Shown piece after piece: positions 1-64,000 of a stretch of DNA of 64,000 nucleotides. Numbering within the stretch: position 1 is the first letter of the stretch; each line of letters opens with the position of its first letter. This DNA comes from Bacteroidales bacterium. GTDB taxonomy: Bacteria > Bacteroidota > Bacteroidia > Bacteroidales > UBA12077. The position numbers and the translations under genes were made by a program. The DNA is taken from the NCBI GenBank assembly GCA_028282785.1, contig JANQHE010000029.1, positions 1-64,000 on the forward strand, written 5' to 3'. The notes under the pieces are model-generated. The model ran no database searches and was not told the DNA's origin. It saw only the letters and a program-made list of their open reading frames with translations.

Positions 1-165
1 AAAAAGTCTAGTTTTACATCTATATCTGAAAATCAGGATTTGCCCCTTCCCTAAAGGGAGTCCTGATTTTCAACATTTTCACCCCTGTCTGACGACAAGG
101 CAGGCTTTAGGGTTTGGGGCAGAAAGATGATGAAAATCACATATGCTTACTTTTTGGACACCCTC
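1..165. repeat. Inverted-repeat-bounded intergenic cassette, copy 1 (left end cut by the window)
   Basis: The right arm ACTTTTTGGACACCC lies at 149-163 and the window opens with AAAAAGT, the inner part of the matching left arm. The same arms bound two other intergenic stretches (15668-15736, 22146-22314). Inside is a perfect 12-bp inverted repeat (TGAAAATCAGGA at 27-38, its complement at 61-72) and a 21-bp palindromic element (84-104). The right arm is followed by TCTTTTTT, so the structure could also end transcription. Confidence 0.6.
84..104. repeat. 21-bp palindromic element, intergenic copy
   Basis: Arms CCTGTC and a near-complementary GGCAGG. Read on the minus strand it matches 19 of 21 bases of the element at 31256-31276 inside a histidine kinase gene. 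Same family as 25963-25983. Confidence 0.65.
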
Positions 166-184
166 TTTTTTACTTGTGCAGAAC

Positions 185-200
185 TGAACAAAACTGTTCA
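185..200. promoter_or_regulatory. Perfect dyad TGAACA-N4-TGTTCA upstream of a permease gene
   Basis: A 6-bp perfect inverted repeat about 115-130 bp before the permease start, the distance expected of an activator site. Its half-site TGAAC is shared with the dyad at 49431-49445 beside the third kinase/activator module. A protein binding it is inferred only. Confidence 0.35.
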
Positions 201-313
201 TAATCGAACACTAAAATTGTGTATGAAATATAGATAAGTGGTTTTGTGTTAAATATTTATGGTCTTTGGAATATGATTTGAGCAAATTCTAAAAACTATA
301 AAATAACTGCAAA

Positions 314-2725
314 ATGTTCAAGCATAACCTTATAATTGCCTTAAGGAATGTCCTTAAGTACTGGAATTATTCTATAATAAATATTGGTGGATTAGCAATT
401 GGATTAGCCAGTTTTATTTTTATAGTTTTATTTATTGATGATGAGCTGAAATACGATAAATTTCATGAAAATGCCGATAATATCTATAGGGTTAATCGTT
501 TGTACAATAGTAATGATGTGGATGAGAATGCAGCTACTGTATCTTTTCCTTGCGGCCCCACACTTGTAATGGATTATCCAAATATTGTTAAAACCCAGGT
601 AAGGTTTTTCAATAATCTGCAAAATCAATGGTTTTTTGATTATGAACGAGGCGATGGGGAAATAATTCGTTTTAATGAACCCTATTTTCTATTGGCAGAT
701 TCAACTGTATTTGATATTTTCACCTTTCCATTTGTTGAAGGCGAACCCGAAACTGCATTAGATAATCCGGGAACTATTGTTGTAACCAAATCAACAGCAA
801 AAAGATATTTCGGAGATGAACCGGCAATTGGAAAAGTACTTAGAGTAGAGGAGGGATTAGATTTTGAGGTAACAGGAGTAATTGAAGATTTACCTAGCCA
901 ATCACATATTAAAATTGATATTCTTGGATCATTAAATACTTTTCGCCAGTTTGGTGATGGACAACTTCCAAAATCCTGGATTTGGAATCCATGCTGGACA
1001 TATATATTATTGCATGAAGGCACTGATCCTGATTTGTTAAATAAAAGATTTCCTGAATTTTACGAAAACCATTATAATGACCTTAAAGATGCTGATGTAA
1101 CATTGTATTTACAGGCACTTACTGATATTCATTTAAAATCTCATCATGTTTATGAAATGAGACCGAATAGTAATATTGTATATGTCTATATACTATCAAT
1201 TGTTGCAGCAATTATACTGATTTTGGCTTGTATTAATTTTATGAATTTAGCAACAGCTAGTTCAGCAGGCAGAGCAAAAGAGATTGGAATAAAGAAAGTG
1301 TTTGGAAGTCAGAGAAAAAATTTAGTATTACAATTTCTTGGTGAAGCAGTTGTGCAGAGTTTTTTTGCAATGTTAATAGCTATCATTATGGTAGAACTTT
1401 TACTCCCGGGATACAACAATTTTACAGGTAAAAATATTACATCTTCTTTTTTAGTTGAGATGAAAATACTAGCTTTTATTGTTGGGGTATCTTTCGTAGT
1501 AGGTTTGTTATCCGGAATTTATCCTGCATTTATTTTATCAGCATTTAAACCTTTAAAAGTTTTAAAAGGAGTCTTAAAAAATGGAGCAAAATCCGGAACA
1601 GCGCGTAAAGTACTTGTTATTGTGCAATTCTCAATTTCAATTAGTTTAATTATCGGAAGTTTAATAGTTTTTGCTCAGTTAAAGTTTTTGAGAAATGCAG
1701 AGCTAGGTTTTAAAAAGGACCACATAATAAATATTGAACGAGTAGGAGATTTATTTAATAATTATGAAGCATTTCGCCAACAATTGCTAAGTCATAAAAA
1801 TATTGAATATGTTACCGGTGCTGAAGATTACTTAGGCATTAATCATAACACTCGCGATTATGAGGTAGAAGGATTAACTCCGGGACAACGATTTTATATT
1901 CCTACATTTCTGGTAGATTGGGATTTTATAGAAACTTTTGATATTGAAGTGGTTGAAGGTAGAGCTTTTTCCAGGGATTTTCCAAGTGATACAATAAATG
2001 CTGTAATGATTAATGAAACCATGGTAAAAGATATGGGATGGACCAATGAAGAAGCTATTGGAAAGAGAATTGTTTCACGAGATGGTGATGAAAGGGTTAT
2101 TGGGGTATATAAGGATTTTAACGCTATGTCATTACACCGTCCCGTAAATAAATTTATCCTGGATATGTTCCGTAAGCCGGAAATTTTTGCCAGAGTTATT
2201 TCCATTCGATTTTGCTCTAATAATTATCATGAAGTAATTAAACACATTGAGAAAACCTGGTGCGAATTTGTTCCAACACGTCCTTTTGAGTATCAATTTT
2301 TTGATCAGCAATTAGAAAATTTATATAAGGATGAATTAAGATTTGGAAGATTCTCAGTAATGCTAACAATTTTGGCCATAATGATAGCAAGTATGGGATT
2401 AATCGGTTTAACTTCATTTTTAGCGGAACAACGAACGAAAGAAATAGGTATACGTAGAGCTTTAGGTTCTTCTACAAGATCAATTATAGGGTTAATGGCA
2501 AAAGAATTTTTGTGGTTATTACTTGTTGCAAATGCTATTTCATGGCCTATTACTTTTTATGCAACAACAAATTGGCTTGAGAGTTATTCCCGGCATATCT
2601 CAACCAATTGGGGGATTTACATTTTATCAGGCATTTTAACTTTAATAATTGCAATGGCAATAATTACTATAAGAGCTTATAAAACCGCTATGCAAAATCC
2701 TGCTCAAACGCTAAGGTATGAATGA
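314..2725 (+). CDS. MacB/FtsX-type ABC transporter permease (orphan)
   Basis: 803 residues with the duplicated MacB layout: one N-terminal membrane helix (about 18-42), a large extracytoplasmic MacB_PCD-type domain, an FtsX core of three helices (about 285-410), a fifth helix (about 430-455), a second extracytoplasmic domain (to about 680), and a final FtsX core with the conserved RTKEIGIRRALG loop. It ends in NPAQTLRYE, a tail shared by all six such permeases here. Family members couple a cytoplasmic ATPase to conformational work on envelope substrates. No ATPase or membrane-fusion gene is adjacent, so substrate and partner are unknown. Unlike the other five it has no two-component genes next to it. 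Confidence 0.9.
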   Translation: MFKHNLIIALRNVLKYWNYSIINIGGLAIGLASFIFIVLFIDDELKYDKFHENADNIYRVNRLYNSNDVDENAATVSFPCGPTLVMDYPNIVKTQVRFFNNLQNQWFFDYERGDGEIIRFNEPYFLLADSTVFDIFTFPFVEGEPETALDNPGTIVVTKSTAKRYFGDEPAIGKVLRVEEGLDFEVTGVIEDLPSQSHIKIDILGSLNTFRQFGDGQLPKSWIWNPCWTYILLHEGTDPDLLNKRFPEFYENHYNDLKDADVTLYLQALTDIHLKSHHVYEMRPNSNIVYVYILSIVAAIILILACINFMNLATASSAGRAKEIGIKKVFGSQRKNLVLQFLGEAVVQSFFAMLIAIIMVELLLPGYNNFTGKNITSSFLVEMKILAFIVGVSFVVGLLSGIYPAFILSAFKPLKVLKGVLKNGAKSGTARKVLVIVQFSISISLIIGSLIVFAQLKFLRNAELGFKKDHIINIERVGDLFNNYEAFRQQLLSHKNIEYVTGAEDYLGINHNTRDYEVEGLTPGQRFYIPTFLVDWDFIETFDIEVVEGRAFSRDFPSDTINAVMINETMVKDMGWTNEEAIGKRIVSRDGDERVIGVYKDFNAMSLHRPVNKFILDMFRKPEIFARVISIRFCSNNYHEVIKHIEKTWCEFVPTRPFEYQFFDQQLENLYKDELRFGRFSVMLTILAIMIASMGLIGLTSFLAEQRTKEIGIRRALGSSTRSIIGLMAKEFLWLLLVANAISWPITFYATTNWLESYSRHISTNWGIYILSGILTLIIAMAIITIRAYKTAMQNPAQTLRYE

Positions 2726-2990
2726 TATTATCGTAATAATGCATTTGTTTATAATTAATTTATAATAAATTTGTTAACAACTAAATTATTAACCAAAATT
2801 AATTTCAAATGTTATTGATTATTGTTTTTATTGCGCTTATAAGTTTTATAACTGCTTTAATAAATAGAGCTTTTTAGTAAAAGCATAAAATATTTTAGAG
2901 AAATTATCTTTTTTTGTTAACAAGGATTTGAAGACAGTTTTAATTTTTTTCCAAATATCTTATTTTTAAGATCACAATAAGCATAAAGAG

Positions 2991-3923
2991 ATGATTCCAA
3001 AAAACCGTTACCAGAAAGAATACATTTATCGTATAAATAAGGTTATTGATTACATTGAGGCAAATCTCGATAAATCTTTAAATTTAAATGTATTAGCCGA
3101 AATAGCTAATTTCTCTCCTTATCATTTTCATAGAATATTTAGTGCATTTACAGGCGAAACATTAAATAATTTTATTAGTAGGGTACGAACAGAAAAAGCT
3201 GCAAGTTTGTTATTAAACGATCCGGAAACTCCCATAAGCGAAATAGCATATTATTGTGGATATACCAGTAATTCGGTTTTTAGCAGGGTATTTAAAAATC
3301 GATTTAAGATCAGCGCAAGTGAGTATAGGGAAAAAATGCTAAATGAACTTAGCAAGATTGGTCAATCAGATAGCAAGATTCATAAGATGAGTGGTTCTTC
3401 CAATGATTACATTCGTTTTGTATTATTAACAGATAAATGGAAGAATCTTATGAAAACAAACATTGAAATTAAAGAAATGCCTGGGTTAGATTTAATTTAT
3501 TGCAGGCATGTTGGGCAGTACGATCAAATTGGCAAAGCATATGAAAAATTATTTAAATGGGCCGGGCCAAGAGGGTTGTTAAATTTTCCGGAAACTAAAA
3601 CCGCAACTGTATATCATGATGACCCTAAGGTTACAGATATTGAAAACATACGCCAAAGTGCCTGTATTACAGTTGATAAGCATGTAAGGCCCGAGGGAGA
3701 ATTTGGAAAGTTACAATTACAAGCAAGTAAATGTGCAGTTGGTCGTTTTGAAATTGATGTAACTGAATTTGGAGAAGCTTGGAATGCTATGTGTATTTGG
3801 GTCTCGGAAAGTGGTTATCAACCGGATGATAAAAACCCATACGAATTGTATTATAAAGATCCTGAACATCATCCCGAAAATAAATTTGAACTGGATATAT
3901 GTATTCCGGTGAAACCTCTGTAA
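2991..3923 (+). CDS. AraC-family regulator with C-terminal GyrI-like effector domain
   Basis: 310 residues. The N-terminal ~115 residues form the double helix-turn-helix of AraC/XylS proteins (first helix pair around LAEIANFSPYHFHRIF, second around ISEIAYYCGYTSNSVFSRVF). Residues ~155-310 resemble the GyrI/SbmC-like small-molecule-binding fold (IKEMPGLDLIYCRHVGQY start, long C-terminal sheet). DNA-binding at the N terminus followed by GyrI is the Rob/BltR-like arrangement used to sense amphipathic compounds. Monocistronic, followed by a strong terminator. Targets cannot be inferred; neither neighbour is an obvious efflux gene, although the upstream permease could be one. Confidence 0.88.
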   Translation: MIPKNRYQKEYIYRINKVIDYIEANLDKSLNLNVLAEIANFSPYHFHRIFSAFTGETLNNFISRVRTEKAASLLLNDPETPISEIAYYCGYTSNSVFSRVFKNRFKISASEYREKMLNELSKIGQSDSKIHKMSGSSNDYIRFVLLTDKWKNLMKTNIEIKEMPGLDLIYCRHVGQYDQIGKAYEKLFKWAGPRGLLNFPETKTATVYHDDPKVTDIENIRQSACITVDKHVRPEGEFGKLQLQASKCAVGRFEIDVTEFGEAWNAMCIWVSESGYQPDDKNPYELYYKDPEHHPENKFELDICIPVKPL

Positions 3924-3928
3924 AAATA

Positions 3929-3960
3929 AAAGACCGAAGGTTAACCTTCGGTCTTTTTTT
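3929..3960 (+). terminator. Rho-independent terminator after the AraC-GyrI gene
   Basis: AAGACCGAAGG, loop TTAA, CCTTCGGTCTT, then a T-run: an 11-bp perfect stem directly downstream of the stop codon. Confidence 0.9.
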
Positions 3961-3966
3961 AATAAT

Positions 3967-4032
3967 TACTGCCCCGGACTAGTGAAATAGAGTAATTGAA
4001 AAATGACTTGTATAAATCAAACCAGGGCAGTA
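3967..4032. repeat. Intergenic element bounded by TACTGCCC / GGGCAGTA arms
   Basis: TTACTGCCCCGG on the left and CCAGGGCAGTA on the right form an inverted repeat around about 45 bp of unrelated sequence. No coding potential. The rest of the 350-bp gap up to the next gene is AT-rich and shows only a promoter-like box. Confidence 0.4.
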
Positions 4033-4206
4033 GCGCTTAAACAACTGAATAAGTTATCTTTTGATTGAGAATTCAAAAATACATACCATAAACTATACCT
4101 TGATATCAGACGTTTACTACTTAATTAAGTTACATTTAGCCATATTACAAAAACCAATTATTTAATACTATTATGTTAAAAACGTATATTTTTAATTTTT
4201 ATATGA

Positions 4207-4214
4207 TAACTTTG
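4207..4214 (+). promoter_or_regulatory. Bacteroidota-type -7 box (TAACTTTG)
   Basis: Matches TAnnTTTG and lies 58 bp before the lipoprotein ATG. No convincing TTTG -33 box at the usual spacing, so only moderate support. Confidence 0.4.
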
Positions 4215-4271
4215 TTTACTTGTTGATTCTGATAAATAAAAGTGATATGTTTACAGGTTAAATTCATTAAT

Positions 4272-4754
4272 ATGAAAAACACTCTATACCTATTCGTATT
4301 TTTTTTGGTTTTATTTTCTGGTTGTAAATCCTCTCAAGAAATATCTGAACAAAAAGATCAACAATCTGGTAAGGATTTATTAGATATTGTTGTAGTTAAT
4401 AATGAAATAATTAATTTTCAACTGATAAACAATTCTTCTCGACCAATAAAAATACAAATGCCGGAGAAATTATATATCGAAAAATTTAATAATGGGAATT
4501 GGAATAAACTTAGAATACTTCCTTGTCCTTGTGATGCTCCTTGTGCAAGAATGGAAGAACAAATTGAAATACCAGCTACTGAAAAACATGTGTTGAGTTG
4601 GGATAAAAATGAAAGTTGGTGTGGTAGTAGAAATGAAAAAGGAATTCGGGAGACATTGATAAAAAAAGTAGAATCTGGAAGGTATCGAATCAGGATTAAT
4701 TTTAAAAATGAAGGAGAAAAAACTAGCGTTTTATATAAAGAGTTTCAAATTTAA
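4272..4754 (+). CDS. Small secreted lipoprotein, unknown function
   Basis: 160 residues from the ATG that begins a lipoprotein signal (MKNTLYLFVFFLVLFSGCKS, Cys at 19). An upstream in-frame GTG at 4242 would add ten residues before the signal and is unlikely. The mature part looks like a single small beta domain with a Cys cluster PCPCDAPCARM and a further Cys at ESWCGS, suggesting disulfides or metal binding. No family recognised with confidence. It stops 2 bp before the next gene and is probably co-transcribed with that secreted propeller protein. Confidence 0.75.
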   Translation: MKNTLYLFVFFLVLFSGCKSSQEISEQKDQQSGKDLLDIVVVNNEIINFQLINNSSRPIKIQMPEKLYIEKFNNGNWNKLRILPCPCDAPCARMEEQIEIPATEKHVLSWDKNESWCGSRNEKGIRETLIKKVESGRYRIRINFKNEGEKTSVLYKEFQI

Positions 4755-4765
4755 TAATGGGTAAT

Positions 4766-7700
4766 ATGAAAAAATTAACAGTTCTAATTTTATTAACACT
4801 TATATCAGGTTTTGTTTTTTCGCAACCTGGTAATAAAAATCTTTATGTTTCGGAAGAAGGAAAAAATAAAAATAATTTCTTCGAAATTCAAAAAGAATTC
4901 AATAGATATTGGGATGATTTTAATCTTGATAAAGGTTATTATTATAAAGATGGTAAAAAATACAAAGCCGCAGGTTGGAAACAATTTAAGCGTTGGGAGT
5001 GGTATTGGGAAACAAGAGTTGATAGAAAAACAGGAGAGTTTCCTCAAGTGAATATTTTTAAAGTAAATAAAGAATTTAAATCTAAATTAAAAACTAAAAC
5101 CGATCAGTCTAATTGGCAAAATATGGGGCCTAATAGTTCCTTGGGTGGATACGCCGGTATAGGGAGAATAAATTGTATTGCATTTCATCCATCGGATAAT
5201 AATACGTTTTGGATTGGAGCACCTTCCGGTGGGTTATGGAAGACAACTGATGGCGGTAATAACTGGGAAGTATTAACAGATACACTTCCTGTAATTGGTG
5301 TTAGTGAAATAATTGTCCCAAATGATTATGAAATCAGTAAAACAATTTATATAGCTACGGGAGACAGAGATGGAGGAGATAACTATTCAATTGGAGTATT
5401 AAAGACTACAGATGATGGTGAAACCTGGGTAGAGACAGGTTTAAGTTTTAATGTTTCCAGTAGATATAGAATTACCAGAATGCTTATCCATCCAACACAA
5501 CAAAATATAATGTATGTTGCTACAAATGGAGGGATTTTTAAAACAATTGATAGTGGTGATACTTGGACCAGTATACAAAGTGGTTTGTTTTTTGATTTAG
5601 AGTTTAAGTACGGTTCTGAAGATAATGTTTTATATGCTGCTACTTACGCATATTACGGTACACCTGAAATTTATAAAACTACCGATGCTGGTAATAATTG
5701 GAACGTAATGCATACTTTTCCTTCTTCTGCTGTGAGAGTCGAGCTAGATCCGGCACAATCCGGTCCGGAATATGTTTATGCTTTAGTTTGTACTCAAGCA
5801 GGAGGATTAGAAGGAATTTATAAATCTAACGATAGCGGAGATAGTTTTTCTAAAGTGTATGATGGAACAATTTCAGGCAATAATCTGTTAAATTGGCACC
5901 AAAGTGAAGGAGATACGCACACCGGAGGTCAGGGTTCTTATGATTTAACATTATCAGTTTCTCCAACCGATACCAATCATTTATTTTTAGGTGGAATAAA
6001 TACTTGGGAATCTGAAGATGGAGGTGAAACCTGGGAACTAAATAATCATTGGTATGGTGGTTTTGGTGCCACAGAAGTTCATGCAGATAAACACTATATG
6101 GAATATCAAAGCCCATCGGTATTTTTTGAGGCTAATGATGGAGGTATTTATAAAACAACTGATGGAGGTAATACCTGGACTGATTTAACAGATGGCTTAG
6201 TAATAAGTCAAATGTATAAACTGGGTGTTTCTCAAACTAATAAGGATGAGGTGATAACAGGATTGCAAGATAACGGTAGCAAACTAACATATTCCGGAAG
6301 TTGGAAAGATGTTAAAGGTGGTGATGGAATGGAATGTATCATTGATTATGAGGATGTAAATATTCAGTATGCTACTTACGTATATGGTCAAATCGACAGA
6401 ACTATGGATCATTGGGCAGGATGGTGGACCGTGGTTGATATTACGGATACTTCAAGGCTAGAGGGCGGTCCCAATGGAGCTTGGGTAACACCATATTTAA
6501 TTGATCCCTTTGATAATGAAACATTGTACTTAGGTTATGAGGATGTGTGGAAAACTACCAACAGAGGAGATTCATGGTCAAAAATATCCAACCTGGAATT
6601 AACTAACAAAATTAGATCAATGGCCATAGCGCCTTCTGATAATAATACACTTTATATTACTGATTTCGATAATTTTTATAAAACCACAGATGGAGGTAAT
6701 ACCTGGACTGATTTGACATCAAACTTACCATCCACATCAAATGCCATTACATATATTTCTGTTGATGCATTTGATTCAAAACATCTTTGGATTACATATG
6801 GCGGATATGACGGTGTTAAAGCTTTTGAATCAACCGACGGAGGACTTAACTGGATAAATATCTCCAGTGGATTACCAAGTGTACCTGCCAACACAATTAT
6901 AGAAAACAAATTTGCCTCAACACAGCAATTATACGCCGGTACAGATATAGGAGTTTTTGTTAAAGAGGGAGATACAGATTGGACTTTGTTTAGTAGTAAT
7001 TTACCATCGGTTATTGTTACTGAATTAGAAATTTATTATGATGAATCAACTCCTTCAAATAGTATGCTTTATGCAAGTACTTACGGAAGGGGGCTGTGGA
7101 AATCCGATTTGGCTTCATTTGAAATTGAAGATATTTATCTCCACGCGGTTCAGAGTCCGGTTTATGTTTCGAACGATAGCTCTGCAATTGTGGAAATATC
7201 TTTTAATGTTTATGATTCATTTAGTTCAAATACTTTTACAGCTTATTTATCTAACGAATCCGGCGATTTTACAAATGAAATATCTATTGGTGAGTTAGAA
7301 TCGGATGTTGCGGGAACTATTAATGGAATAATACCAGCAGCAACCCCAACAGGCAGCGGTTATAAAATCAGGATCAAGTCTTCTAATCCGGTAAATGAAA
7401 GCAGCGTAAGTAATTTGTTAAATATTATTCTTGACAATGAAGCTCCAACAGTAGAAATAAGTTCAAGTGAAAGTGGGACAACGTCTTCAGATCCGCTTCC
7501 TGTAACAATTACATTCAATGAAGTTGTTAATGATTTTGAGCAATCTGAAATTGTTGTTAATAATGGTACGATTTCATCATTCCAAAATGTAAACTCTTCA
7601 GAATACGCTATTGAAATCTCTCCTTCTGCTTCCGGAGTTGTAACAGTAGACGTTCCTGCCGGAGTTGCAAAAGATATAGTGGGCCATGAAAATACTGCAG

Positions 7701-7987
7701 CAACACAATGGACAATTGAATATTATCCAACTAATATTGAATTATTGGAAAAATATGGGATAAAAATTTATCCAAACCCTTCTAATGGTAAATTTAATAT
7801 GGAGCTTGAACAAGCTAATAATATAAACATTTCGGTTGTTGATATGTCGGGAAGAATTGTCTATAATAAAGATCTTGTTAATGAATCTTTTATGGAAATG
7901 GATTTAAGCGATTTTAATAAAGGGATTTATATTCTTAAGTTAAATATAGATAATCAAGAAGTTACAAGTAAGATCATCATTCATTAG
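4766..7987 (+). CDS. Secreted Asp-box (BNR/sortilin-like) beta-propeller protein with T9SS type A sorting domain
   Basis: About 1073 residues from the second ATG, which starts a Sec signal (MKKLTVLILLTLISGFVFSQ); an ATG 9 bp earlier is also possible. Residues ~150-790 carry about ten Asp-box repeats (KTTDGGNNW, KTTDDGETW, KTTDGGNTW), as in sialidase-like and VPS10/sortilin propellers. Then come a linker domain and an Ig-like domain (~895-985, beginning DNEAPTVEIS). The last ~70 residues are a T9SS type A domain (KIYPNPSNGKFNME ... GIYILKL). Exported by type IX secretion to the cell surface or medium. No sialidase catalytic residues are apparent, so a binding or structural role is as likely as hydrolysis. 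Confidence 0.9.
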   Translation: MKKLTVLILLTLISGFVFSQPGNKNLYVSEEGKNKNNFFEIQKEFNRYWDDFNLDKGYYYKDGKKYKAAGWKQFKRWEWYWETRVDRKTGEFPQVNIFKVNKEFKSKLKTKTDQSNWQNMGPNSSLGGYAGIGRINCIAFHPSDNNTFWIGAPSGGLWKTTDGGNNWEVLTDTLPVIGVSEIIVPNDYEISKTIYIATGDRDGGDNYSIGVLKTTDDGETWVETGLSFNVSSRYRITRMLIHPTQQNIMYVATNGGIFKTIDSGDTWTSIQSGLFFDLEFKYGSEDNVLYAATYAYYGTPEIYKTTDAGNNWNVMHTFPSSAVRVELDPAQSGPEYVYALVCTQAGGLEGIYKSNDSGDSFSKVYDGTISGNNLLNWHQSEGDTHTGGQGSYDLTLSVSPTDTNHLFLGGINTWESEDGGETWELNNHWYGGFGATEVHADKHYMEYQSPSVFFEANDGGIYKTTDGGNTWTDLTDGLVISQMYKLGVSQTNKDEVITGLQDNGSKLTYSGSWKDVKGGDGMECIIDYEDVNIQYATYVYGQIDRTMDHWAGWWTVVDITDTSRLEGGPNGAWVTPYLIDPFDNETLYLGYEDVWKTTNRGDSWSKISNLELTNKIRSMAIAPSDNNTLYITDFDNFYKTTDGGNTWTDLTSNLPSTSNAITYISVDAFDSKHLWITYGGYDGVKAFESTDGGLNWINISSGLPSVPANTIIENKFASTQQLYAGTDIGVFVKEGDTDWTLFSSNLPSVIVTELEIYYDESTPSNSMLYASTYGRGLWKSDLASFEIEDIYLHAVQSPVYVSNDSSAIVEISFNVYDSFSSNTFTAYLSNESGDFTNEISIGELESDVAGTINGIIPAATPTGSGYKIRIKSSNPVNESSVSNLLNIILDNEAPTVEISSSESGTTSSDPLPVTITFNEVVNDFEQSEIVVNNGTISSFQNVNSSEYAIEISPSASGVVTVDVPAGVAKDIVGHENTAATQWTIEYYPTNIELLEKYGIKIYPNPSNGKFNMELEQANNINISVVDMSGRIVYNKDLVNESFMEMDLSDFNKGIYILKLNIDNQEVTSKIIIH

Positions 7988-8008
7988 AGTGAATCATTAT
8001 AAAGAAAA

Positions 8009-8036
8009 GGCCTTCAGTTTCCTGAAGGTCTTTTTT
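8009..8036 (+). terminator. Rho-independent terminator after the Asp-box protein
   Basis: GGCCTTCAG, loop TTTC, CTGAAGGTC, then six T. Lies 20 bp after the stop codon. Confidence 0.9.
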
Positions 8037-8183
8037 ATTCTTAACAATTTGTTAAAATTAACATTACCCATTAGAAAATGATTTAAATTTGCAGCTCATT
8101 ATCAGAGTGAAAAATATTAGCTAAAGGTTAAGCAAAAGACGCTTATAATTGTTATTTAGGTGTTAGATTAAAAGAAGGTCGAA

Positions 8184-10637
8184 ATGATAAATACGAATTA
8201 CCAGGATAAATATGCTCTTATTACAAAAGAAAAAAGCTATACATATCAGGAATTATTCTCTAAAATAAATCAGTATTCTCAATTATTTAAAAATAAAAAT
8301 TATAAGAAAGTTGCTATTCATTCGGAGAACAGGGCAGAATGGATATTTGCTTTTTTTGCGGCATGGTATAATAAATGTATTGTTGTCCCAATTGATTTTT
8401 TATCTTCAACAGATGATATATCATATATATTAAATGATTGTAATCCTGAAATTGTATTCTTTAGTACAGAAACTGGCAAGAAAATTGAAAAAATAAAGGA
8501 TCAGTTAAACTATAATCCTCATTTTGAGTTTTTTGAAGAAGTTAAATTAGAAGATAAATCCGATGAATTTAAATGGAACGTTCCTTCTGTTGAAGAAGAT
8601 GTTGCAGTTATTATTTATACCTCGGGAACTACTGGTAGCCCTAAAGGAGTAATGTTATCCTATAAAAATTTACTGGCAAATATTCATGCGGTTTCTAAGG
8701 ATGTAGAAATTTATACTCATGATAAGCAAGTACTTATGTTGCTTCCTCTGCATCATATTTTTCCTCTTGCAGGGTGCTTAATGGGACCTTTGAATGTTGG
8801 AGGTACCATAGTTATGACTCCTTCAATGCAATCTTCAGATATTCTTGAAACTCTGAAGAATAATAAAGTAAATATGATTATTGGGGTTCCAAGATTTTAT
8901 GATTTGCTTTATAAAGGCCTTAAGGCTAAGATATTTGCTAAAACCATAGGGAGAATATTTTATTCGGTTGTAAAAGGAATTCGTAGTAAGAAGTTTGCAA
9001 AAAAAATATTTAAGAAAGTACATGATGGCTTTGGTGGCCATGTAGAATATTTGATTTCCGGTGGTGCACCATTAAATAAGGAAGTAGCTTATTTTTTTAA
9101 GAATCTTGGTTTTGATGTTTTGGAAGGTTACGGAATGACAGAAGCGGCCCCAATGATTACTTTTCCAAGACCGGATAAAGTTAAAATAGGTTCCGTTGGT
9201 CAGGCATTGCCAGGATTAAAAATAGAAATACGTGATGGAGAGATAGTTGCAAAAGGTGATAATATAATGAAAGGATATTACAATCGTCCGGAAGAAACAA
9301 CAGAGGTTTTAAAGGGAGGTTGGTTGTATACCGGAGATTTAGGTGAGTTAGATAAAAATGGGTATTTATTTATTACTGGTCGTAAAAAAGAAATTATCGT
9401 ATTGCCAAACGGAAAAAATATTAATCCGGTAGAATTAGAAGAAAAGTTAGAAAAAATTGACTATATAAAAGAAGTAGGAGTATTTCTTAATGATGAAAAA
9501 TTACATGCCATCATTTTACCGGATTATAGTTCATTGGCAAATGCTGAAGTAAATAACCCTGATGCATTTTTTAAGAAAGAGGTAATTCCAAATTTTAATA
9601 CACAACTTACCTCATATAAAAGAATATTAAAGTATAACCTTATAAAAGAAGATTTACCAAGAACAAGGCTTGGAAAAATACAGCGATATAAACTGGCGGA
9701 GTTAGTAAATAAACCCCCAAAAAATAAAAATATAAGTAATCAACCTGAGTCCGAAGAATATGTTGCTATTAAAACTTTTATAGAAAGTCAGGTTGATATG
9801 ACTATTTCACCTGAAGATCATTTAGAATTTGATATTGCTTTAGATTCTTTAGGAAAGATTACATTAATAGATTTTATTGAGCGTACATTTGGGGTAAAAA
9901 TTGAAGAGGATAAACTTCTGAAATTCCCTTCCATTAAGAAAATGGTTGATCATATTGGAGAACATAAAATGTTCCATAATCTTGAAATGCCAAACTGGTC
10001 CGAAATATTAAAAGAGAGAATTCAAATCAAGCTCCCTAAATCTTGGCCGACATTACCATTTTTTATTAAATCTTCAAAGAATTTTCTAAAAATATATTTT
10101 AAGTTTAGAAGTAAAGGACATCAACAACTACCTGAAGGCCCTGCAATTATTACACCTAATCATCAAAGCTTTTTTGATGCTTTGTTTGTTACTGCACATT
10201 TAAAAAGAAAAACAATAAAAGAAACATTTTTTTATGCCAAAAGAAAGCACGTTAAGTCAAGGTTAGCAAGATTCTTAGCTGGTAAAAACAATGTTATTAT
10301 AATGGACCTGAATAATGACCTGAAAGAATCAATTCAAAAATTAGCTGCCGTATTAAAATTAGGTAAAAAGGTTATGATTTTTCCTGAAGGTACCAGGTCA
10401 AAAACAGGCGAATTGGGAGAATTTAAGAAGACGTTTGCTATTCTTAGCAAAGAGCTTAATGTACCAGTAATTCCGGTTGCAATAAGTGGTGCGTATAAAG
10501 CTTTACCATCGGGAAGAAAAATACCAAAACCTTTTACTAAGATAAGAGTTAAATACTTAGATCCAATTCACCCGCAAGAGTATACATTTGAATCTCTTGC
10601 AGAAAAAGTAAAAGAAAGAATACGTGAGGCGGTTTAA
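8184..10637 (+). CDS. Trifunctional acyl-AMP ligase / acyl carrier / 1-acyl-glycerophosphate acyltransferase fusion
   Basis: 817 residues. AMP-forming ligase domain 1-510: YTSGTTGSPKG (145-155), GYGMTE (315-320), YTGDLG (392-397), GRKKEIIV and the C-terminal lysine motif GKIQR. An acyl-carrier-like domain follows (~525-595) with the phosphopantetheine serine in LDSLGK (S555). PlsC acyltransferase domain from ~640: NHQSFFDAL (HX4D) and FPEGTRSKTGEL. Probably activates a free fatty acid, loads it on its own carrier domain and transfers it to a lysophospholipid at the inner membrane. E. coli Aas combines acyltransferase and ligase in the opposite order and has no internal carrier. Start supported by an upstream AGAAGG. 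Confidence 0.9.
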   Translation: MINTNYQDKYALITKEKSYTYQELFSKINQYSQLFKNKNYKKVAIHSENRAEWIFAFFAAWYNKCIVVPIDFLSSTDDISYILNDCNPEIVFFSTETGKKIEKIKDQLNYNPHFEFFEEVKLEDKSDEFKWNVPSVEEDVAVIIYTSGTTGSPKGVMLSYKNLLANIHAVSKDVEIYTHDKQVLMLLPLHHIFPLAGCLMGPLNVGGTIVMTPSMQSSDILETLKNNKVNMIIGVPRFYDLLYKGLKAKIFAKTIGRIFYSVVKGIRSKKFAKKIFKKVHDGFGGHVEYLISGGAPLNKEVAYFFKNLGFDVLEGYGMTEAAPMITFPRPDKVKIGSVGQALPGLKIEIRDGEIVAKGDNIMKGYYNRPEETTEVLKGGWLYTGDLGELDKNGYLFITGRKKEIIVLPNGKNINPVELEEKLEKIDYIKEVGVFLNDEKLHAIILPDYSSLANAEVNNPDAFFKKEVIPNFNTQLTSYKRILKYNLIKEDLPRTRLGKIQRYKLAELVNKPPKNKNISNQPESEEYVAIKTFIESQVDMTISPEDHLEFDIALDSLGKITLIDFIERTFGVKIEEDKLLKFPSIKKMVDHIGEHKMFHNLEMPNWSEILKERIQIKLPKSWPTLPFFIKSSKNFLKIYFKFRSKGHQQLPEGPAIITPNHQSFFDALFVTAHLKRKTIKETFFYAKRKHVKSRLARFLAGKNNVIIMDLNNDLKESIQKLAAVLKLGKKVMIFPEGTRSKTGELGEFKKTFAILSKELNVPVIPVAISGAYKALPSGRKIPKPFTKIRVKYLDPIHPQEYTFESLAEKVKERIREAV

Positions 10638-10640
10638 AGT

Positions 10641-11741
10641 TTATTCGCCTAGTGCCATCATCGAATTTACTTTAAGAAATTCAACATAGCCATTTGTTGT
10701 ACATACTACAATGGTGTTATCACCAAGAACAATTGGTGTGGCAAATATTTTGCCTTTGGTTTTATATTTTCCAAGAAGATTACCTTCGGGCGAAAAAAAG
10801 TATAGATACTTGTCATAAGAGCCAACAACCACAGTTTCATCAGGCAAACTAACAGGTGAAGAAACAACTTTTTTTTGAGTTTTATGTTTTTTTAATAAGG
10901 TACCATCAGGTTTAAGAAAATATATAAATCGATCAAATGAACCAAACACAATTTTAGAATCTTTTAGTTTCAGAGGAGTTCCATGAATTCTTCCTTTGGT
11001 TTTAAAGGAAGATACCTTACTACCATCGGTATCACATATGTATAGGTTTTTATCGTATGAGCCTACTGCAAATTTATTTGTATCAACGGGAACAGGTGCT
11101 GAATGCATTATCCATCCCTTTGTTTTTATTTTCGAAAGCAATTTGGCATGATGATCAAAAATGTATAAATGTTTGTCGTTGGAACCTATTACCAATTTGT
11201 CATTATCAATTATGTTGGGAGTTCCATGTACCCATTTTTTAATTGGATGGATATGTGTGGTGCTATCTTCTCTATTAAAAAATATTACTCCTTTTCTATT
11301 TGTACCGAAAACCAATAATCGATTTGATAGTTCGATTATTGAAGTAAACATAGAACCACAATTTGGTTTAAATTTTTCCTTTAATTCTCCTTTCTGATTA
11401 AAGAAATATATATATCCGTCATATGATCCGATTGCAACAGAACTATCTGATAAAATACTGGGCGATGCATGTACCCATCCATCGGTTTTATGTTTTGTAA
11501 TTAGTTTTCCTTTACTATTAAAAAAGTATATATACTTATCATGTGACCCAACTACAACGTTATTATTAAACGTGGCGATAGGAGAAGAATAGATAGCCTT
11601 TTCTGTTTTAAACGAATTTATTAATTGAATATAATCTGAAGTTATGACTGGCTCCCCCGAGAAAACATTAAAAGGAAATAATGTAATTACAAAAAAAAGG
11701 AAAATAATTACAAAAGAATTTTGTAAGCTTCTTTTAATCAT
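10641..11741 (-). CDS. Secreted PQQ-like beta-propeller repeat protein
   Basis: 366 residues with an N-terminal signal or anchor helix (VIIFLFFVITLFPFNVFS). The rest is about seven 40-residue repeats of the form SP..VDD..VVGSYDKYIYFF...G.L..K.KTKGWVH, typical of PQQ-like (BamB/quinoprotein) propellers. Sequential repeats are unusually alike, suggesting recent internal duplication. No PQQ- or metal-binding site is evident, so a binding or scaffold role in the periplasm is more likely than dehydrogenase activity. Convergent with the ligase fusion: the stop codons are 3 bp apart and no hairpin separates them. Confidence 0.85.
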   Translation of the reverse strand: MIKRSLQNSFVIIFLFFVITLFPFNVFSGEPVITSDYIQLINSFKTEKAIYSSPIATFNNNVVVGSHDKYIYFFNSKGKLITKHKTDGWVHASPSILSDSSVAIGSYDGYIYFFNQKGELKEKFKPNCGSMFTSIIELSNRLLVFGTNRKGVIFFNREDSTTHIHPIKKWVHGTPNIIDNDKLVIGSNDKHLYIFDHHAKLLSKIKTKGWIMHSAPVPVDTNKFAVGSYDKNLYICDTDGSKVSSFKTKGRIHGTPLKLKDSKIVFGSFDRFIYFLKPDGTLLKKHKTQKKVVSSPVSLPDETVVVGSYDKYLYFFSPEGNLLGKYKTKGKIFATPIVLGDNTIVVCTTNGYVEFLKVNSMMALGE

Positions 11742-11909
11742 TAATTTAAATTGAGTATATTATTTGATCCGGTTTTCAATTTCAATACTTTAAACATAGT
11801 TAAATTATGTTAAAAACCGAAAGATATTTTTAAAAATAATTGAAAATTAACGCAACCACTTGTTAGCATTGCTCATCTATGATCTGAAACTAAGCATTAT
11901 TGTCTTATA

Positions 11910-12389
11910 ATGAAAAGTAAATTGATATTATTACTGGCATTGACACTCTTAGTTATTTCATGTGAAAATATTGAAAACTCAGAGTTTAATTTAGATGTTG
12001 AGATTTTATCTATATCTTATGGAACATATTTTGGAGAATGTTATGGATATTGTAGCCAAAGTATAAAGATCGAAAATGATTCAATAAGTTATCAGGCCCA
12101 AAGTTGGTCAGAGAACGATAATTATCCTTTAATCGCATATTCTACAAAATTTTCAGAGGAATACTGGAAATTACTTGAAGAGAAAATTGATTTTTTAATA
12201 TTTAGAAATCTCGAAGAAGTTATCGGCTGTCCCGATTGTGCTGATGAAGGTGCTGAGTGGGTAGAAGTAGAAACGGAAGATATTACTCACAAAATTACCT
12301 TCGAGTATAATAATCCACCGGAAGAGATATCAAATTATATTGAAGATTTGTCTGAATTACTTTCGGAATTTCAAGAAGACATATTTTAA
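11910..12389 (+). CDS. Lipoprotein, DUF6438-like
   Basis: 159 residues with a lipoprotein signal (MKSKLILLLALTLLVISCEN, Cys at 18). The start of the mature protein (SISYGTYFGECYGYCSQ.I.I) resembles DUF6438 proteins of Bacteroidota, whose function is unknown. Later CPDCADEGAEW adds a second Cys pair, so disulfides or metal coordination are possible. Promoter and start lie in the 168-bp divergent gap shared with the PQQ-like gene. Family assignment is from memory of the motif, not a search. Confidence 0.7.
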   Translation: MKSKLILLLALTLLVISCENIENSEFNLDVEILSISYGTYFGECYGYCSQSIKIENDSISYQAQSWSENDNYPLIAYSTKFSEEYWKLLEEKIDFLIFRNLEEVIGCPDCADEGAEWVEVETEDITHKITFEYNNPPEEISNYIEDLSELLSEFQEDIF

Positions 12390-12416
12390 CATTCTTTCGC
12401 AAATATTTTGATTAGT

Positions 12417-12432
12417 TGGCATAAAACTTGTT
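12417..12432 (+). promoter_or_regulatory. Sigma-54-like -24/-12 element
   Basis: TGGCATAAAACTTGTT: matches TGGCA at -24 and TTG at -12 with canonical spacing, but the final C of the -12 GC is T. It lies 31 bp before the DUF6515 gene start. Candidate only. Confidence 0.35.
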
Positions 12433-12462
12433 CTAAATCAAGCAAGATTAAAACAAGTTAAG

Positions 12463-13002
12463 ATGAATTCAAGAATTATATTAAAAATTGTATTAGTTGG
12501 ATTATACATCATTTCGTACAATTCTCTGAATGCGCAACGTAGGCATCATCATACAAATAGATATAAACCTCATGCAAAGTATACGAAATTACCGCATTGG
12601 GGGCGTGCTTATGAAGCTGTACCTAAGGGAGCTTTTGTTTTTTCTTATAAAGGAATGAAATATAGATATCACAAAGGTATTTATTATAAACCTTTTGGAG
12701 CTAAATATGTTATTGTAAAAGCTCCGATCGGATATAGAATTAAAGCATTGCCTGTTGGACATGTGCGCATTATTTTAAGAGGTAAAACCTATTTCTATTA
12801 TTATGGTACATATTACGAGAGATCTGATAATAATGAATTTTTAAGTATAGAACCACCTATTGGGGCCAAGGTTGATGCATTGCCGGATGGCTACGAAAAG
12901 GTTAGAATAGATAATGAAATATATTATGAATTTGAAGGAACATATTATAAAGCAATAATTGATGAAAAAGGTGAAGTGTGGTATGAAGCGGTAGAGAAAT
13001 AG
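12463..13002 (+). CDS. DUF6515 family secreted protein
   Basis: 179 residues. A Sec signal (IILKIVLVGLYIISYNSLNAQ) is followed by a His-rich stretch (RRHHHTN) and three repeats ending in Y-x-G-x-YYK/R (KGIYYKPFG, YGTYYERSD, EGTYYKAI), each preceded by a P-x-G...LP.G turn, which is the DUF6515 pattern. Function unknown; probably periplasmic or outer-surface. A broken paralogue lies at 46450-46882. A terminator follows. Confidence 0.82.
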   Translation: MNSRIILKIVLVGLYIISYNSLNAQRRHHHTNRYKPHAKYTKLPHWGRAYEAVPKGAFVFSYKGMKYRYHKGIYYKPFGAKYVIVKAPIGYRIKALPVGHVRIILRGKTYFYYYGTYYERSDNNEFLSIEPPIGAKVDALPDGYEKVRIDNEIYYEFEGTYYKAIIDEKGEVWYEAVEK

Positions 13003-13023
13003 ATTTTAAATTTTAGGGTTCGG

Positions 13024-13053
13024 GGCATAATCGTTAAGGATTATGCCTTTTTT
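13024..13053 (+). terminator. Rho-independent terminator after DUF6515 gene
   Basis: GGCATAATC, loop GTTAAG, GATTATGCC, then six T. Confidence 0.9.
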
Positions 13054-13267
13054 ATTTTATATAGATATAAACAAAATGTACAGAGTGATTTTAAAACCTT
13101 TCATTCTTTCGATTGATTCTCAGGGATAAATATAGGTTAGGTTGCTTAGAAGGTAAATCTGACAGGATAAAAAATAGAAAGTTAGATAACGATTTGGTTA
13201 ATGAATTGTAAATCAAATTTAAATTTATCTATCTTTTTGAATTCTAATTTGATATGGTTATTTTTAT

Positions 13268-14221
13268 ATGATAATTGCTCTTAATTCCAAAATGATGAAG
13301 AAACTGTATAAAGCACTGAAAGAACTGTTTAGCAAACAAAATGATTTTTTTCAATTAGCTAAAAAGGGGAAGAGAATAACTCATATTGCATTAGCCATAC
13401 CAATGTTAGTGGTTCTTTTTTTTGCAGGTTTTATTGTTAGTGGTTTAATATTCTACCCAATAATAAGTAAGTTTTTTGAAGTTAATGAAGTGTGGTTCTC
13501 GTTTTATAGTTTATTTGTCTCTTTTGGGTTTGTAATAATATTCGTGTGGATTTGGGTACGTTTTTTCGAGGAGAGATCTTTTATTACCCTTGGATTTAAT
13601 TTAAATGGTGCTTTAAAAAAGTATTTAAAAGGTTTCTTTGTTGGTGCACTAATGCTGATTATCGTAATTGGTTTAATGAGTATTATAGGTAATGTGGAAA
13701 TTCTGGATAACTCTGAACCCTTTGGAATAAATGGTCTTGGAATAATTTCTTTGTTATTGTTGGGCTATATGGTTCAGGGAGCTGCAGAGGAAATTATTGC
13801 GCGAGGATGGCAGTTTCAAGTGATAGGGGCAAGGTATAAACCTTGGTTAGGAGCTGTTATTTCATCAGTTATTTTTGCATTATTACATGGTTTTAATTCA
13901 GGAATTAATCTTTTAGCATTAATAAACTTGGCCTTATTTGCTTTCTTGCTGATTTTCATGATTTTGCATGATAAAAGTATTTGGTCTGCATGTGGATGGC
14001 ACACAGCTTGGAACTGGACAATGGAAAACGTTTTTGGTTTAAAAGTGAGTGGTACGGAAGGAATAGTATCTGTTTTCAAATTTAAAACAGAAGGCCCTAC
14101 AATAATCACCGGAGGAGATTTTGGCCCCGAAGCAAGTATTTTAACTTCAATTGTGCTTATTGGAGGAATGATTTATATCTTAGTAGTTTCTAAGAATAAA
14201 TCTAAAACCAATGAGACGTAA
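13268..14221 (+). CDS. CPBP-family intramembrane protease
   Basis: 317 residues, about eight hydrophobic helices. The CPBP/Abi signature is present: motif 1 GAAEEIIARGWQ (EExxxR, about residue 174) and a His in the next helix (FALLHGFNS). A third conserved region (CGWHTAWNW) follows. Glutamate-type intramembrane proteases related to Rce1; in bacteria linked to bacteriocin self-immunity or membrane-protein processing, substrate unknown here. An in-frame ATG at 13292 (MMKKLYKAL) may be the true start. The 3' end overlaps the next gene by 11 bp, so the two are translationally coupled. Confidence 0.85.
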   Translation: MIIALNSKMMKKLYKALKELFSKQNDFFQLAKKGKRITHIALAIPMLVVLFFAGFIVSGLIFYPIISKFFEVNEVWFSFYSLFVSFGFVIIFVWIWVRFFEERSFITLGFNLNGALKKYLKGFFVGALMLIIVIGLMSIIGNVEILDNSEPFGINGLGIISLLLLGYMVQGAAEEIIARGWQFQVIGARYKPWLGAVISSVIFALLHGFNSGINLLALINLALFAFLLIFMILHDKSIWSACGWHTAWNWTMENVFGLKVSGTEGIVSVFKFKTEGPTIITGGDFGPEASILTSIVLIGGMIYILVVSKNKSKTNET

Positions 14222-14678
14222 AGACAGAGCAGTAACAGATTCCACAGAAATTCAATCAATTATAAGCAAGGCAGATGTTTGCAGAATTGCCCTTATTGAT
14301 GATGATTTACCTTATATAGTAACGATGAACTTTGGCTACAAACCTGGTAATCCTGCTAGCTTGTATTTTCATTGTGCTAACGAAGGAAGGAAAATAGATA
14401 TCATTAAAAAAAATAATACTGCTTGTTTTCAAATGGATATTGATCATGAACTAATTACTGCTAAAAAGGCTTGTGGATTTGGCATGAACTTTAAAAGTGT
14501 GGTAGGTACGGGAAAAATATTTATTGTAAAAGATAAAGATGAAAAGGTTGAAGGACTAAATTATATCATGAAACAATATACTGAAAAAGATTGTTTCGAT
14601 TATGAAGATAAGATGCTGAATTTTACTACGATCTTAAAATTAGAAATAGACCAAATGACTGCCAAAAAGAAAGCATAG
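14211..14678 (+). CDS. NimA-like pyridoxamine 5'-phosphate oxidase-fold flavoprotein
   Basis: 155 residues of the split-barrel FMN-binding fold. The N-terminal segment (ADVCRIALIDDDLPYIVTMNFGY) and the YFHCANEGRKIDIIKKN segment are typical of the NimA/5-nitroimidazole-reductase branch, which also contains many uncharacterised flavin- or heme-binding proteins. Whether it gives nitroimidazole resistance cannot be told. Its start lies inside the CPBP gene and its stop overlaps the next start codon by one base, so the genes form a tight operon. Confidence 0.82.
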   Translation: MRRKDRAVTDSTEIQSIISKADVCRIALIDDDLPYIVTMNFGYKPGNPASLYFHCANEGRKIDIIKKNNTACFQMDIDHELITAKKACGFGMNFKSVVGTGKIFIVKDKDEKVEGLNYIMKQYTEKDCFDYEDKMLNFTTILKLEIDQMTAKKKA

Positions 14679-15220
14679 TGAATACCTGTATTGCAATATT
14701 GCGAGGAATTAATGTAAGTGGACAAAAATTAATTAAAATGCAGGATTTAAAACTGCATCTTAAAAAACTTGGATTTTCTAATATTAGAACTTACATACAA
14801 AGCGGAAATGTTATTTTTGGTTCGAATGAACTAAATACAAAAAAGATTGGGGCCGAAGTGGTAAAATGTATTAAAGCTAATTTTGGATTTGAGGTTCCTG
14901 TAATTATTAGAAAAGCAGAGGAATGGATTGAAGTGGTTAATAATAATCCTTTTATTAAACAACCTGAAATTGAAGTTGATAAGTTACATGTTGTATTCCT
15001 TGAAAAGGAGCCTGAAAAGGTTTATATAAGTAAGGTTGAGGAAAAGGATTTCACCCCGGATGAATTTCTTTTTATTAAGAAAGAAATTTATTTATATTGC
15101 CCAAACGGATATGCTAAAACTAAATTATCCAATAACTTTTTTGAGAAAGTGTTAAATCAAAAAGCAACTACTCGTAATTGGAAAACAGTAAATAAGATTT
15201 TGGAAATAGCAATTAATTAA
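14678..15220 (+). CDS. DUF1697 family protein
   Basis: 180 residues beginning at a GTG that shares one base with the previous stop codon. N-terminal ILRGINVSGQKLIKMQDLK, then FSNIRTYIQSGNVIF, and C-terminal ATTRNWKTVNKI are the conserved landmarks of DUF1697. Cytosolic and function unknown; members often sit beside small-molecule detoxification genes, which fits the NimA-like neighbour. The next gene starts 9 bp downstream. Confidence 0.88.
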   Translation: MNTCIAILRGINVSGQKLIKMQDLKLHLKKLGFSNIRTYIQSGNVIFGSNELNTKKIGAEVVKCIKANFGFEVPVIIRKAEEWIEVVNNNPFIKQPEIEVDKLHVVFLEKEPEKVYISKVEEKDFTPDEFLFIKKEIYLYCPNGYAKTKLSNNFFEKVLNQKATTRNWKTVNKILEIAIN

Positions 15221-15229
15221 ATTGAATTT

Positions 15230-15661
15230 ATGGATCAAAAAGAACCTATTATTGTAGAGCAACATTTTGAAAAAACTATGAACGTTGTATGGAAAGCCAT
15301 TACTGAACCGGATCAAATGATAAAATGGTTTTTTGAAAATATTCCGGATTTTAAACCGGAAGTTGGATTTAAAACACAATTTAATGTACAGTCAGGAGAA
15401 AAAAACTTTCTTCATTTATGGGAAATAATTGATGTTGATCAAGGCAAAAAAATAGTGTATGACTGGAGATACCAGGAGTACCCGGGGATAGGCAAAGTAA
15501 CTTTCGAGTTAGAGGAAAAAAATGGTCAAACGGTTTTAAAGCTTACCAATGAAGGATTGGAAAGTTTTCCAAAGGATATTCCGGAATTTACAAAAGAGAG
15601 TTGTGTCGGAGGATGGACTTATTTTATAAAAGAACGATTAAAAATTTATCTTGACGATTAA
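15230..15661 (+). CDS. AHSA1/SRPBCC-domain protein
   Basis: 143 residues covering one START-like (helix-grip) fold: N-terminal VEQHFEKTMNVVWKAITEPDQMIKWFF and the C-terminal helix GGWTYFIKERLKIYL are the typical AHSA1 landmarks. Family members bind small hydrophobic ligands, or are stand-alone relatives of the Aha1 C-terminal domain; actual ligand unknown. Last gene of the CPBP-NimA-DUF1697 run. A bidirectional hairpin follows. Confidence 0.88.
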   Translation: MDQKEPIIVEQHFEKTMNVVWKAITEPDQMIKWFFENIPDFKPEVGFKTQFNVQSGEKNFLHLWEIIDVDQGKKIVYDWRYQEYPGIGKVTFELEEKNGQTVLKLTNEGLESFPKDIPEFTKESCVGGWTYFIKERLKIYLDD

Positions 15662-15667
15662 AAAAAA

Positions 15668-15736
15668 GAGGGTGTCCAAAAAGTTAAACTGCTGATTTCC
15701 AAACAATGAAAACTTATAACTTTTTGGACATACCCT
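15668..15736. repeat. Inverted-repeat-bounded cassette, copy 2, acting as bidirectional terminator
   Basis: GAGGGTGTCCAAAAAGTT and AACTTTTTGGACATACCCT enclose about 32 bp and lie exactly between two convergent genes. The fold has a roughly 16-bp stem with A/T-runs on both sides, so it could terminate both transcripts. Shares its arms with copies 1 and 3, but the inner sequence differs. Confidence 0.7.
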
Positions 15737-15748
15737 AATATTTCTTAT

Positions 15749-17098
15749 TTATTTGATTCTATCTATTCCTTGCTTAAAATATTTTCGGTTAAGTGCAGTT
15801 TTAAACTCATTAAAAGCTTCTGTTTTTGCTTGATTTAAGCTATTACCAACGCCTTTAATCTTTTCGGTAGCTTTGATCCAAACAATATTTCCTTTTCTGT
15901 CTTTAATTTCAATTTTTCCAGCTAAATATGATGAAACCAATCCTCCTGCACTTTCACCTTTTTTATATGAATATGATAATTCAAAAACAAAATCTGCAGA
16001 TTTAATTGGAGTTAGGTCATATCCAAATTGCTTGGCATTCTGATTAAATATATTATTAATTTCATCGCAATCACTGTCAGAGCAACTATTATCTATTATA
16101 TTCAAGGCAATGGATGGTGCTATTATTGCAACATTTACAGTAGCAGGTTTTAAATTTCGTTTTAATATTAAACCACGAATAAATAAATCATCAACAGCTT
16201 TTTGTGCCAGATCTTTTAAATTTATAGTGGCAGAGATTTGTTCCTTGCCGTTTCTTGAATATAGAACTTCAGGTTCCAGTTGAACTAATCCGTTTACGTC
16301 AGAGTTTTGCCGGTCTTTTTTCAGGTAACCACCTGTATAAGTAAATTCAACCGGAATACCCTGTACAGGCTTATTCTTATAGGTGATTAGAAATTTTAGA
16401 TCTTCTTTAAAAAGTTCTCCTCTTTTAACAGAAATTTGATTAATTTTTGATTCTATCGCCAAGGAGTTGAGTATATCGCTTGTCGCAGAATAAAGTTCGT
16501 TTCCAATATCAACATTATTACCTTCTAAATTGGCAGGTGTTTCTTCGTTTAAATAACGCTTTATAGCTTGCAGGCCCTGTAGGTAAAAGGCCAAAGCTTC
16601 TTTTGGTTTGGTTAGGTTTTGTTCTTGTTGTCCCGATTGATATTTTGCAAGAGCGGTTGCAATAGCTTCTTGCTTTTTCTTTTCTTTCATTTCATGATAT
16701 GTAATCTTATCGATCTTATAATAAACCCAATAAGAACCCTCATTTTCATATGATTCAACCGGATCAAACCCTTCCAAATAATCATCGGTACTTATTTGTA
16801 TCTTTTGATCGTACGATTCGGAGAAACCGTATTCTGTTTCAATACTTCTTAAAACAGATGTTGCACTTACATTGGATGAAACGCTTTCTGCCAAATCTGT
16901 TAAAGCTTCCTGTCTTGCTTTTGCTATATATTGAGCGGATGTTCCTACTTTCTTTACCGAAGCAACTCCAATATAATACCCTGGAATTATTGGTTTTTGT
17001 TTTACCCAGTCAGGAAGAGCCTCATATTCTGCAGCTTGTTTTTTTGCAGCGCATGACGCCAGAAATATAGCCAAAATAATTACTAAATATTTTCTCAT
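15749..17098 (-). CDS. LPP20-like lipoprotein
   Basis: 449 residues. Lipoprotein signal MRKYLVIILAIFLASCAAKK (Cys at 16). Residues ~25-130 resemble the LPP20 domain (PDWVKQKP..PGYYIGVASVKK, then KARQEALTDLAESV and the SYWVYYKI strand). The remainder has a helical segment and Ig-like strands, and a C-terminal CsgG/FlgO-like tail (NEFKTALNRKYF). Predicted outer-membrane or periplasmic accessory protein. Its ATG shares a base with the stop of the upstream lipoprotein gene, so the two are translationally coupled and likely form one complex. Confidence 0.8.
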   Translation of the reverse strand: MRKYLVIILAIFLASCAAKKQAAEYEALPDWVKQKPIIPGYYIGVASVKKVGTSAQYIAKARQEALTDLAESVSSNVSATSVLRSIETEYGFSESYDQKIQISTDDYLEGFDPVESYENEGSYWVYYKIDKITYHEMKEKKKQEAIATALAKYQSGQQEQNLTKPKEALAFYLQGLQAIKRYLNEETPANLEGNNVDIGNELYSATSDILNSLAIESKINQISVKRGELFKEDLKFLITYKNKPVQGIPVEFTYTGGYLKKDRQNSDVNGLVQLEPEVLYSRNGKEQISATINLKDLAQKAVDDLFIRGLILKRNLKPATVNVAIIAPSIALNIIDNSCSDSDCDEINNIFNQNAKQFGYDLTPIKSADFVFELSYSYKKGESAGGLVSSYLAGKIEIKDRKGNIVWIKATEKIKGVGNSLNQAKTEAFNEFKTALNRKYFKQGIDRIK

Positions 17099-18456
17099 TA
17101 TTTTTCGGGATTATATTTGTCAACCTTGTTTGTAATTTCCTTTACTGATTTACTCATTAATTCATTCAGTAATATTTGTGCTGATTTTATGTTTTTATCA
17201 GCTTTTAAAAGATTTTGTAACCTATTGATATCTGACTTGTTATCCTTTTTAACATCTTCACTGGAGTTTCTGTCTTTATATTTCCAGTAACCAGGTATTA
17301 ATTTTTTCTTATCTCCTTCGTAGGTAGCATAATATATTTTATCTGAGTTACTTTGGCTGATTTGATCTGATACCAGAACTGAATTATCTTCAGTTGAAAC
17401 AAGCTTAAAACTCATTGATAATCTTGCGTTGGTTGATTTATTATATTCATAATATATTGTTTTAGTGTAAGATACCTTTTCAACTTCATTCCCCTCTTTA
17501 TCTTTGGTTTTTGTTACATTTTTAATATATCCTCTCTTTTCATCTTTTTTTAACCTTCCGTTTACTGTTCTAACTTCAGAAATATTTCCGGATAAAACAG
17601 CTTTAATTCCCGCAAGGTTTGCTGCTTGCATATTCATTTGTCCATTTTGGTATATATCAACATTTAAGGATGCCGGATCAATGATTCGTAGAAACGGATT
17701 ATTCAATGAACTTAATTCACCTTTTAGATCCGAAGTAATTTTGTTTGCAGTTTCCTTATGTCTCTTATTTACATATCTTAGGTCAGTTATTAAAACAGTA
17801 ATGGTCCCTTTTTCCTGAGCTTCATCTTTTAATGCAACAGATTGTTTATAATTTCCGGCACCTTTAATAATGGTTTCGTATGTATAATAGGCTTTTCTAA
17901 ATAAACCAGTTTCCAGGTACTGATTCGCATTTCGATACATTGGTTCGTATTTCGCCGTTATATATAAATCTTTTACATCTTTGTAATTAGCATCAATACC
18001 TTTTATTTCTTCAAATACTGCTAAAGCGGCAGTAAAATCTTCTCGGTTTAATTTATCTACACCATCTGCATATTTTTTATTTAAATAATCACCTTTAGCC
18101 TCTTCGTAATACTCTTTATGATACTCAGGAAAGTCGAGCTCCACCTTAACACTTTTAACCTTATTGTAATACTTCTCAGCGCCTAAATAGTTGTAAACAG
18201 CTTTTTGGTAGTCCGATTGTTTGTATGAAGCGGTAAACTCAGCTAATTTTTTATCCAGAGTCATCTGGCCTGTTTTTTTTAACCCTAATTTTGCATCAAC
18301 GTTAGAATCTTTTTTCTTAACCGCCTGGTAGTAATATTCTGCAGCATCTTCATATAATCCAGCTTCTTCAAATTTAACTGCTTTTTTAGTAAAACGCTTT
18401 GAAGCACAACCGGCAACAAGTAGTATAATGCTTAAAAAAAGTAATATTTTTTTCAT
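17098..18456 (-). CDS. TPR-containing lipoprotein with CsgG-like C-terminal region
   Basis: 452 residues. Lipoprotein signal MKKILLFLSIILLVAGCASK (Cys at 17). Residues ~25-230 are TPR-like helical repeats (EEAGLYEDAAEYYYQAVKK, REDFTAALAVFEEI). From ~240 (GTITVLITDLRYVNKRHKET...) comes an alpha/beta region reminiscent of CsgG/LpoB proteins, followed by a charged C terminus. First gene of a two-gene operon with the LPP20-like lipoprotein. Together they look like an outer-membrane assembly pair, but no pore gene is present. Confidence 0.7.
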   Translation of the reverse strand: MKKILLFLSIILLVAGCASKRFTKKAVKFEEAGLYEDAAEYYYQAVKKKDSNVDAKLGLKKTGQMTLDKKLAEFTASYKQSDYQKAVYNYLGAEKYYNKVKSVKVELDFPEYHKEYYEEAKGDYLNKKYADGVDKLNREDFTAALAVFEEIKGIDANYKDVKDLYITAKYEPMYRNANQYLETGLFRKAYYTYETIIKGAGNYKQSVALKDEAQEKGTITVLITDLRYVNKRHKETANKITSDLKGELSSLNNPFLRIIDPASLNVDIYQNGQMNMQAANLAGIKAVLSGNISEVRTVNGRLKKDEKRGYIKNVTKTKDKEGNEVEKVSYTKTIYYEYNKSTNARLSMSFKLVSTEDNSVLVSDQISQSNSDKIYYATYEGDKKKLIPGYWKYKDRNSSEDVKKDNKSDINRLQNLLKADKNIKSAQILLNELMSKSVKEITNKVDKYNPEK

Positions 18457-18571
18457 GATTTTCTTTATTTTGAAATGAATTTGAAAAATAAGAATATAAT
18501 TGCAATTATAAAAACCGGATAGCTTTTATTAACTTTAAATTTTAAAATGAATCTTTAAAAAGTCTATTACT

Positions 18572-19261
18572 ATGAAAAACTATAAAAGAATAGGAATAGT
18601 AGGTGGTGTAAGTCCACAATCATCTGCATTATTTTATAAATTATTAGTAGAAAAGCACTTTTTAAGAAATAAAGACTATTATTACCCGGAGATAGTAATG
18701 TTTAGTGTCGATTTTGGAAAAATAAAAGATTTTCAGAATGAAATAGATTCTTTGAATTATATTCAGGAATTTGTAAAGGCAATTGATTCACTGGAAAAGG
18801 CAGGGGCAGAATTTGCTGTTATCGCATCAAATACACCTCACAGAGTGTTTTCGCAAATTGAGAATAACGTTTCTATTCCTTTATTGAGTATTGTTGATGC
18901 AACTGCCGGCTATGCTGTTGATAATGGTTATAAAAAGCTATTATTATTGGGTACAAGGTACACCATGAGTGAGGACTTTTATAAAAATGGTTTAAAAATG
19001 AAAAACCTGGAGATAATTGTTCCATCAGGCAGGGATCAAGGTTTAGTTAACCGAATAATTTTTAATGAGCTAGTTCATGATATTATAAGTGAAACAAGCA
19101 AAAATGAATTAATAAAGCTGATGAATGCCTATTCGGCAGATGCCGTAATCCTGGGTTGCACCGAATTACCTTTAATACTAAAAAAAGAGGATATTACAAT
19201 GCCTGTAATAGATACCACAGATGTATTTGCAGAGGTAACTTTAGATTATGCTCTAACATAA
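18572..19261 (+). CDS. Aspartate/glutamate racemase superfamily protein
   Basis: 229 residues, two Rossmann-like halves. N-terminal IGIVGGVSPQSSALFYKLL and C-terminal VILGCTELPL match the Asp/Glu/hydantoin racemase superfamily. The second catalytic Cys (GCTE) is present. The first position, usually Cys in CNT(x)H, is Ser here (ASNTPH), so classic two-cysteine racemisation is not supported; one-cysteine relatives with broader or different substrate use exist (E. coli YgeA-type). Cytosolic, monocistronic. Confidence 0.85.
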   Translation: MKNYKRIGIVGGVSPQSSALFYKLLVEKHFLRNKDYYYPEIVMFSVDFGKIKDFQNEIDSLNYIQEFVKAIDSLEKAGAEFAVIASNTPHRVFSQIENNVSIPLLSIVDATAGYAVDNGYKKLLLLGTRYTMSEDFYKNGLKMKNLEIIVPSGRDQGLVNRIIFNELVHDIISETSKNELIKLMNAYSADAVILGCTELPLILKKEDITMPVIDTTDVFAEVTLDYALT

Positions 19262-19273
19262 TATTATTTGAAT

Positions 19274-20236
19274 TCAATCCATGCTTTGTTTAATACTATC
19301 AGCGATCATCTTCATTTTGATGAATTCGTCAGGACTTAAATCATTAAAGAAATAGGGCATTGGATTAACTGGAGTTCCGTTTTTATGTACCTCGTAATGT
19401 AAATGATTACCTGAAGATAAACCGGAGCTTCCGACGTATCCAATCAAATCACCACGTTTTATTTTTTGACTCAGTTTAACAATATACTTAGAAAGGTGAC
19501 CATATAATGTCAAATAACCGTAGCCATGATTAATTTCAACAACTCTTCCAAATGTAGTTGACCATCTTACGGATGATACCTTTCCATCAGCTGTAGCATA
19601 AACTTCTGAACCTTTAGGGCAAACAAAGTCTTGTCCTTTATGCGGTCTGTAAATATTTAAGATGGGATGATGACGCATACCAAATCCGGAACCTGTTCTT
19701 AACAAATCTTTATTTTCTACGGGTTGTATTGCTGGTATATGAAGCAATTCTTTTTGTTTGGAAAATGCTAGTTTTTCAAGATCTGAAAGCGATTTATTCT
19801 CAATGGTAATTTTTTCTGTAAGTTTATTGATTCTTTCAGCTGTGCTTATGACAAGGTTTTTACTTGTAATTTTGTCATAATGAGCGTATTTGTTTGATCC
19901 GCCAGATCCTCCATCTCTTATTTCTAGCGGATCAATATTAAATATGGCCCTGTAAATTTTATCATCTCTTTCTTCAATTATTGCAAATTCATTATTAATA
20001 CTAATTAACTTTTCATTCAGTTCTAAATAAATTTTATGAAGTTCTTCATTTTCCTTTTTGAGTGCTTTTTCTTCCGGTGAATTAAAAATCTTTAAATAGA
20101 AAAAAAAGTATATTAAAGAAATACAGATACTTGCAAAGAAATAAAATGCGATTTTCTTAATTTTAGATTTTTTCGATTGTCTTATCTCTACATATTCAAT
20201 AGTTTCAGCAGAGAATTTATACTTTACTTTTGCCAT
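19274..20236 (-). CDS. M23-family peptidoglycan peptidase, membrane-anchored
   Basis: 320 residues: short cytoplasmic N terminus, one membrane helix (about 28-50), coiled coil (about 52-85), and a C-terminal LytM domain with the zinc ligands intact (RPHKGQDF and HLHYEV). Probably a DD-endopeptidase acting on cross-links, as in MepM/NlpD-like factors. Diverges from the BlaI-type repressor gene, with which it shares an operator-rich 115-bp gap, so it may belong to the same regulon. Convergent with the racemase gene (12 bp apart). Confidence 0.9.
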   Translation of the reverse strand: MAKVKYKFSAETIEYVEIRQSKKSKIKKIAFYFFASICISLIYFFFYLKIFNSPEEKALKKENEELHKIYLELNEKLISINNEFAIIEERDDKIYRAIFNIDPLEIRDGGSGGSNKYAHYDKITSKNLVISTAERINKLTEKITIENKSLSDLEKLAFSKQKELLHIPAIQPVENKDLLRTGSGFGMRHHPILNIYRPHKGQDFVCPKGSEVYATADGKVSSVRWSTTFGRVVEINHGYGYLTLYGHLSKYIVKLSQKIKRGDLIGYVGSSGLSSGNHLHYEVHKNGTPVNPMPYFFNDLSPDEFIKMKMIADSIKQSMD

Positions 20237-20255
20237 ACTATGTAATGTTTGTTAA

Positions 20256-20347
20256 CAAATGTAATTAAAAAAATAGTTATATAACTATAATAATAGTCAT
20301 AAAATGATAAAAATAGTTTTGTTACTATAAAAATAGTTATATATTTG
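20256..20347. promoter_or_regulatory. Divergent promoter region with two dyads (putative BlaI-type operators)
   Basis: A perfect 16-bp palindrome ATAGTTATATAACTAT lies at 20273-20288, and ACTAT-N4-ATAGT at 20324-20337 sits between the TTTG (20318-20321) and TATATTTG (20340-20347) boxes of a canonical Bacteroidota promoter (18-bp spacing). On the minus strand TACATTTG (20256-20263) is the likely -7 box of the M23 gene. Both share the half-site ACTAT/ATAGT, so one repressor could control both directions. Confidence 0.65.
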
Positions 20348-20351
20348 TAGC

Positions 20352-20735
20352 ATGAAAGAATTAACCAAAGCCGAAGAACAAGTAATGCAATATCTCTGGG
20401 AGATCAAAAAAGGATTCTTAAAAGATATTGTAGATCAATTCCCCGATCCAAAACCGGCATATACTACTATATCTACTGTAGTTAGAGTATTAGTTAATAA
20501 AGGTTTTATAGGATATAAAACGTATGGAAAATCAAACGAATATTTTCCTAAAATTAAAAAGGGCGAATATGCAAAAGTATTTTTTAAGGGTGCTGTCAAA
20601 AGTTTTTTTAATAATTCAGCCAGTAAATTGGTATCATTTTTCGCAAATGAGAATGATTTGAGTTTATCGGAGTTGGAACAGCTAAAAAAACAGGTTGAAG
20701 ATCAAATCGAAAAAAGGAAAAAATCTAAAAAATGA
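20352..20735 (+). CDS. BlaI/MecI/CopY-family transcriptional repressor
   Basis: 127 residues: winged helix from residue 1 (LTKAEEQVMQYLWEIKKGFLKDIV ... YTTISTVVRVLVNKGFIGYK) and a C-terminal dimerisation helix (LSELEQLKKQVEDQIEKRKK). In the Bla/Mec systems this repressor is inactivated by cleavage when the partner M56 sensor is triggered. The stop overlaps the M56 start by 4 bp (ATGA), so the pair is translationally coupled. Probably autoregulated through the dyads just upstream. Confidence 0.92.
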   Translation: MKELTKAEEQVMQYLWEIKKGFLKDIVDQFPDPKPAYTTISTVVRVLVNKGFIGYKTYGKSNEYFPKIKKGEYAKVFFKGAVKSFFNNSASKLVSFFANENDLSLSELEQLKKQVEDQIEKRKKSKK

Positions 20736-22117
20736 GTCTTTTAGTTAATTATATAATTGAATCTACTATTTCGTTATCAGTATTTTACATTTTTTATGAA
20801 TTATTTCTTAAAAGAGATACCTGGTTTCGATTTAACAGATATTATTTATTATTTGGATTAATCTTTTCTTTCATTCTTCCATTACTTGATTTTTCAACAA
20901 TGGGTGTAATGGTTAATACAGACCTGATGGTTAATTCTGAAAATCAGTTTGATTTTAACAATATTGCAAATATAGGTTCGGTAGTAAGCTCTATTGATGA
21001 AGATACAATCGGAAGTTTGCGCAGGATTAGTTACGCACTGTTAATATACTGTACTATTGGGAGTTTGTTTTTTATGAGATTTTTATTACAGTTTTTTAAA
21101 ATTATTAAAACGATAAATGCCTATGAAATTATAAATTATAAAAGATATAAAATTGTATTAATAAATAAGGATAGCTTACCTTTTTCATTCTTTCATTATA
21201 TTTTTATTAATAAGAATGATTATGGTTCTCCCGATAATACCGATAGCTATCGGGATCGGGAGGAATCGAATGAACTCTTAATGCATGAGATTGTGCATGC
21301 AAAGCAAAAGCATTCAGTTGATATTATCCTTCTTGAATTATTACTTGTTCTTCAGTGGTTTAATCCTTTCATTTACAGGTATAGGTTAGCCTTTAAAGAA
21401 ATTCACGAGTATTTGGCAGACAACGGAGTTATTTTGAAAAACGGTGACAAAATAGCTTACCAGAAGCTAATTCTCGATCAAATAGAAAAGAGTTTCAGTG
21501 TTAACCTTGCCAGCCAGTTTAATTATTCATTAACCAAAAAAAGAATAAAAATGATAACAAGAATTAGTTCAAGTAAATCATCCAGATTAAAGGCTATATT
21601 GATATTACCATTAATCGTTGTATTATTATCTGCATTCACAATAGAGACAGCAAAAGAAAGTATCATTAAAAAAAGCATAACTCAATTAGAGGAGATTGAA
21701 CAAACGGGTAAGATACCATCCATTTACCCGGTTAAAAAAGTAGACGGTGTAAAGATCTCTTCAGGTTATGGAATGAGGCACGATCCTATATCAAAGAAGA
21801 AAAGAATGCATAACGGGACAGACATTAAAGCTCCGATAGGAACACCTGTTTATGCTACAGCAGATGGTTTAATTAGAAAGGTTAAACTAAACCATGCTCA
21901 GGGTAAAGGATATGGAAAATATGTCATTATTGATCATGAAGAAGGATATTCGACCTTATATGCTATGTTAAATGATTATAATGTAAAAGAAGGACAGGAA
22001 GTTAAGCAAGGTGATATAATAGCTTATGTTGGAAGTACCGGGCGATCAACCGGCCCACATTTACATTACGAGGTAATGAAAAATGGAGAAAATGTAGATC
22101 CTGAAGATTATTTCTGA
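20732..22117 (+). CDS. M56 (BlaR1-like) sensor protease fused to a C-terminal M23 peptidase domain
   Basis: 461 residues. Membrane helices at ~5-25, 38-58 and ~105-125; M56 zinc site HEIVHAKQKHS (~188) with a following glutamate in IHEYLADN; a further helix ~290-305. Instead of a penicillin-binding sensor domain, the extracytoplasmic end is a LytM/M23 domain (~330-461) with both metal motifs (MHNGTDI, HLHYEV). Likely senses, and perhaps cuts, peptidoglycan directly, then cleaves the co-encoded BlaI. About 12 residues (GSPDNTDSYRDR) before the HEIVH motif are encoded by an inserted palindrome. Confidence 0.9.
   Translation: MSLLVNYIIESTISLSVFYIFYELFLKRDTWFRFNRYYLLFGLIFSFILPLLDFSTMGVMVNTDLMVNSENQFDFNNIANIGSVVSSIDEDTIGSLRRISYALLIYCTIGSLFFMRFLLQFFKIIKTINAYEIINYKRYKIVLINKDSLPFSFFHYIFINKNDYGSPDNTDSYRDREESNELLMHEIVHAKQKHSVDIILLELLLVLQWFNPFIYRYRLAFKEIHEYLADNGVILKNGDKIAYQKLILDQIEKSFSVNLASQFNYSLTKKRIKMITRISSSKSSRLKAILILPLIVVLLSAFTIETAKESIIKKSITQLEEIEQTGKIPSIYPVKKVDGVKISSGYGMRHDPISKKKRMHNGTDIKAPIGTPVYATADGLIRKVKLNHAQGKGYGKYVIIDHEEGYSTLYAMLNDYNVKEGQEVKQGDIIAYVGSTGRSTGPHLHYEVMKNGENVDPEDYF
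21228..21262. repeat. 35-bp palindromic element inserted in frame in the M56 gene
   Basis: Outer arms CTCCCGAT / ATCGGGAG (8 bp, perfect) enclose the perfect 14-bp palindrome CCGATAGCTATCGG. It is GC-richer than its surroundings and encodes an Asp/Ser/Arg-rich loop between INKNDY and ESNELLMHE, a plausible solvent-exposed site before the zinc motif. Frame is kept. Confidence 0.7.
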
Positions 22118-22145
22118 AAGTATAATCTCGAAATATTATGAGGCC

Positions 22146-22314
22146 GTCCAAAAAGTCTTAGTGTTCTTTGTGCCTACTTTGTGAAACCCTACCTGTCGGT
22201 AGACAGGTTTGTGGTATAATCATAAAAAGTTGTTACACAGAGAACCACAAAGGAGACACAGAGTTACTCAAAGTAAAAAATATGGACAAAATTCAACTAT
22301 TCTACTTTTTGGAC
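22146..22314. repeat. Inverted-repeat-bounded intergenic cassette, copy 3
   Basis: GTCCAAAAAGT (22146-22156) and ACTTTTTGGAC (22304-22314) are a perfect 11-bp inverted pair, the same arms as copies 1 and 2. The interior is non-coding and holds the palindrome CCTGTC-N4-GACAGG (22192-22207) and imperfect repeats of CACAGAGAACCACAAAGG type. It fills most of the gap between the M56 and DUF4252 genes. Confidence 0.65.
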
Positions 22315-22383
22315 AGACTCTTTTGTAACGAATCAAATTCATGATCGTCTTAATCAAAAGTTTAATAATAAAAGACAAATATC

Positions 22384-22848
22384 ATGAAAAGAATAGTTAC
22401 CATTTTAATAGTTATCATATTTACAGCATCCGGAATGTTTGCTCAAAACTCATTAAGAGATGTTGTAAAAGATTTTCAAAGACATAACAGTGAATTTACC
22501 ATAATAATTCCATCATTCTTAATAAAATTAGGGGTAGCATACGGTAATATGGATGAAGAAGAACGTGAAGTTTTGGAAATGATCGATAATATGAAGATTG
22601 TTATTAGTGAAAACAGGTTCCATACATACGATTTTACAATGTTGGAAGAAGGTATAAAAAATGGAAACTTCGTTGAAATTATGACGGTTAGAGAGAGAGA
22701 TGAAACAGTTCGAATGGTGATGAATAAAAAAACTGAAAGAAAATCGGAAATGTTGATGTTGGTTGAGAATAATGATGAAAATGTATTAATGCTTTTCGAT
22801 TTTAGAGGAGAACCGGATTTTAATAAATTTATAAGTTTAGCTAATTAA
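22384..22848 (+). CDS. DUF4252 family secreted protein
   Basis: 154 residues with a Sec signal (IVTILIVIIFTASGMFAQ). The mature part (VVKDFQRHNSEFTIIIPSFLIKLG, then an alternating strand/helix pattern ending FRGEPDFNKFISL) resembles Bacteroidota DUF4252 proteins of unknown function, often encoded near RNA polymerase ECF sigma or anti-sigma genes; none is visible here. Probably periplasmic. Followed by a terminator. Confidence 0.8.
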   Translation: MKRIVTILIVIIFTASGMFAQNSLRDVVKDFQRHNSEFTIIIPSFLIKLGVAYGNMDEEEREVLEMIDNMKIVISENRFHTYDFTMLEEGIKNGNFVEIMTVRERDETVRMVMNKKTERKSEMLMLVENNDENVLMLFDFRGEPDFNKFISLAN

Positions 22849-22867
22849 ATAAAAAGATTGAGTATAC

Positions 22868-22895
22868 ATCCCTGCTAGTTTAGCAGGGATTTTTT
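22868..22895 (+). terminator. Rho-independent terminator after DUF4252 gene
   Basis: ATCCCTGCTA, loop GTTT, AGCAGGGAT plus a T-run. Confidence 0.9.
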
Positions 22896-22917
22896 AATTT
22901 TGGGAAAAATTGAATCA

Positions 22918-23208
22918 ATGAAAATACTTGCAATTGAAAAAGAAAATCCGGGCTTAACCCCTGAAGATTTTAAACCTTACCTGGACCATGAAGCTAAAAT
23001 GGTTTGGGAGCTTTATGAAAAAGGAATTATTCGTGAAATTTATTTTGGTGCAGAAGAACACAATGCACATATTGTTTTAGAATGTGAAAATCTTGAAGAT
23101 GCTCAAGATATTTTAAATGACCTGCCGTTAGTACGAAACAATCTGATTAAGTTTGACTTAACTACGCTTATTCCTTATAACGGATTTAGCAGATTATTCA
23201 GGAAATAA
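22918..23208 (+). CDS. YciI/muconolactone-isomerase-like small protein
   Basis: 96 residues from the ATG; a TTG six codons earlier lies within the terminator T-run and is unlikely. Ferredoxin-like dimeric alpha/beta-barrel pattern: MKILAIEKENPG, ... YLDHEAKMVWELYEKGIIREIYF, ... AHIVLECENLEDAQDILNDLPLV. Such proteins bind small organic molecules or act as stand-alone isomerase-like folds. No catalytic assignment is possible. Sits just after a terminator, so it has its own promoter. Confidence 0.7.
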   Translation: MKILAIEKENPGLTPEDFKPYLDHEAKMVWELYEKGIIREIYFGAEEHNAHIVLECENLEDAQDILNDLPLVRNNLIKFDLTTLIPYNGFSRLFRK

Positions 23209-23314
23209 AATATTTTTTTATTATGTTTATTTACAATATTTTACTTTTTCAAAAATAATTGACTTTACTTCCTTTTTTTTATAATTTGTAGTGCATTTGA
23301 ATCAAAATCCCACT

Positions 23315-25846
23315 ATGAATAATCTTTTTATTAAACTTTCGCAGTATAGGAAAGAACTTGAAAAATCAATTCAGGCAAAAGAGTATTCAAATATTTTAAA
23401 TAAAACGGATAATCTTCTTGACGAAATTTCGATGCATGAAAACAAAGAACCGGGCGATATTTTTAATATTAATAAAGAGTTTATTGATAGTGAAGAGAAA
23501 TTTCGTGCATTATCAGATTTATCATCTGCCGGAATTTGCATACTTACAATCGAGAATTATTTTTATGTAAATAAAGCATGGTGTGAGTTAACAGAATATT
23601 CAGAAGAAGAATCCCAAACGTTACGACCGTTAGATATTATTGATCCTCAAATGCATGATTTGGTGAAGAAAAGACATAAAGCAAGATTTAGAGGAGAAGA
23701 TGCTCCAACTCGATACAAAATGAAAATTATTACAAAGAGTGGTAAAGAAAAATGGGTTGATATTTCATTTACAATAATTGACTATGAAGGATACTTCGCT
23801 ACTTTAGCAATAATGCATGATATTACCGAAAGAAAGAAAGCATTGGAAAAACTAAAGAATAGCGAGGAAAAATTTAGAAAACTAACAGAACTATCGCCAA
23901 CAGCAATTTGTATTCAAACAACTGATAGCTTTTTATGGGTTAACCCTGCTTGGTCCGAACTTACAGGATATTCACAAAGAGAACTTTCAACTATGCGACC
24001 CCTTGATATTATACATCCGGATATGAGGGAAATATCAAGAAAAAAGCCTGATGCCAGACTAAACAAAGAAGATGTTATAACCAGATATAACTTAAAAGTT
24101 TTAACAAAAAATAATAAGGTTAAATGGGTAGATATTGCTGTATCTGTTATAGAATTCGAAGGAAAAACGGCATCACTGGCCGTTTGCTCGGAAATAACAA
24201 AACAAATTGAAGCACAGGATGCTTTAAAACAAAGTGAGCAAAAATATCGCGGTTTAATTGAAAATTTAAGACAGGAATACATTTTCTACAGACTAAATCC
24301 GAATGGAGATTTTGAATATGTAAGTCCATCTGTTACAAATATATTAGGTTTTGAGCAAGAAGATTTTTCTAAGAACTATAGCGAATACTTTACTACGAAT
24401 CCAATTAATTACACTGCACGAGAAAAAAGAGAACTTGGTTTGCAAGGAATTCAACAGCTTCCATATGAATTGGAAATTTTTGATATTCAAAAGAATAAAC
24501 ATATTTTAGAAATTTCTGAAGCACCAATTGTTGATTCATTAGGCAATATATTGTACCTGGAGGGTATTGCACATGATATTACCTCACGTAAAAAGGCGGA
24601 AGAAATTATTCAGGATCAATTGGAAGAAATAAAAATCAATAATGAGGAGATAAAGTCTATAAATGAGGAGTTACATACTGTTAATGACGATTTAGAAACT
24701 AGGTTTAAAGAAATTGATATATTAAATAAGGAATTATCATTTAGTAAAACAAAATATGAAACTTTAGTTAAGAATATTCCGGGCATAGTTTTCAGGCGCA
24801 AAACTGATCGGGAATGGACCATGGAATATGTCAGTAATGAGATAGAGGTTTTGACCGGTTATAAAGCATCGGATTTTATAGTAAACAATACCCGTTCCTT
24901 TACAAGTTTAATCCATAAAGATGATATAGAAAGAGTTTATAAAGTTATTACAGATAGTATTTGTAAAAAACAGTCATATTCTGTTGAGTATCGTTTAGTA
25001 AATTCCCAGGAGGAAATAATTTGGGTATATGAGCGTGGACAATTGTTTAAAAAAGGAAAAAAGAAACTTTTAAATGGGGTTATTTTAGATATCACGGACA
25101 AAAAGAAGGTAGAAGAAAAATTAATTACATCTGAAAAAGAACTAAGAAAGTTAAATGCACAAAAGGATAAATTCTTTTCATTACTGGCTCATGATTTGAG
25201 AAGCCCAATTGGAAACTTCCTACAAATATCAGAACTTTTAAAGCTTAATTATGAAGCATTAACAGCCAAGCAAGCAAATGATTTTTTCGATCATTTATAC
25301 GCTTTATCCGATAGAACTTTCAAATTACTGGAAAACTTGCTAATGTGGTCAAGGAGTCAGCTTGGCAGATTAGAAATCGAACCAGTAAGTTTTCATCTGA
25401 AGAAAGTTCTTGATGATGTAATATATCTTTTAGAAGAAAATCTAAAATCCAAAAAGGTTAAACTTGAAAATAATATTGCTGATGAATTAATTGTTACAGC
25501 AGATTTAAATGTAGTTCAAACATTATTTAGAAATCTTATCGGAAATGCTATAAAATTTTCCTTTGAAGAAGGTAAGATTACAGTTAATTGTAAAGAAGAC
25601 GAAAATGCTCAAAAAGAACAATTTATTATCTCAGTTGAAGATAATGGAGTTGGAATACCACCTGAAAGAGTTGATAAAATTTTTAATATTGATGAAGATT
25701 ACTCTACACTTGGCACTAAAAGAGAGAAGGGTACAGGATTAGGATTAATACTTTGTAAAGAGATTATTGAAAAAACAGGTGAAAGTATTTGGGTTAAAAG
25801 TAAAGAAGGAGAAGGAAGTTGTTTTTACTTTACACTTAAACGTTAG
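23315..25846 (+). CDS. Multi-PAS sensor histidine kinase (cytosolic)
   Basis: About 843 residues from the ATG (a GTG 24 bp earlier is an alternative). No membrane helix. Four PAS domains with PAC ends: two nearly identical ones in tandem (~60-170 and ~190-300, each with T..YS..E......LDII.P and KWVDI.....), a third (~315-430), a coiled coil (~435-480), and a fourth (~485-605). HisKA with LLAHDLRSPIGN and HATPase_c (N box FRNLIGNAIKFS, G1 EDNGVGI, G2 GTGLGL). No receiver or output gene next to it, so it is an orphan kinase. Its 3' end overlaps that of the convergent kinase by 11 bp. Confidence 0.93.
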   Translation: MNNLFIKLSQYRKELEKSIQAKEYSNILNKTDNLLDEISMHENKEPGDIFNINKEFIDSEEKFRALSDLSSAGICILTIENYFYVNKAWCELTEYSEEESQTLRPLDIIDPQMHDLVKKRHKARFRGEDAPTRYKMKIITKSGKEKWVDISFTIIDYEGYFATLAIMHDITERKKALEKLKNSEEKFRKLTELSPTAICIQTTDSFLWVNPAWSELTGYSQRELSTMRPLDIIHPDMREISRKKPDARLNKEDVITRYNLKVLTKNNKVKWVDIAVSVIEFEGKTASLAVCSEITKQIEAQDALKQSEQKYRGLIENLRQEYIFYRLNPNGDFEYVSPSVTNILGFEQEDFSKNYSEYFTTNPINYTAREKRELGLQGIQQLPYELEIFDIQKNKHILEISEAPIVDSLGNILYLEGIAHDITSRKKAEEIIQDQLEEIKINNEEIKSINEELHTVNDDLETRFKEIDILNKELSFSKTKYETLVKNIPGIVFRRKTDREWTMEYVSNEIEVLTGYKASDFIVNNTRSFTSLIHKDDIERVYKVITDSICKKQSYSVEYRLVNSQEEIIWVYERGQLFKKGKKKLLNGVILDITDKKKVEEKLITSEKELRKLNAQKDKFFSLLAHDLRSPIGNFLQISELLKLNYEALTAKQANDFFDHLYALSDRTFKLLENLLMWSRSQLGRLEIEPVSFHLKKVLDDVIYLLEENLKSKKVKLENNIADELIVTADLNVVQTLFRNLIGNAIKFSFEEGKITVNCKEDENAQKEQFIISVEDNGVGIPPERVDKIFNIDEDYSTLGTKREKGTGLGLILCKEIIEKTGESIWVKSKEGEGSCFYFTLKR

Positions 25847-27224
25847 TTTGATTGAAAATTAATTGGAATGTAGTTAGTTTATCAGGTTCCGATTTTACGA
25901 ATATATTTCCTCCATGTAAATACATAATTTGTTGCGAAAGGCTCAAGCCAATACCGGAACCTCCTGCCTTGCCGTCTGGCAGGTTTTCTTTTGTAGTAAA
26001 AAACGGAGTAAATATATTATCAATAATTTCCTTCTTAATTCCTTTCCCGTTATCATTTACTAAAATCTCAATTTTATTTAAATTGTTTATAAAAGAGTTA
26101 ATACTAATTTTTGGATTGGGATTTTCCTTTACACTTTCGATTGAGTTCTTAACAAGATTTATAAGTACTTGTTCTATTAGAGACTTATCGGCATTTAACC
26201 TTAAATGTTCCGGGCTTGAGATCAAATTGTAATCAATATTATATATCTCAAATTCCTTTTTAAATAATGTTTCAATGATATTGTAAAGCTCTGAGATCTT
26301 GATATTTTCCTTTTGAGGTTCAGGTAGTAAAGTCAAATCTCTGAATTTTTTCACAAATTTTAGCATACCTTCACTTCGTTGCTGAATAATATTTAACCCC
26401 TTAATTGTTTTATAAACAATTTCTTCTGTTATTTCACCAGGTGTTAAAGTAGAATCATCTTTTTTTAATAAACCATTTATAGATGTTGTTGCAGAACTTA
26501 TTGGTGATACGGAATTCATAATTTCATGCGTTAAAACACGAATGACTTTTTGCCACGATTCAACTTCTCTTTTGTTTAAATCGGATTGGATATCCTGAAA
26601 TGCTAATAATTTAATTCGTTTGTTACTAATCGTAAACTCCACTAATTTAGCAGATAGCTCTAAATCAAAATTATTATTTTTTAAATGTATTAAGTGTTGT
26701 TGGTTTGGAGTTAAGTTTTTAATTCTTTGGGCAAGCCCTGTGTGAATTCTATCTAATTCCGGGATCGATTTTAAATTACTTATTCTGAGAATATCCTTCC
26801 CTGCCGGATTAAAAAACTGAACTTTTAGATCTTCATTGAATGATAAAATACCAATTCCAACATTTTCAACTACTTGTTTCAAATACTCGTAATGTTCTAT
26901 TTTTTGAATATTTGCATTCTTAATAATATTGTTAACATTGTTTAGCTGTTCATAAAGAGATTTAAAAGAACTATTATTTTCATCCCTTTCAAAAACAATT
27001 GTGGAATCCTGATTAGTGACTGAAGAGAAAAAGTTTGCCAGGTTACGGTTTGTTTTATTTAAATAATAAACCAATAATATACTTTGACCAATTAGAAGAA
27101 TTATCAGGTTAATTTGGGTAACTATGAACTTTTCCGTAAAAAAGAAATAAGTAACCAAAAAAGTATTGGCAAGAATTAACAAAACTCTAATAATTATTTG
27201 AATATATAGTTTTTTAATTATCAT
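25836..27224 (-). CDS. NtrB-like membrane sensor histidine kinase, module 1
   Basis: 462 residues: two N-terminal membrane helices (about 8-30, 36-55) with almost no periplasmic loop, a PAS-like domain (~110-210), H-box LTHEIMNSVSPI (H233), then N box LINLVKNSIES, G1 VNDNGKGI and G2 GIGLSLS. Without a periplasmic sensor it probably reads a membrane or cytosolic signal. The ATP-lid carries an extra LPDGKAG encoded by a palindromic repeat (25963-25983) and absent from the module-3 paralogue. Expressed after its activator gene, 12 bp downstream of that stop codon. Confidence 0.93.
   Translation of the reverse strand: MIIKKLYIQIIIRVLLILANTFLVTYFFFTEKFIVTQINLIILLIGQSILLVYYLNKTNRNLANFFSSVTNQDSTIVFERDENNSSFKSLYEQLNNVNNIIKNANIQKIEHYEYLKQVVENVGIGILSFNEDLKVQFFNPAGKDILRISNLKSIPELDRIHTGLAQRIKNLTPNQQHLIHLKNNNFDLELSAKLVEFTISNKRIKLLAFQDIQSDLNKREVESWQKVIRVLTHEIMNSVSPISSATTSINGLLKKDDSTLTPGEITEEIVYKTIKGLNIIQQRSEGMLKFVKKFRDLTLLPEPQKENIKISELYNIIETLFKKEFEIYNIDYNLISSPEHLRLNADKSLIEQVLINLVKNSIESVKENPNPKISINSFINNLNKIEILVNDNGKGIKKEIIDNIFTPFFTTKENLPDGKAGGSGIGLSLSQQIMYLHGGNIFVKSEPDKLTTFQLIFNQTNV
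25963..25983. repeat. 21-bp palindromic element inserted in frame in kinase 1
   Basis: Arms CCTGCC / GGCAGG around TTGCCGTCT. On the coding strand it encodes LPDGKAG between TTKEN and GSGIGLS. Differs by one base from the insert in kinase 2. Confidence 0.8.
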
Positions 27225-27236
27225 GGTTACATTTTG

Positions 27237-28610
27237 TTAGATCCCAAATTTGTTCATTTTATTATAAATAGTTTGGCGGCTAATTGCTAGTTCTTTTGCA
27301 GCTTCTGATAAATTTCCTTTATGTTTATTTAAAGCATTAATTATGGCGTTTTTTTCAATCTCTTCAAGTGTTAATGCTCGGGAAGTTAATGAAGGAAAAT
27401 TATTTGTTCTCCTAAAATCAAAATCTGTAGCATCAATATATTCATTTTCAGAAAGAATAACTACTTTTTCAATGTTATGTTCCAGTTCTCGGATATTGCC
27501 GGGCCAGGTATGCTGTTTAAGTTTTTCTATTGCTTTAGGTGTAAACTTCAGATTGCTTTTTTGATAAGTATCGGCAAATTTCTGTAAAAAATACTCGGCA
27601 AATAATGAAATATCCTCAATTCGTGATCTTAAAGGTGGTAGTTCAATAACAATAGTATTAATTCTATAAAACAGATCCTCCCTAAATAAACCTTCGTTTA
27701 CCAATTGTTCAAGATTTTTATTTGTTGCACAGATAAGCCTAACATCAATTGGGATAGGTAGAATTGAACCAATTCTAATCACTTCCTTATTTTGAATTAC
27801 CGAGAGTAGTTTTGCTTGCAGTTGCAAAGGAATATTTCCGATTTCATCCATAAAGAGTGTGCCTCCTTGCGCTACTTCGAACCTTCCTATTTTTCTTTCT
27901 TTAGCATCGGTAAATGCGCCTTTTTCGTGCCCAAATAGTTCACTTTCAAATAAATTCTCATTAAGAGAACCAAGATCAACAGACACGAATGGTTTATTGT
28001 TTCTATTTGATCTTTTATATAACTCACGTGATATAACTTCTTTGCCCGTACCATTTTCTCCCAGAATAAGTACATTTGCGTCTGTTTTAGCAACTTTTTT
28101 AACCAGTTTATAAACATCAATAATAAGTTGTGAGTTTCCAATTAGTTCCGGAATTTTACTTTTATTTTCTTCGATAAGTATTTCATTCTGCCTTTTTAAA
28201 TTTTTGACTTCTTTTTTGGATTTTCTAAGTTTATATCCGGCTTTAAGCGTTGATAATAATTTTTGATTATCCCATGGTTTTAATACAAAATCAAACGCTC
28301 CTTCTTTCAAAGATCTTACAGCAATATTTACTTCTCCATATGCAGTAATAGGTATTATAACTATTTCCGGATCAAAATGCAGAATCTCTCTTATCCAGTA
28401 AATACCTTCATTTCCACTATTAATTCCGGCTGAGTAATTCATGTCCAAAAGAACAAGATCGATGTTTTTATTTTTAATGTATTGAGGTATTAGGTTTGGA
28501 TTTTTTATATAAAAAACTTCCTTAAAATCATCTTCGATAAAAAGGCTAAGTACATCTAATATATCTTGGTTATCGTCAACAATTAAGAGGTTTCCTTCAA
28601 CTTTTTTCAT
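27237..28610 (-). CDS. NtrC-like sigma-54-dependent response regulator, module 1
   Basis: 457 residues from the ATG; a TTG start 24 bp upstream is less likely. Receiver 1-125: VDDN acidic pair, phospho-acceptor D56 in LLDMNYSAGINSGNEG (an extended loop shared by all three activators here), Lys in KPW. AAA+ domain: Walker A GENGTGKE (~184-191), sigma-54 loop GAFTDA in place of GAFTGA, Walker B GTLFMDEIG, arginine fingers in the REDLFYRIN region. C-terminal Fis-type helix-turn-helix (LSEAAKELAISRQTIYNKM). Activates sigma-54 promoters; the divergent permease is the obvious target. Confidence 0.94.
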   Translation of the reverse strand: MKKVEGNLLIVDDNQDILDVLSLFIEDDFKEVFYIKNPNLIPQYIKNKNIDLVLLDMNYSAGINSGNEGIYWIREILHFDPEIVIIPITAYGEVNIAVRSLKEGAFDFVLKPWDNQKLLSTLKAGYKLRKSKKEVKNLKRQNEILIEENKSKIPELIGNSQLIIDVYKLVKKVAKTDANVLILGENGTGKEVISRELYKRSNRNNKPFVSVDLGSLNENLFESELFGHEKGAFTDAKERKIGRFEVAQGGTLFMDEIGNIPLQLQAKLLSVIQNKEVIRIGSILPIPIDVRLICATNKNLEQLVNEGLFREDLFYRINTIVIELPPLRSRIEDISLFAEYFLQKFADTYQKSNLKFTPKAIEKLKQHTWPGNIRELEHNIEKVVILSENEYIDATDFDFRRTNNFPSLTSRALTLEEIEKNAIINALNKHKGNLSEAAKELAISRQTIYNKMNKFGI

Positions 28611-28642
28611 ATTTTTAATGTAAAAAAGGTGCAAGTTATTAA

Positions 28643-28686
28643 ATTGTCAAATAATTTGGCAATGGACTGTCCAAAATATTGACAAT
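28643..28686. promoter_or_regulatory. Nested dyad, putative activator-binding site for module 1
   Basis: Outer arms ATTGTCAA / TTGACAAT and inner arms TTTGG / CCAAA share one centre (about 28665). It lies 55 bp from the activator ATG and 128 bp from the permease ATG, fitting an upstream activating site with possible autoregulation. Confidence 0.6.
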
Positions 28687-28746
28687 TCTTAGATGTAAAA
28701 TAAAAATTATATTAATAAGGTCAAGATTATCAGCATATTAAAATCT

Positions 28747-28763
28747 TGGCATAAAATATGGCA
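28747..28763 (+). promoter_or_regulatory. Sigma-54-like element before permease of module 1
   Basis: TGGCATAAAATATGGCA: the -24 TGGCA is clear, but GG to GC is 11 bp rather than the strict 10 unless GG replaces GC at -12. Located 30 bp before the permease ATG. Confidence 0.35.
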
Positions 28764-28792
28764 TAATTGAACAGAACAATAAATTTGCGATT

Positions 28793-31141
28793 ATGTTAAA
28801 GAATTATTTGAAAACGGCATTAAGAAGATTCTGGAGGCAAAGAGCTTTTACCATTATAAATATATTGGGTTTATCAACGGGGTTATCTATAGCGCTTGTT
28901 ATGTTAATTAATGTGAAATATCAGTTAAGCATTGATTCGTTTCATGAAAAGGCAGAAGATATCTATGCTGTCGGCATGGAATATATTCTTGATGGGAAAA
29001 ATGTAAGTTCAAATTCATGTGGAGGTGCATGGGGAGAGGCAATACAAGAAAATTACCCTGAGGTGATCATGAAATCTCGAATGAAAGCTGTTGGTGAGTT
29101 ATTACTAACAACTTTTAATGAATCCGGAGATATTGATAAGAAATATATAGAATCAAGAGGTGCTGGAGTTGATTCAACTTTTTTTCAGATGTTTACATTT
29201 CCACTACTAAAAGGAAATACCGAAAATGTATTAAAAAGTCCTCATTCCATGGTCCTATCAAAAGAATTTGCACAAAAATACTTTGCAAATGAAAATCCTA
29301 TTGGAAAAAGCATAACAATAAACAGGACATATAATCTTATAGTTACCGGAGTATTAGAAGAATTACCGCAAAATACACAGTTAGCTTTTGACTTTTATGT
29401 AAATATGGAGTTTTTAAGACAATTGGGATTTAGTATTGACAATATTGGTGGAAATACATATCAAACATTTCTTTTATTTGAAGAAAGATCAAGCCTTGAT
29501 AATATAAATTCAACTTTAAAGGATTTCCTGTATGCCAAGTTTGACCGTGATATGGATTATGACCCATACTTAATATCTGTCGGTTCCATGTATTTATATG
29601 GAGAAAACTTAGGCCATATTTTTATAAAAATATTTTCTGCTATAGCCATTTTCATTCTAATTATGGCTTGTATCAATTTTATGAATTTATCGACTGCAAC
29701 ATCTCTTCAAAGAGCAAAAGAAATTGCAGTAAGAAAAATTGTTGGTGCTCAAAGAAGGCAACTTATTAGACAATTATTAAGTGAGTCTATACTATTGGCA
29801 TTAATATCTTTAAATATAGCCATTGTACTTTCCGAATTTATATTGGAGCTTTTTGACAAGATGTACGGAGAGACTGTGCCCTTAAACCTCGGAGATTACG
29901 GATTATGGGCACAGTTTATTTTTCTTACGCTAATTACAGGGTTTTTATCCGGAAGTTACCCGGCAATTTTTCTTTCTTCATTTAAACCTGTAAAGGTTTT
30001 ATCAATGCACAGTTTAAAAAGTGCCGGTGGAAAGTTTAGAAAAATACTTGTTGTGTTTCAATTTACATTATCCATTTTGTTTTTAACACTTACTATTAAC
30101 TCATATAGACAGAACAAGGCAATACTTAAAAACAAAATTGGCATAGATACTGATAATATTGTATATATACCTGTTAGAGGTGAAATAACGCAAAAATATG
30201 ATTTAATAAAAGAAGAATTATTGCAAAACTCTAATATTATTAACGTAACATCTTCGAGCCAGGAACCAACCTGGGTAACAATAGGAGAATTTGAATGGGG
30301 TATAACACCGGAAAAAAATAAAGATTTATCAAGAGTGCTATGGGTTAATTATGACTTTTTAGATGTATTCAAAATAAAACTTAAAGAAGGAAGGTTTTAT
30401 TCTAAAGATTTCCCTGGCGATATGGAAAACAGTATAGTTATAAATGAAGAAATAGTAAAAGCACATGATATAAAAGACCCGATCGGAAAACAGTTTTACC
30501 TTTATGAGGATGCTTATACCATTATCGGAGTGGTTGAGTATTTTAATTTTTTTCCTGTTGAGATTGGTGGAAGAAATTTAATAATTAAACCTTCATCAAC
30601 TGAAAATGGTCATGTTTATATAAAATACACAGATGAAACATATCCTTATATAGCTGAATATATTGAAAGTGTTTTTGAAAAATATAACCCAAACTATCCA
30701 TATGAATATTTGTTTTATTCGGATTTTAAATCGCCTGCAGAAGAAGGTATTGATAATTTAAGTAAACAATTAGTATTTTTTACTTTTTTTGGTGTATTTA
30801 TCGCTGTGTTGGGATTATTGGGCCTTTCAGCTTATATGGTCGAACAAAAAACAAAGGAAATAGGTATTCGAAAAGCTATGGGGGCGAGTGTACAAAAAAT
30901 ATTATCAATTATAACATGGCAGTTTCTAAAATTAATTTTAATTGCTAATATCATTGCCTTACCAATTGGATTTGCTATTCATAACTATGTTAAACAGTTT
31001 TTAACTGTTAATACTACAGGCGATTCCTTCGTATTTGTGTTTGTATTTATATTTATCATCATCTTAGCATTTCTGATTATTTATTTTGTAACAATAAGGG
31101 CAGCAAAGGCTAATCCTGCCCAATCGTTAAGGTACGAGTAA
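28793..31141 (+). CDS. MacB/FtsX-type ABC transporter permease, module 1
   Basis: 782 residues, same eight-helix duplicated MacB/FtsX layout as the gene at the window start: helix ~20-42, extracytoplasmic domain, FtsX core after FSAIAIFILIMACINFMNLSTATS, helix ~420-440, second extracytoplasmic domain, final core with EQKTKEIGIRKAMGAS and C-terminal NPAQSLRYE. No ATPase gene beside it. Transcribed divergently from the module-1 activator, from which it is separated by a nested dyad and a -24-like box, suggesting signal-dependent induction. It meets the module-2 kinase gene end to end (2 bp gap). Confidence 0.92.
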   Translation: MLKNYLKTALRRFWRQRAFTIINILGLSTGLSIALVMLINVKYQLSIDSFHEKAEDIYAVGMEYILDGKNVSSNSCGGAWGEAIQENYPEVIMKSRMKAVGELLLTTFNESGDIDKKYIESRGAGVDSTFFQMFTFPLLKGNTENVLKSPHSMVLSKEFAQKYFANENPIGKSITINRTYNLIVTGVLEELPQNTQLAFDFYVNMEFLRQLGFSIDNIGGNTYQTFLLFEERSSLDNINSTLKDFLYAKFDRDMDYDPYLISVGSMYLYGENLGHIFIKIFSAIAIFILIMACINFMNLSTATSLQRAKEIAVRKIVGAQRRQLIRQLLSESILLALISLNIAIVLSEFILELFDKMYGETVPLNLGDYGLWAQFIFLTLITGFLSGSYPAIFLSSFKPVKVLSMHSLKSAGGKFRKILVVFQFTLSILFLTLTINSYRQNKAILKNKIGIDTDNIVYIPVRGEITQKYDLIKEELLQNSNIINVTSSSQEPTWVTIGEFEWGITPEKNKDLSRVLWVNYDFLDVFKIKLKEGRFYSKDFPGDMENSIVINEEIVKAHDIKDPIGKQFYLYEDAYTIIGVVEYFNFFPVEIGGRNLIIKPSSTENGHVYIKYTDETYPYIAEYIESVFEKYNPNYPYEYLFYSDFKSPAEEGIDNLSKQLVFFTFFGVFIAVLGLLGLSAYMVEQKTKEIGIRKAMGASVQKILSIITWQFLKLILIANIIALPIGFAIHNYVKQFLTVNTTGDSFVFVFVFIFIIILAFLIIYFVTIRAAKANPAQSLRYE

Positions 31142-31143
31142 TA

Positions 31144-32517
31144 TTAAAAGTGTAATGTAAAAACAGTTTTTTTATTTGGATCTGATTTAACAGAAATATT
31201 ACCTCCATGTAAATGTAATATTTGTCGGGAAAGGCTCAATCCAATACCAGAACCCCCTGCCTTGCCGTCAGGCAGGTTTTCTTTTGTAGTGAAAAAAGGT
31301 ATAAAGATATTCTCAATTTCATCTTTTGTAATTCCCTTTCCATTATCAATTACTTTTATTAAAGGTTTATCATTGAATAATTCGCCTTTTATTTCCAGAT
31401 GAGGTTCTTTTGTATTTAGTAATGCTTCAGATGAGTTTTTAATTAAATTTATTAATACTTGCTCGATAAGTTTTTCATCCGCATATAACGTTAGATTATC
31501 CGGTAAACATGAAAATTGAAAAACAATATTCTTTTTATTTAAATCTTCCTTTAATAAAGTATTAAGATGTTCAAGCAATTTTGAGAGTTCAAAAACAGAA
31601 AAATTCGGTTTAGGAATTTGGGTTAAATTTTTATATGTTTCAACAAAGTTGGATAATCCGATGCTTCGTTTTCGTATTGTTTTAAGCCCAAGCAAGGAAT
31701 TCTCAATGGTCGAATTATCAAGTTCATTAATCCTTTTTATTTTCTCATTTTCTTCAAACATTCCTATTAAAGAACCTGAAAGAAGCTTTATGGGACTAAC
31801 AGAATTCATAATTTCATGTGTTAATACGCGTATTAATTTTTGCCAGGCATCAACTTCACTTTGATCAATTTCACTTTTAATATTCTGTAACGATAGAAGT
31901 TTTATCTCAAGCGTTTTAATTTTAAAATTTGCCGCCTTTACCGATAATTGAATAATTTCATTATCAATATTTAATTTAATTAATTTATTGTTGCCTGGTT
32001 TTATAGAAGTTAGTTTTGCTGCCAAACCTGGCTGGATAAGATCAATTTCCGATATATAGTTTAAATTATGCTTCTTAAATAGTTTTAAGGCTGCATCATT
32101 ACATATTTCAATTTTTCCTGATTCATCAAGGGCCAATATTCCAATTCCAATATGCTTTATGGTACTATGAAAATATTGATGTTCTGTTTCCTTTTCCGAT
32201 CTAACCTCAGAAATATCATTAATTATTTGATTTAATTCCTGGTATAGTCTCTTAAATGCTTTGTCTATTTTCTTTTTTTTATGGAAACTGATAGAAACAT
32301 CATCATATTTTATGGCTGTAATAAATTTAATAATATCCCTGTTTACTCTTTGTAAATACCAAATAAGATAAATTATTTCCAAAACCCAAAGTATAACAAG
32401 CGACGAACTGGTAATGAGCATGTATTCCTGATCAAGTGTCCAGAAAAATGCCAGTGTTGTTGCGGCTATTAAAATAACCTGTAGTATGATATATATCCTG
32501 AATCTGCTAAATGCCAT
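31144..32517 (-). CDS. NtrB-like membrane sensor histidine kinase, module 2
   Basis: 457 residues, paralogous over its whole length to the module-1 kinase: two closely spaced membrane helices (~8-28, 35-55), a PAS-like region (~115-210), H-box LTHEIMNSVSPI (H234), N box LINLIKNSSEA, G1 IDNGKGI, G2 GIGLSLS. The ATP-lid insert LPDGKAG is again encoded by the 21-bp palindrome. Overlaps the 3' end of its activator gene by 11 bp, so translation is coupled and the two are made together. Confidence 0.93.
   Translation of the reverse strand: MAFSRFRIYIILQVILIAATTLAFFWTLDQEYMLITSSSLVILWVLEIIYLIWYLQRVNRDIIKFITAIKYDDVSISFHKKKKIDKAFKRLYQELNQIINDISEVRSEKETEHQYFHSTIKHIGIGILALDESGKIEICNDAALKLFKKHNLNYISEIDLIQPGLAAKLTSIKPGNNKLIKLNIDNEIIQLSVKAANFKIKTLEIKLLSLQNIKSEIDQSEVDAWQKLIRVLTHEIMNSVSPIKLLSGSLIGMFEENEKIKRINELDNSTIENSLLGLKTIRKRSIGLSNFVETYKNLTQIPKPNFSVFELSKLLEHLNTLLKEDLNKKNIVFQFSCLPDNLTLYADEKLIEQVLINLIKNSSEALLNTKEPHLEIKGELFNDKPLIKVIDNGKGITKDEIENIFIPFFTTKENLPDGKAGGSGIGLSLSRQILHLHGGNISVKSDPNKKTVFTLHF
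31256..31276. repeat. 21-bp palindromic element inserted in frame in kinase 2
   Basis: Arms CCTGCCT / AGGCAGG (7 bp, perfect) with a 7-nt loop. Encodes LPDGKAG in the ATP-lid at the same position as in kinase 1. Confidence 0.8.
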
Positions 32518-33880
32518 ATTTTTCCATTTTCTTATATAACGTAGACCTGTTTATCCCAAGTTCTTTTGCTGCAGAACTTATATTTCCTTTATATTTTCGT
32601 ATAGCTTTTTCAATAAGTACTTTCTCATTCTCATCAAGATTTAACGATTTTGCAACAGAACTTTTTGGTTTAATTTCACCTTCCGGCCAACAATGTTGAT
32701 TTAAAATGATATTACCTTCACAAAGAATTACTGCCTTTTCAATGGTATGTTGTAATTCTCTTACATTTCCGGGCCAGAAATGCTCTTTTAATCTTGGTAA
32801 TAGACTCGAATGAAATTTTATAGTTGATTTATTATATTTTTCACCGTAAGTTTTTAAAAAGAAATTGGAAAGCAAAATAATATCTTCATTTCTTTCTCTT
32901 AAAGGAGGAAGATTAATGTTAATCGTATTTATTCTGTATAAAAGATCCTCTCTGAACAGGTTTTTCTCGACCATTTCTTCGGGACTTTTATTCGTTGCAC
33001 AAATTAGTCTGATATCAACCGGTATTGGTTTATTTGATCCTATTCTGTATATTTTTTTATTTTGAATTGCTGTTAATAATTTTGCTTGCAAGGGCATTGG
33101 TAGATTTCCAATTTCATCCAGAAACAATGTGCCACCTGATGCAATTTCAAATCTTCCGGCCCTGTCTTCTTTTGCATCTGTGAATGAGCCTTTTATATGG
33201 CCAAACAGCTCACTTTCAAATAGATTTTCTTGTAATGCTCCCATATCGACACTTACAAACACTTCATTTGCTCTATTTGATTTTCGATGTATTTCTCTTG
33301 CAATAACTTCTTTTCCGGTTCCATTTTCTCCCAGGATCAACATATTTGCATCTGTTTTAGCAACCTTTTCAACAATTTCAAAAATATTTTGCATGACAAC
33401 AGACTTACCAATTACTTGATTAAAGTTCTGATCTATTTTATCGCTTAAATGCTTTTGTTTTTGTTGCAGATTTTGAATTTTTAACTTTGATAATCTCAAA
33501 TTATATGCGGCAAGTATGGTTGAGAGTATCTTTTTTTCATCCCATGATTTTTGAATAAAATCTGTTGCTCCTTCCTTCATTGCATTAACTGCCAATTCCA
33601 CATCGCCATAAGCGGTTATCAAAACTATGGAAGCGCTTTGATCTTTTTCCAGAATTTGTTTCATCCAATAAATACCTTCGTTTCCGGAATTAACACCAGC
33701 GGTGAAATTCATATCTAAAAGAACAATATCATAGGATTCTTTTCTTATATATTCTGGTATTAAATTTGGATTTTTAATAGTATCGATCTTTTCAAAATGC
33801 TTTGATAAGAAAAATCGAAGGGCAATTAATAACTCTTCGTTATCGTCAACAATAAGTATTTTTCCTTTTTGGTTAGGCAT
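32507..33880 (-). CDS. NtrC-like sigma-54-dependent response regulator, module 2
   Basis: 457 residues. Receiver with VDDN, phospho-acceptor D56 in LLDMNFTAGVNSGNEG and the shared IKNPN motif; AAA+ with GENGTGKE, sigma-54 loop GSFTDA (two changes from GAFTGA), Walker B GTLFLDEIG; C-terminal Fis-type helix-turn-helix (ISSAAKELGINRSTLYKKM). First gene of the activator-kinase operon. The divergent permease trio 34482-41777 is the likely target, because two copies of a TGTTG-N7-CAACA dyad precede its two transcription units. Confidence 0.94.
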   Translation of the reverse strand: MPNQKGKILIVDDNEELLIALRFFLSKHFEKIDTIKNPNLIPEYIRKESYDIVLLDMNFTAGVNSGNEGIYWMKQILEKDQSASIVLITAYGDVELAVNAMKEGATDFIQKSWDEKKILSTILAAYNLRLSKLKIQNLQQKQKHLSDKIDQNFNQVIGKSVVMQNIFEIVEKVAKTDANMLILGENGTGKEVIAREIHRKSNRANEVFVSVDMGALQENLFESELFGHIKGSFTDAKEDRAGRFEIASGGTLFLDEIGNLPMPLQAKLLTAIQNKKIYRIGSNKPIPVDIRLICATNKSPEEMVEKNLFREDLLYRINTININLPPLRERNEDIILLSNFFLKTYGEKYNKSTIKFHSSLLPRLKEHFWPGNVRELQHTIEKAVILCEGNIILNQHCWPEGEIKPKSSVAKSLNLDENEKVLIEKAIRKYKGNISSAAKELGINRSTLYKKMEKYGI

Positions 33881-33919
33881 TTTTACTATGTTTAAATGTA
33901 TAAATGATAAAATGTTACT

Positions 33920-34276
33920 TTAGATAAGATGTGTTTTTGGTTTGGTCATTATTTTGGATATTTTATTAGCTTCTTTCAAAAGCCTTAATAATTCTGGTTT
34001 ATCTTTTGACAGATTTGTATCTTGGATTACTTCCAGCCGGTATTCACACTCATCGGATTCTTCTATGGCAATACAAATCTTACTAAAAAATCTGCTTTAG
34101 ATCTTCCCCTGCATGCCGCTCGGTAATTTGCTTCAGGATGTTACCGGTTTTATTAATTGGTATAATAACAGATGAGGCTTTAGTTTCTTTAAGTGTATTG
34201 CAAATATAATAACATCAACTGCAAACTTTTTAGTTCTTTTTTTTAAGTTTTCAATAAAAATTTCTTTTTCAGTCAT
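33920..34276 (-). pseudogene. Decayed four-helix-bundle protein (S23 / TIGR02436 family)
   Basis: Starts as MTEKEIFIENLKKRTKKFAV, then matches the family in three different frames: LYQLIK, ANYRAACRGRSKADF, and FSKICIAIEESDECEY through LLKEANKISKIM to a stop. At least three frameshifts and an in-frame stop separate the pieces. Intact members (about 120 residues) are encoded near rRNA or scattered in genomes, and related bundles serve as accessory factors of retroelements. It fills much of the 600-bp gap between the module-2 activator and the permeases and is not functional as read. Confidence 0.8.
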
Positions 34277-34314
34277 GATTTTTATGTTTTCATTTATTTT
34301 AGCATTAAAGCATT

Positions 34315-34376
34315 ACAACATTTAAAATTAGTACAAAATGTTGTTATTTTCGACATGAGTGTTGGAATTTGCAACA
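34315..34376. promoter_or_regulatory. Two dyads, putative activator sites for module 2
   Basis: ACAACATTT-N12-AAATGTTGT (34315-34344, perfect 9-bp arms) and TGTTG-N7-CAACA (34360-34376). The second is repeated at 39236-39252 upstream of the third permease. Its centre is about 75 bp before the -12 region of the promoter at 34432-34447. Confidence 0.65.
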
Positions 34377-34431
34377 GTTAATGATTTAAGTTTTGTGTGT
34401 AAGTATCAACTAATCAGCTAATAATAATTTT

Positions 34432-34447
34432 TGGTACGTCTTTGGCT
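34432..34447 (+). promoter_or_regulatory. Sigma-54 promoter-like element, permease trio
   Basis: TGGTACGTCTTTGGCT fits TGGCACG-N4-TTGC with two mismatches and exactly 10 bp between GG and GC. The ATG lies 35 bp downstream. Confidence 0.55.
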
Positions 34448-34481
34448 TGTTATGAGCATTATAATAATATATTAATTAAAA

Positions 34482-36872
34482 ATGATTTCAAATTACTTTA
34501 AAACAGCAATAAGAAATTTTTATCGAAATAAAGCAATAACACTAATTAAAACATTAGGACTTGCATTAGGCTTGGCGGTAATCTTTTTCATTTTAATTTA
34601 TATTACTACCGAAACCAGCTATAACGATTATAATAAAAAGAAAGAAAGAATTTTTCGCATAAACCAAATTGACCTTATACATGGATGGAAAAGCATAAAT
34701 ACACCATTTCCAATGAGAGATGCACTAATAGAAGATTTTCCTATTATAGAAGATGCCACAAGATTATATTCCTTAAATAACGTTAATGTTGAAATTGGTA
34801 ATACAGTATTAAAAGAAAATACGGTAATATGTGTCGATCAAAGTTTTTTTAAAATATTTACCTTAAATAAAATTGCCGGGGACTTTTCCGGTTTTGATTT
34901 TGATATTCATAATGTTGTTATTACCGAATCAACAGCTTTAAAATATTTTGGCAAAACAGATGTATTAAACAAATCATTTAAGATGATAAATGGTAGTGAA
35001 GAATATTTGTTAAATATTACTGCCATAATCGAGGATATTCCGGTGACCTCCACAATAAAAGCGGATTTTATTACTACCACGGAAATTGGACTTAAACAGG
35101 TTAATAAAAACATGATTTGGAGTGATGGAGAGGAGAGAGGTACTGAATTTTACAGGAATAAATGGTCCCAACATTTTGTGGAAACTTACGTGCTATTTGA
35201 AGAAAAGAAGAATGCACTGGATTTCGATTTGAGATTAATGCAGCTTGAGGCGAAGCATGTAAGCGATACAACCCAGAGAGACTATTTTGTACAAAACCTG
35301 GAAGATATTTACCTGCATTCTGAAGATATGTTTGGAAGTGACCGGTTAGGAGATCTAAATTCTATTTATATATTTTCTGCAATTGCTTTTTTGGTTCTTT
35401 TAGTTGCATGTATAAACTATATTATTTTATCAATTTCCCAAATCATAACACGATCAAAAGAAATTGGAATAAGAAAAATAGCCGGAGCATTACGATCCGA
35501 TTTACTAAAACAAATATCTGTCGAGTCGATTATTTTAATAGCTGTTACACTTCCGTTAGCTTTTATTTTAATTGAGCAATTCAGGCCATCGCTTGAACAG
35601 ATATTGAAAAAACAGATTATCTTAACCTATAACCTGAAATTTATACTGGGGTTTATATTCATAATCTGTTTTGTAATTTTTATTCCGGGTATTAACATTG
35701 TTTATTTTTTAAATAGAATATCACCGGTTTCTATATTAAAGAGAGAAAATAAAAACTCCTCACGGAAATTTACTTTCAGGAAAATGCTAATAGTAATGCA
35801 GTTTGTGATTTTTATAGTATTAGTGGTGCTGGCCATTGGAATTAAGATGCAGATAAATTTCTCAACCAGAAGTGAACTGGGTTTTAATCCTGATAATAAA
35901 GTTGTTATTAGTGTTAGTAAGATTGTTCAGAACGGAAAATATAATACGTTGAAAACAGAATTGATGAAAGACCCGAATGTTAAAAATATAAGTGGAGCTA
36001 TGTGGTTACCACCCTCAAACAGTAGAATGAGTTTTAGTCAAACAGATTCAGCATACGGTGATGAACCAATAAAATTAGAAGCTTTGTTTGTTGACCAGGA
36101 TTTTATTGAAAATTTCGAAATAGAATTATTAGAAGGGAAATCATTTAAAGACTATGAAACCAGTGCCGATTGGAAAATTTTAGCAAATGAAACAACAGCC
36201 AGCATGTTAGGAAAAGATAAAATAATTGGAAGAAACATTTGGAATGGCGAGGTAATAGGAGTTGTTAAGGATTTTAAATTTCATTCAGTTCATGAGAAAG
36301 TTCAACCAATGATTTTAGTCGTATCAGAAAGTATGATCCGGGAAATGGTAATTAATTATCGAGTTCCTGTTTCCAAAAATATTCTTGACGGGTTAAATAA
36401 TGAATTACAGGATTTTCAACCAGATATAAACTTTAATCCCCAACTGCTCAATGATAAATTTGATTCTTTATATGAAAAAGAAAATAGATTAGGTACCTTG
36501 GTTGGAATATTTTCCTTTATAGCCATTTTTATTGCAGCAATTGGATTATTAGGAATAACCATGTTTACAACTAAAAAACAAACTAAAAATATTGCAATCC
36601 GAAAAGTAAATGGAGCTTCTATTTTAACTATCTGGAGATTATTAATTAGTGATTATATCCGGTTAATAGTTATTGCGCTGATTATAGCCATTCCGATATC
36701 ATATTATTTATTGGATAAATGGTTGCAAAGCTTTGCTTATCAAGCTGATATCGACTGGTGGATATTTATTATTGCAGGTGGTTTAGCTTTAATTATCTCA
36801 TTATTAACTGTAAGTTGGTATATATTAAATGCTGCACGAAAAAATCCAGTAGATAGTTTACGTTACGAATAA
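34482..36872 (+). CDS. MacB/FtsX-type ABC transporter permease, module 2, first of three
   Basis: 796 residues with the duplicated MacB/FtsX layout: first helix ~20-42, FtsX core from SIYIFSAIAFLVLLVACINYIIL, middle helix ~435-455, final core around KKQTKNIAIRKVNGAS, C-terminal NPVDSLRYE. It is the most divergent of the six: the first extracytoplasmic domain has extra loops and the core motif is TKNIAIRKVNG instead of TKEIGIRKALG. The next permease starts 10 bp downstream, so both share a transcript. Confidence 0.92.
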   Translation: MISNYFKTAIRNFYRNKAITLIKTLGLALGLAVIFFILIYITTETSYNDYNKKKERIFRINQIDLIHGWKSINTPFPMRDALIEDFPIIEDATRLYSLNNVNVEIGNTVLKENTVICVDQSFFKIFTLNKIAGDFSGFDFDIHNVVITESTALKYFGKTDVLNKSFKMINGSEEYLLNITAIIEDIPVTSTIKADFITTTEIGLKQVNKNMIWSDGEERGTEFYRNKWSQHFVETYVLFEEKKNALDFDLRLMQLEAKHVSDTTQRDYFVQNLEDIYLHSEDMFGSDRLGDLNSIYIFSAIAFLVLLVACINYIILSISQIITRSKEIGIRKIAGALRSDLLKQISVESIILIAVTLPLAFILIEQFRPSLEQILKKQIILTYNLKFILGFIFIICFVIFIPGINIVYFLNRISPVSILKRENKNSSRKFTFRKMLIVMQFVIFIVLVVLAIGIKMQINFSTRSELGFNPDNKVVISVSKIVQNGKYNTLKTELMKDPNVKNISGAMWLPPSNSRMSFSQTDSAYGDEPIKLEALFVDQDFIENFEIELLEGKSFKDYETSADWKILANETTASMLGKDKIIGRNIWNGEVIGVVKDFKFHSVHEKVQPMILVVSESMIREMVINYRVPVSKNILDGLNNELQDFQPDINFNPQLLNDKFDSLYEKENRLGTLVGIFSFIAIFIAAIGLLGITMFTTKKQTKNIAIRKVNGASILTIWRLLISDYIRLIVIALIIAIPISYYLLDKWLQSFAYQADIDWWIFIIAGGLALIISLLTVSWYILNAARKNPVDSLRYE

Positions 36873-36882
36873 ATTTAAAGTA

Positions 36883-39210
36883 ATGATATTATATAACATT
36901 AAACTAATCTTTAGGAATTTACTAAAAAATAAGTTATTCTCTATAATCAATATTTTGGGCTTATCGATTGGCTTATCTGCAAGTATTTTAATCTACTTAT
37001 GGATTTCCAATGAACTAAGCTATGATAAATTTCATAATGATTACGAACGTATATACAGAATTTATTTTAGTGAATCAGGTGAATTTCCCATAACCTTAAG
37101 TAATATGCCACCGGGTTTAATTCCTGTAGCTATTGAGGAAATACCTGAAATTGAAAAAGGGTTTCGGTTTGACAGGTATTCGTCGACAATAAAATATGAT
37201 GACAAGATCTTTAAGGAATATTTATATTTTATTGATCCTGATATGTTTGAGGTGTTGTATTTTCCTTTTAAGAAAGGGACCTTAACAGAAGCATTTAAAG
37301 ATGTAAATTCAATAGTTTTAACTCAAAAGTCAGCAAAAAAATATTTTGGCGATTCCAATCCTATTGGAAAAGTTGTATTAGTAGATGGAACAGAAAGTTA
37401 TATTGTTACCGGTGTAATAAATGATATTCCATTGAATTCAAGCATTCAACCGGACTTTATTATCTCAATGAACAACCTAAAAGAATTTGGATACAATTCG
37501 AATGGTTGGAATGATTGGGCTTGGCAAAGCTATGTAAAGATATCAAAAACTGCAGATCCCGAATTAGTAGAAATGAAATTGAATGAAGTTGTGAAAAAAA
37601 ATACTACCCGAAAGGAAGCAACTCTTCATTTGCAGCCTCTAAAAAATAAGTATCTTTATTTTTTAGATGGCAAACCAGCACTTTTGAAAAGCATTTACAT
37701 CTTTTCGTTAATTGCGGTAATTATAATTCTTATAGCTTGCTTCAATTATATGAACCTATCAACAGCAATGCTTATTTCTAAAGCCAAAAACACAGCAATT
37801 CAAAAAATTTTAGGGGCTAGTAGGAAAAAGATTATATGGCAGTTTTTATTTGAATCTATCTCTTTTGCATTTATTTCCATATTTATAGCTTTAATTTTAG
37901 TTGAGTCTGTAAGAAATCCCTTTAGTAATTTAATTAAAAAAAATCTGACAATAGATTATACGGACTTTAATATTATGATCATTGTTATTTCTATTACAGT
38001 ATTTGTTGGAATAATAGCCGGAATTTATCCTGCAATTAAATTATCATCTTTTAAGCCGATTATTGCGCTTAAAGGATTTAATGCGGTAAAATCTGATAAA
38101 AGTAGTTTAAGAAAAGTGCTGGTTATATTACAGTTTACAGTGTCTTCAGTTTTAATAGCTAGTACTTTAATAGTGTCAAAGCAAATGAATTATACCTTAA
38201 ATAAAAATTTAGGTATAGATTATGATAATATAATATATTTTCAAATTAATGATAAACTTAAAGACTCATATGAAATTTTTAAAAGTGATTTATTAGGTTT
38301 ATCTAATATCCAAGCTGTAACCAGGACCTTTCAAATGCCATCATACAATAAATTATCAGTTAATGCTAAATGGCCAGGAATGAGTGAGAATACAAATGTG
38401 CGTATGAATGTTAGTATTGGTGATTATGATTATGTAAAAGTGTTTGGGCTTGAGCCCCTTGAAGGTAGAAATTTTTCGCAGGAATTTACTTCAGACTCTG
38501 TAAACATTCTTATCAATGAAGAAGCAGCTAAGCAAATGTCATTACAGAATCCTGTCGGAACTCCTGCAACTATCTTACATGATGGTGAGATTATTGGAGT
38601 TCTTAAAGATTATCACTTTATGCCACTTAATACAAAAATTGAACCTATTGCAATTGTTATCGATAAATCATTTTATAAGATCTGCGCTGTTAAGCTAAAT
38701 GGAAAAGACTTAAAACGAACATTAAAACATATCGAATCTACTTATAAAAAGTACGTTGACAATTTTCCTTTTGATTATCAATTTATGAAAGATGATTATG
38801 AAGAAATTTATAAGGCAGAAATTCAACTCAAAAAACTTTATAAGTATTTTTCGTTTTTAGCAATTTTCATTGCCTGTTTGGGACTATTTGGTTTATCATC
38901 TTACATAGCAGAAAATAAAACTAAAGAAATAGCCATTCGTAAGGCAAATGGAGCTTCGGTAATGAGTATCATATACTTACTAAATAAAGAGTTTTTAAAA
39001 TGGGTTTTAATTGCAGTTATTTTAGGTGTTCCTTTTACTTATTTTTGGATGCAAAAATGGTTACAAAACTTTGTTTATCATATTAGTATTGGATCTTTTG
39101 AGTTTATTATTTCTGCAATTATTTCTTTATTTATTGCTTTTGTAACAATTGCTTTCCATGCTTATAAGGCCGCAAATCGAAATCCTGTTGAAAGTTTACG
39201 GTACGAATAA
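36883..39210 (+). CDS. MacB/FtsX-type ABC transporter permease, module 2, second of three
   Basis: 775 residues. Same layout: N-terminal helix in FSIINILGLSIGLSASILIYLW, FtsX core after LIAVIIILIACFNYMNLSTA, middle helix ~425-445, final core NKTKEIAIRKANGASV, C-terminal NPVESLRYE. Follows the first permease by 10 bp with no promoter-like element between, so co-transcribed. Without a visible ATPase the two may form a heterodimer energised by an ATPase encoded elsewhere, as happens with MacB-like complexes in this phylum; this is inference. Confidence 0.92.
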   Translation: MILYNIKLIFRNLLKNKLFSIINILGLSIGLSASILIYLWISNELSYDKFHNDYERIYRIYFSESGEFPITLSNMPPGLIPVAIEEIPEIEKGFRFDRYSSTIKYDDKIFKEYLYFIDPDMFEVLYFPFKKGTLTEAFKDVNSIVLTQKSAKKYFGDSNPIGKVVLVDGTESYIVTGVINDIPLNSSIQPDFIISMNNLKEFGYNSNGWNDWAWQSYVKISKTADPELVEMKLNEVVKKNTTRKEATLHLQPLKNKYLYFLDGKPALLKSIYIFSLIAVIIILIACFNYMNLSTAMLISKAKNTAIQKILGASRKKIIWQFLFESISFAFISIFIALILVESVRNPFSNLIKKNLTIDYTDFNIMIIVISITVFVGIIAGIYPAIKLSSFKPIIALKGFNAVKSDKSSLRKVLVILQFTVSSVLIASTLIVSKQMNYTLNKNLGIDYDNIIYFQINDKLKDSYEIFKSDLLGLSNIQAVTRTFQMPSYNKLSVNAKWPGMSENTNVRMNVSIGDYDYVKVFGLEPLEGRNFSQEFTSDSVNILINEEAAKQMSLQNPVGTPATILHDGEIIGVLKDYHFMPLNTKIEPIAIVIDKSFYKICAVKLNGKDLKRTLKHIESTYKKYVDNFPFDYQFMKDDYEEIYKAEIQLKKLYKYFSFLAIFIACLGLFGLSSYIAENKTKEIAIRKANGASVMSIIYLLNKEFLKWVLIAVILGVPFTYFWMQKWLQNFVYHISIGSFEFIISAIISLFIAFVTIAFHAYKAANRNPVESLRYE

Positions 39211-39235
39211 ATGAGCGTTCATTTTCAGTTCTTAT

Positions 39236-39252
39236 TGTTGGATTTTACAACA
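39236..39252. promoter_or_regulatory. Dyad TGTTG-N7-CAACA upstream of third permease
   Basis: Same arms and same 7-bp spacer (GATTTTA, versus GAATTTG in the first copy) as 34360-34376. About 65 bp upstream of the -24-like element at 39307. Confidence 0.65.
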
Positions 39253-39306
39253 CTTGACAATTCTTCGTTATTTTATAAATATCAGGAATACAATAAATTA
39301 TAATTA

Positions 39307-39322
39307 TGGCATGCGATTTGGC
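39307..39322 (+). promoter_or_regulatory. Sigma-54-like element before third permease
   Basis: TGGCATGCGATTTGGC: TGGCAtG-N4-TTGg, differing from consensus at the -12 C. The leader to the ATG is about 35 bp. Confidence 0.45.
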
Positions 39323-39356
39323 TACTGCAATTACAAAATGTTAAAACAAACTCGGC

Positions 39357-41777
39357 ATGTTAAAAAATTTTTTCAAAATTGCTTTTCGCAATCTATGGCG
39401 AAATAAACTAAATACTTTTATAAATGTTATAGGGTTGTCAGTTGGTATTGCCAGTTGTATTCTAATTACCCTTCATGTAACCGATGAATTTTCGTACGAT
39501 CGATTTTTAGAAAATTCGGACCGGATATATCGTGTAGCTTTAAACAGAATATACCCCGAAAATACAATTAGTTATGCTATTATACCTCATTCTTACGGGC
39601 CAACGATCAAAGAAGATATCCCGGAAGTAGAAGACCAGTGCAGAATTCTGGACATAAGAAATGAATTTATTTTAAGATATGAAGATAAAAGGTTTAAAGA
39701 AAATAAATTCATTTTAGCCGACACCAACTTTTTTGAGTTCTTTTCGATTGAATTACTAATTGGCGATCCCAAAACTGTTTTAAGTAATCCAATGGCAATT
39801 GTTATGACCGAAAGTATGGCGAAAAAATATTTTGGAAATGAAGATCCACTGGGAAAAACTCTTAACGGGGTTTTTGGCGAGATAGAAGTAGCTGGGATTT
39901 GTGCCGATTTTCCTGAAAATTCGCATATGGAATTTGATTTTGTAGGTTCTTTATTTATCAACGATTTTATAAGAACAATCAATTATGTTTCTTTTTCTAC
40001 GTGTATCTATATACGGTTACAGGAAGGTATAGATCCGATGCTGGTCGAAGGGAAATTCCCGGACCTGGTGAAGCATTACGCTTCCGGACAAATTGAACAA
40101 AGCATGGGAGTAACTTATGAAGAATATACAAAAGCCGGAAATGGATATGATTATTTTCTTCAACCTTTAACAAGTATTCATTTGCATTCAAAGTTAGAGG
40201 CAGAAATTAAGCCAAATGGAGATATTAGGTATGTTATTATTTTTATTTCCATCGCAATATTTATTTTATTAATAGCTTGCATAAATTTTATCAATCTATC
40301 CACTGCTCAAGCTACTGAACGTGCTAAGGAAGTAGGAATTAGAAAGGTAGTAGGAAGTGAAAGAAGATTTTTAGTTCGACAGTTTCTATTTGAATCCATT
40401 TTAGTTAGTTTTTTTAGTTTGTGGATATCATTAATTATTGTTGAGTTATTTTTACCTGTATTTAATAATTTGGCATATAAAAACTTGAGTATTAATTATT
40501 TTGGTAATTTAAATATTATACCAACATTATTGTTAGTAAGTATTTTGGTTGGGTTGATAGCAGGAATTTATCCGTCTTTCTTTCTATCATCGTACAAGCC
40601 GGTTGAAGTTTTGAAAGGAAAATTTGGCTCGTCTAAAAGAGGAAGAGTATTGAGGTATTTATTAGTTGTTTTTCAATTTACTATTTCAATAGGGTTAATC
40701 GCATTTGCCTTGTTAGTTAATAACCAGTTAAGATATATACTAAAAAAAGATCTTGGTTTTGAAAAAGAACAGGTTGTAGTTATTGATCGTTTGTTCTCTT
40801 TACAGGAAAATGTGCCTGTTTTTGTCGAAGAGGTTAAAAAAATAACTAATGTTCATACTGCATCAATTTCGGGCTCAGATGTACAAGGTGGTTACTACTT
40901 TGGAGCTATGTTGCAAAAAGAAGGTGAATCAGATATTTTAACAACGCGCGGATTAATGGTTGATGATCATTTTATCAATACAATGAACATGAAATTAATT
41001 AATGGTCGGGATTTTTCTGAGGATTTTAAAGATTCATTAAATGTTATTGTAAATGAAGCTTTTGTAAAAGAATTTGATTTTAAGGACCCTATTGGAGCCC
41101 GTTTCCGATTTAGAATAAATGATAATATACCTTTTTCGGATTATACTATTATTGGAATAGTAAATGATTATCATTATAACTCATTACATCAACCTATACA
41201 ATCATTTATAATTTTTAACAATGAAGGTTTTGAAGGAGGACGTGCACTTTTGAATGTAAAACTTAAAAGTGGAAAAATTAAAGAAACAATCAAAGAAATT
41301 GAAAAAAAATGGAGTGAATTTAGTAATGAATCATTGTTTTCATATTATTTCTTAGATACGCGATTAAAGCGTTTATATACTATGGAACAGAATTCAATGA
41401 AAATGTTTAGCATTTTTTCAATTCTTGCCATAATTATTGCTTGTATAGGATTACTGGGACTTGCATCTTATATGGCAATACAACGAACAAAGGAAATTGG
41501 TATAAGAAAAGCATTGGGAGCTTCAGTGTCCAATATCATTTTAATTTTAAGTTACGATTTTACAAAATGGGTTGTTTTTGCAAATATCATTGCCTGGCCT
41601 GTAGCCTATTTTTTAATGAATAACTGGTTAAAGAATTTTGCTTATAAAACTGATATCGGAATTTGGATATTTGTATTTTCAGGAGGCCTTGCTCTGTTTA
41701 TAGCACTTGCAACCATAATTTACATGGCATTTAGTGCAGCTCGGAAAAGTCCGGTGGACAGCTTACGTTATGAGTAA
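39357..41777 (+). CDS. MacB/FtsX-type ABC transporter permease, module 2, third of three
   Basis: 806 residues, duplicated MacB/FtsX layout: first helix in LNTFINVIGLSVGIASCILITL, FtsX core after FISIAIFILLIACINFINLSTAQA, middle helix ~440-460, final core QRTKEIGIRKALGASV, C-terminal SPVDSLRYE. Closest in motifs to the permeases at 314 and 28793 rather than to its two immediate neighbours. It has its own dyad and -24-like element, so it is a separate transcription unit, possibly under the same activator. Confidence 0.92.
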   Translation: MLKNFFKIAFRNLWRNKLNTFINVIGLSVGIASCILITLHVTDEFSYDRFLENSDRIYRVALNRIYPENTISYAIIPHSYGPTIKEDIPEVEDQCRILDIRNEFILRYEDKRFKENKFILADTNFFEFFSIELLIGDPKTVLSNPMAIVMTESMAKKYFGNEDPLGKTLNGVFGEIEVAGICADFPENSHMEFDFVGSLFINDFIRTINYVSFSTCIYIRLQEGIDPMLVEGKFPDLVKHYASGQIEQSMGVTYEEYTKAGNGYDYFLQPLTSIHLHSKLEAEIKPNGDIRYVIIFISIAIFILLIACINFINLSTAQATERAKEVGIRKVVGSERRFLVRQFLFESILVSFFSLWISLIIVELFLPVFNNLAYKNLSINYFGNLNIIPTLLLVSILVGLIAGIYPSFFLSSYKPVEVLKGKFGSSKRGRVLRYLLVVFQFTISIGLIAFALLVNNQLRYILKKDLGFEKEQVVVIDRLFSLQENVPVFVEEVKKITNVHTASISGSDVQGGYYFGAMLQKEGESDILTTRGLMVDDHFINTMNMKLINGRDFSEDFKDSLNVIVNEAFVKEFDFKDPIGARFRFRINDNIPFSDYTIIGIVNDYHYNSLHQPIQSFIIFNNEGFEGGRALLNVKLKSGKIKETIKEIEKKWSEFSNESLFSYYFLDTRLKRLYTMEQNSMKMFSIFSILAIIIACIGLLGLASYMAIQRTKEIGIRKALGASVSNIILILSYDFTKWVVFANIIAWPVAYFLMNNWLKNFAYKTDIGIWIFVFSGGLALFIALATIIYMAFSAARKSPVDSLRYE

Positions 41778-41928
41778 TAACCGAAAATTAAAACTAAAAA
41801 CAAGAAAAAAAGAATCTGTTCAATAAATGAATAGTTTTTACGAATAATCATTTTAATAAATCTAAATACAACGGTTTCCTAATAAAATCTTAGTTTTGTG
41901 ATATTATGCTCGTAAAACAATTTAAGCT

Positions 41929-42135
41929 ATGAGATTTTTGGTTTGTCCTCAATGCGGAATCATGAATTTTTATGTAAAGAATGAGAAGGGAGAAAGATTG
42001 AATGTAAAAGTATCAAGAGAGTTGGAAATTATATTACAGGATAAAACACAAAAACTTGAAGGATATGATTTAGATGTTGTTTATTGCTTAGGTTGTTCGT
42101 GGAGCGGACCTGTCAATAAACTTAAGAAATATTAA
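41929..42135 (+). CDS. Small protein with two CxxC pairs, probably zinc-binding
   Basis: 68 residues. CPQCG at residues 6-10 and CLGC at 53-56 bracket a lysine-rich middle (VKNEKGERLNVKVSRELEI), consistent with a single zinc ribbon or knuckle. No family recognised. Start is the first ATG after a promoter-like AT-rich stretch; a strong hairpin follows the stop. Probably a cytosolic adaptor or nucleic-acid-binding protein, unproven. Confidence 0.7.
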   Translation: MRFLVCPQCGIMNFYVKNEKGERLNVKVSRELEIILQDKTQKLEGYDLDVVYCLGCSWSGPVNKLKKY

Positions 42136-42140
42136 ATTTG

Positions 42141-42168
42141 AAAAAGCGGTTTTTTAAAACCGCTTTTT
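42141..42168. terminator. Bidirectional terminator
   Basis: AAAAGCGGTTTT / AAAACCGCTTTT stem with A- and T-runs on both sides, between two convergent genes. Confidence 0.88.
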
Positions 42169-42183
42169 ATTTCCGTATAATTA

Positions 42184-43668
42184 TTATTTAGAGTATTGAT
42201 CTATAACCTGACTAATGCCATATTGACAAACCTTACAATGTTCAGTATGGCGGGTAAACATAATACAATCCAACTGAGACCTGTATAAACCATATTGGTT
42301 GTATTTTGCTCCTTCGAATGCACCAATCTTATCTTTATATTTTTCTGCTGCAAAGAAAGTATCTTGCTTATAATGTGCATTCATAAAGAATTCTTCCATT
42401 ACCGATTCTTCAACTCGTTGTGCTCTTAGTTCTTTTCGTTCCTTTTGAACTGCATAGCTAAACTTATCAAACTCTTCTTTGTTCCAGGGCGTAGGAACAG
42501 GAGTTTCTTCTTCTACTAAATGTTTCCATTTTAAATTTTCTTTATCTAGAAGTGCTGTAACATTAACTTCGTAAGGTTCAACATCTATTGTAGGAGCTTC
42601 ATATGCAGTGGATGAGGAATAATATTCATCAGCCAGGTCAGCCAAATGGTGACCCATTTCATGAATCATTAAGTATTCAGCAAATTTGTTATCAACGGCT
42701 AAAGTAGTATATAATTTGTATATACCTCCACCACCATATGTTTGTTCGTTAACTAATATGGATGTAAATTCATATGGAGCAGCCGATGCAATATTGCGAA
42801 TGGTTCTATTATCATAACTTAAAACATAGCGTTCAGAATCAAAACTGCTATAATGAGCAGAAAGAGCTGTGCGTTTGTGAACTTCAGGATGTGGTCTTAA
42901 AATACCTGATACCTGAGATGGGGTTTTAACGGCCCAAACATTGATATCATTTTTACGAGATTTATATGGTTCGGCATTTAATAAATACTCTGTCATTCTT
43001 TTTGCATCTGAGATGAATTTATCCATTTCTTCTTTAGTATATCCATCCCCAAGAAGAACTATATCTAATTTTTCGTTAGGATTTCCACTTTCATGTATTG
43101 CAACTACTTCTTCAGTATGGTTAATATCCGCCGGATTTACTTGTCTTGATAATGGATCAATATTATAGGTCCAGATCGGTTGGAACTTGTTCTGACCATT
43201 TCTTTTACTAATTCTTACCGTAACAGGTTTTAGAGGCCATGGAAATCGAACCGATTCATGGAAAGTTCCCCATTCTTTTTGAGCTTCTGGAGTGGTTTGC
43301 CATTCACCAAAAATGCTTGAGTATCCACGAGAATAAAGTAGTGTCTTAGTTTCTTGATCTATAACTTCCAAAAAGAAATAACCCAGTTCCAATTCATCAA
43401 CTAACAATGTTTTGCTTCCATACCATTTACCGTCAGATAAAATCTTATCCGCAGCAAAATGTTCCGTTTCGGAATTACCGGTGTGGAAATAATCCAGACG
43501 CATCGTTTTATTTTTGAAGTAATCATCAAAATTTACATTTCCATTATTAATAACTTCAATTGATTCAACTACTTCTGATGCATGTTTTTCTTTTGTTTGT
43601 TCGTTTTTAACAGGCGTACAAGCAAATAAAATTGCTAGTCCAAAAATCAACGGTAATATATTTTTCAT
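42184..43668 (-). CDS. M64-family (IgA-peptidase-like) metallopeptidase lipoprotein
   Basis: 494 residues from the ATG that starts a lipoprotein signal (MKNILPLIFGLAILFACTP, Cys at 17); an earlier ATG would bury the signal. An N-terminal beta domain (~50-185) is followed by the peptidase domain from ~200 (KLDIVLLGDGYTKEEMDKF) with zinc motif HEMGHHLADLADEY (H at ~336), the extended HExxHxxxxLxDEY of M64. A C-terminal Cys cluster (HCKVCQ) may form a disulfide. Gut relatives cleave IgA; in free-living species the substrate is unknown. Probably surface-exposed. Monocistronic. Confidence 0.9.
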   Translation of the reverse strand: MKNILPLIFGLAILFACTPVKNEQTKEKHASEVVESIEVINNGNVNFDDYFKNKTMRLDYFHTGNSETEHFAADKILSDGKWYGSKTLLVDELELGYFFLEVIDQETKTLLYSRGYSSIFGEWQTTPEAQKEWGTFHESVRFPWPLKPVTVRISKRNGQNKFQPIWTYNIDPLSRQVNPADINHTEEVVAIHESGNPNEKLDIVLLGDGYTKEEMDKFISDAKRMTEYLLNAEPYKSRKNDINVWAVKTPSQVSGILRPHPEVHKRTALSAHYSSFDSERYVLSYDNRTIRNIASAAPYEFTSILVNEQTYGGGGIYKLYTTLAVDNKFAEYLMIHEMGHHLADLADEYYSSSTAYEAPTIDVEPYEVNVTALLDKENLKWKHLVEEETPVPTPWNKEEFDKFSYAVQKERKELRAQRVEESVMEEFFMNAHYKQDTFFAAEKYKDKIGAFEGAKYNQYGLYRSQLDCIMFTRHTEHCKVCQYGISQVIDQYSK

Positions 43669-43930
43669 AAGGTTTAAAATTGTGGCATACCTGTAATTTT
43701 GATTCACAAATTACTATATTCAGATTTGTATCTCAATAATTATTACAGGCATTGCCTGTTTCATGGTTAAATATTTAATAGGTTTTGATGCAAAGGTTGC
43801 AAAGTACCAATAAAAATTATTATCACAAAGTTCACAAAGAACTATTTGCAAATCTGAAATCTTGAATTTGAAACCTGAAACCTTATAGCTTTTTATTATC
43901 TTAGTGCTCATCGGAATAAAAATACCTGTT

Positions 43931-45451
43931 ATGAGTTACAATGTTTCTATACTGGTTGTTATGATTTCTTACATGACATTTATAGTGTTATGGGGAATTT
44001 ACCAAGGGAGAAAAGTAAAGAATAGTTCTGATTTTGCTATTGCAGGAAGGAATTTACCAGGTTGGATTGCAGCATTATCAGAAAGGGCAACCGGTGAATC
44101 ATCATGGGCTTTGCTGGGTTTGCCGGGAGCTGCTTATGCAACAGGTTTAATGGAAGTATGGACAGCAATTGGTTGTGTGTTTGGAATTATCTTTGCGTGG
44201 ATCTTTCTAGCCTGGAGGTTACGAGAAGAAGCTGCCAAATATAAAACAGATTCTTTTACTGATTATATTGCTCAAAAACATGGTGAGGTTGGAAAATGGA
44301 TACGTGTTGTCGGAAGTGTTACTATAGTTTTCTTTTTCTTTTTTTATGTTGGAGCTCAGTTCTTAGGGGGTGGTAAAACATTAGAAAACCTGTTTGGAAT
44401 TGATAAAACCATAGGTATGTTAATTGTTGTTCTGTTAGTTGTTCCATATACAATTTATGGTGGTTTCAGAAGTGTAACTTATACAGATGTTATTCAGGCT
44501 GTTGTTATGATTATTACTTTAATCATTGCACCCATTGCCGGGATAATTTATATTAAGAACCAGCCGGACGGACTGATCTACGCTAACACGATATCAGAAG
44601 CACTTTCAAAGGCAGGAGAAAGTTATAGTACAATGGTTGGGGGGGCTATTGTTGTCGAAGGTTCGAAATTATCTTTATTTTTAAATTCAGTGTTTCCTAA
44701 CAGTTTAAAACTTATAAAAGGTTTAGGCACAGGAATGATCATAGCAAGCGCATTTTCCTGGTTTTTTGGTTATTTGGGTGGACAACCACAATTAAGTATG
44801 CGCTTTATGGCAATTAGTAACACAAAGAATGCGAAGCAAGCCAGAAACATTGGTATAGCATGGACAGTTATAGCATATATTGGTGCTCTCATGATTGGCT
44901 GGATTGGAATTGCTATTTTTGGACCAACCGGATTAAAAGATCAAGAAACTGTAATGCCCGAGGTGCTAACAAAATTATTTAATCCGTTTATCGCAGGAAT
45001 TTTAATAACCGGGGTATTAGCTGCAATTATTTCAACTGCAAATTCATTATTAATATTATCTGCAACAGAATTATCGGAAAATATAGTGAAACCTTTAGTA
45101 AAACAAGACCGGAAAAAATCTTTATTTCATTCGAGATTGATTACGGCAACTCTTTCTTTTGTAGCATTAATTTTGGCATACTTTATTTCCAGTGATTTAA
45201 TTTATGCCATTGTTGGTTTTGTTTGGGCCGGAATAGGTTCTACTTTCTCGGTTGTAATTATGTTAACTTTATTTTGGAAAAGATATCATGGCAGAGCTGT
45301 AATCTTAACCATATTAACAGGATTAACATTTACAATTATTTGGAGAGCCACAGGATTGGAACAGGTACTTTCAGCTCGTTTTTTAACTTTTATTATAGCG
45401 CTGATTGTAGCTGTTGGTGGCACCTGTTTAATACCACCTAATAAAGCATAA
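43931..45451 (+). CDS. Sodium:solute symporter (SSS family, PutP-like)
   Basis: 506 residues from the ATG (a GTG nine codons earlier is an alternative), about 13 membrane helices. SSS landmarks: GRNLPGWIAALSERATGESSW after the first helix, DFAIAGR, YTIYGGFRSVTYTD and ISTANSLLILSATE. The organisation resembles sodium/proline symporters, but substrate specificity cannot be read. The 262-bp upstream gap contains a CACAAAGTTCACAAAGAAC repeat and no gene. Followed by a terminator. Confidence 0.92.
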   Translation: MSYNVSILVVMISYMTFIVLWGIYQGRKVKNSSDFAIAGRNLPGWIAALSERATGESSWALLGLPGAAYATGLMEVWTAIGCVFGIIFAWIFLAWRLREEAAKYKTDSFTDYIAQKHGEVGKWIRVVGSVTIVFFFFFYVGAQFLGGGKTLENLFGIDKTIGMLIVVLLVVPYTIYGGFRSVTYTDVIQAVVMIITLIIAPIAGIIYIKNQPDGLIYANTISEALSKAGESYSTMVGGAIVVEGSKLSLFLNSVFPNSLKLIKGLGTGMIIASAFSWFFGYLGGQPQLSMRFMAISNTKNAKQARNIGIAWTVIAYIGALMIGWIGIAIFGPTGLKDQETVMPEVLTKLFNPFIAGILITGVLAAIISTANSLLILSATELSENIVKPLVKQDRKKSLFHSRLITATLSFVALILAYFISSDLIYAIVGFVWAGIGSTFSVVIMLTLFWKRYHGRAVILTILTGLTFTIIWRATGLEQVLSARFLTFIIALIVAVGGTCLIPPNKA

Positions 45452-45472
45452 AAAATATTTACTTTAAATGAG

Positions 45473-45498
45473 CCCAGGGTATTTACTCTGGGTTTTTT
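45473..45498 (+). terminator. Rho-independent terminator after the symporter gene
   Basis: CCCAGGGTA / TACTCTGGG stem (one mismatch) plus six T. Confidence 0.85.
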
Positions 45499-45531
45499 AT
45501 TTAATAACTTGTATAAAACAGAAAAATATTG

Positions 45532-45562
45532 TTGCACAATGTAAAACAATGTTGTATATTTG
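45532..45562 (+). promoter_or_regulatory. Promoter with tandem ACAATGT boxes before the J-domain gene
   Basis: Canonical -7 TATATTTG at 45555-45562, with TTG at 45532-45534 as the -33. Between them are two ACAATGT direct repeats, 10 bp start to start (45536 and 45546). One-turn direct repeats are typical operators of ribbon-helix-helix proteins, and one is encoded in this operon. Confidence 0.6.
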
Positions 45563-45580
45563 AAATAAAAAAAATCAACT

Positions 45581-45925
45581 ATGACCTATTTTGCAGATGT
45601 AAAGGAAAAAGCTGATCTAAAATCTTTGTATCGTAAGTTGTCGTTCTTGTATCATCCGGATAAAGGGGGACAGGTAGAGCAGATGCAGGCAATCAATGCC
45701 GAGTATAACCTGTTGAAAGACACTTTTGGAAAATTTCCCAAAAGCTTAAAACAGATCAGAGTTGGAAATTTTGTTTATGTGAATAAATCTCTATGTCTTG
45801 TTACAAAAGTGGAAAATAAATTATTTTATGCCAAGTCTTTTAAAACAGGTCGTGTTGCAATGTTTGATAAATCTACCGGATATGGTGTTTTTAATTTTAA
45901 GATAAGGGCATATGCGGGAGAATAA
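45581..45925 (+). CDS. Small J-domain protein with C-terminal beta domain
   Basis: 114 residues. Shortened J domain (residues ~10-50) with helix II LKSLYRKLSFLYHPDKGG containing the HPD motif and helix III MQAINAEYNLL; helix I is minimal. The C-terminal half (VGNFVYVNKSLCLVTKVENKLFYAKSF) looks like a small SH3-type barrel. Could recruit DnaK-type chaperones to a partner. Short J-domain proteins of this kind occur on phages and plasmids. Its 3' end overlaps the next gene by 14 bp, so the two products are coupled. Confidence 0.75.
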   Translation: MTYFADVKEKADLKSLYRKLSFLYHPDKGGQVEQMQAINAEYNLLKDTFGKFPKSLKQIRVGNFVYVNKSLCLVTKVENKLFYAKSFKTGRVAMFDKSTGYGVFNFKIRAYAGE

Positions 45926-46112
45926 GAACATAAATACAGAAGAAAAAGTTCATACGGGATTCAGGCTTACTAAAAATAATTATAAACTTTTAGAAGAGCT
46001 CGAAAATGATTTGGGAATAAATAAGACAAGTGTAATGAATATGATCCTTAATTTAATTAAGAAGGATAAAGCTGTTCTTATTGATTTGATAAGATCAGCC
46101 ATAGCGAAATAG
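45912..46112 (+). CDS. Ribbon-helix-helix DNA-binding protein
   Basis: 66 residues: a strand (EKVHTGFRLTKNNYKLLEEL) followed by two helices (ENDLGINKTSVMNMILNLIKK), the MetJ/Arc (CopG/ParD-like) pattern. Likely dimeric and likely to bind the ACAATGT repeats before the operon, giving autoregulation. The organisation (small effector-like gene followed by an overlapping RHH gene) resembles toxin-antitoxin or plasmid-copy units, but no known toxin fold is seen in the J-domain partner. Confidence 0.7.
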   Translation: MRENKNINTEEKVHTGFRLTKNNYKLLEELENDLGINKTSVMNMILNLIKKDKAVLIDLIRSAIAK

Positions 46113-46182
46113 ATATACACATTGTCCTAAATAAATAGGGTTTCTCAACTACTTTTAAAATCAAATAAATGTGCTAATGTAT

Positions 46183-46216
46183 TTCATTTTCGCTTCATAT
46201 TAAACTGATACATTTG
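46183..46216 (+). promoter_or_regulatory. Promoter with 11-bp-spaced TTCAT repeats, copy 1
   Basis: TTCAT at 46183 and 46194 (11 bp apart), then a perfect TAnnTTTG box (TACATTTG, 46209-46216). The first repeat lies 26 bp before the -7 box, as in copy 2 at 46350. Direct repeats spaced 11 bp are typical of OmpR-family response regulator sites. Confidence 0.55.
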
Positions 46217-46222
46217 GATTAT

Positions 46223-46327
46223 TATCTTAAGAAAGATAATTTTCTCATAAATTAAAATTAAAAAGTATTTGCTAATTGGTTATTATTAGCGAAGATGGGC
46301 CGAGGATTAGATTTCTCGGCTTTTTTT
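46223..46327 (+). ncRNA. Candidate small RNA between promoter copy 1 and a terminator
   Basis: About 105 nt with no start codon opening a usable reading frame. It has a 5' hairpin (ATTATCTT-AAGA-AAGATAAT), an AT-rich single-stranded middle and a terminal GCCGAG/CTCGGC hairpin with seven T. A strong promoter lies just upstream. Start position is inferred from the -7 box, not measured. Confidence 0.5.
46299..46327 (+). terminator. Rho-independent terminator of the candidate small RNA
   Basis: GCCGAG, 10-nt loop, CTCGGC, then seven T. Confidence 0.8.
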
Positions 46328-46349
46328 ATAAAAAATGTTCTCGCCTAAA

Positions 46350-46383
46350 TTCATTTTAGCTCCATGTTAAAGTTATATTCTTG
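46350..46383 (+). promoter_or_regulatory. Promoter with 11-bp-spaced TTCAT/TCCAT repeats, copy 2
   Basis: TTCAT (46350) and TCCAT (46361), then TATTCTTG (46376-46383), one mismatch from TAnnTTTG at the same 26-bp offset as copy 1. Over about 25 bp the two copies are largely identical. Precedes the DUF6515 pseudogene. Confidence 0.5.
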
Positions 46384-46449
46384 CAGAAAGATAAATTATA
46401 TAAAAGAATGGTATGATGAAGTAATTGAATAATTATAAATTTAATAAGT

Positions 46450-46882
46450 ATGAAAACAAAAACAATTTTAAAAGTTCTCTTTATTTTATTATTATACTTT
46501 TCATTAAGCTCAGTAACTGCATAGAATAAAAGAGAGAAGAATAATAGGGTACATGTAAGGAAAGTTGAGCAAAAGCATAGTCCACATCATCACTATGCAA
46601 AACTTCCCCAATGGCGAAGAGTGTATACCTCAGTTCATCGAAAAGCTCTTAGAATTTTGCATAGGGGCGCAAATGATCGTTTTTATGACGGTATTTACTA
46701 TAAAAAGAGTTGGAACAAGGTATGTAAACCCACCAAGTGGTGTCAGAATCGATGTGCTACCGGAAGGGTATACCGAAATTCAGAAAGATGGAACTGATTA
46801 TTGCGAGTTTGAAGGTGCTCTGTATAAAAAAGTTATCAGCGAAAGTGCGGTATGGTATGAAGTTATTGAGGATTTAAAATAA
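46450..46882 (+). pseudogene. Broken DUF6515 paralogue
   Basis: Begins as a signal peptide MKTKTILKVLFILLLYFSLS ending SSVTA, followed at once by TAG where paralogues have Gln. Reading on gives HHHYAKLPQWRRVY and FYDGIYYKKS, then a frameshift near 46700, after which the other frame supplies PSGVRIDVLPEGYTE...EFEGALYKKVI. These match the intact gene at 12463-13002 (HTNRYKPHAKY, KGIYYK, PIGAKVDALPDGYEK, EFEGTYYKAII). One stop and one frameshift, so recently inactivated or carrying sequence errors. Confidence 0.8.
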
Positions 46883-46925
46883 ATTCAAAGTATTATAAAC
46901 AAATTTAACATATAATATTAATTGA

Positions 46926-46954
46926 AAACCGGGGTGTTTTTACCCCGGTTTTTT
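46926..46954. terminator. Bidirectional terminator after the DUF6515 pseudogene
   Basis: AAACCGGGGTG / TACCCCGGTTTTTT stem, between the pseudogene and the convergent permease gene. Confidence 0.88.
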
Positions 46955-47006
46955 GATATATTTTTTTCGAAACAAATTTGGAATTGTCCACTTTTGAAAT
47001 ATTCAG

Positions 47007-49319
47007 TTATTCGTATCTAAGTGCATCAACCGGATTTTGTGTAGCAGCTTTTAAGGCTCTGTAAAATACGGATAAGGACGAAATTAATATTGCCAGCATT
47101 ATTGCGAAAGCAAAAACCCACCAGGATAATTTAGTCGCATATGCGAAGTTCTGTAGCCATTTGGTTAACATGTAATAGGAAAGCGGAATAGCAATAATTC
47201 CTGAAATAAATACCAGTTGAACAAACTCTTTAGAAAATAATGAAATAATGTTACTTACACCTGCTCCATTAGCCTTTCTTATTCCAATTTCTTTGGTTCT
47301 TTGTTCTGCCATAAAACTTATTAAACCAAATAAGCCTAAGCATGCAATAAATATGCTAAAAACTGCAAAGTAACCTAATAGTTTTGTAAGCCTTTCTTCA
47401 TTTTTGTAGTAAGCATTAAAAACATCATCAACAAATTGATATTCAAATGGGAATTCAGGATACATTTCATCCCAAATGTCCTTGATCTGATCCATAGTTT
47501 TAGTTAACGTATTAGGAACAAGTTTTATATTAATAGTAGAACTTATTTTATTAAATGAAATAAATAAAGGTCCTATTTCGTTATGTGGCGATGCAAAATT
47601 AAAATCTTTTACAATACCGATACATTCCCAGCCCCAAATTTTCTTATCGTAAGCACTTTCCCAATTTAAATATTTAACGGCAGCTTCGTTTAAAATATAT
47701 TTTTTTGAATTTATATCGGGATTGTCTTTTGAGAATCCTACACCATCAATTATTTCAATACTATACATATTAAAGAAATCGGCATCGACATATAAATGTC
47801 TCATTGATATTTCTTGGTCGTCAATTATATCATAAAGCCCGTTGGTTACATTGCCGGCTGTTCCATTGCTGAAACAAATTTCTTCTACACCTGATAACTT
47901 TTCAAGGCTTTCTTTGAAAACTTCAGCATTATCATTAAGATTTAATAGTAAAATATGATCTTTATTGATTCCAAAATCCATATTTCTCCAGAAATGGAGT
48001 TGTTTGTAAACTAATATTGTTCCGGTAATTAACACGATAGTTATAATGAATTGGAAAACCATTAATCCTTTTTTAAATAAGCCTGTTCCTTTTGATTTTC
48101 CTTGGTTGGTTCTGCGGATATCGACAGGAGAAAATCTGGTTAAGTAAACAGAAGGATAAAGTCCGCTCAATAATCCAATTATGATTGCAATTAGTATCGA
48201 AATTACATTAAATGGGAATGTATAAAAGGTTTTAACTTCTAGCTTATATTGAAGTAAATTATTAAAAGTTGGCATAAATAACTCAGCAATTATATATCCT
48301 AAGATAACCGATGAAATACAAATAATTATTGTCTCAACTAAGAATTGAATTATTAAATTGGCTCTCTTTGCACCCAAAGTTTTTAAAACGCTGATACTTA
48401 AGGCTCTTTTCGTAGAAATAGATGTGGAAAGGTTTATATAATTGATCATTGCTATAGTAACAATAATAAGGGCGATAGTTAAAAAAAGATAAACAATTTG
48501 TTTATTGCCATGACTTACACCACTATCCGAAATTTGGTTATTAAAATAAATATCCGAGAATTCTTGTAAATAAAATTCAGTAGGCCTTTTAAATCGCTCT
48601 ACCAAGTCTTCTTTTAATCTTTTATCCAGTTCTTGTTTATTTACGTTTTCATTAAGCATTACAAATGTTGTAAAAGACCAATTCCCTTCCGATTCTATTA
48701 CATTATAATCCGGATATCCCCATAGAAATTTGATAGAAGGGTAATATGCAATTACTTCATGTTTGAAGCTAGAGTTAGTTGGATAATCTTCATAGACACC
48801 TTCAATAACATAATCGAAATTGCCGTCAAAAGTTATGGTTTGCCCTAATGGATCAGATTCTCCAAACATCTTTTTTGCTGTATTTTCGGAAATTATAATA
48901 GATTGATTCGTTCTTAGAAGTTTATTCTTAGAACTTTTTAAAATATTAATCGAAAACATATTAAGACTTGATGAATCCATAAAAGCAACATGATCAAATT
49001 TTATTGATTCATTATCTCCATACTGAAATACACCTGCAAACTCAAAATATCTCGAAAAGTATTTAATTTCCGGATATTTTCCGGATATATAATCACCAAA
49101 TTTTGCCGCAGTATAAATGGATTTATCTTTTTTATTAGCTAGTCTATAAATATTCTTAAGATTAGAATGATATTTATCCACATTTAATTCATTATAAACA
49201 TATAATAGAATTAATATTGCTATTGCAAAACTTAATGATAGCCCTCCTATATTTATGATCGTATATAGTTTGTTATTAGCAAGCCTTTTTAGCGACGTTT
49301 TAATATTCTGTAATAACAT
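47007..49319 (-). CDS. MacB/FtsX-type ABC transporter permease, module 3
   Basis: 770 residues from MLLQNIKTSLKRLANN, the start that matches its paralogues; an ATG 45 bp upstream coincides with a TGGCAT promoter-like box and is probably not used. Duplicated MacB/FtsX layout: helix in IINIGGLSLSFAIAILILLYVY, FtsX core after LFLTIALIIVTIAMINYINLSTS, middle helix ~420-440, final core QRTKEIGIRKANGAGV, C-terminal NPVDALRYE. Transcribed divergently from the module-3 activator. No ATPase adjacent. Confidence 0.92.
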   Translation of the reverse strand: MLLQNIKTSLKRLANNKLYTIINIGGLSLSFAIAILILLYVYNELNVDKYHSNLKNIYRLANKKDKSIYTAAKFGDYISGKYPEIKYFSRYFEFAGVFQYGDNESIKFDHVAFMDSSSLNMFSINILKSSKNKLLRTNQSIIISENTAKKMFGESDPLGQTITFDGNFDYVIEGVYEDYPTNSSFKHEVIAYYPSIKFLWGYPDYNVIESEGNWSFTTFVMLNENVNKQELDKRLKEDLVERFKRPTEFYLQEFSDIYFNNQISDSGVSHGNKQIVYLFLTIALIIVTIAMINYINLSTSISTKRALSISVLKTLGAKRANLIIQFLVETIIICISSVILGYIIAELFMPTFNNLLQYKLEVKTFYTFPFNVISILIAIIIGLLSGLYPSVYLTRFSPVDIRRTNQGKSKGTGLFKKGLMVFQFIITIVLITGTILVYKQLHFWRNMDFGINKDHILLLNLNDNAEVFKESLEKLSGVEEICFSNGTAGNVTNGLYDIIDDQEISMRHLYVDADFFNMYSIEIIDGVGFSKDNPDINSKKYILNEAAVKYLNWESAYDKKIWGWECIGIVKDFNFASPHNEIGPLFISFNKISSTINIKLVPNTLTKTMDQIKDIWDEMYPEFPFEYQFVDDVFNAYYKNEERLTKLLGYFAVFSIFIACLGLFGLISFMAEQRTKEIGIRKANGAGVSNIISLFSKEFVQLVFISGIIAIPLSYYMLTKWLQNFAYATKLSWWVFAFAIMLAILISSLSVFYRALKAATQNPVDALRYE

Positions 49320-49349
49320 ATTCTTATTTTTTGGTTTGGAATTAATGAA

Positions 49350-49364
49350 CCAAGTATATGCCAT
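49350..49364 (-). promoter_or_regulatory. Sigma-54-like element before permease of module 3
   Basis: On the minus strand TGGCATATACTTGG resembles TGGCAyr-N-TTGg as at 28747 and 39307, with shorter spacing. Weak alone; listed because position and sequence recur. Confidence 0.3.
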
Positions 49365-49430
49365 AAATAATTAAATAACTAGTAAATAGTAACTTAAGTG
49401 TTTTTGTCTTATGGGCTTAAATTAAAAATC

Positions 49431-49445
49431 GTTCAGTTTCTGAAC
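49431..49445. promoter_or_regulatory. Perfect dyad GTTCAG-N3-CTGAAC, putative activator site for module 3
   Basis: Lies in the 189-bp divergent gap, about 118 bp upstream of the permease start and 71 bp upstream of the activator ATG. A further TGAAC occurs 40 bp away. Half-site shared with 185-200. Confidence 0.55.
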
Positions 49446-49508
49446 AGTTGTTTTTAATAATTGAACAATAACATATACTTTTATCGAAAATAGTTTATAA
49501 ATACAAAA

Positions 49509-50879
49509 ATGAATTTGAAAGTTGGAAAAATATTGGCAGTAGATGATAATGATTATGTTTTAAAAACTATTAATCAACTCTTAAAATATGAGTGTGAGTT
49601 GATAAAAACAATTAAAAATCCTAATCAACTAAAGTCTGTTTTATCGAGCGAAAGTTTCGATGTTATACTACTTGATATGAATTTTTCAGCTGGAGTTAAT
49701 ACAGGGAATGAAGGCTTATATTGGTTAAGCGAAATTCTTGAAGCTGATAAAAATACAGCTGTAATAATGATTACCGCATATGGAGATATTGATCTAGCTG
49801 TTAAAGCAATAAAAAAGGGGGCAGCAGATTTTATTACTAAACCCTGGGATGCTGAGAAATTTGTGACAACTATATTGAATACTGTTAAGTTGAGTAGATC
49901 GAGAAAGAAAAATGAAATTCTTGAAAGTAGGCAAGAACAATTGAATAAGGATATCAATAAACCTTTCGAAAATATAATAGGAACATCTGATAAAATGAAG
50001 GAAGTATTTTCCCTGATTGAAAAAGTTTCCAATACTGATGCTAATATTTTGATTTTAGGAGAGAATGGGACAGGTAAGGAACTAATTGCAAGGGAAATTC
50101 ACAAAAGATCCGAACGTTCTAAAGAAATATTTATGCCTGTTGATATTGCGTCCTTGACTGAGTCCATCATAGAAAGTGAATTATTCGGCCATGTGAAAGG
50201 TGCTTTTACTGATGCCGGGGAAGATCGTTTAGGACGCTTGGAATCTGCCTCCGGAGGAACTCTGTTTTTAGATGAAATTGGAAATCTTTCTTTGGAAATA
50301 CAAGCAAAGCTATTAACAGTGCTGCAAAACAGGAGTATCGTTAAAGTTGGAGGAGCTAAAGAAATTCCAATTGATATAAGATTAATTTGTGCCACAAATA
50401 ACAACCTGGAAGAAATGGTTGAAAAAGGCCTTTTTAGAGAAGATTTATTTTACAGGATAAATACTATTCAAATTCAATCTCCGGCTTTAAGAGAAAGAAA
50501 AAGTGATATTATTGAACTGGCAACATTTTATCTGGAAAAATTTACTGAAAAGTATAATAAAAATAAAATGCATATTACCAAAGAGGCTCAGAAAGAACTA
50601 ATGAATTACACCTGGAAGGGTAATGTGCGTGAGTTGATGCATACGATCGAAAAGGCCGTCATCTTATCCGATAAAAAAGAATTAAGTATAGAAGATTTTT
50701 ATTTAAGATTACATGGATATTTATCAGATAATCAGTCAAATAGATTGGAAGATGTAGAGAAGCAAACAATTCAAAAGGTTCTTGAGAAACATAAAGGTAA
50801 TTTAACTAAAGCAGCAAAGGAACTTGATATTTCCAGAACAACTCTTTATTTAAAATTGAAGAAATATGAAATTCAATAG
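49509..50879 (+). CDS. NtrC-like sigma-54-dependent response regulator, module 3
   Basis: 456 residues. Receiver with VDDN, phospho-acceptor D56 in LLDMNFSAGVNTGNEG, shared IKNPN motif, KPW lysine; AAA+ with GENGTGKE, sigma-54 loop GAFTDA, Walker B GTLFLDEIG; Fis-type helix-turn-helix at the C terminus (LTKAAKELDISRTTLYLKL). First gene of the operon with its kinase, overlapping it by 14 bp. Probably induces the divergent permease through sigma-54. Confidence 0.94.
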   Translation: MNLKVGKILAVDDNDYVLKTINQLLKYECELIKTIKNPNQLKSVLSSESFDVILLDMNFSAGVNTGNEGLYWLSEILEADKNTAVIMITAYGDIDLAVKAIKKGAADFITKPWDAEKFVTTILNTVKLSRSRKKNEILESRQEQLNKDINKPFENIIGTSDKMKEVFSLIEKVSNTDANILILGENGTGKELIAREIHKRSERSKEIFMPVDIASLTESIIESELFGHVKGAFTDAGEDRLGRLESASGGTLFLDEIGNLSLEIQAKLLTVLQNRSIVKVGGAKEIPIDIRLICATNNNLEEMVEKGLFREDLFYRINTIQIQSPALRERKSDIIELATFYLEKFTEKYNKNKMHITKEAQKELMNYTWKGNVRELMHTIEKAVILSDKKELSIEDFYLRLHGYLSDNQSNRLEDVEKQTIQKVLEKHKGNLTKAAKELDISRTTLYLKLKKYEIQ

Positions 50880-52215
50880 GTTTTATATCAACATTTTGGT
50901 AAGGATATTTTTAGTAGTAATTACTTGTATGTTGTTTGTTTTCTTTATTGAACGTGATGACAATATTTTAACCACGTTATTTATTGCTTTTCTGGTAATC
51001 TTACAAACGGTTTTACTAATTAAATATGTGAATACTACGAATAAAGAATTAGCTGAATTTTTAATTCACCTGCATCAGGAAGATACATCGGTTGTATTTA
51101 GTAAAGAAAATATTGAAAAAACTTTTAAAGGATTAAGAACAAGTTTTGATAAAATAAATGCAAAAATTAAAAAGATAAAAACCGAGAAAGAACAACAAGA
51201 ATATTACTTTAAATATCTAATTGAAAATATAGAAACGGGACTAATTGGAATTAATGAATATAATGAAATAGAGTTTGTAAACAATCAGGCTAAAGTTTTT
51301 TTTAAGAAAAGAAATCGGAAATTGATAAATATCGACCGCCTGGATGAAGATTTTAAGGCAATAGTAAGAAAACTAAGGCCTTCAGAATCGAGCGTATTAA
51401 AAAAGGTAATAGATAGTAAATTATATCATTTAGCATTTAACTGCTCAGAGTTTAAGATTGGAGAAAAAAAAATAAAATTATTTACTATACAGGATGTAAG
51501 AAACGAAATTGAAAGTAGTGAAATAGAATCGTGGCAAAAGCTAACCAGCGTATTAACCCATGAAATGATGAATTCAATTACTCCCATAACATCTTTGGCT
51601 CATGCTATAAAGAAATACGTACACAATGACAATGGACTAAAGAATTACAAAGAAATAAATAATGAATTAATTATTGATATCGCTGAAAATGCAGATATCA
51701 TAGAGAATAGGGGGAAGAGATTGTTAGAATTTATTAATAATTACAGATCAGTTTCGAAATTACCTAAACCGAAATTTGAATCCATTAGCATAAAATCTTT
51801 CTTACAAAATATTATTCAGTTATTTGAGAAAGATCTGAAAAAAGGTAAAATTGATGCAGTTATTAATAACGTTAGCGATGATCTGGAACTAATAGCTGAT
51901 AAAGGAATGATTGAACAGGTGCTAATTAACCTGATAAAAAATTCGATAGAAGCGTTCACAAATATTACAGAACCTAAAATAGAGTTATGTTCATTTATTG
52001 ATAAAAATGGTAAAATTCAAATTCAGGTTATTGATAATGGTAATGGTATAAAAGAAGATTCACTGCATGATGTTTTTATACCGTTTTATACAACAAAGGA
52101 AAATGGCACCGGTATAGGATTGTCAATATCCAGGCAAATAATGAAATTGCATAAAGGGTCCATAAATATAAATTCAGAGCCGGATGTTAAAACCAAGGTA
52201 ATACTTATATTCTGA
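50866..52215 (+). CDS. NtrB-like membrane sensor histidine kinase, module 3
   Basis: 449 residues: two N-terminal membrane helices (~8-28, 33-53), PAS-like region (~110-210), H-box LTHEMMNSITPI (H232), N box LINLIKNSIEA, G1 IDNGNGI, G2 GTGIGLSIS. The ATP-lid reads TTKENGTGIGLS without the LPDGKAG insert of the other two kinases and so shows the ancestral form. Translation is coupled to the activator gene by the overlap. Confidence 0.93.
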   Translation: MKFNRFYINILVRIFLVVITCMLFVFFIERDDNILTTLFIAFLVILQTVLLIKYVNTTNKELAEFLIHLHQEDTSVVFSKENIEKTFKGLRTSFDKINAKIKKIKTEKEQQEYYFKYLIENIETGLIGINEYNEIEFVNNQAKVFFKKRNRKLINIDRLDEDFKAIVRKLRPSESSVLKKVIDSKLYHLAFNCSEFKIGEKKIKLFTIQDVRNEIESSEIESWQKLTSVLTHEMMNSITPITSLAHAIKKYVHNDNGLKNYKEINNELIIDIAENADIIENRGKRLLEFINNYRSVSKLPKPKFESISIKSFLQNIIQLFEKDLKKGKIDAVINNVSDDLELIADKGMIEQVLINLIKNSIEAFTNITEPKIELCSFIDKNGKIQIQVIDNGNGIKEDSLHDVFIPFYTTKENGTGIGLSISRQIMKLHKGSININSEPDVKTKVILIF

Positions 52216-52415
52216 ATTAAATGACTCTCTTCTTTTATCTTATTGTATATTAAATAACCACTTAAATCACTATTAAAGATACTATTCCCGTTAGTTACCA
52301 GTATAAGGGTAAATTTCAGAAGTTTTTTTGGAAAAGATTTTTATAAAAATTTAGAATTTTTGTAAACATTTCATAACTTTCGCGTATATAGTAATACCTA
52401 AACTATATACATTTT

Positions 52416-52817
52416 ATGAATTCGCTAAAAATTGAGTCTACTACGTTTACTCCTGAGATCAGCTTTGATGTTGAAAATAATAAGTTGAGTTTTCTGAAAG
52501 TATCAAAACCAGCAAATGCGATAACTTTTTACAGACCGGTTTTTGAATTTATTGAAAGTTTTGAGAAAGTAAAAGTTAAATCAAAAATCGCTAAAGAACT
52601 TGTTATTGAATTTAAATTTGATTATTTCAATACTGCCACTGCAAAGGTAATATATGAGTTGCTTAATAAATTTAAGCAAATTCAGGAGCAAGGAGTTGAT
52701 GTGATTATAAATTGGTATTATCATCCTGAAGATGATGATCTTTTGGAAGAAGGCGAAATCATGTCAGAAGCGCTCGATCTGAATTTCAATTTTAAAGAAA
52801 TAGAAGAATTATCATAA
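52416..52817 (+). CDS. SiaC-family regulatory phosphoprotein (DUF1987)
   Basis: 133 residues. N-terminal IESTTFTPEISFDVENNKLSF, central FEFIESFEK and C-terminal INWYYHPEDDDLLEEGEIMSE are the hallmarks of the DUF1987/SiaC family. In Pseudomonas SiaC is phosphorylated on a Thr by SiaB and dephosphorylated by SiaA and activates a diguanylate cyclase; no siaA or siaB homologue lies in the window. Lies 200 bp after the module-3 kinase, with its own promoter-like region (TAACTTTC). Confidence 0.88.
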   Translation: MNSLKIESTTFTPEISFDVENNKLSFLKVSKPANAITFYRPVFEFIESFEKVKVKSKIAKELVIEFKFDYFNTATAKVIYELLNKFKQIQEQGVDVIINWYYHPEDDDLLEEGEIMSEALDLNFNFKEIEELS

Positions 52818-52874
52818 TTGTTTTTAAAATTAATTAAGTGGTAATTGTGGTTTTTAAAGACCATGAATAAAACA

Positions 52875-53167
52875 TTAAACAAACTTCATCATTAAATCGC
52901 GTAGGCTATCATCTGGGGTTAAATCCATTTTTTTCTTTAATCGGTTCAATGTCTTTTTAACAGAAGTTGTTCCGTATTGGTAATTTGTGCAATAGCCTTG
53001 TTATTTAATCCAACTTTTAGGTAAGCACATAATCGCAAATCGTTCCGTGTAAGGTTTTCATATTTTTGTTTCAGTTTTTCCTCAAATTCAGAGTTAACTA
53101 TATCAATGTTTTTTATATGTTTTAAAAAATACATTTTGTTAGTTGTGATTGGTTGTACCATCTTCAA
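52875..53167 (-). pseudogene. C-terminal remnant of a LuxR-type helix-turn-helix regulator
   Basis: FEEKLKQKYENLTRNDLRLCAYLKVGLNNKAIAQIT is the typical HTH start of Bacteroidota TPR- or sensor-linked LuxR regulators. After NTEQ a frameshift is needed; the other frame continues TSVKKTLNRLKKKMDL.PDDSLRDLMMKFV to a stop. The N-terminal sensing part is missing. A second, shorter remnant with the same last residues lies at 54479-54520 in the same orientation. Confidence 0.75.
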
Positions 53168-53307
53168 TATATCTTATATAGTGCTTCAATTGATTTTTTA
53201 TAATAATCCCAGGTAGTTATAATTCGCTCTTTAATAGGTGCTTACGCAAATATCAAACAATACAATAAACAAATAAATTGAAATTAATAATAAAATAATT
53301 ACAAAAA

Positions 53308-53363
53308 CACTTGCAAAGTGCAAGTAAATATATGTATATTTGTACACTTGCAAATTGCAAGTG
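53308..53363. promoter_or_regulatory. Promoter flanked by two CACTTGCAA palindromes
   Basis: CACTTGCAAAGTGCAAGT (53308-53325) overlaps the -33 region and CACTTGCAAATTGCAAGTG (53345-53363) follows the TATATTTG -7 box (53335-53342). The second is a perfect palindrome around one central base. The HxlR-type regulator encoded two genes downstream is the likely ligand. Confidence 0.7.
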
Positions 53364-53395
53364 AATAATTAATAACATTTATATACTTTATTACT

Positions 53396-53875
53396 ATGGA
53401 AACAATTAAAATTGACTTAAACAGTTTGAAAAAAGACACCTGGACAGAACAGGAGCTTGAAAATGCAAAGATTGTAGTTGACTTTGTACAGAATATTATG
53501 AATGACCATAATTTTGATTATATCAAGGAAAAATATGGCAATCACAGGTACAAACAACACAACCAAAGCATGGTGGATGGGCCTACCGGAGTATTGAAGG
53601 TAATCACAAATTTTACAAAGAAGTATCCTGATTACACTTACGATGTGAAACATATTTATGTAGATGGTCCTTTCGTTACACTACATTCGCATGCTACTAA
53701 TAATAAAAAGCACCGCGGAAATCCCCAAAAAGGATTGAATATTATGGATATTTGGAAAGTGGAAAATGGAGAAATTACAGAGCACTGGGATGCAGTTCAA
53801 CCTATTCATGGTCCAATGAGACTCTTTTTCTGGATGAATGGAGGCAAATTTAGAAATAACAATACATATTTTTAG
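53396..53875 (+). CDS. NTF2/SnoaL-like protein
   Basis: 159 residues of a cone-shaped alpha+beta barrel: first helix WTEQELENAKIVVDFVQNIM, then YIKEKYGNHRYKQHNQSMVDGPTGV, and strands LHSHATNN and MDIWKVENGEITEHWDAVQPI. The pattern is that of predicted SnoaL-like aldol-condensation or polyketide-cyclase relatives; His and Asp residues in the cavity would allow isomerase or hydrolase chemistry. Probably regulated with the HxlR gene by the operator pair just upstream. Substrate unknown. Confidence 0.82.
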   Translation: METIKIDLNSLKKDTWTEQELENAKIVVDFVQNIMNDHNFDYIKEKYGNHRYKQHNQSMVDGPTGVLKVITNFTKKYPDYTYDVKHIYVDGPFVTLHSHATNNKKHRGNPQKGLNIMDIWKVENGEITEHWDAVQPIHGPMRLFFWMNGGKFRNNNTYF

Positions 53876-54043
53876 GGAACAAACAAGCAAATATCAAATT
53901 TGGAAAAATCGGAATGTCGAATTGAAGACTTCTTTACAGGAACAATATCGACATTCTGCTTTTCAATTTATTAGTTTAACTAAACTTTTCTTACTTTGTG
54001 AAAGTTTAAAACATTTATTCGAAAAATAGACAAACAGTTTAAA

Positions 54044-54436
54044 ATGAGATCAAATTGCCCAATAAGTTATGCACTGGATTTTTTTGGAGATAAATGGTCG
54101 TTACTGATCATTAGAGACATAGCACTTGAACAAAAACGGTTTTACAAAGACTTTCAGAATTCTAAAGAAGGGATTGCTACCAATATATTGTCGGATAGGT
54201 TAAAAAAACTAGAAAACAATGGAATAATTAGATCTGCTGTTTATGAAAAAAAGAAAACTCAAAAAGAGTACTTTCTTACTCAAAAAGGTAAAGATTTAAT
54301 ACCTATATTATTAGAAATGATCGTTTGGTCGTATAAGTACGATAAAGAGTTGAATATCACAGAAGAGTTTGTTGAAAAAATTAAAACAAACCGATCCGAT
54401 GTAATTGATTATTTCTTAGCTCTACTGGAAGATTGA
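54044..54436 (+). CDS. HxlR-family winged-helix regulator
   Basis: 130 residues. HxlR hallmark: N-terminal CPISYALDFFGDKWSLLIIRDI and the wing region (ILSDRLKKLENNGIIRS, then YFLTQKGKDLIPILLEMIVW). The single conserved Cys is C5. Family members often sense electrophiles or redox changes through such a Cys. Sits 168 bp after the NTF2-like gene; operators for it are suggested before that gene. No terminator separates the two. Confidence 0.9.
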   Translation: MRSNCPISYALDFFGDKWSLLIIRDIALEQKRFYKDFQNSKEGIATNILSDRLKKLENNGIIRSAVYEKKKTQKEYFLTQKGKDLIPILLEMIVWSYKYDKELNITEEFVEKIKTNRSDVIDYFLALLED

Positions 54437-54478
54437 TGCTGTATTGACAACTTCTCGTTTCTATTGTCTTAGAATTTG

Positions 54479-54520
54479 TTATCCAAATTGTATCATTAAA
54501 TCACATAAACTATCATCAGT
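54479..54520 (-). pseudogene. Short second remnant of a LuxR-type regulator tail
   Basis: Reads TDDSLCDLMIQFG then stop on the minus strand, matching the tail PDDSLRDLMMKFV of 52875-53167. At the DNA level about 25 of 31 bases agree. Ends exactly where the orphan T9SS tail begins on the other strand. Confidence 0.6.
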
Positions 54521-54782
54521 TGAAACTTCTGTTGGAATGGGATTAGATGCAAAGGTTTACCCAAACCCAACTGTTGATTACTTAATTCTTGAAACAAATC
54601 TGTTTGAAAGGAACGAACTATATTGCCAGGTAATAGATATATCAGGTAATGTTTTATACTATGGAGAAATTATTAATAATATGGAAAAGATAGATTTATT
54701 GGCAAAAGCCAATGGAGTATATTTTATTACTCTAACGCAAGAAAATCAAAAAAATAAATCTTTTAAAATAATAAAGAGGTAA
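54519..54782 (+). pseudogene. Orphan T9SS type A sorting domain (5' part deleted)
   Basis: About 85 residues: VETSVGMGLDAKVYPNPTVDYLILET ... VIDISGNVLYYGEI ... NGVYFITLTQENQKNKSFKIIKR, a complete T9SS C-terminal domain with no signal peptide or cargo domain in front. The frame can be extended to 54444, but that part overlaps the LuxR remnant and is not protein-like. Remnant of a deleted secreted protein gene. Confidence 0.75.
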
Positions 54783-54805
54783 AGAAGTTCTAATATAGAA
54801 TAATA

Positions 54806-54846
54806 AGGTCTTTCATCCCTAACTATCGTGAAGGAGGCTTTTTTAT
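54806..54846 (+). terminator. Rho-independent terminator of the deleted T9SS gene
   Basis: AAGGTCTTTCA pairs with TGAAGGAGGCTT (small internal loop), followed by six T. Confidence 0.65.
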
Positions 54847-54912
54847 AAAAACTCTGGATTACTTCTCAATATTTTTTATCTTTCACCTTCTTTAATTGAA
54901 ATTAAATATAAA

Positions 54913-55404
54913 ATGGAAATAAAAGCATTTCAGGATTTCTACCCGGACCACTTGAGCCATTGCTATGGATGCGGTAAATTAAATGAGCACGGTTACCAGA
55001 TAAAAACTGTTTGGGACGGAGATGAAACATTAACAACATTTACGCCCAAGCATTATCATACTGCCGTACCAGGTTTTGTATACGGAGGACTATTAGCTTC
55101 ATTGATTGACTGCCATGGTACAGGGTCGGCTGCAGCAGCTATGTACAAACAGGAGGGAAGGGAAATGAATACAGAACCTTCTTTCAGGTTTTTAACCGGT
55201 TCTCTAAACGTAAAATACTTAAAACCAACTCCAATTGATTGTACCTTGGAAATTCGTGGCAAGATACGTGAAATTAAAGGTAAAAAAGTTACAGTAGATG
55301 TAGAAGTGTGGGCAAAAGGAGAAGTTGTGGTAACAGGAGAAGTAGTTACTATCCAGGTTCCTGACAGGTACATACACGATATAATAAAAAGTGCAAATAA
55401 ATAA
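54913..55404 (+). CDS. PaaI-family hotdog thioesterase
   Basis: 163 residues. Hotdog fold: N-terminal HCYGCGKLNEHGYQI, catalytic helix YGGLLASLIDCHGTGSAAAAM, and strands NVKYLKPTPIDCTLEIRGK. The CYGCG at residues 17-21 is seen in one branch of acyl-CoA thioesterases. Probably cleaves short or aromatic acyl-CoA esters. It lies opposite the butyrate kinase/acyl-CoA mutase locus and may assist it. Confidence 0.85.
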   Translation: MEIKAFQDFYPDHLSHCYGCGKLNEHGYQIKTVWDGDETLTTFTPKHYHTAVPGFVYGGLLASLIDCHGTGSAAAAMYKQEGREMNTEPSFRFLTGSLNVKYLKPTPIDCTLEIRGKIREIKGKKVTVDVEVWAKGEVVVTGEVVTIQVPDRYIHDIIKSANK

Positions 55405-55472
55405 TTTAATTTTATTTGCGGGTTGGAAAGGCAAAATTGTGAGCCATGCGATGAGTGAATTTAACAAAGTTT

Positions 55473-55579
55473 AGAATTCTATTAAAAGGGCTAGCCTATT
55501 TTGATTAGAATTCTTAGATTGTTAAAGAGAGGGGAGAAGCGTTATTTTGCCTACTTTTTTAATCATGTAAAAAAGTAGG
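55473..55579. repeat. Two stacked hairpin repeats in the intergenic gap
   Basis: AGAATTCT arms (55473-55480, 55507-55514) with nearly complementary inner bases form the first. CCTACTTTTTT (55550-55560) and AAAAAAGTAGG (55569-55579) form a perfect 11-bp stem with an 8-nt loop. The rest of this 276-bp gap shows no gene apart from the terminator at 55613. Confidence 0.6.
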
Positions 55580-55612
55580 ATATAATAAAGAAATTTTAAA
55601 TATTAAAATAAG

Positions 55613-55645
55613 AATGCTGCTAACTTGCTTAGCAGCATTTTTTAT
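55613..55645. terminator. Bidirectional terminator between thioesterase and butyrate kinase paralogue
   Basis: AATGCTGCTA, loop, TAGCAGCATT with a T-run; both flanking genes run towards it. Confidence 0.88.
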
Positions 55646-55680
55646 ATGTCATGATATTCTAACAGTTTAGCACCAAAAAA

Positions 55681-56775
55681 CTAATATTTTTCTACATCTT
55701 GCTCGCCATATAAAATCCTCAAACCTTTCATAGCAAGAATCTTAATAGTGTCAGATCCGGGATAAACCTGTATTGGAGCAATTTTTTCAACCCTTTCAAC
55801 AATCTTACGCACAAACCAGCTACTATTTGCAATTGGTCCTGTAATTATAATAGCATCAACTTCTCCGGAAAGCACTGCATACATAGATCCAATTGTTTTG
55901 GCTACCTGATAAGCCATTGCCTCAAATATTTTAGCTGCTTCCTGGTCACCTTCCTGTACACGTTTATCAATTTCTTCACCACTAAAAGTACCCAGGTGCG
56001 CAAATAATCCTCCTTCTTTACTAACTTTTCTTAAAAGTTCTTCTTCGGTGTATTTTCCACTAAAGCACAACCTGATCAAATCACCGGTTGGTAAGCTTCC
56101 GGCTCTAATCGGAGAGAAAGGCCCATCTCCATCATAGCCCATGTTTGCATCAATAACTCGTCCTTTTTGATGCGCTCCAACCGTGATACCTGTACCTAAA
56201 TGTGCTACAATTAAGTTTAAGTCTTCATAAACTTTATCAACAGACTTCGCGTAACGGCGTCCAACCCATTTTTGATTAAGTGCATGAAAAATAGATCTTC
56301 GTTTAATTTCAGGTAATCCTGTTATTTGGGCAATATCCTCATATTCATCAACTACTACAGGATCTGCAACAAAAGCGTTTGCATTTTTAAGATCATCAAC
56401 TATGCTGTGTGCAATTAATCCGCCAAGGTTAACAATATCTTTTCCCTGAACAGATTTTAACAGATCTTTTTTGATTTCTTCGGTTATTACATATATTCCT
56501 GATTTAACTGGTTTTATTAATCCGCCTCTAGTAATTACCATTTTGATTTTATCAAAATCGATATCATTTTCTTTTAGTTCCTTTAATATTAAATTTTTCC
56601 TAAACTCTGTTTGATCCTCTATTTCAGGAAATTTGTTAAGTTCTTCTTCTGTGTGTTTTAATTTTTTTAAAAAAACAAGGTTTTTATTGTTATAAATCCC
56701 GATTTTAGTAAAAGGATATCTTGGATTTATTACTAAAATTAAGGTGTCAGCGGAATAATCTGTTTTGAACTCCAT
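55681..56775 (-). CDS. Divergent butyrate kinase paralogue
   Basis: 364 residues, full butyrate kinase (ASKHA) fold length. The first phosphate-binding loop, NPGSTSTK in canonical kinases (and in the paralogue at 61764), reads NPRYPFTK here. Later motifs are partly changed too: AHLGTGITVGAH (usually AHLGGGISVG) and TGPIANSSWF (usually TGGIAYS). Loop residues that bind ATP are lost, so kinase activity is doubtful; it may bind acyl phosphate or act in a complex. Follows the mutase gene by 40 bp, in the same operon. Confidence 0.85.
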   Translation of the reverse strand: MEFKTDYSADTLILVINPRYPFTKIGIYNNKNLVFLKKLKHTEEELNKFPEIEDQTEFRKNLILKELKENDIDFDKIKMVITRGGLIKPVKSGIYVITEEIKKDLLKSVQGKDIVNLGGLIAHSIVDDLKNANAFVADPVVVDEYEDIAQITGLPEIKRRSIFHALNQKWVGRRYAKSVDKVYEDLNLIVAHLGTGITVGAHQKGRVIDANMGYDGDGPFSPIRAGSLPTGDLIRLCFSGKYTEEELLRKVSKEGGLFAHLGTFSGEEIDKRVQEGDQEAAKIFEAMAYQVAKTIGSMYAVLSGEVDAIIITGPIANSSWFVRKIVERVEKIAPIQVYPGSDTIKILAMKGLRILYGEQDVEKY

Positions 56776-56815
56776 ATTTTATGATTTTTGAAGGATTAAT
56801 ATTTAGGTTTTTTTA

Positions 56816-59800
56816 TTACATATTTCTACGGTATTGCCCACCAACTTCATAAAGAGCATTTGTTATTTGCCCGATGGAACAATACTTGGTTGCTTCCATA
56901 AGATACTCAAATGTATTTTCATTGTCAAGTACGGCTTGTTTAAGTTTTAACAAGATTTCATTAGAGATATTTTCATTAAGCTTGTGAAAATTTGAAAGGT
57001 TATCAATCTGATATTTCTTTTCTTCTTCGGTAGCTCGAATTACCTCTTTGGGAAGAACTGTTGGTGATCCTTTGGAGGATAGAAATGTATTTACTCCCAT
57101 AATTGGCAATTCACCGGAATGTTTCAAGGATTCATAATATAATGATTCATCCTGTATTTTCCCTCTTTGATACATAAATTCCATAGCACCTAAAACTCCG
57201 CCACGCTCCGTTAAGCGATCAAACTCAGCCAAAACAGCTTCTTCTACCAGATCGGTTAATTCTTCAATAATAAATGAGCCCTGCAAAGGATTTTGGTTTT
57301 TAGCCATACCGTATTCATGATTAATGATCATTTGAATTGCCATAGCACGACGAACAGATTCTTCCGTAGGTGTCGTAATTGCTTCATCATAAGCATTGGT
57401 ATGCAACGAATTGCAATTATCGTATATACCGGAAAGAGCCTGAAGCGTTGTTCTAATATCATTAAATTCAATTTCCTGCGAGTGCAGAGATCGCCCGGAT
57501 GTTTGTATATGATATTTTAATTTCTGCGATTTAGCATTTGCTTTATACTTATGTTTCATGGCTTTTGCCCAGATTATCCTGGCTACCCTTCCAATTACCG
57601 AATATTCCGGATCCAATCCGTTCGAAAAGAAAAAGGACAGGTTAGGGGCAAAATCGTCGATATGCATTCCTCGCGCTAAATAGTATTCAACAAACGTAAA
57701 CCCGTTAGCTAAAGTAAAAGCAAGTTGAGTAATTGGATTTGCACCTGCCTCTGCAATATGGTAACCTGAAATTGAAACCGAATAGAAATTTTTTACCGTA
57801 TTATCTATGAAATATTTTTGAATATCTCCCATCATCTTTAATGCAAAATCAGTAGAGAAGATACAAGTATTTTGTGCCTGATCTTCTTTTAAAATATCAG
57901 CCTGGATGGTTCCGCGTACTCTGCAGATCGTATCTTTTTTAATTTGTTCATATACATCTTTTGGTAAAACCTGATCGCCCGAAACTCCTAAAAGAAGTAA
58001 TCCCAATCCATTATTCGATTCCGGCAATTCTCCCTGATATTCAGGTGGATTCAATCCCTTTTCTTTGTAAATTTTTTCAATTTGTTTTCTGACCTTTTCT
58101 TCCAATCCATTTTCTTTAATGTATTTTTCACAGTTTTGATCGATTGCCGTATTAAAGAAATATCCAACCATGATTGGAGCAGGGCCGTTAATTGTCATTG
58201 AAACTGATGTTGTCGGGTTTATCAGGTCGAATCCGGAATAAAGTTTTTTAGCATCATCAAGACAAGCAATGGACACTCCGGAATTACCTATTTTACCGTA
58301 AATATCCGGTCTAATTTCGGGATCTGCGCCATAGAGGGTTACAGAATCATAAGCAGTTGATAACCTGGTAGCTTTGTGTCCCTGCGATAAATAGTGAAAT
58401 CGCTTATTGGTTCTTTCCGGGCCACCTTCTCCTGCAAACATGCGTGTAGGATCTTCATGCTCTCGTTTAAAAGGGAAAACTCCTGCTGCAAAGGGAAACT
58501 CGCCAGGTACATTTTCTTTGAGGTTCCATTTTAATATATCGCCCCAGGCAGAATATTTAGGTAAAGAAATTTTTGGAATTTTTGAATGTGATAAAGTTTC
58601 TACATGCGTTTGGACCTTTATTTCTTTGTCCCTTATGTGATATATATAGAACTCATCCTTATATTTTTTCTTCTTCTCTTCCCAATTTTCAATAATTAGC
58701 CGGTTTTCTTTTCCCAGATCATCTTTAAGCGTATTAATTTTATTGGAAATTTGTTCAGGGTCGGACCCTTCTTCATTTAGTTCTTTTTCAGCAATAATCA
58801 GTGCTTGAAGCCTGTTAGCAATTTGAGATTTTTCATCTACGTGCTGATTGTAATTTCGAACCGTATTGCTTATTTCAGAAAGATATCTTACTCTTTCTGA
58901 TGGTACAACTTGTTCATTGTTATGACTTATTTCCAGTGAACTCTTTGTTTCAGGAAACTTAAAACTGGTTTTTGAACTAACCGTATTTATTAATTCCTGG
59001 AATAAGATATTAACACCTTCATTATTATACTGAGATGCAACAGTTCCATGTACAGGCATTTTATCAACCGGAGTTTCAAATAAAGTGTGATTTCGCTGAT
59101 ATTGCTTTTTAACATCACGTAATGCGTCTAAAGCTCCTTGTTTATCGAATTTATTAAGTGCAATAATATCGGCATAATCGAGCATGGCAATCTTTTCGAG
59201 CTGCGATGCAGCACCATATTCCGGAGTCATTACATAAAAGTAAACATCACTTTGGTCAACGATTTCGGTATCCGATTGACCGATTCCGGAAGATTCAAGT
59301 AAGATAAGATCATATCCTGCATATTTTAACACATCTACAGCATCGACAACATGTTCTGATAAAGCAAGATTTTGCCGGCGCGTAGCCAGCGAGCGCATAT
59401 AAACATTTGGATGATTTATTGAATTCATGCGAATTCTGTCGCCCAATAACGCACCTCCACTTTTGCGTTTTGAAGGATCAACAGAAATAATTCCCAAATG
59501 CAGATCAGGATATAAATCAATGAACCGTCTTATAATTTCATCAACTAAGGAAGATTTACCGGCTCCTCCGGTCCCTGTTATTCCTACGATTGGAGTTTTG
59601 GAACTTTCAATTTCCTTTTTAATAATATCAAAATAATCCTTTGATTTATCGGGATAGTTTTCAGCTTTTGATATGATAGATGCAATTTCATATTTATCTC
59701 TTGATTTTACTTTATTTAAATCAATATCCTTGTTCCCAACAGGAAAATCAGATTTTTCCATTACATCATTAATCATACCCTGAAGTCCCATTTCACGGCC

Positions 59801-60178
59801 ATCATCGGGCGTGTAAATACCGGAAATTCCATATTTTAACAGTTCTTCTTTTTCTACAGGCAATATAACACCGCCACCGCCACCAAATATTTTAATATGG
59901 CCACAGCCATTTTCATTTAATAAATCGAAAATATATTTATAAAATTCCATATGGCCACCTTGATATGAGGTAATGGCAATTGCTTGCGCATCTTCCTGAA
60001 TGGCACAATTTACAATCTGTTCTACCGAAACATTATGCCCTAAATGGATAACTTCAGCTCCTGTAGATTGTAAAATCCTGCGTATAATATTTACGGTAGC
60101 ATCGTGCCCGTCAAATAGCGAAGTTGCTGTAACGATTCTGATTTTATTTGAGGACTTATATATTTTGGATTGTAACAT
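56816..60178 (-). CDS. icmF: Fused isobutyryl-CoA mutase (IcmF)
   Basis: 1120 residues. N-terminal B12-binding domain ([10 protein letters not shown], residues 21-30, with the DxH cobalt-ligand motif), middle MeaB-like GTPase (P-loop GTGGAGKSS at ~202-210, NKFD G4 motif), and C-terminal acyl-CoA mutase domain from ~540. Substrate-pocket segments [36 protein letters not shown] and GYHIAEAG match IcmF rather than methylmalonyl-CoA mutase. Interconverts isobutyryl-CoA and butyryl-CoA (some relatives also accept isovaleryl/pivalyl-CoA); the fused G domain gates cobalamin loading. Middle gene of an operon with the acyl-CoA dehydrogenase (75 bp gap) and the butyrate kinase paralogue. Confidence 0.94.
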
Positions 60179-60253
60179 AAAATCTTTTTTAATTATATAA
60201 TTAAAAACAGTATAGAAATTAAAATGTTGAATTTGAACTTTTCAGGAACCACT

Positions 60254-61396
60254 TTATAAATCACTGATTGCTCTTGAAATAACAATTTTCTGTATTTCAG
60301 AAGTGCCTTCATATATTTGTGTTAACTTAGCATCTCTCATGAGCCTTTCAACGTGATATTCTTTAACATAACCATATCCTCCGAATATCTGAACAGCTTC
60401 TGTAGTGATCTGCATTGCTTTTTCCGCACAATATAATTTAGCCATGGCACTCTCAGTACCATAAGGTTTACCCTGATCTTTTAACCAGGCGGTTTTTAAG
60501 CATAGGAAACGCATAGCTTCTATTTCGGTAGCCATATCAGCTAACTTAAAAGCAATAGCCTGATGTTTTATGATCTCTTTTCCAAAGGTTTTTCTCTCGT
60601 GAGCATATTTTAAAGCAAGCTCATAAGCGCCTGATGCAATTCCTAATGCTTGAGCTGCAATACCAAGCCTGCCACCCTCAAGGGTTTTCATAGCCAGTTT
60701 AAATCCGAAACCATCTTCGCCAATTCTGTTTTCTTTTGGAACCTTAACATCGGTAAACATAACCGAATGGGTATCTGAGCTACGCATTCCTAATTTATCT
60801 TCATGCGGACCAACACTAATTCCTTCTGTATTTCGATCCACAATCAAAGCATTGATTCCTTTATGCCCTTTTTCTGCATCTGTTTGGGCAATTACAACAT
60901 AAGTTGAAGCTGAATTTCCATTGGTTATCCAGTTTTTAACTCCGTTTACCAGATAATGATCACCTTTGTCTATAGCAGTTGTTCTTTGTGATGTAGCATC
61001 AGAACCAGCTTCTGGTTCAGATAAAAGAAATGCTCCTAGTTTTTCACCTCTTGCAAGTGGTTTTAAAAATTTCTCTTTTTGTTCTTCAGTTCCGTATTCC
61101 TGGATTTCCCAACAAACGAGCGAATTATTAACAGACATAATTACTCCAAGCGATGCATCTACTTTAGATATTTCTTCTATGGCTAAAACATATGAAACAG
61201 TATCCATACCTGTGCCATCATATTCCGGAGCTACCTGCATACCTAAAAATCCTAGTTCTGCTAATGTTTTTACATGTTTTTCAGGAAAAATACAATTTGT
61301 GTCACGCTCTATAACATCTTCAATTAATTCTCTTTGTGCTAAGTCTCTGGCTGATTGTTGAGCCATTAATTGTTCTTCGGTGTATTCAAAATTCAT
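60254..61396 (-). CDS. Short-chain acyl-CoA dehydrogenase
   Basis: 380 residues, the usual length. Landmarks: FAD-binding LSEPEAGSD, NGVKNWITNG, KMGMRSSDT-type loop (KLGMRSSDTHS), RLGIAAQALGIA, and the C-terminal catalytic stretch RDAKLTQIYEGTSEIQ with Glu before GTSE, characteristic of butyryl/short-chain dehydrogenases. Oxidises butyryl-CoA or reduces crotonyl-CoA depending on electron partner; no EtfAB genes in the window. Leads the IcmF operon. Confidence 0.92.
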   Translation of the reverse strand: MNFEYTEEQLMAQQSARDLAQRELIEDVIERDTNCIFPEKHVKTLAELGFLGMQVAPEYDGTGMDTVSYVLAIEEISKVDASLGVIMSVNNSLVCWEIQEYGTEEQKEKFLKPLARGEKLGAFLLSEPEAGSDATSQRTTAIDKGDHYLVNGVKNWITNGNSASTYVVIAQTDAEKGHKGINALIVDRNTEGISVGPHEDKLGMRSSDTHSVMFTDVKVPKENRIGEDGFGFKLAMKTLEGGRLGIAAQALGIASGAYELALKYAHERKTFGKEIIKHQAIAFKLADMATEIEAMRFLCLKTAWLKDQGKPYGTESAMAKLYCAEKAMQITTEAVQIFGGYGYVKEYHVERLMRDAKLTQIYEGTSEIQKIVISRAISDL

Positions 61397-61476
61397 TTTT
61401 TGTAGTTTTAGGTTTAATATAATTTAGGGTATGTAATATTTTATATAAATCTTATTAAAATTTTAACAGAAATCAT

Positions 61477-61501
61477 AAAAAGAGGTGTTATAAAAACACC
61501 T
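61477..61501 (-). promoter_or_regulatory. Hairpin with T-run in the leader of the acyl-CoA dehydrogenase operon
   Basis: On the minus strand AGGTGTTTTTATAACACCT is followed by CTTTTT, terminator-like, about 80 nt before the dehydrogenase ATG. Either it ends an upstream transcript or it works as an attenuator. The rest of the 366-bp divergent gap contains no gene or recognised riboswitch. Confidence 0.45.
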
Positions 61502-61763
61502 GTTGGTTTTAGTACCTAAGCGTGCCCTGCTACCCTAGTTTTAACAACTACAAAGAATCACATTAATGAACATTATAAAGAATGCTAAGAGCTTTTGTGC
61601 TTTTAATAATGAAATGGTAATATATAAAATATATGTTAAAAGTCAAACAATAATTTATAAGTGCCTAGAATATAGTTTGCTATAGAATTGCTTTTTAAAA
61701 GCATATACGAATGATTTTCATTTTTAACAGAAATATGTATCTTACCGGTAAAATATTTTGATT

Positions 61764-62834
61764 ATGGAAAAAGAAGCAGTAATTGTCATTAATCCGGGTT
61801 CAACCTCCACAAAGATAGCATTCTATAACCGTCAGGGCGAATTATTTTCAAAGTCTATTAGTCATCCGCAAAGTGAATTATGCAAGTTTGAAAAAATTGC
61901 TGATCAGTTGCAATATAGGCATGACCATATTAAACCTTATTTAGATGATTATTTATCCAAATCAGATTTAAAGGTTGTTGGAATCGTTGGAAGGGGTGGA
62001 ATAGTAAAACCAATAAATGGAGGAACTTATATAATAAATGAAGCTTTTCTTGTGGATGCAAGGTCATGTCAGTATGGAGAACATGCATCCAATTTAGGAA
62101 GCTTATTAGTGAATTATTTTAAAGATGAGTTTGGTTTAAAAGAAGGTTATACGGTTGATCCTGTTTCAACCAGTAGCATTAGTGAAATAGCTAAAATTTC
62201 CGGCGTTCCCGGAATAATAAGAGATGGTAGGGCACATACACTAAACATGAAAAAAACCGCACGGATTATAGCTTCAAAACAAAATATTCCATTTGAAGAG
62301 TCATGTTATGTTATTGCGCATCTTGGAGGTGGAATATCAGTGGGTTTAGTACAAGGTGGAAAAATTGTTGATGTAAATGATGGATTGCTCGGGATGGGAC
62401 CATTTACGCCAAACAGGGCAGGAGCTTTACCTTTGCGTGGGGTTATGAAATTGTGTTATAGTAAACCGGAGGAAGAAGTAAAAAAACTGTTTTCTCAAAA
62501 CAGTGGCTTCAAAGCACATTTAGGAACCGAGGATGTAAGAGAAGTTATAAAAATGGTTGAAAATGGAGATTCGAAGGCTAATTTGATCTATTCTGCATTT
62601 GTTTACCAGGTTGCAAAAGAGATCGGAGCTTGTTTTGCTGCTTCTAAAGCAAAAGCTCATGCCATAGCAATTACAGGAGGAATTGCATACAGCAATAAGT
62701 TTATAAATGATTTAAAGGAATATGTTGATACGTTAACCGAGTTTCATGTTTATGCAGGAGAAAACGAAATGGAAGCTTTGGCAGAAGGTATTTTCAGAGT
62801 TCTTGATGGTGAAGAAGAAGCTCTGGAATACTAA
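61764..62834 (+). CDS. buk: Butyrate kinase (canonical)
   Basis: 356 residues starting at the ATG (a TTG two codons earlier is not needed). Intact ASKHA motifs: NPGSTSTKIAFY at the N terminus, GRGGIVKPINGGTY, AHLGGGISVGLV, GAHLGTE-type FKAHLGTEDV and ITGGIAYSNKF. Makes butyryl phosphate to butyrate with ATP gain, or the reverse. Divergent from the dehydrogenase operon. No phosphotransbutyrylase gene is visible, which would normally supply butyryl phosphate from butyryl-CoA. Confidence 0.93.
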   Translation: MEKEAVIVINPGSTSTKIAFYNRQGELFSKSISHPQSELCKFEKIADQLQYRHDHIKPYLDDYLSKSDLKVVGIVGRGGIVKPINGGTYIINEAFLVDARSCQYGEHASNLGSLLVNYFKDEFGLKEGYTVDPVSTSSISEIAKISGVPGIIRDGRAHTLNMKKTARIIASKQNIPFEESCYVIAHLGGGISVGLVQGGKIVDVNDGLLGMGPFTPNRAGALPLRGVMKLCYSKPEEEVKKLFSQNSGFKAHLGTEDVREVIKMVENGDSKANLIYSAFVYQVAKEIGACFAASKAKAHAIAITGGIAYSNKFINDLKEYVDTLTEFHVYAGENEMEALAEGIFRVLDGEEEALEY

Positions 62835-63083
62835 TTAACATCTATTTCTTGCACAAGGACTATTCGTTAAAAAGAATCCGATAAATGCTCCTGTAAACGC
62901 ATTAGTTAATAAATCTTTGGATGAAATCTCAGATAATTGTCTGCCTTCTGCAAAATAAGTAATACCTAATCCGATAGCTGCACCAATTATGATATAAATT
63001 GTAGTTTTTTTAAAGTGATTTGAGGATATAAACCTTTTAAACTTATTTCCTTCCGGTTCTATTTCTAATTTCTTGAATTCCAT
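62835..63083 (-). CDS. Small two-helix membrane protein
   Basis: 82 residues from the ATG in MEFKKLEIEPEGNKF; an earlier start is possible but adds a hydrophobic, improbable tail. Charged N terminus, then two membrane helices (TTIYIIIGAAIGLGITYFAE and TNAFTGAFIGFFLT) with Gly-rich faces. No family recognised. Its stop abuts the end of the butyrate kinase gene on the other strand. Confidence 0.55.
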   Translation of the reverse strand: MEFKKLEIEPEGNKFKRFISSNHFKKTTIYIIIGAAIGLGITYFAEGRQLSEISSKDLLTNAFTGAFIGFFLTNSPCARNRC

Positions 63084-63134
63084 TTTTAAAATATATAAAT
63101 ATGTGCAAATGTACATATAAAAATTAAATGAAAA

Positions 63135-63162
63135 GACCTTTAATTTTGAAAGGTCCTTTTTT
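63135..63162 (-). terminator. Hairpin terminator after the peptidoglycan hydrolase-like gene
   Basis: GACCTTT / AAAGGTC stem with short T-runs on both strands, downstream of the minus-strand hydrolase-like gene. Confidence 0.7.
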
Positions 63163-63187
63163 CGCTAATGATTGTAATTTTTTATAA

Positions 63188-63988
63188 TTACTTTGGTATT
63201 ATTCTGAATATATCTATGTTATTGGTATTTAGATTTCTTTTACGTTCGCAAACTTCATATCCTTCACGAGAACCTTCATCGTTCGTATTTCCTTCAATCG
63301 TATGAATCCAGCCATTCTCAACACCAGTTACTAATCCTGTATGAGTCCAGTCAAAAGGTTTTTTTACGTTTAAGAATACATCTCCCGGTTCAACCATAGA
63401 AGCATCCTTTCTTAACTTCTCATTTCTAACAAGATTCTTATGTTTGTGACCATAATTTCCAACAACATCGCATGAATAACTATGCGGCATGTAATCGGTA
63501 AGCTTTTGTCCTATAGTGTATGTCGCCTGATCTATAACTGTTTGTACAAAGCCCATACACCATGGCCATTGAGTTCCTTCATTCCCATCCATGTAAGTTC
63601 TTACCCAGGTTCCTTCATTTTGTTTAAATTCCCTTGGACCAGAGGCTAAATGTTGCTTTGCATATTTAACTATTAGTTCTTTTAAGGATAAATCCTCTTC
63701 AATTCGTGTAAAGGCTTCTCGCATTGGTTTAGTTAATTCGCGCCAGGTATTATTTCCAACTATTCCATCAATTTTAAGTTTACGGAATTTTTGAAATTCT
63801 TTAACAACAGAAAGAGTAATAGGGCCAAAATGTCCATCCATTAATACAGTAACTTTCCATTCCGGATTATATCGTTTCCATAGATTTATCCATTCCTGTA
63901 CTTTTTTAGCATCAGGACTGTTTTTCATTCCTGATTCAACTATTGGCTCCTGTGTTTTTAATTCTCTGATATATTGTTTCTTAATCAT
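63188..63988 (-). CDS. Peptidoglycan-binding, NlpC/P60- or CHAP-like hydrolase
   Basis: 266 residues. N-terminal PG_binding_1 domain (~30-95: MDGHFGPITLSVVKEFQKFRKLKIDGIVGNNTWREL). Catalytic cysteine-peptidase-like domain from ~110: candidate nucleophile in WPWCMGFV, histidine in DWTHTGLV, polar residue in EGNTNDEGS. Resembles CHAP/TIGR02594-type amidases used in cell-wall turnover or phage lysis. No signal peptide visible, so export, if any, would be unusual. Complete within the window. Confidence 0.8.
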   Translation of the reverse strand: MIKKQYIRELKTQEPIVESGMKNSPDAKKVQEWINLWKRYNPEWKVTVLMDGHFGPITLSVVKEFQKFRKLKIDGIVGNNTWRELTKPMREAFTRIEEDLSLKELIVKYAKQHLASGPREFKQNEGTWVRTYMDGNEGTQWPWCMGFVQTVIDQATYTIGQKLTDYMPHSYSCDVVGNYGHKHKNLVRNEKLRKDASMVEPGDVFLNVKKPFDWTHTGLVTGVENGWIHTIEGNTNDEGSREGYEVCERKRNLNTNNIDIFRIIPK

Positions 63989-64000
63989 AGCGATACATTT

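Follow-up and report, generated by a model that had tools for sequence, protein, structure and literature searches.

Very small mobile repeated elements, that is, tiny dispersed repeats thought to be mobile, have reportedly been described in cyanobacteria by Elhai and co-workers. Passages on the Rickettsia palindromic elements (RPEs) describe palindromes of 105-146 bp with 12-bp terminal inverted repeats, which are dispersed between genes and, in frame, within genes for conserved proteins (PMC2229807, PMC10969869). REPs tagged by GTAG or CGTC are presented, in passages of another study, as small many-copy hairpins of which some are intragenic, many in genes for DNA synthesis or repair, and which in two Xanthomonas species occupy nearly the same place in recB (Di Nocera 2013, PMC3733652). 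For the Y1 transposases of Bacteroidetes, a further excerpt states that TnpAREP 2.4 genes often contain inserted REPs and that TnpAREP 2.6 genes have atypical flanking structures with copies elsewhere (PMC6006769). Since RPEs and intragenic REPs are described in such excerpts (PMC3733652, PMC10969869, PMC2229807, PMC3116915, PMC6006769), the kind of element reported here is already known. The titles, abstract openings and passages of the open-access literature that we consulted yielded no description of the 21-nt palindrome itself.

We encountered this palindrome in two histidine kinases of a Bacteroidales bacterium, where it encodes the heptapeptide LPDGKAG. It is very likely, in our judgement, that these codons are a short, non-autonomous mobile palindrome of 21 nt that inserts without duplication and in a frame-keeping manner, and whose permissive sites have apparently been hit repeatedly. 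The direct basis of this reading is a repeat family, empty sites in close relatives, three orthologue groups of kinases, clean junctions and self-nesting.

The mode of insertion is like that of RPEs and intragenic REPs, but the element is shorter, untagged and has no evident link to a RAYT. As with RPEs, copies are dispersed in frame in conserved genes and between genes; they differ in measuring 21 nt (42 nt when nested), in belonging to another phylum and in recurring at identical positions. The sequence-only reading had likened the insert to the Rickettsia elements, which is apt for an in-frame palindrome in genes; the element is, however, far shorter and not of the Rickettsia family. With REPs it shares the small hairpin (20-40 bp class), the many copies and the location of some of them in genes. 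Unlike REPs, it has neither a GTAG/CGTC flank tag nor an evident flanking RAYT, its length preserves the frame, one coding frame is preferred and copies nest near the centres of others. The hairpins adjoining RAYT genes here are mostly not this palindrome, which would set it apart from TnpAREP 2.4 and 2.6, and it is distinguished from MITEs by the lack of a target-site duplication at the three coding sites in the kinase lid, MutS2 and leucyl-tRNA synthetase (LeuRS).

Palindromic inserts in two kinases of the window

The window is the whole stretch of DNA analysed, 64,000 nucleotides of contig JANQHE010000029.1. It belongs to a genome of 5.5 Mb in 81 contigs, hereafter G000. The features that concern us are as follows.

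84..104, strand not assigned: intergenic copy of the palindrome within a longer intergenic repeat
22187..22207: degenerate intergenic relative with 5 mismatches to the family consensus, of uncertain membership
25836..27224, minus strand: K1, a histidine kinase with a HATPase_c domain, host of an insert
25963..25983, minus strand: palindrome of 21 nt in the ATP lid of K1, encoding LPDGKAG (coding strand CCTGCCAGACGGCAAGGCAGG)
31144..32517, minus strand: K2, a histidine kinase with a HATPase_c domain, host of an insert
31256..31276, minus strand: palindrome of 21 nt in the ATP lid of K2, encoding LPDGKAG (coding strand CCTGCCTGACGGCAAGGCAGG)
~50866..52206, plus strand: kinase 3, with a lid lacking the insert, which groups with an insert-bearing kinase of G006, the genome of another species in the genus

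The ATP lids of K1 and K2 read TTKEN-LPDGKAG-GSGIGL and that of kinase 3 reads TTKEN-GTGIGL, just as the sequence-only reading had described them. Its further claim that the inserts resemble each other more than the DNA around them was borne out, with 20 of 21 positions identical between the inserts compared with 46/60 and 50/60 in the 60-nt flanks. The intergenic copy at 84-104 is a one-mismatch relative of the palindrome; set against the K2 insert, it has 2 mismatches in 21 nt, which agrees with the 19/21 given before. Searching the window for CCTGCC-N9-GGCAGG with up to 2 mismatches returned 3 matches, compared with a mean of 0.25 in shuffled sequence. No Rfam family matched positions 20,000-40,000 at the gathering score.

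A structure prediction of K1, made from two sequences, reached a mean pLDDT of 67.7, with the lid-holding residues 173-194 below 50. As this is a low-confidence prediction, we gave it no weight, and the lid claim therefore rests on alignment. When the kinase was aligned with the solved sensor kinase 3a0t, a seven-residue gap fell at the position of the insert.

Several features of the surroundings may be recorded here. Positions 25836-33880 hold two like pairs of kinase and response regulator with a permease-like gene between them, and K1 and K2 have 36 and 57 matches in G000, respectively. The window opens, at positions 1-140, within the longer intergenic repeat in which the 84-104 copy lies. 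This repeat recurs elsewhere in the genome, where several other contigs have almost the same sequence at one end or close to it. The repeat is therefore probably the cause of assembly breaks.

Copy number, host genes and reading frames of the repeat family

Insertion of the palindrome goes beyond the two kinases and extends to numerous genes, and to numerous genomes across the phylum. The sequence-only reading had proposed counting the repeat across the genome and in relatives. In G000, with 3 mismatches allowed, the pattern CCTGCCTNNCNGNCAGGCAGG matched 59 times per strand (the same pattern written backwards: 0 and 1), corresponding to at least 57 distinct places, and the exact form CCTGCC-N9-GGCAGG occurred at 12 places (control 0). 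At up to 1 mismatch, a match was present in 17 of the 20 genomes that represent the genus and in 19 of all 39 genomes searched; none was found in G004, G007 and G014, G034 and G332 have many copies, and one genome from another family of the same order had 78 forward and 74 reverse matches. A close version was found in 33/392 genomes of a phylum sample, a patchy distribution. We also considered a phage as vector and rejected it, as one exact form of the 21-mer appeared in only 7 stretches of viral contigs.

The copies fetched from G000 lie between genes, inside longer intergenic repeats, and in frame within unrelated genes for conserved proteins. Judging from their sequences, we take the G000 hosts to be the ribosomal proteins L17 and S2 (in their tails), GrpE, a UvrD-type helicase, a dihydrolipoamide acyltransferase (in its linker), an M3 peptidase, QueG, MutS2, RsfS, an ABC ATPase, an SPFH protein and another histidine kinase (L008). 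Copies elsewhere in the phylum are often within long frames, and their hosts presumably include LeuRS, a HemW-like protein, the C-terminal domains of secreted proteins and, at L171, a HATPase of another family. At seven places in genome G332 (L265, L266, L270-L274), the 21-mer sits in the middle of yet another intergenic repeat (near CCAGATATTTCACT...TCGTTCAATATGACA).

Five of the six frames are open when the consensus is read directly. We then counted directional copies that lie in one clearly longest frame of at least 180 codons, a count biased towards intact genes because a frame is required; of the directional copies, 13/33 in G000 and 28/71 in the other genomes qualified. Of these 41 coding copies, 25 use one and the same frame (LPxGKAG or LSADKAG), where about 8 would be expected by simple arithmetic if the five open frames were used equally.

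These counts bear on the idea that the ribosome skips the hairpin, as in bypassing elements, so that the protein lacks the peptide. The two kinase inserts do fold as RNA hairpins (-9.3 and -11.8 kcal/mol). Skipping would not need a preferred frame, however, and the insert is frame-keeping and open in the frames used; we regard this idea as extremely unlikely.

Filled and empty sites in orthologous genes

For the kinases, the tree took in only some of the matches, namely 52 loci plus the window kinase, and 6 of these loci were dropped for lack of the lid pattern. Exactly two residues separate TTK from GSGIGL in 44 of 47 kinases, and the remaining three, K1, K2 and the G006 kinase, carry ENLPDGKAG. 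The three insert-bearing lids fall into three orthologue groups whose other members have no insert (supports 1.0, 1.0 and 0.98). K1 groups with kinases of G007 and G018 (support 1.0; 0.036 for the internal order), K2 with seven insert-free kinases (1.0), and the G006 kinase with those of G001 and G019 (0.98), next to which stands the insert-free kinase 3 (1.0). As each group is otherwise without the insert, it was either gained three times or lost many times; apparently, judging from these sequences, there were three lid insertions at one position. The junction is AAAGAAAA^AGG in the relatives of K2 and in the G001 kinase related to that of G006, and filled genes read AAAGAAAA, 21 nt, RGG. The relatives of K1 have AAAGAAAATGG (G018) and AAGGTAAAAGG (G007). 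A scan of genome contigs for the lid insert, which may omit G000, gave 15 stretches, of which one is a lid (MENK01000010.1) and 14 are non-lid by translation.

The sequence-only reading took the insert for a repeat at the level of nucleotides, not a trait of shared protein ancestry, and named LPDGKAG in diverse orthologues with different codons as the sign of an old protein feature. Among the fetched kinases this sign was absent: the orthologues lack the segment, and the only other kinase with it, that of G006, has the same 21 nt as K2. Empty sites, which the same reading had suggested looking for, were found for the lid as well as for MutS2, LeuRS and UvrD.

In MutS2, for which the region was visible in 19/30 scanned loci, one position is filled in G000 and G005 and empty in 17 of the 19 rows. 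The G005 gene is 95-96% identical in DNA to the insert-free genes of G002, G012 and G015 and 79% identical to that of G000. The bases adjoining its insert follow those of G012, G015 and G002 and not those of G000.

In LeuRS (region visible in 18/23 loci, with G000 and G008 among those not shown), an insert stands directly before KMSKS in G001, G002, G009 and G010, and 14 of the 18 rows are empty. The filled genes are dispersed over the gene tree, from which G000 was left out and in which G002 has a long branch owing to an incomplete frame. Next to G001 and G002 stand G003 and G012, both without insert. Over 300 nt from KMSKS downstream, the empty G012 gene is 98% identical to that of G002. The four inserts are identical to each other at 19-21 of 21 positions, and their 60-nt flanks at 43-54 of 60. 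UvrD (region visible in 13/18 loci) has a 42-nt form in G000 that is absent from the other 12 rows; this region is variable. At the lid, MutS2 and LeuRS, filled and empty sites differ by a clean 21 nt, and no duplication of target bases was seen.

Each of these comparisons has to be weighed against other ways of arriving at the same pattern. Gene conversion between neighbouring paralogues might have spread a single insertion between K1 and K2, which lie 3.9 kb apart, have inserts alike but for one base and agree completely over the 14 bases that precede the insert upstream. Against this, their flank identities fall within the range seen between other compared kinases, the third insert-bearing kinase belongs to another genome and another orthologue group, and in both LeuRS and MutS2 a single site is filled repeatedly across species, in a comparison without paralogues. 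We therefore hold conversion to be quite improbable. Of the alternative left by the sequence-only reading, insertion or conversion, it is insertion that these data favour; conversion between K1 and K2 is unneeded, nor do the flank identities point clearly to it.

Recurrent filling of one position could instead stem from interspecies recombination or from precise losses. If homologous recombination between species had exchanged filled sites, the recurrence would be due to transfer and not to repeated insertion, and the patchy presence in LeuRS and MutS2 would fit such a history. The flanks of filled LeuRS genes, however, differ at 6-17 of 60 positions per side, and in G005 the bases adjoining the MutS2 insert follow the insert-free genes of G012, G015 and G002 rather than the filled gene of G000. 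Very short tracts may have been exchanged; as an account of the whole pattern, we consider recombination unlikely. The insert could also be an ancient part of these proteins that was inherited and then repeatedly lost. This view could draw on the LeuRS site being common to several species, but it is hardly credible given that the insert DNA is nearly identical despite diverged flanks and that it turns up as well outside genes, in genes with no relation to one another and in other frames. We infer insertion, not repeated precise loss or exchange, and the places in the lid, LeuRS and MutS2 have apparently each received several independent insertions, as far as the gene comparisons tell.

Target sites and the search for a mover

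Copies of the palindrome also sit within one another. When the flanks of a copy were joined and compared with a loose pattern (up to 2 mismatches; outer copy cut after base 8, 9, 10, 12 or 13), a second family-like 21-mer, interrupted near its centre, emerged for 18/117 copies, as against 107/11,700 random positions. Seven of the 18 outer copies had no mismatch, two of these at one locus. The 42-nt form PARPSADKAGPAGE is itself a nested pair of palindromes. Hairpin tips as a general target were rejected, the excess over control positions being only modest: a junction stem score of at least 5 was found for 22.3% of 103 copies and 10.8% of 5,150 control positions. Over the 103 copies there is a weak target preference for a pyrimidine, then T, on one side. 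The motif RA^NGG, in coding orientation, is common to the filled sites of LeuRS, the lid, L008 and L171, and does not fit those of MutS2 or UvrD.

Filling of the same site would reflect either few permissive sites combined with a high rate of insertion, or a recognised target, or exchange of segments. A homing-like micro-element, in which a trans-acting machine recognises the hairpin together with a short target (RA^NGG or the centre of a copy) and the same positions of orthologous essential genes are refilled in different species, strikes us as doubtful. If it were true, frame-safe insertions of seven residues would be a recurrent source of variation in protein loops.

A more specific proposal is that the palindrome is a REP moved by a RAYT (a Y1 HUH transposase) of the Bacteroidetes subclasses. 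Its short hairpin and the absence of a target duplication would suit this proposal, and matches to PF01797, the Y1 transposase family to which our survey was confined, are present in G000 (6, one of them under the cut-off) and in 17/19 other genomes tested. We scanned the surroundings of 6 loci in G000 and 60 in relatives for up to 1.5 kb per side, some of them cut by contig ends. The palindrome flanked PF01797 genes at 0 of the 6 loci in G000. Among all 66, only in G018 did it adjoin the gene on both sides: here, at a RAYT-type gene with an internal stop (L130), it lies within the loops of GTAGCT palindromes. Copies also lie within two other RAYT-type genes, and two RAYTs of G332 have a copy nearby, one with two mismatches about 240 nt downstream (L229) and an exact one about 0.9 kb upstream (L235). 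Further copies occur near L215 (five mismatches, about 320 nt away) and L120 (about 0.7 kb away). Being single copies and not flanking pairs, those at L229, L215, L235 and L120 led us to reject a RAYT as the evident mover.

Several points speak against the REP proposal more generally. The base composition of 8 flanking positions per side over 103 copies contains no GTAG/CGTC tag, and G013 and G142 carry copies but have no match to PF01797. Orientation showed no bias with local GC skew (9 and 11 versus 5 and 5, Fisher p = 1.0, from 30/38 copies used); a lagging-strand mechanism, which might give a skew bias, was set aside as none was found. On this evidence we lean against a RAYT-moved REP while keeping it as a tentative possibility. 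The hairpins adjoining Y1 transposase genes are mostly sequences other than the palindrome.

Some individual loci may be described in addition. Other hairpins lie close to the Y1 genes L029, L030, L031, L032 and L034 of G000, either to one side or to both. In the relatives L033 and L129 of L130, a plain palindrome lies downstream, and in L130 itself it is the loops of the GTAGCT palindromes that carry the CCTGCC palindrome. Our reading of the L130 arrangement, from its sequence, is that of a probable nested insertion and not of a source. One copy (L018; contig C77 of G000, 1766-1786) is found in a broken gene that was taken for a RAYT by motif alone, and another (L123; contig C8 of G006) is in frame inside a RAYT.

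Returning to the mobile palindrome that we favour, we propose that it would insert as exactly 21 nt without target-site duplication. An insertion would add seven residues and keep the frame, because 21 nt are seven codons and five of the six frames are open. Surviving insertions would be those that fell outside genes or into permissive loops and linkers, such as the ATP lid of kinases, the loop before KMSKS in LeuRS and a loop of MutS2. The inserted peptide is predicted to be, most likely, neutral or nearly so. Mobilisation would occur in trans, through a putative enzyme acting on the hairpin form.

In-frame mobile palindromes in Rickettsia and REPs within genes of other bacteria were already known; the present case is a 21-nt version in Bacteroidota, with empty sites in close relatives and reuse of identical positions in a tRNA synthetase, in sensor kinases and in MutS2. 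For annotation, the finding is a warning that the heptapeptides LPDGKAG, LPAGKAG and LSADKAG are repeat DNA and not protein signatures. The palindrome offers a tractable system for asking by what means such elements move and how frequently working proteins gain peptide loops from mobile DNA.
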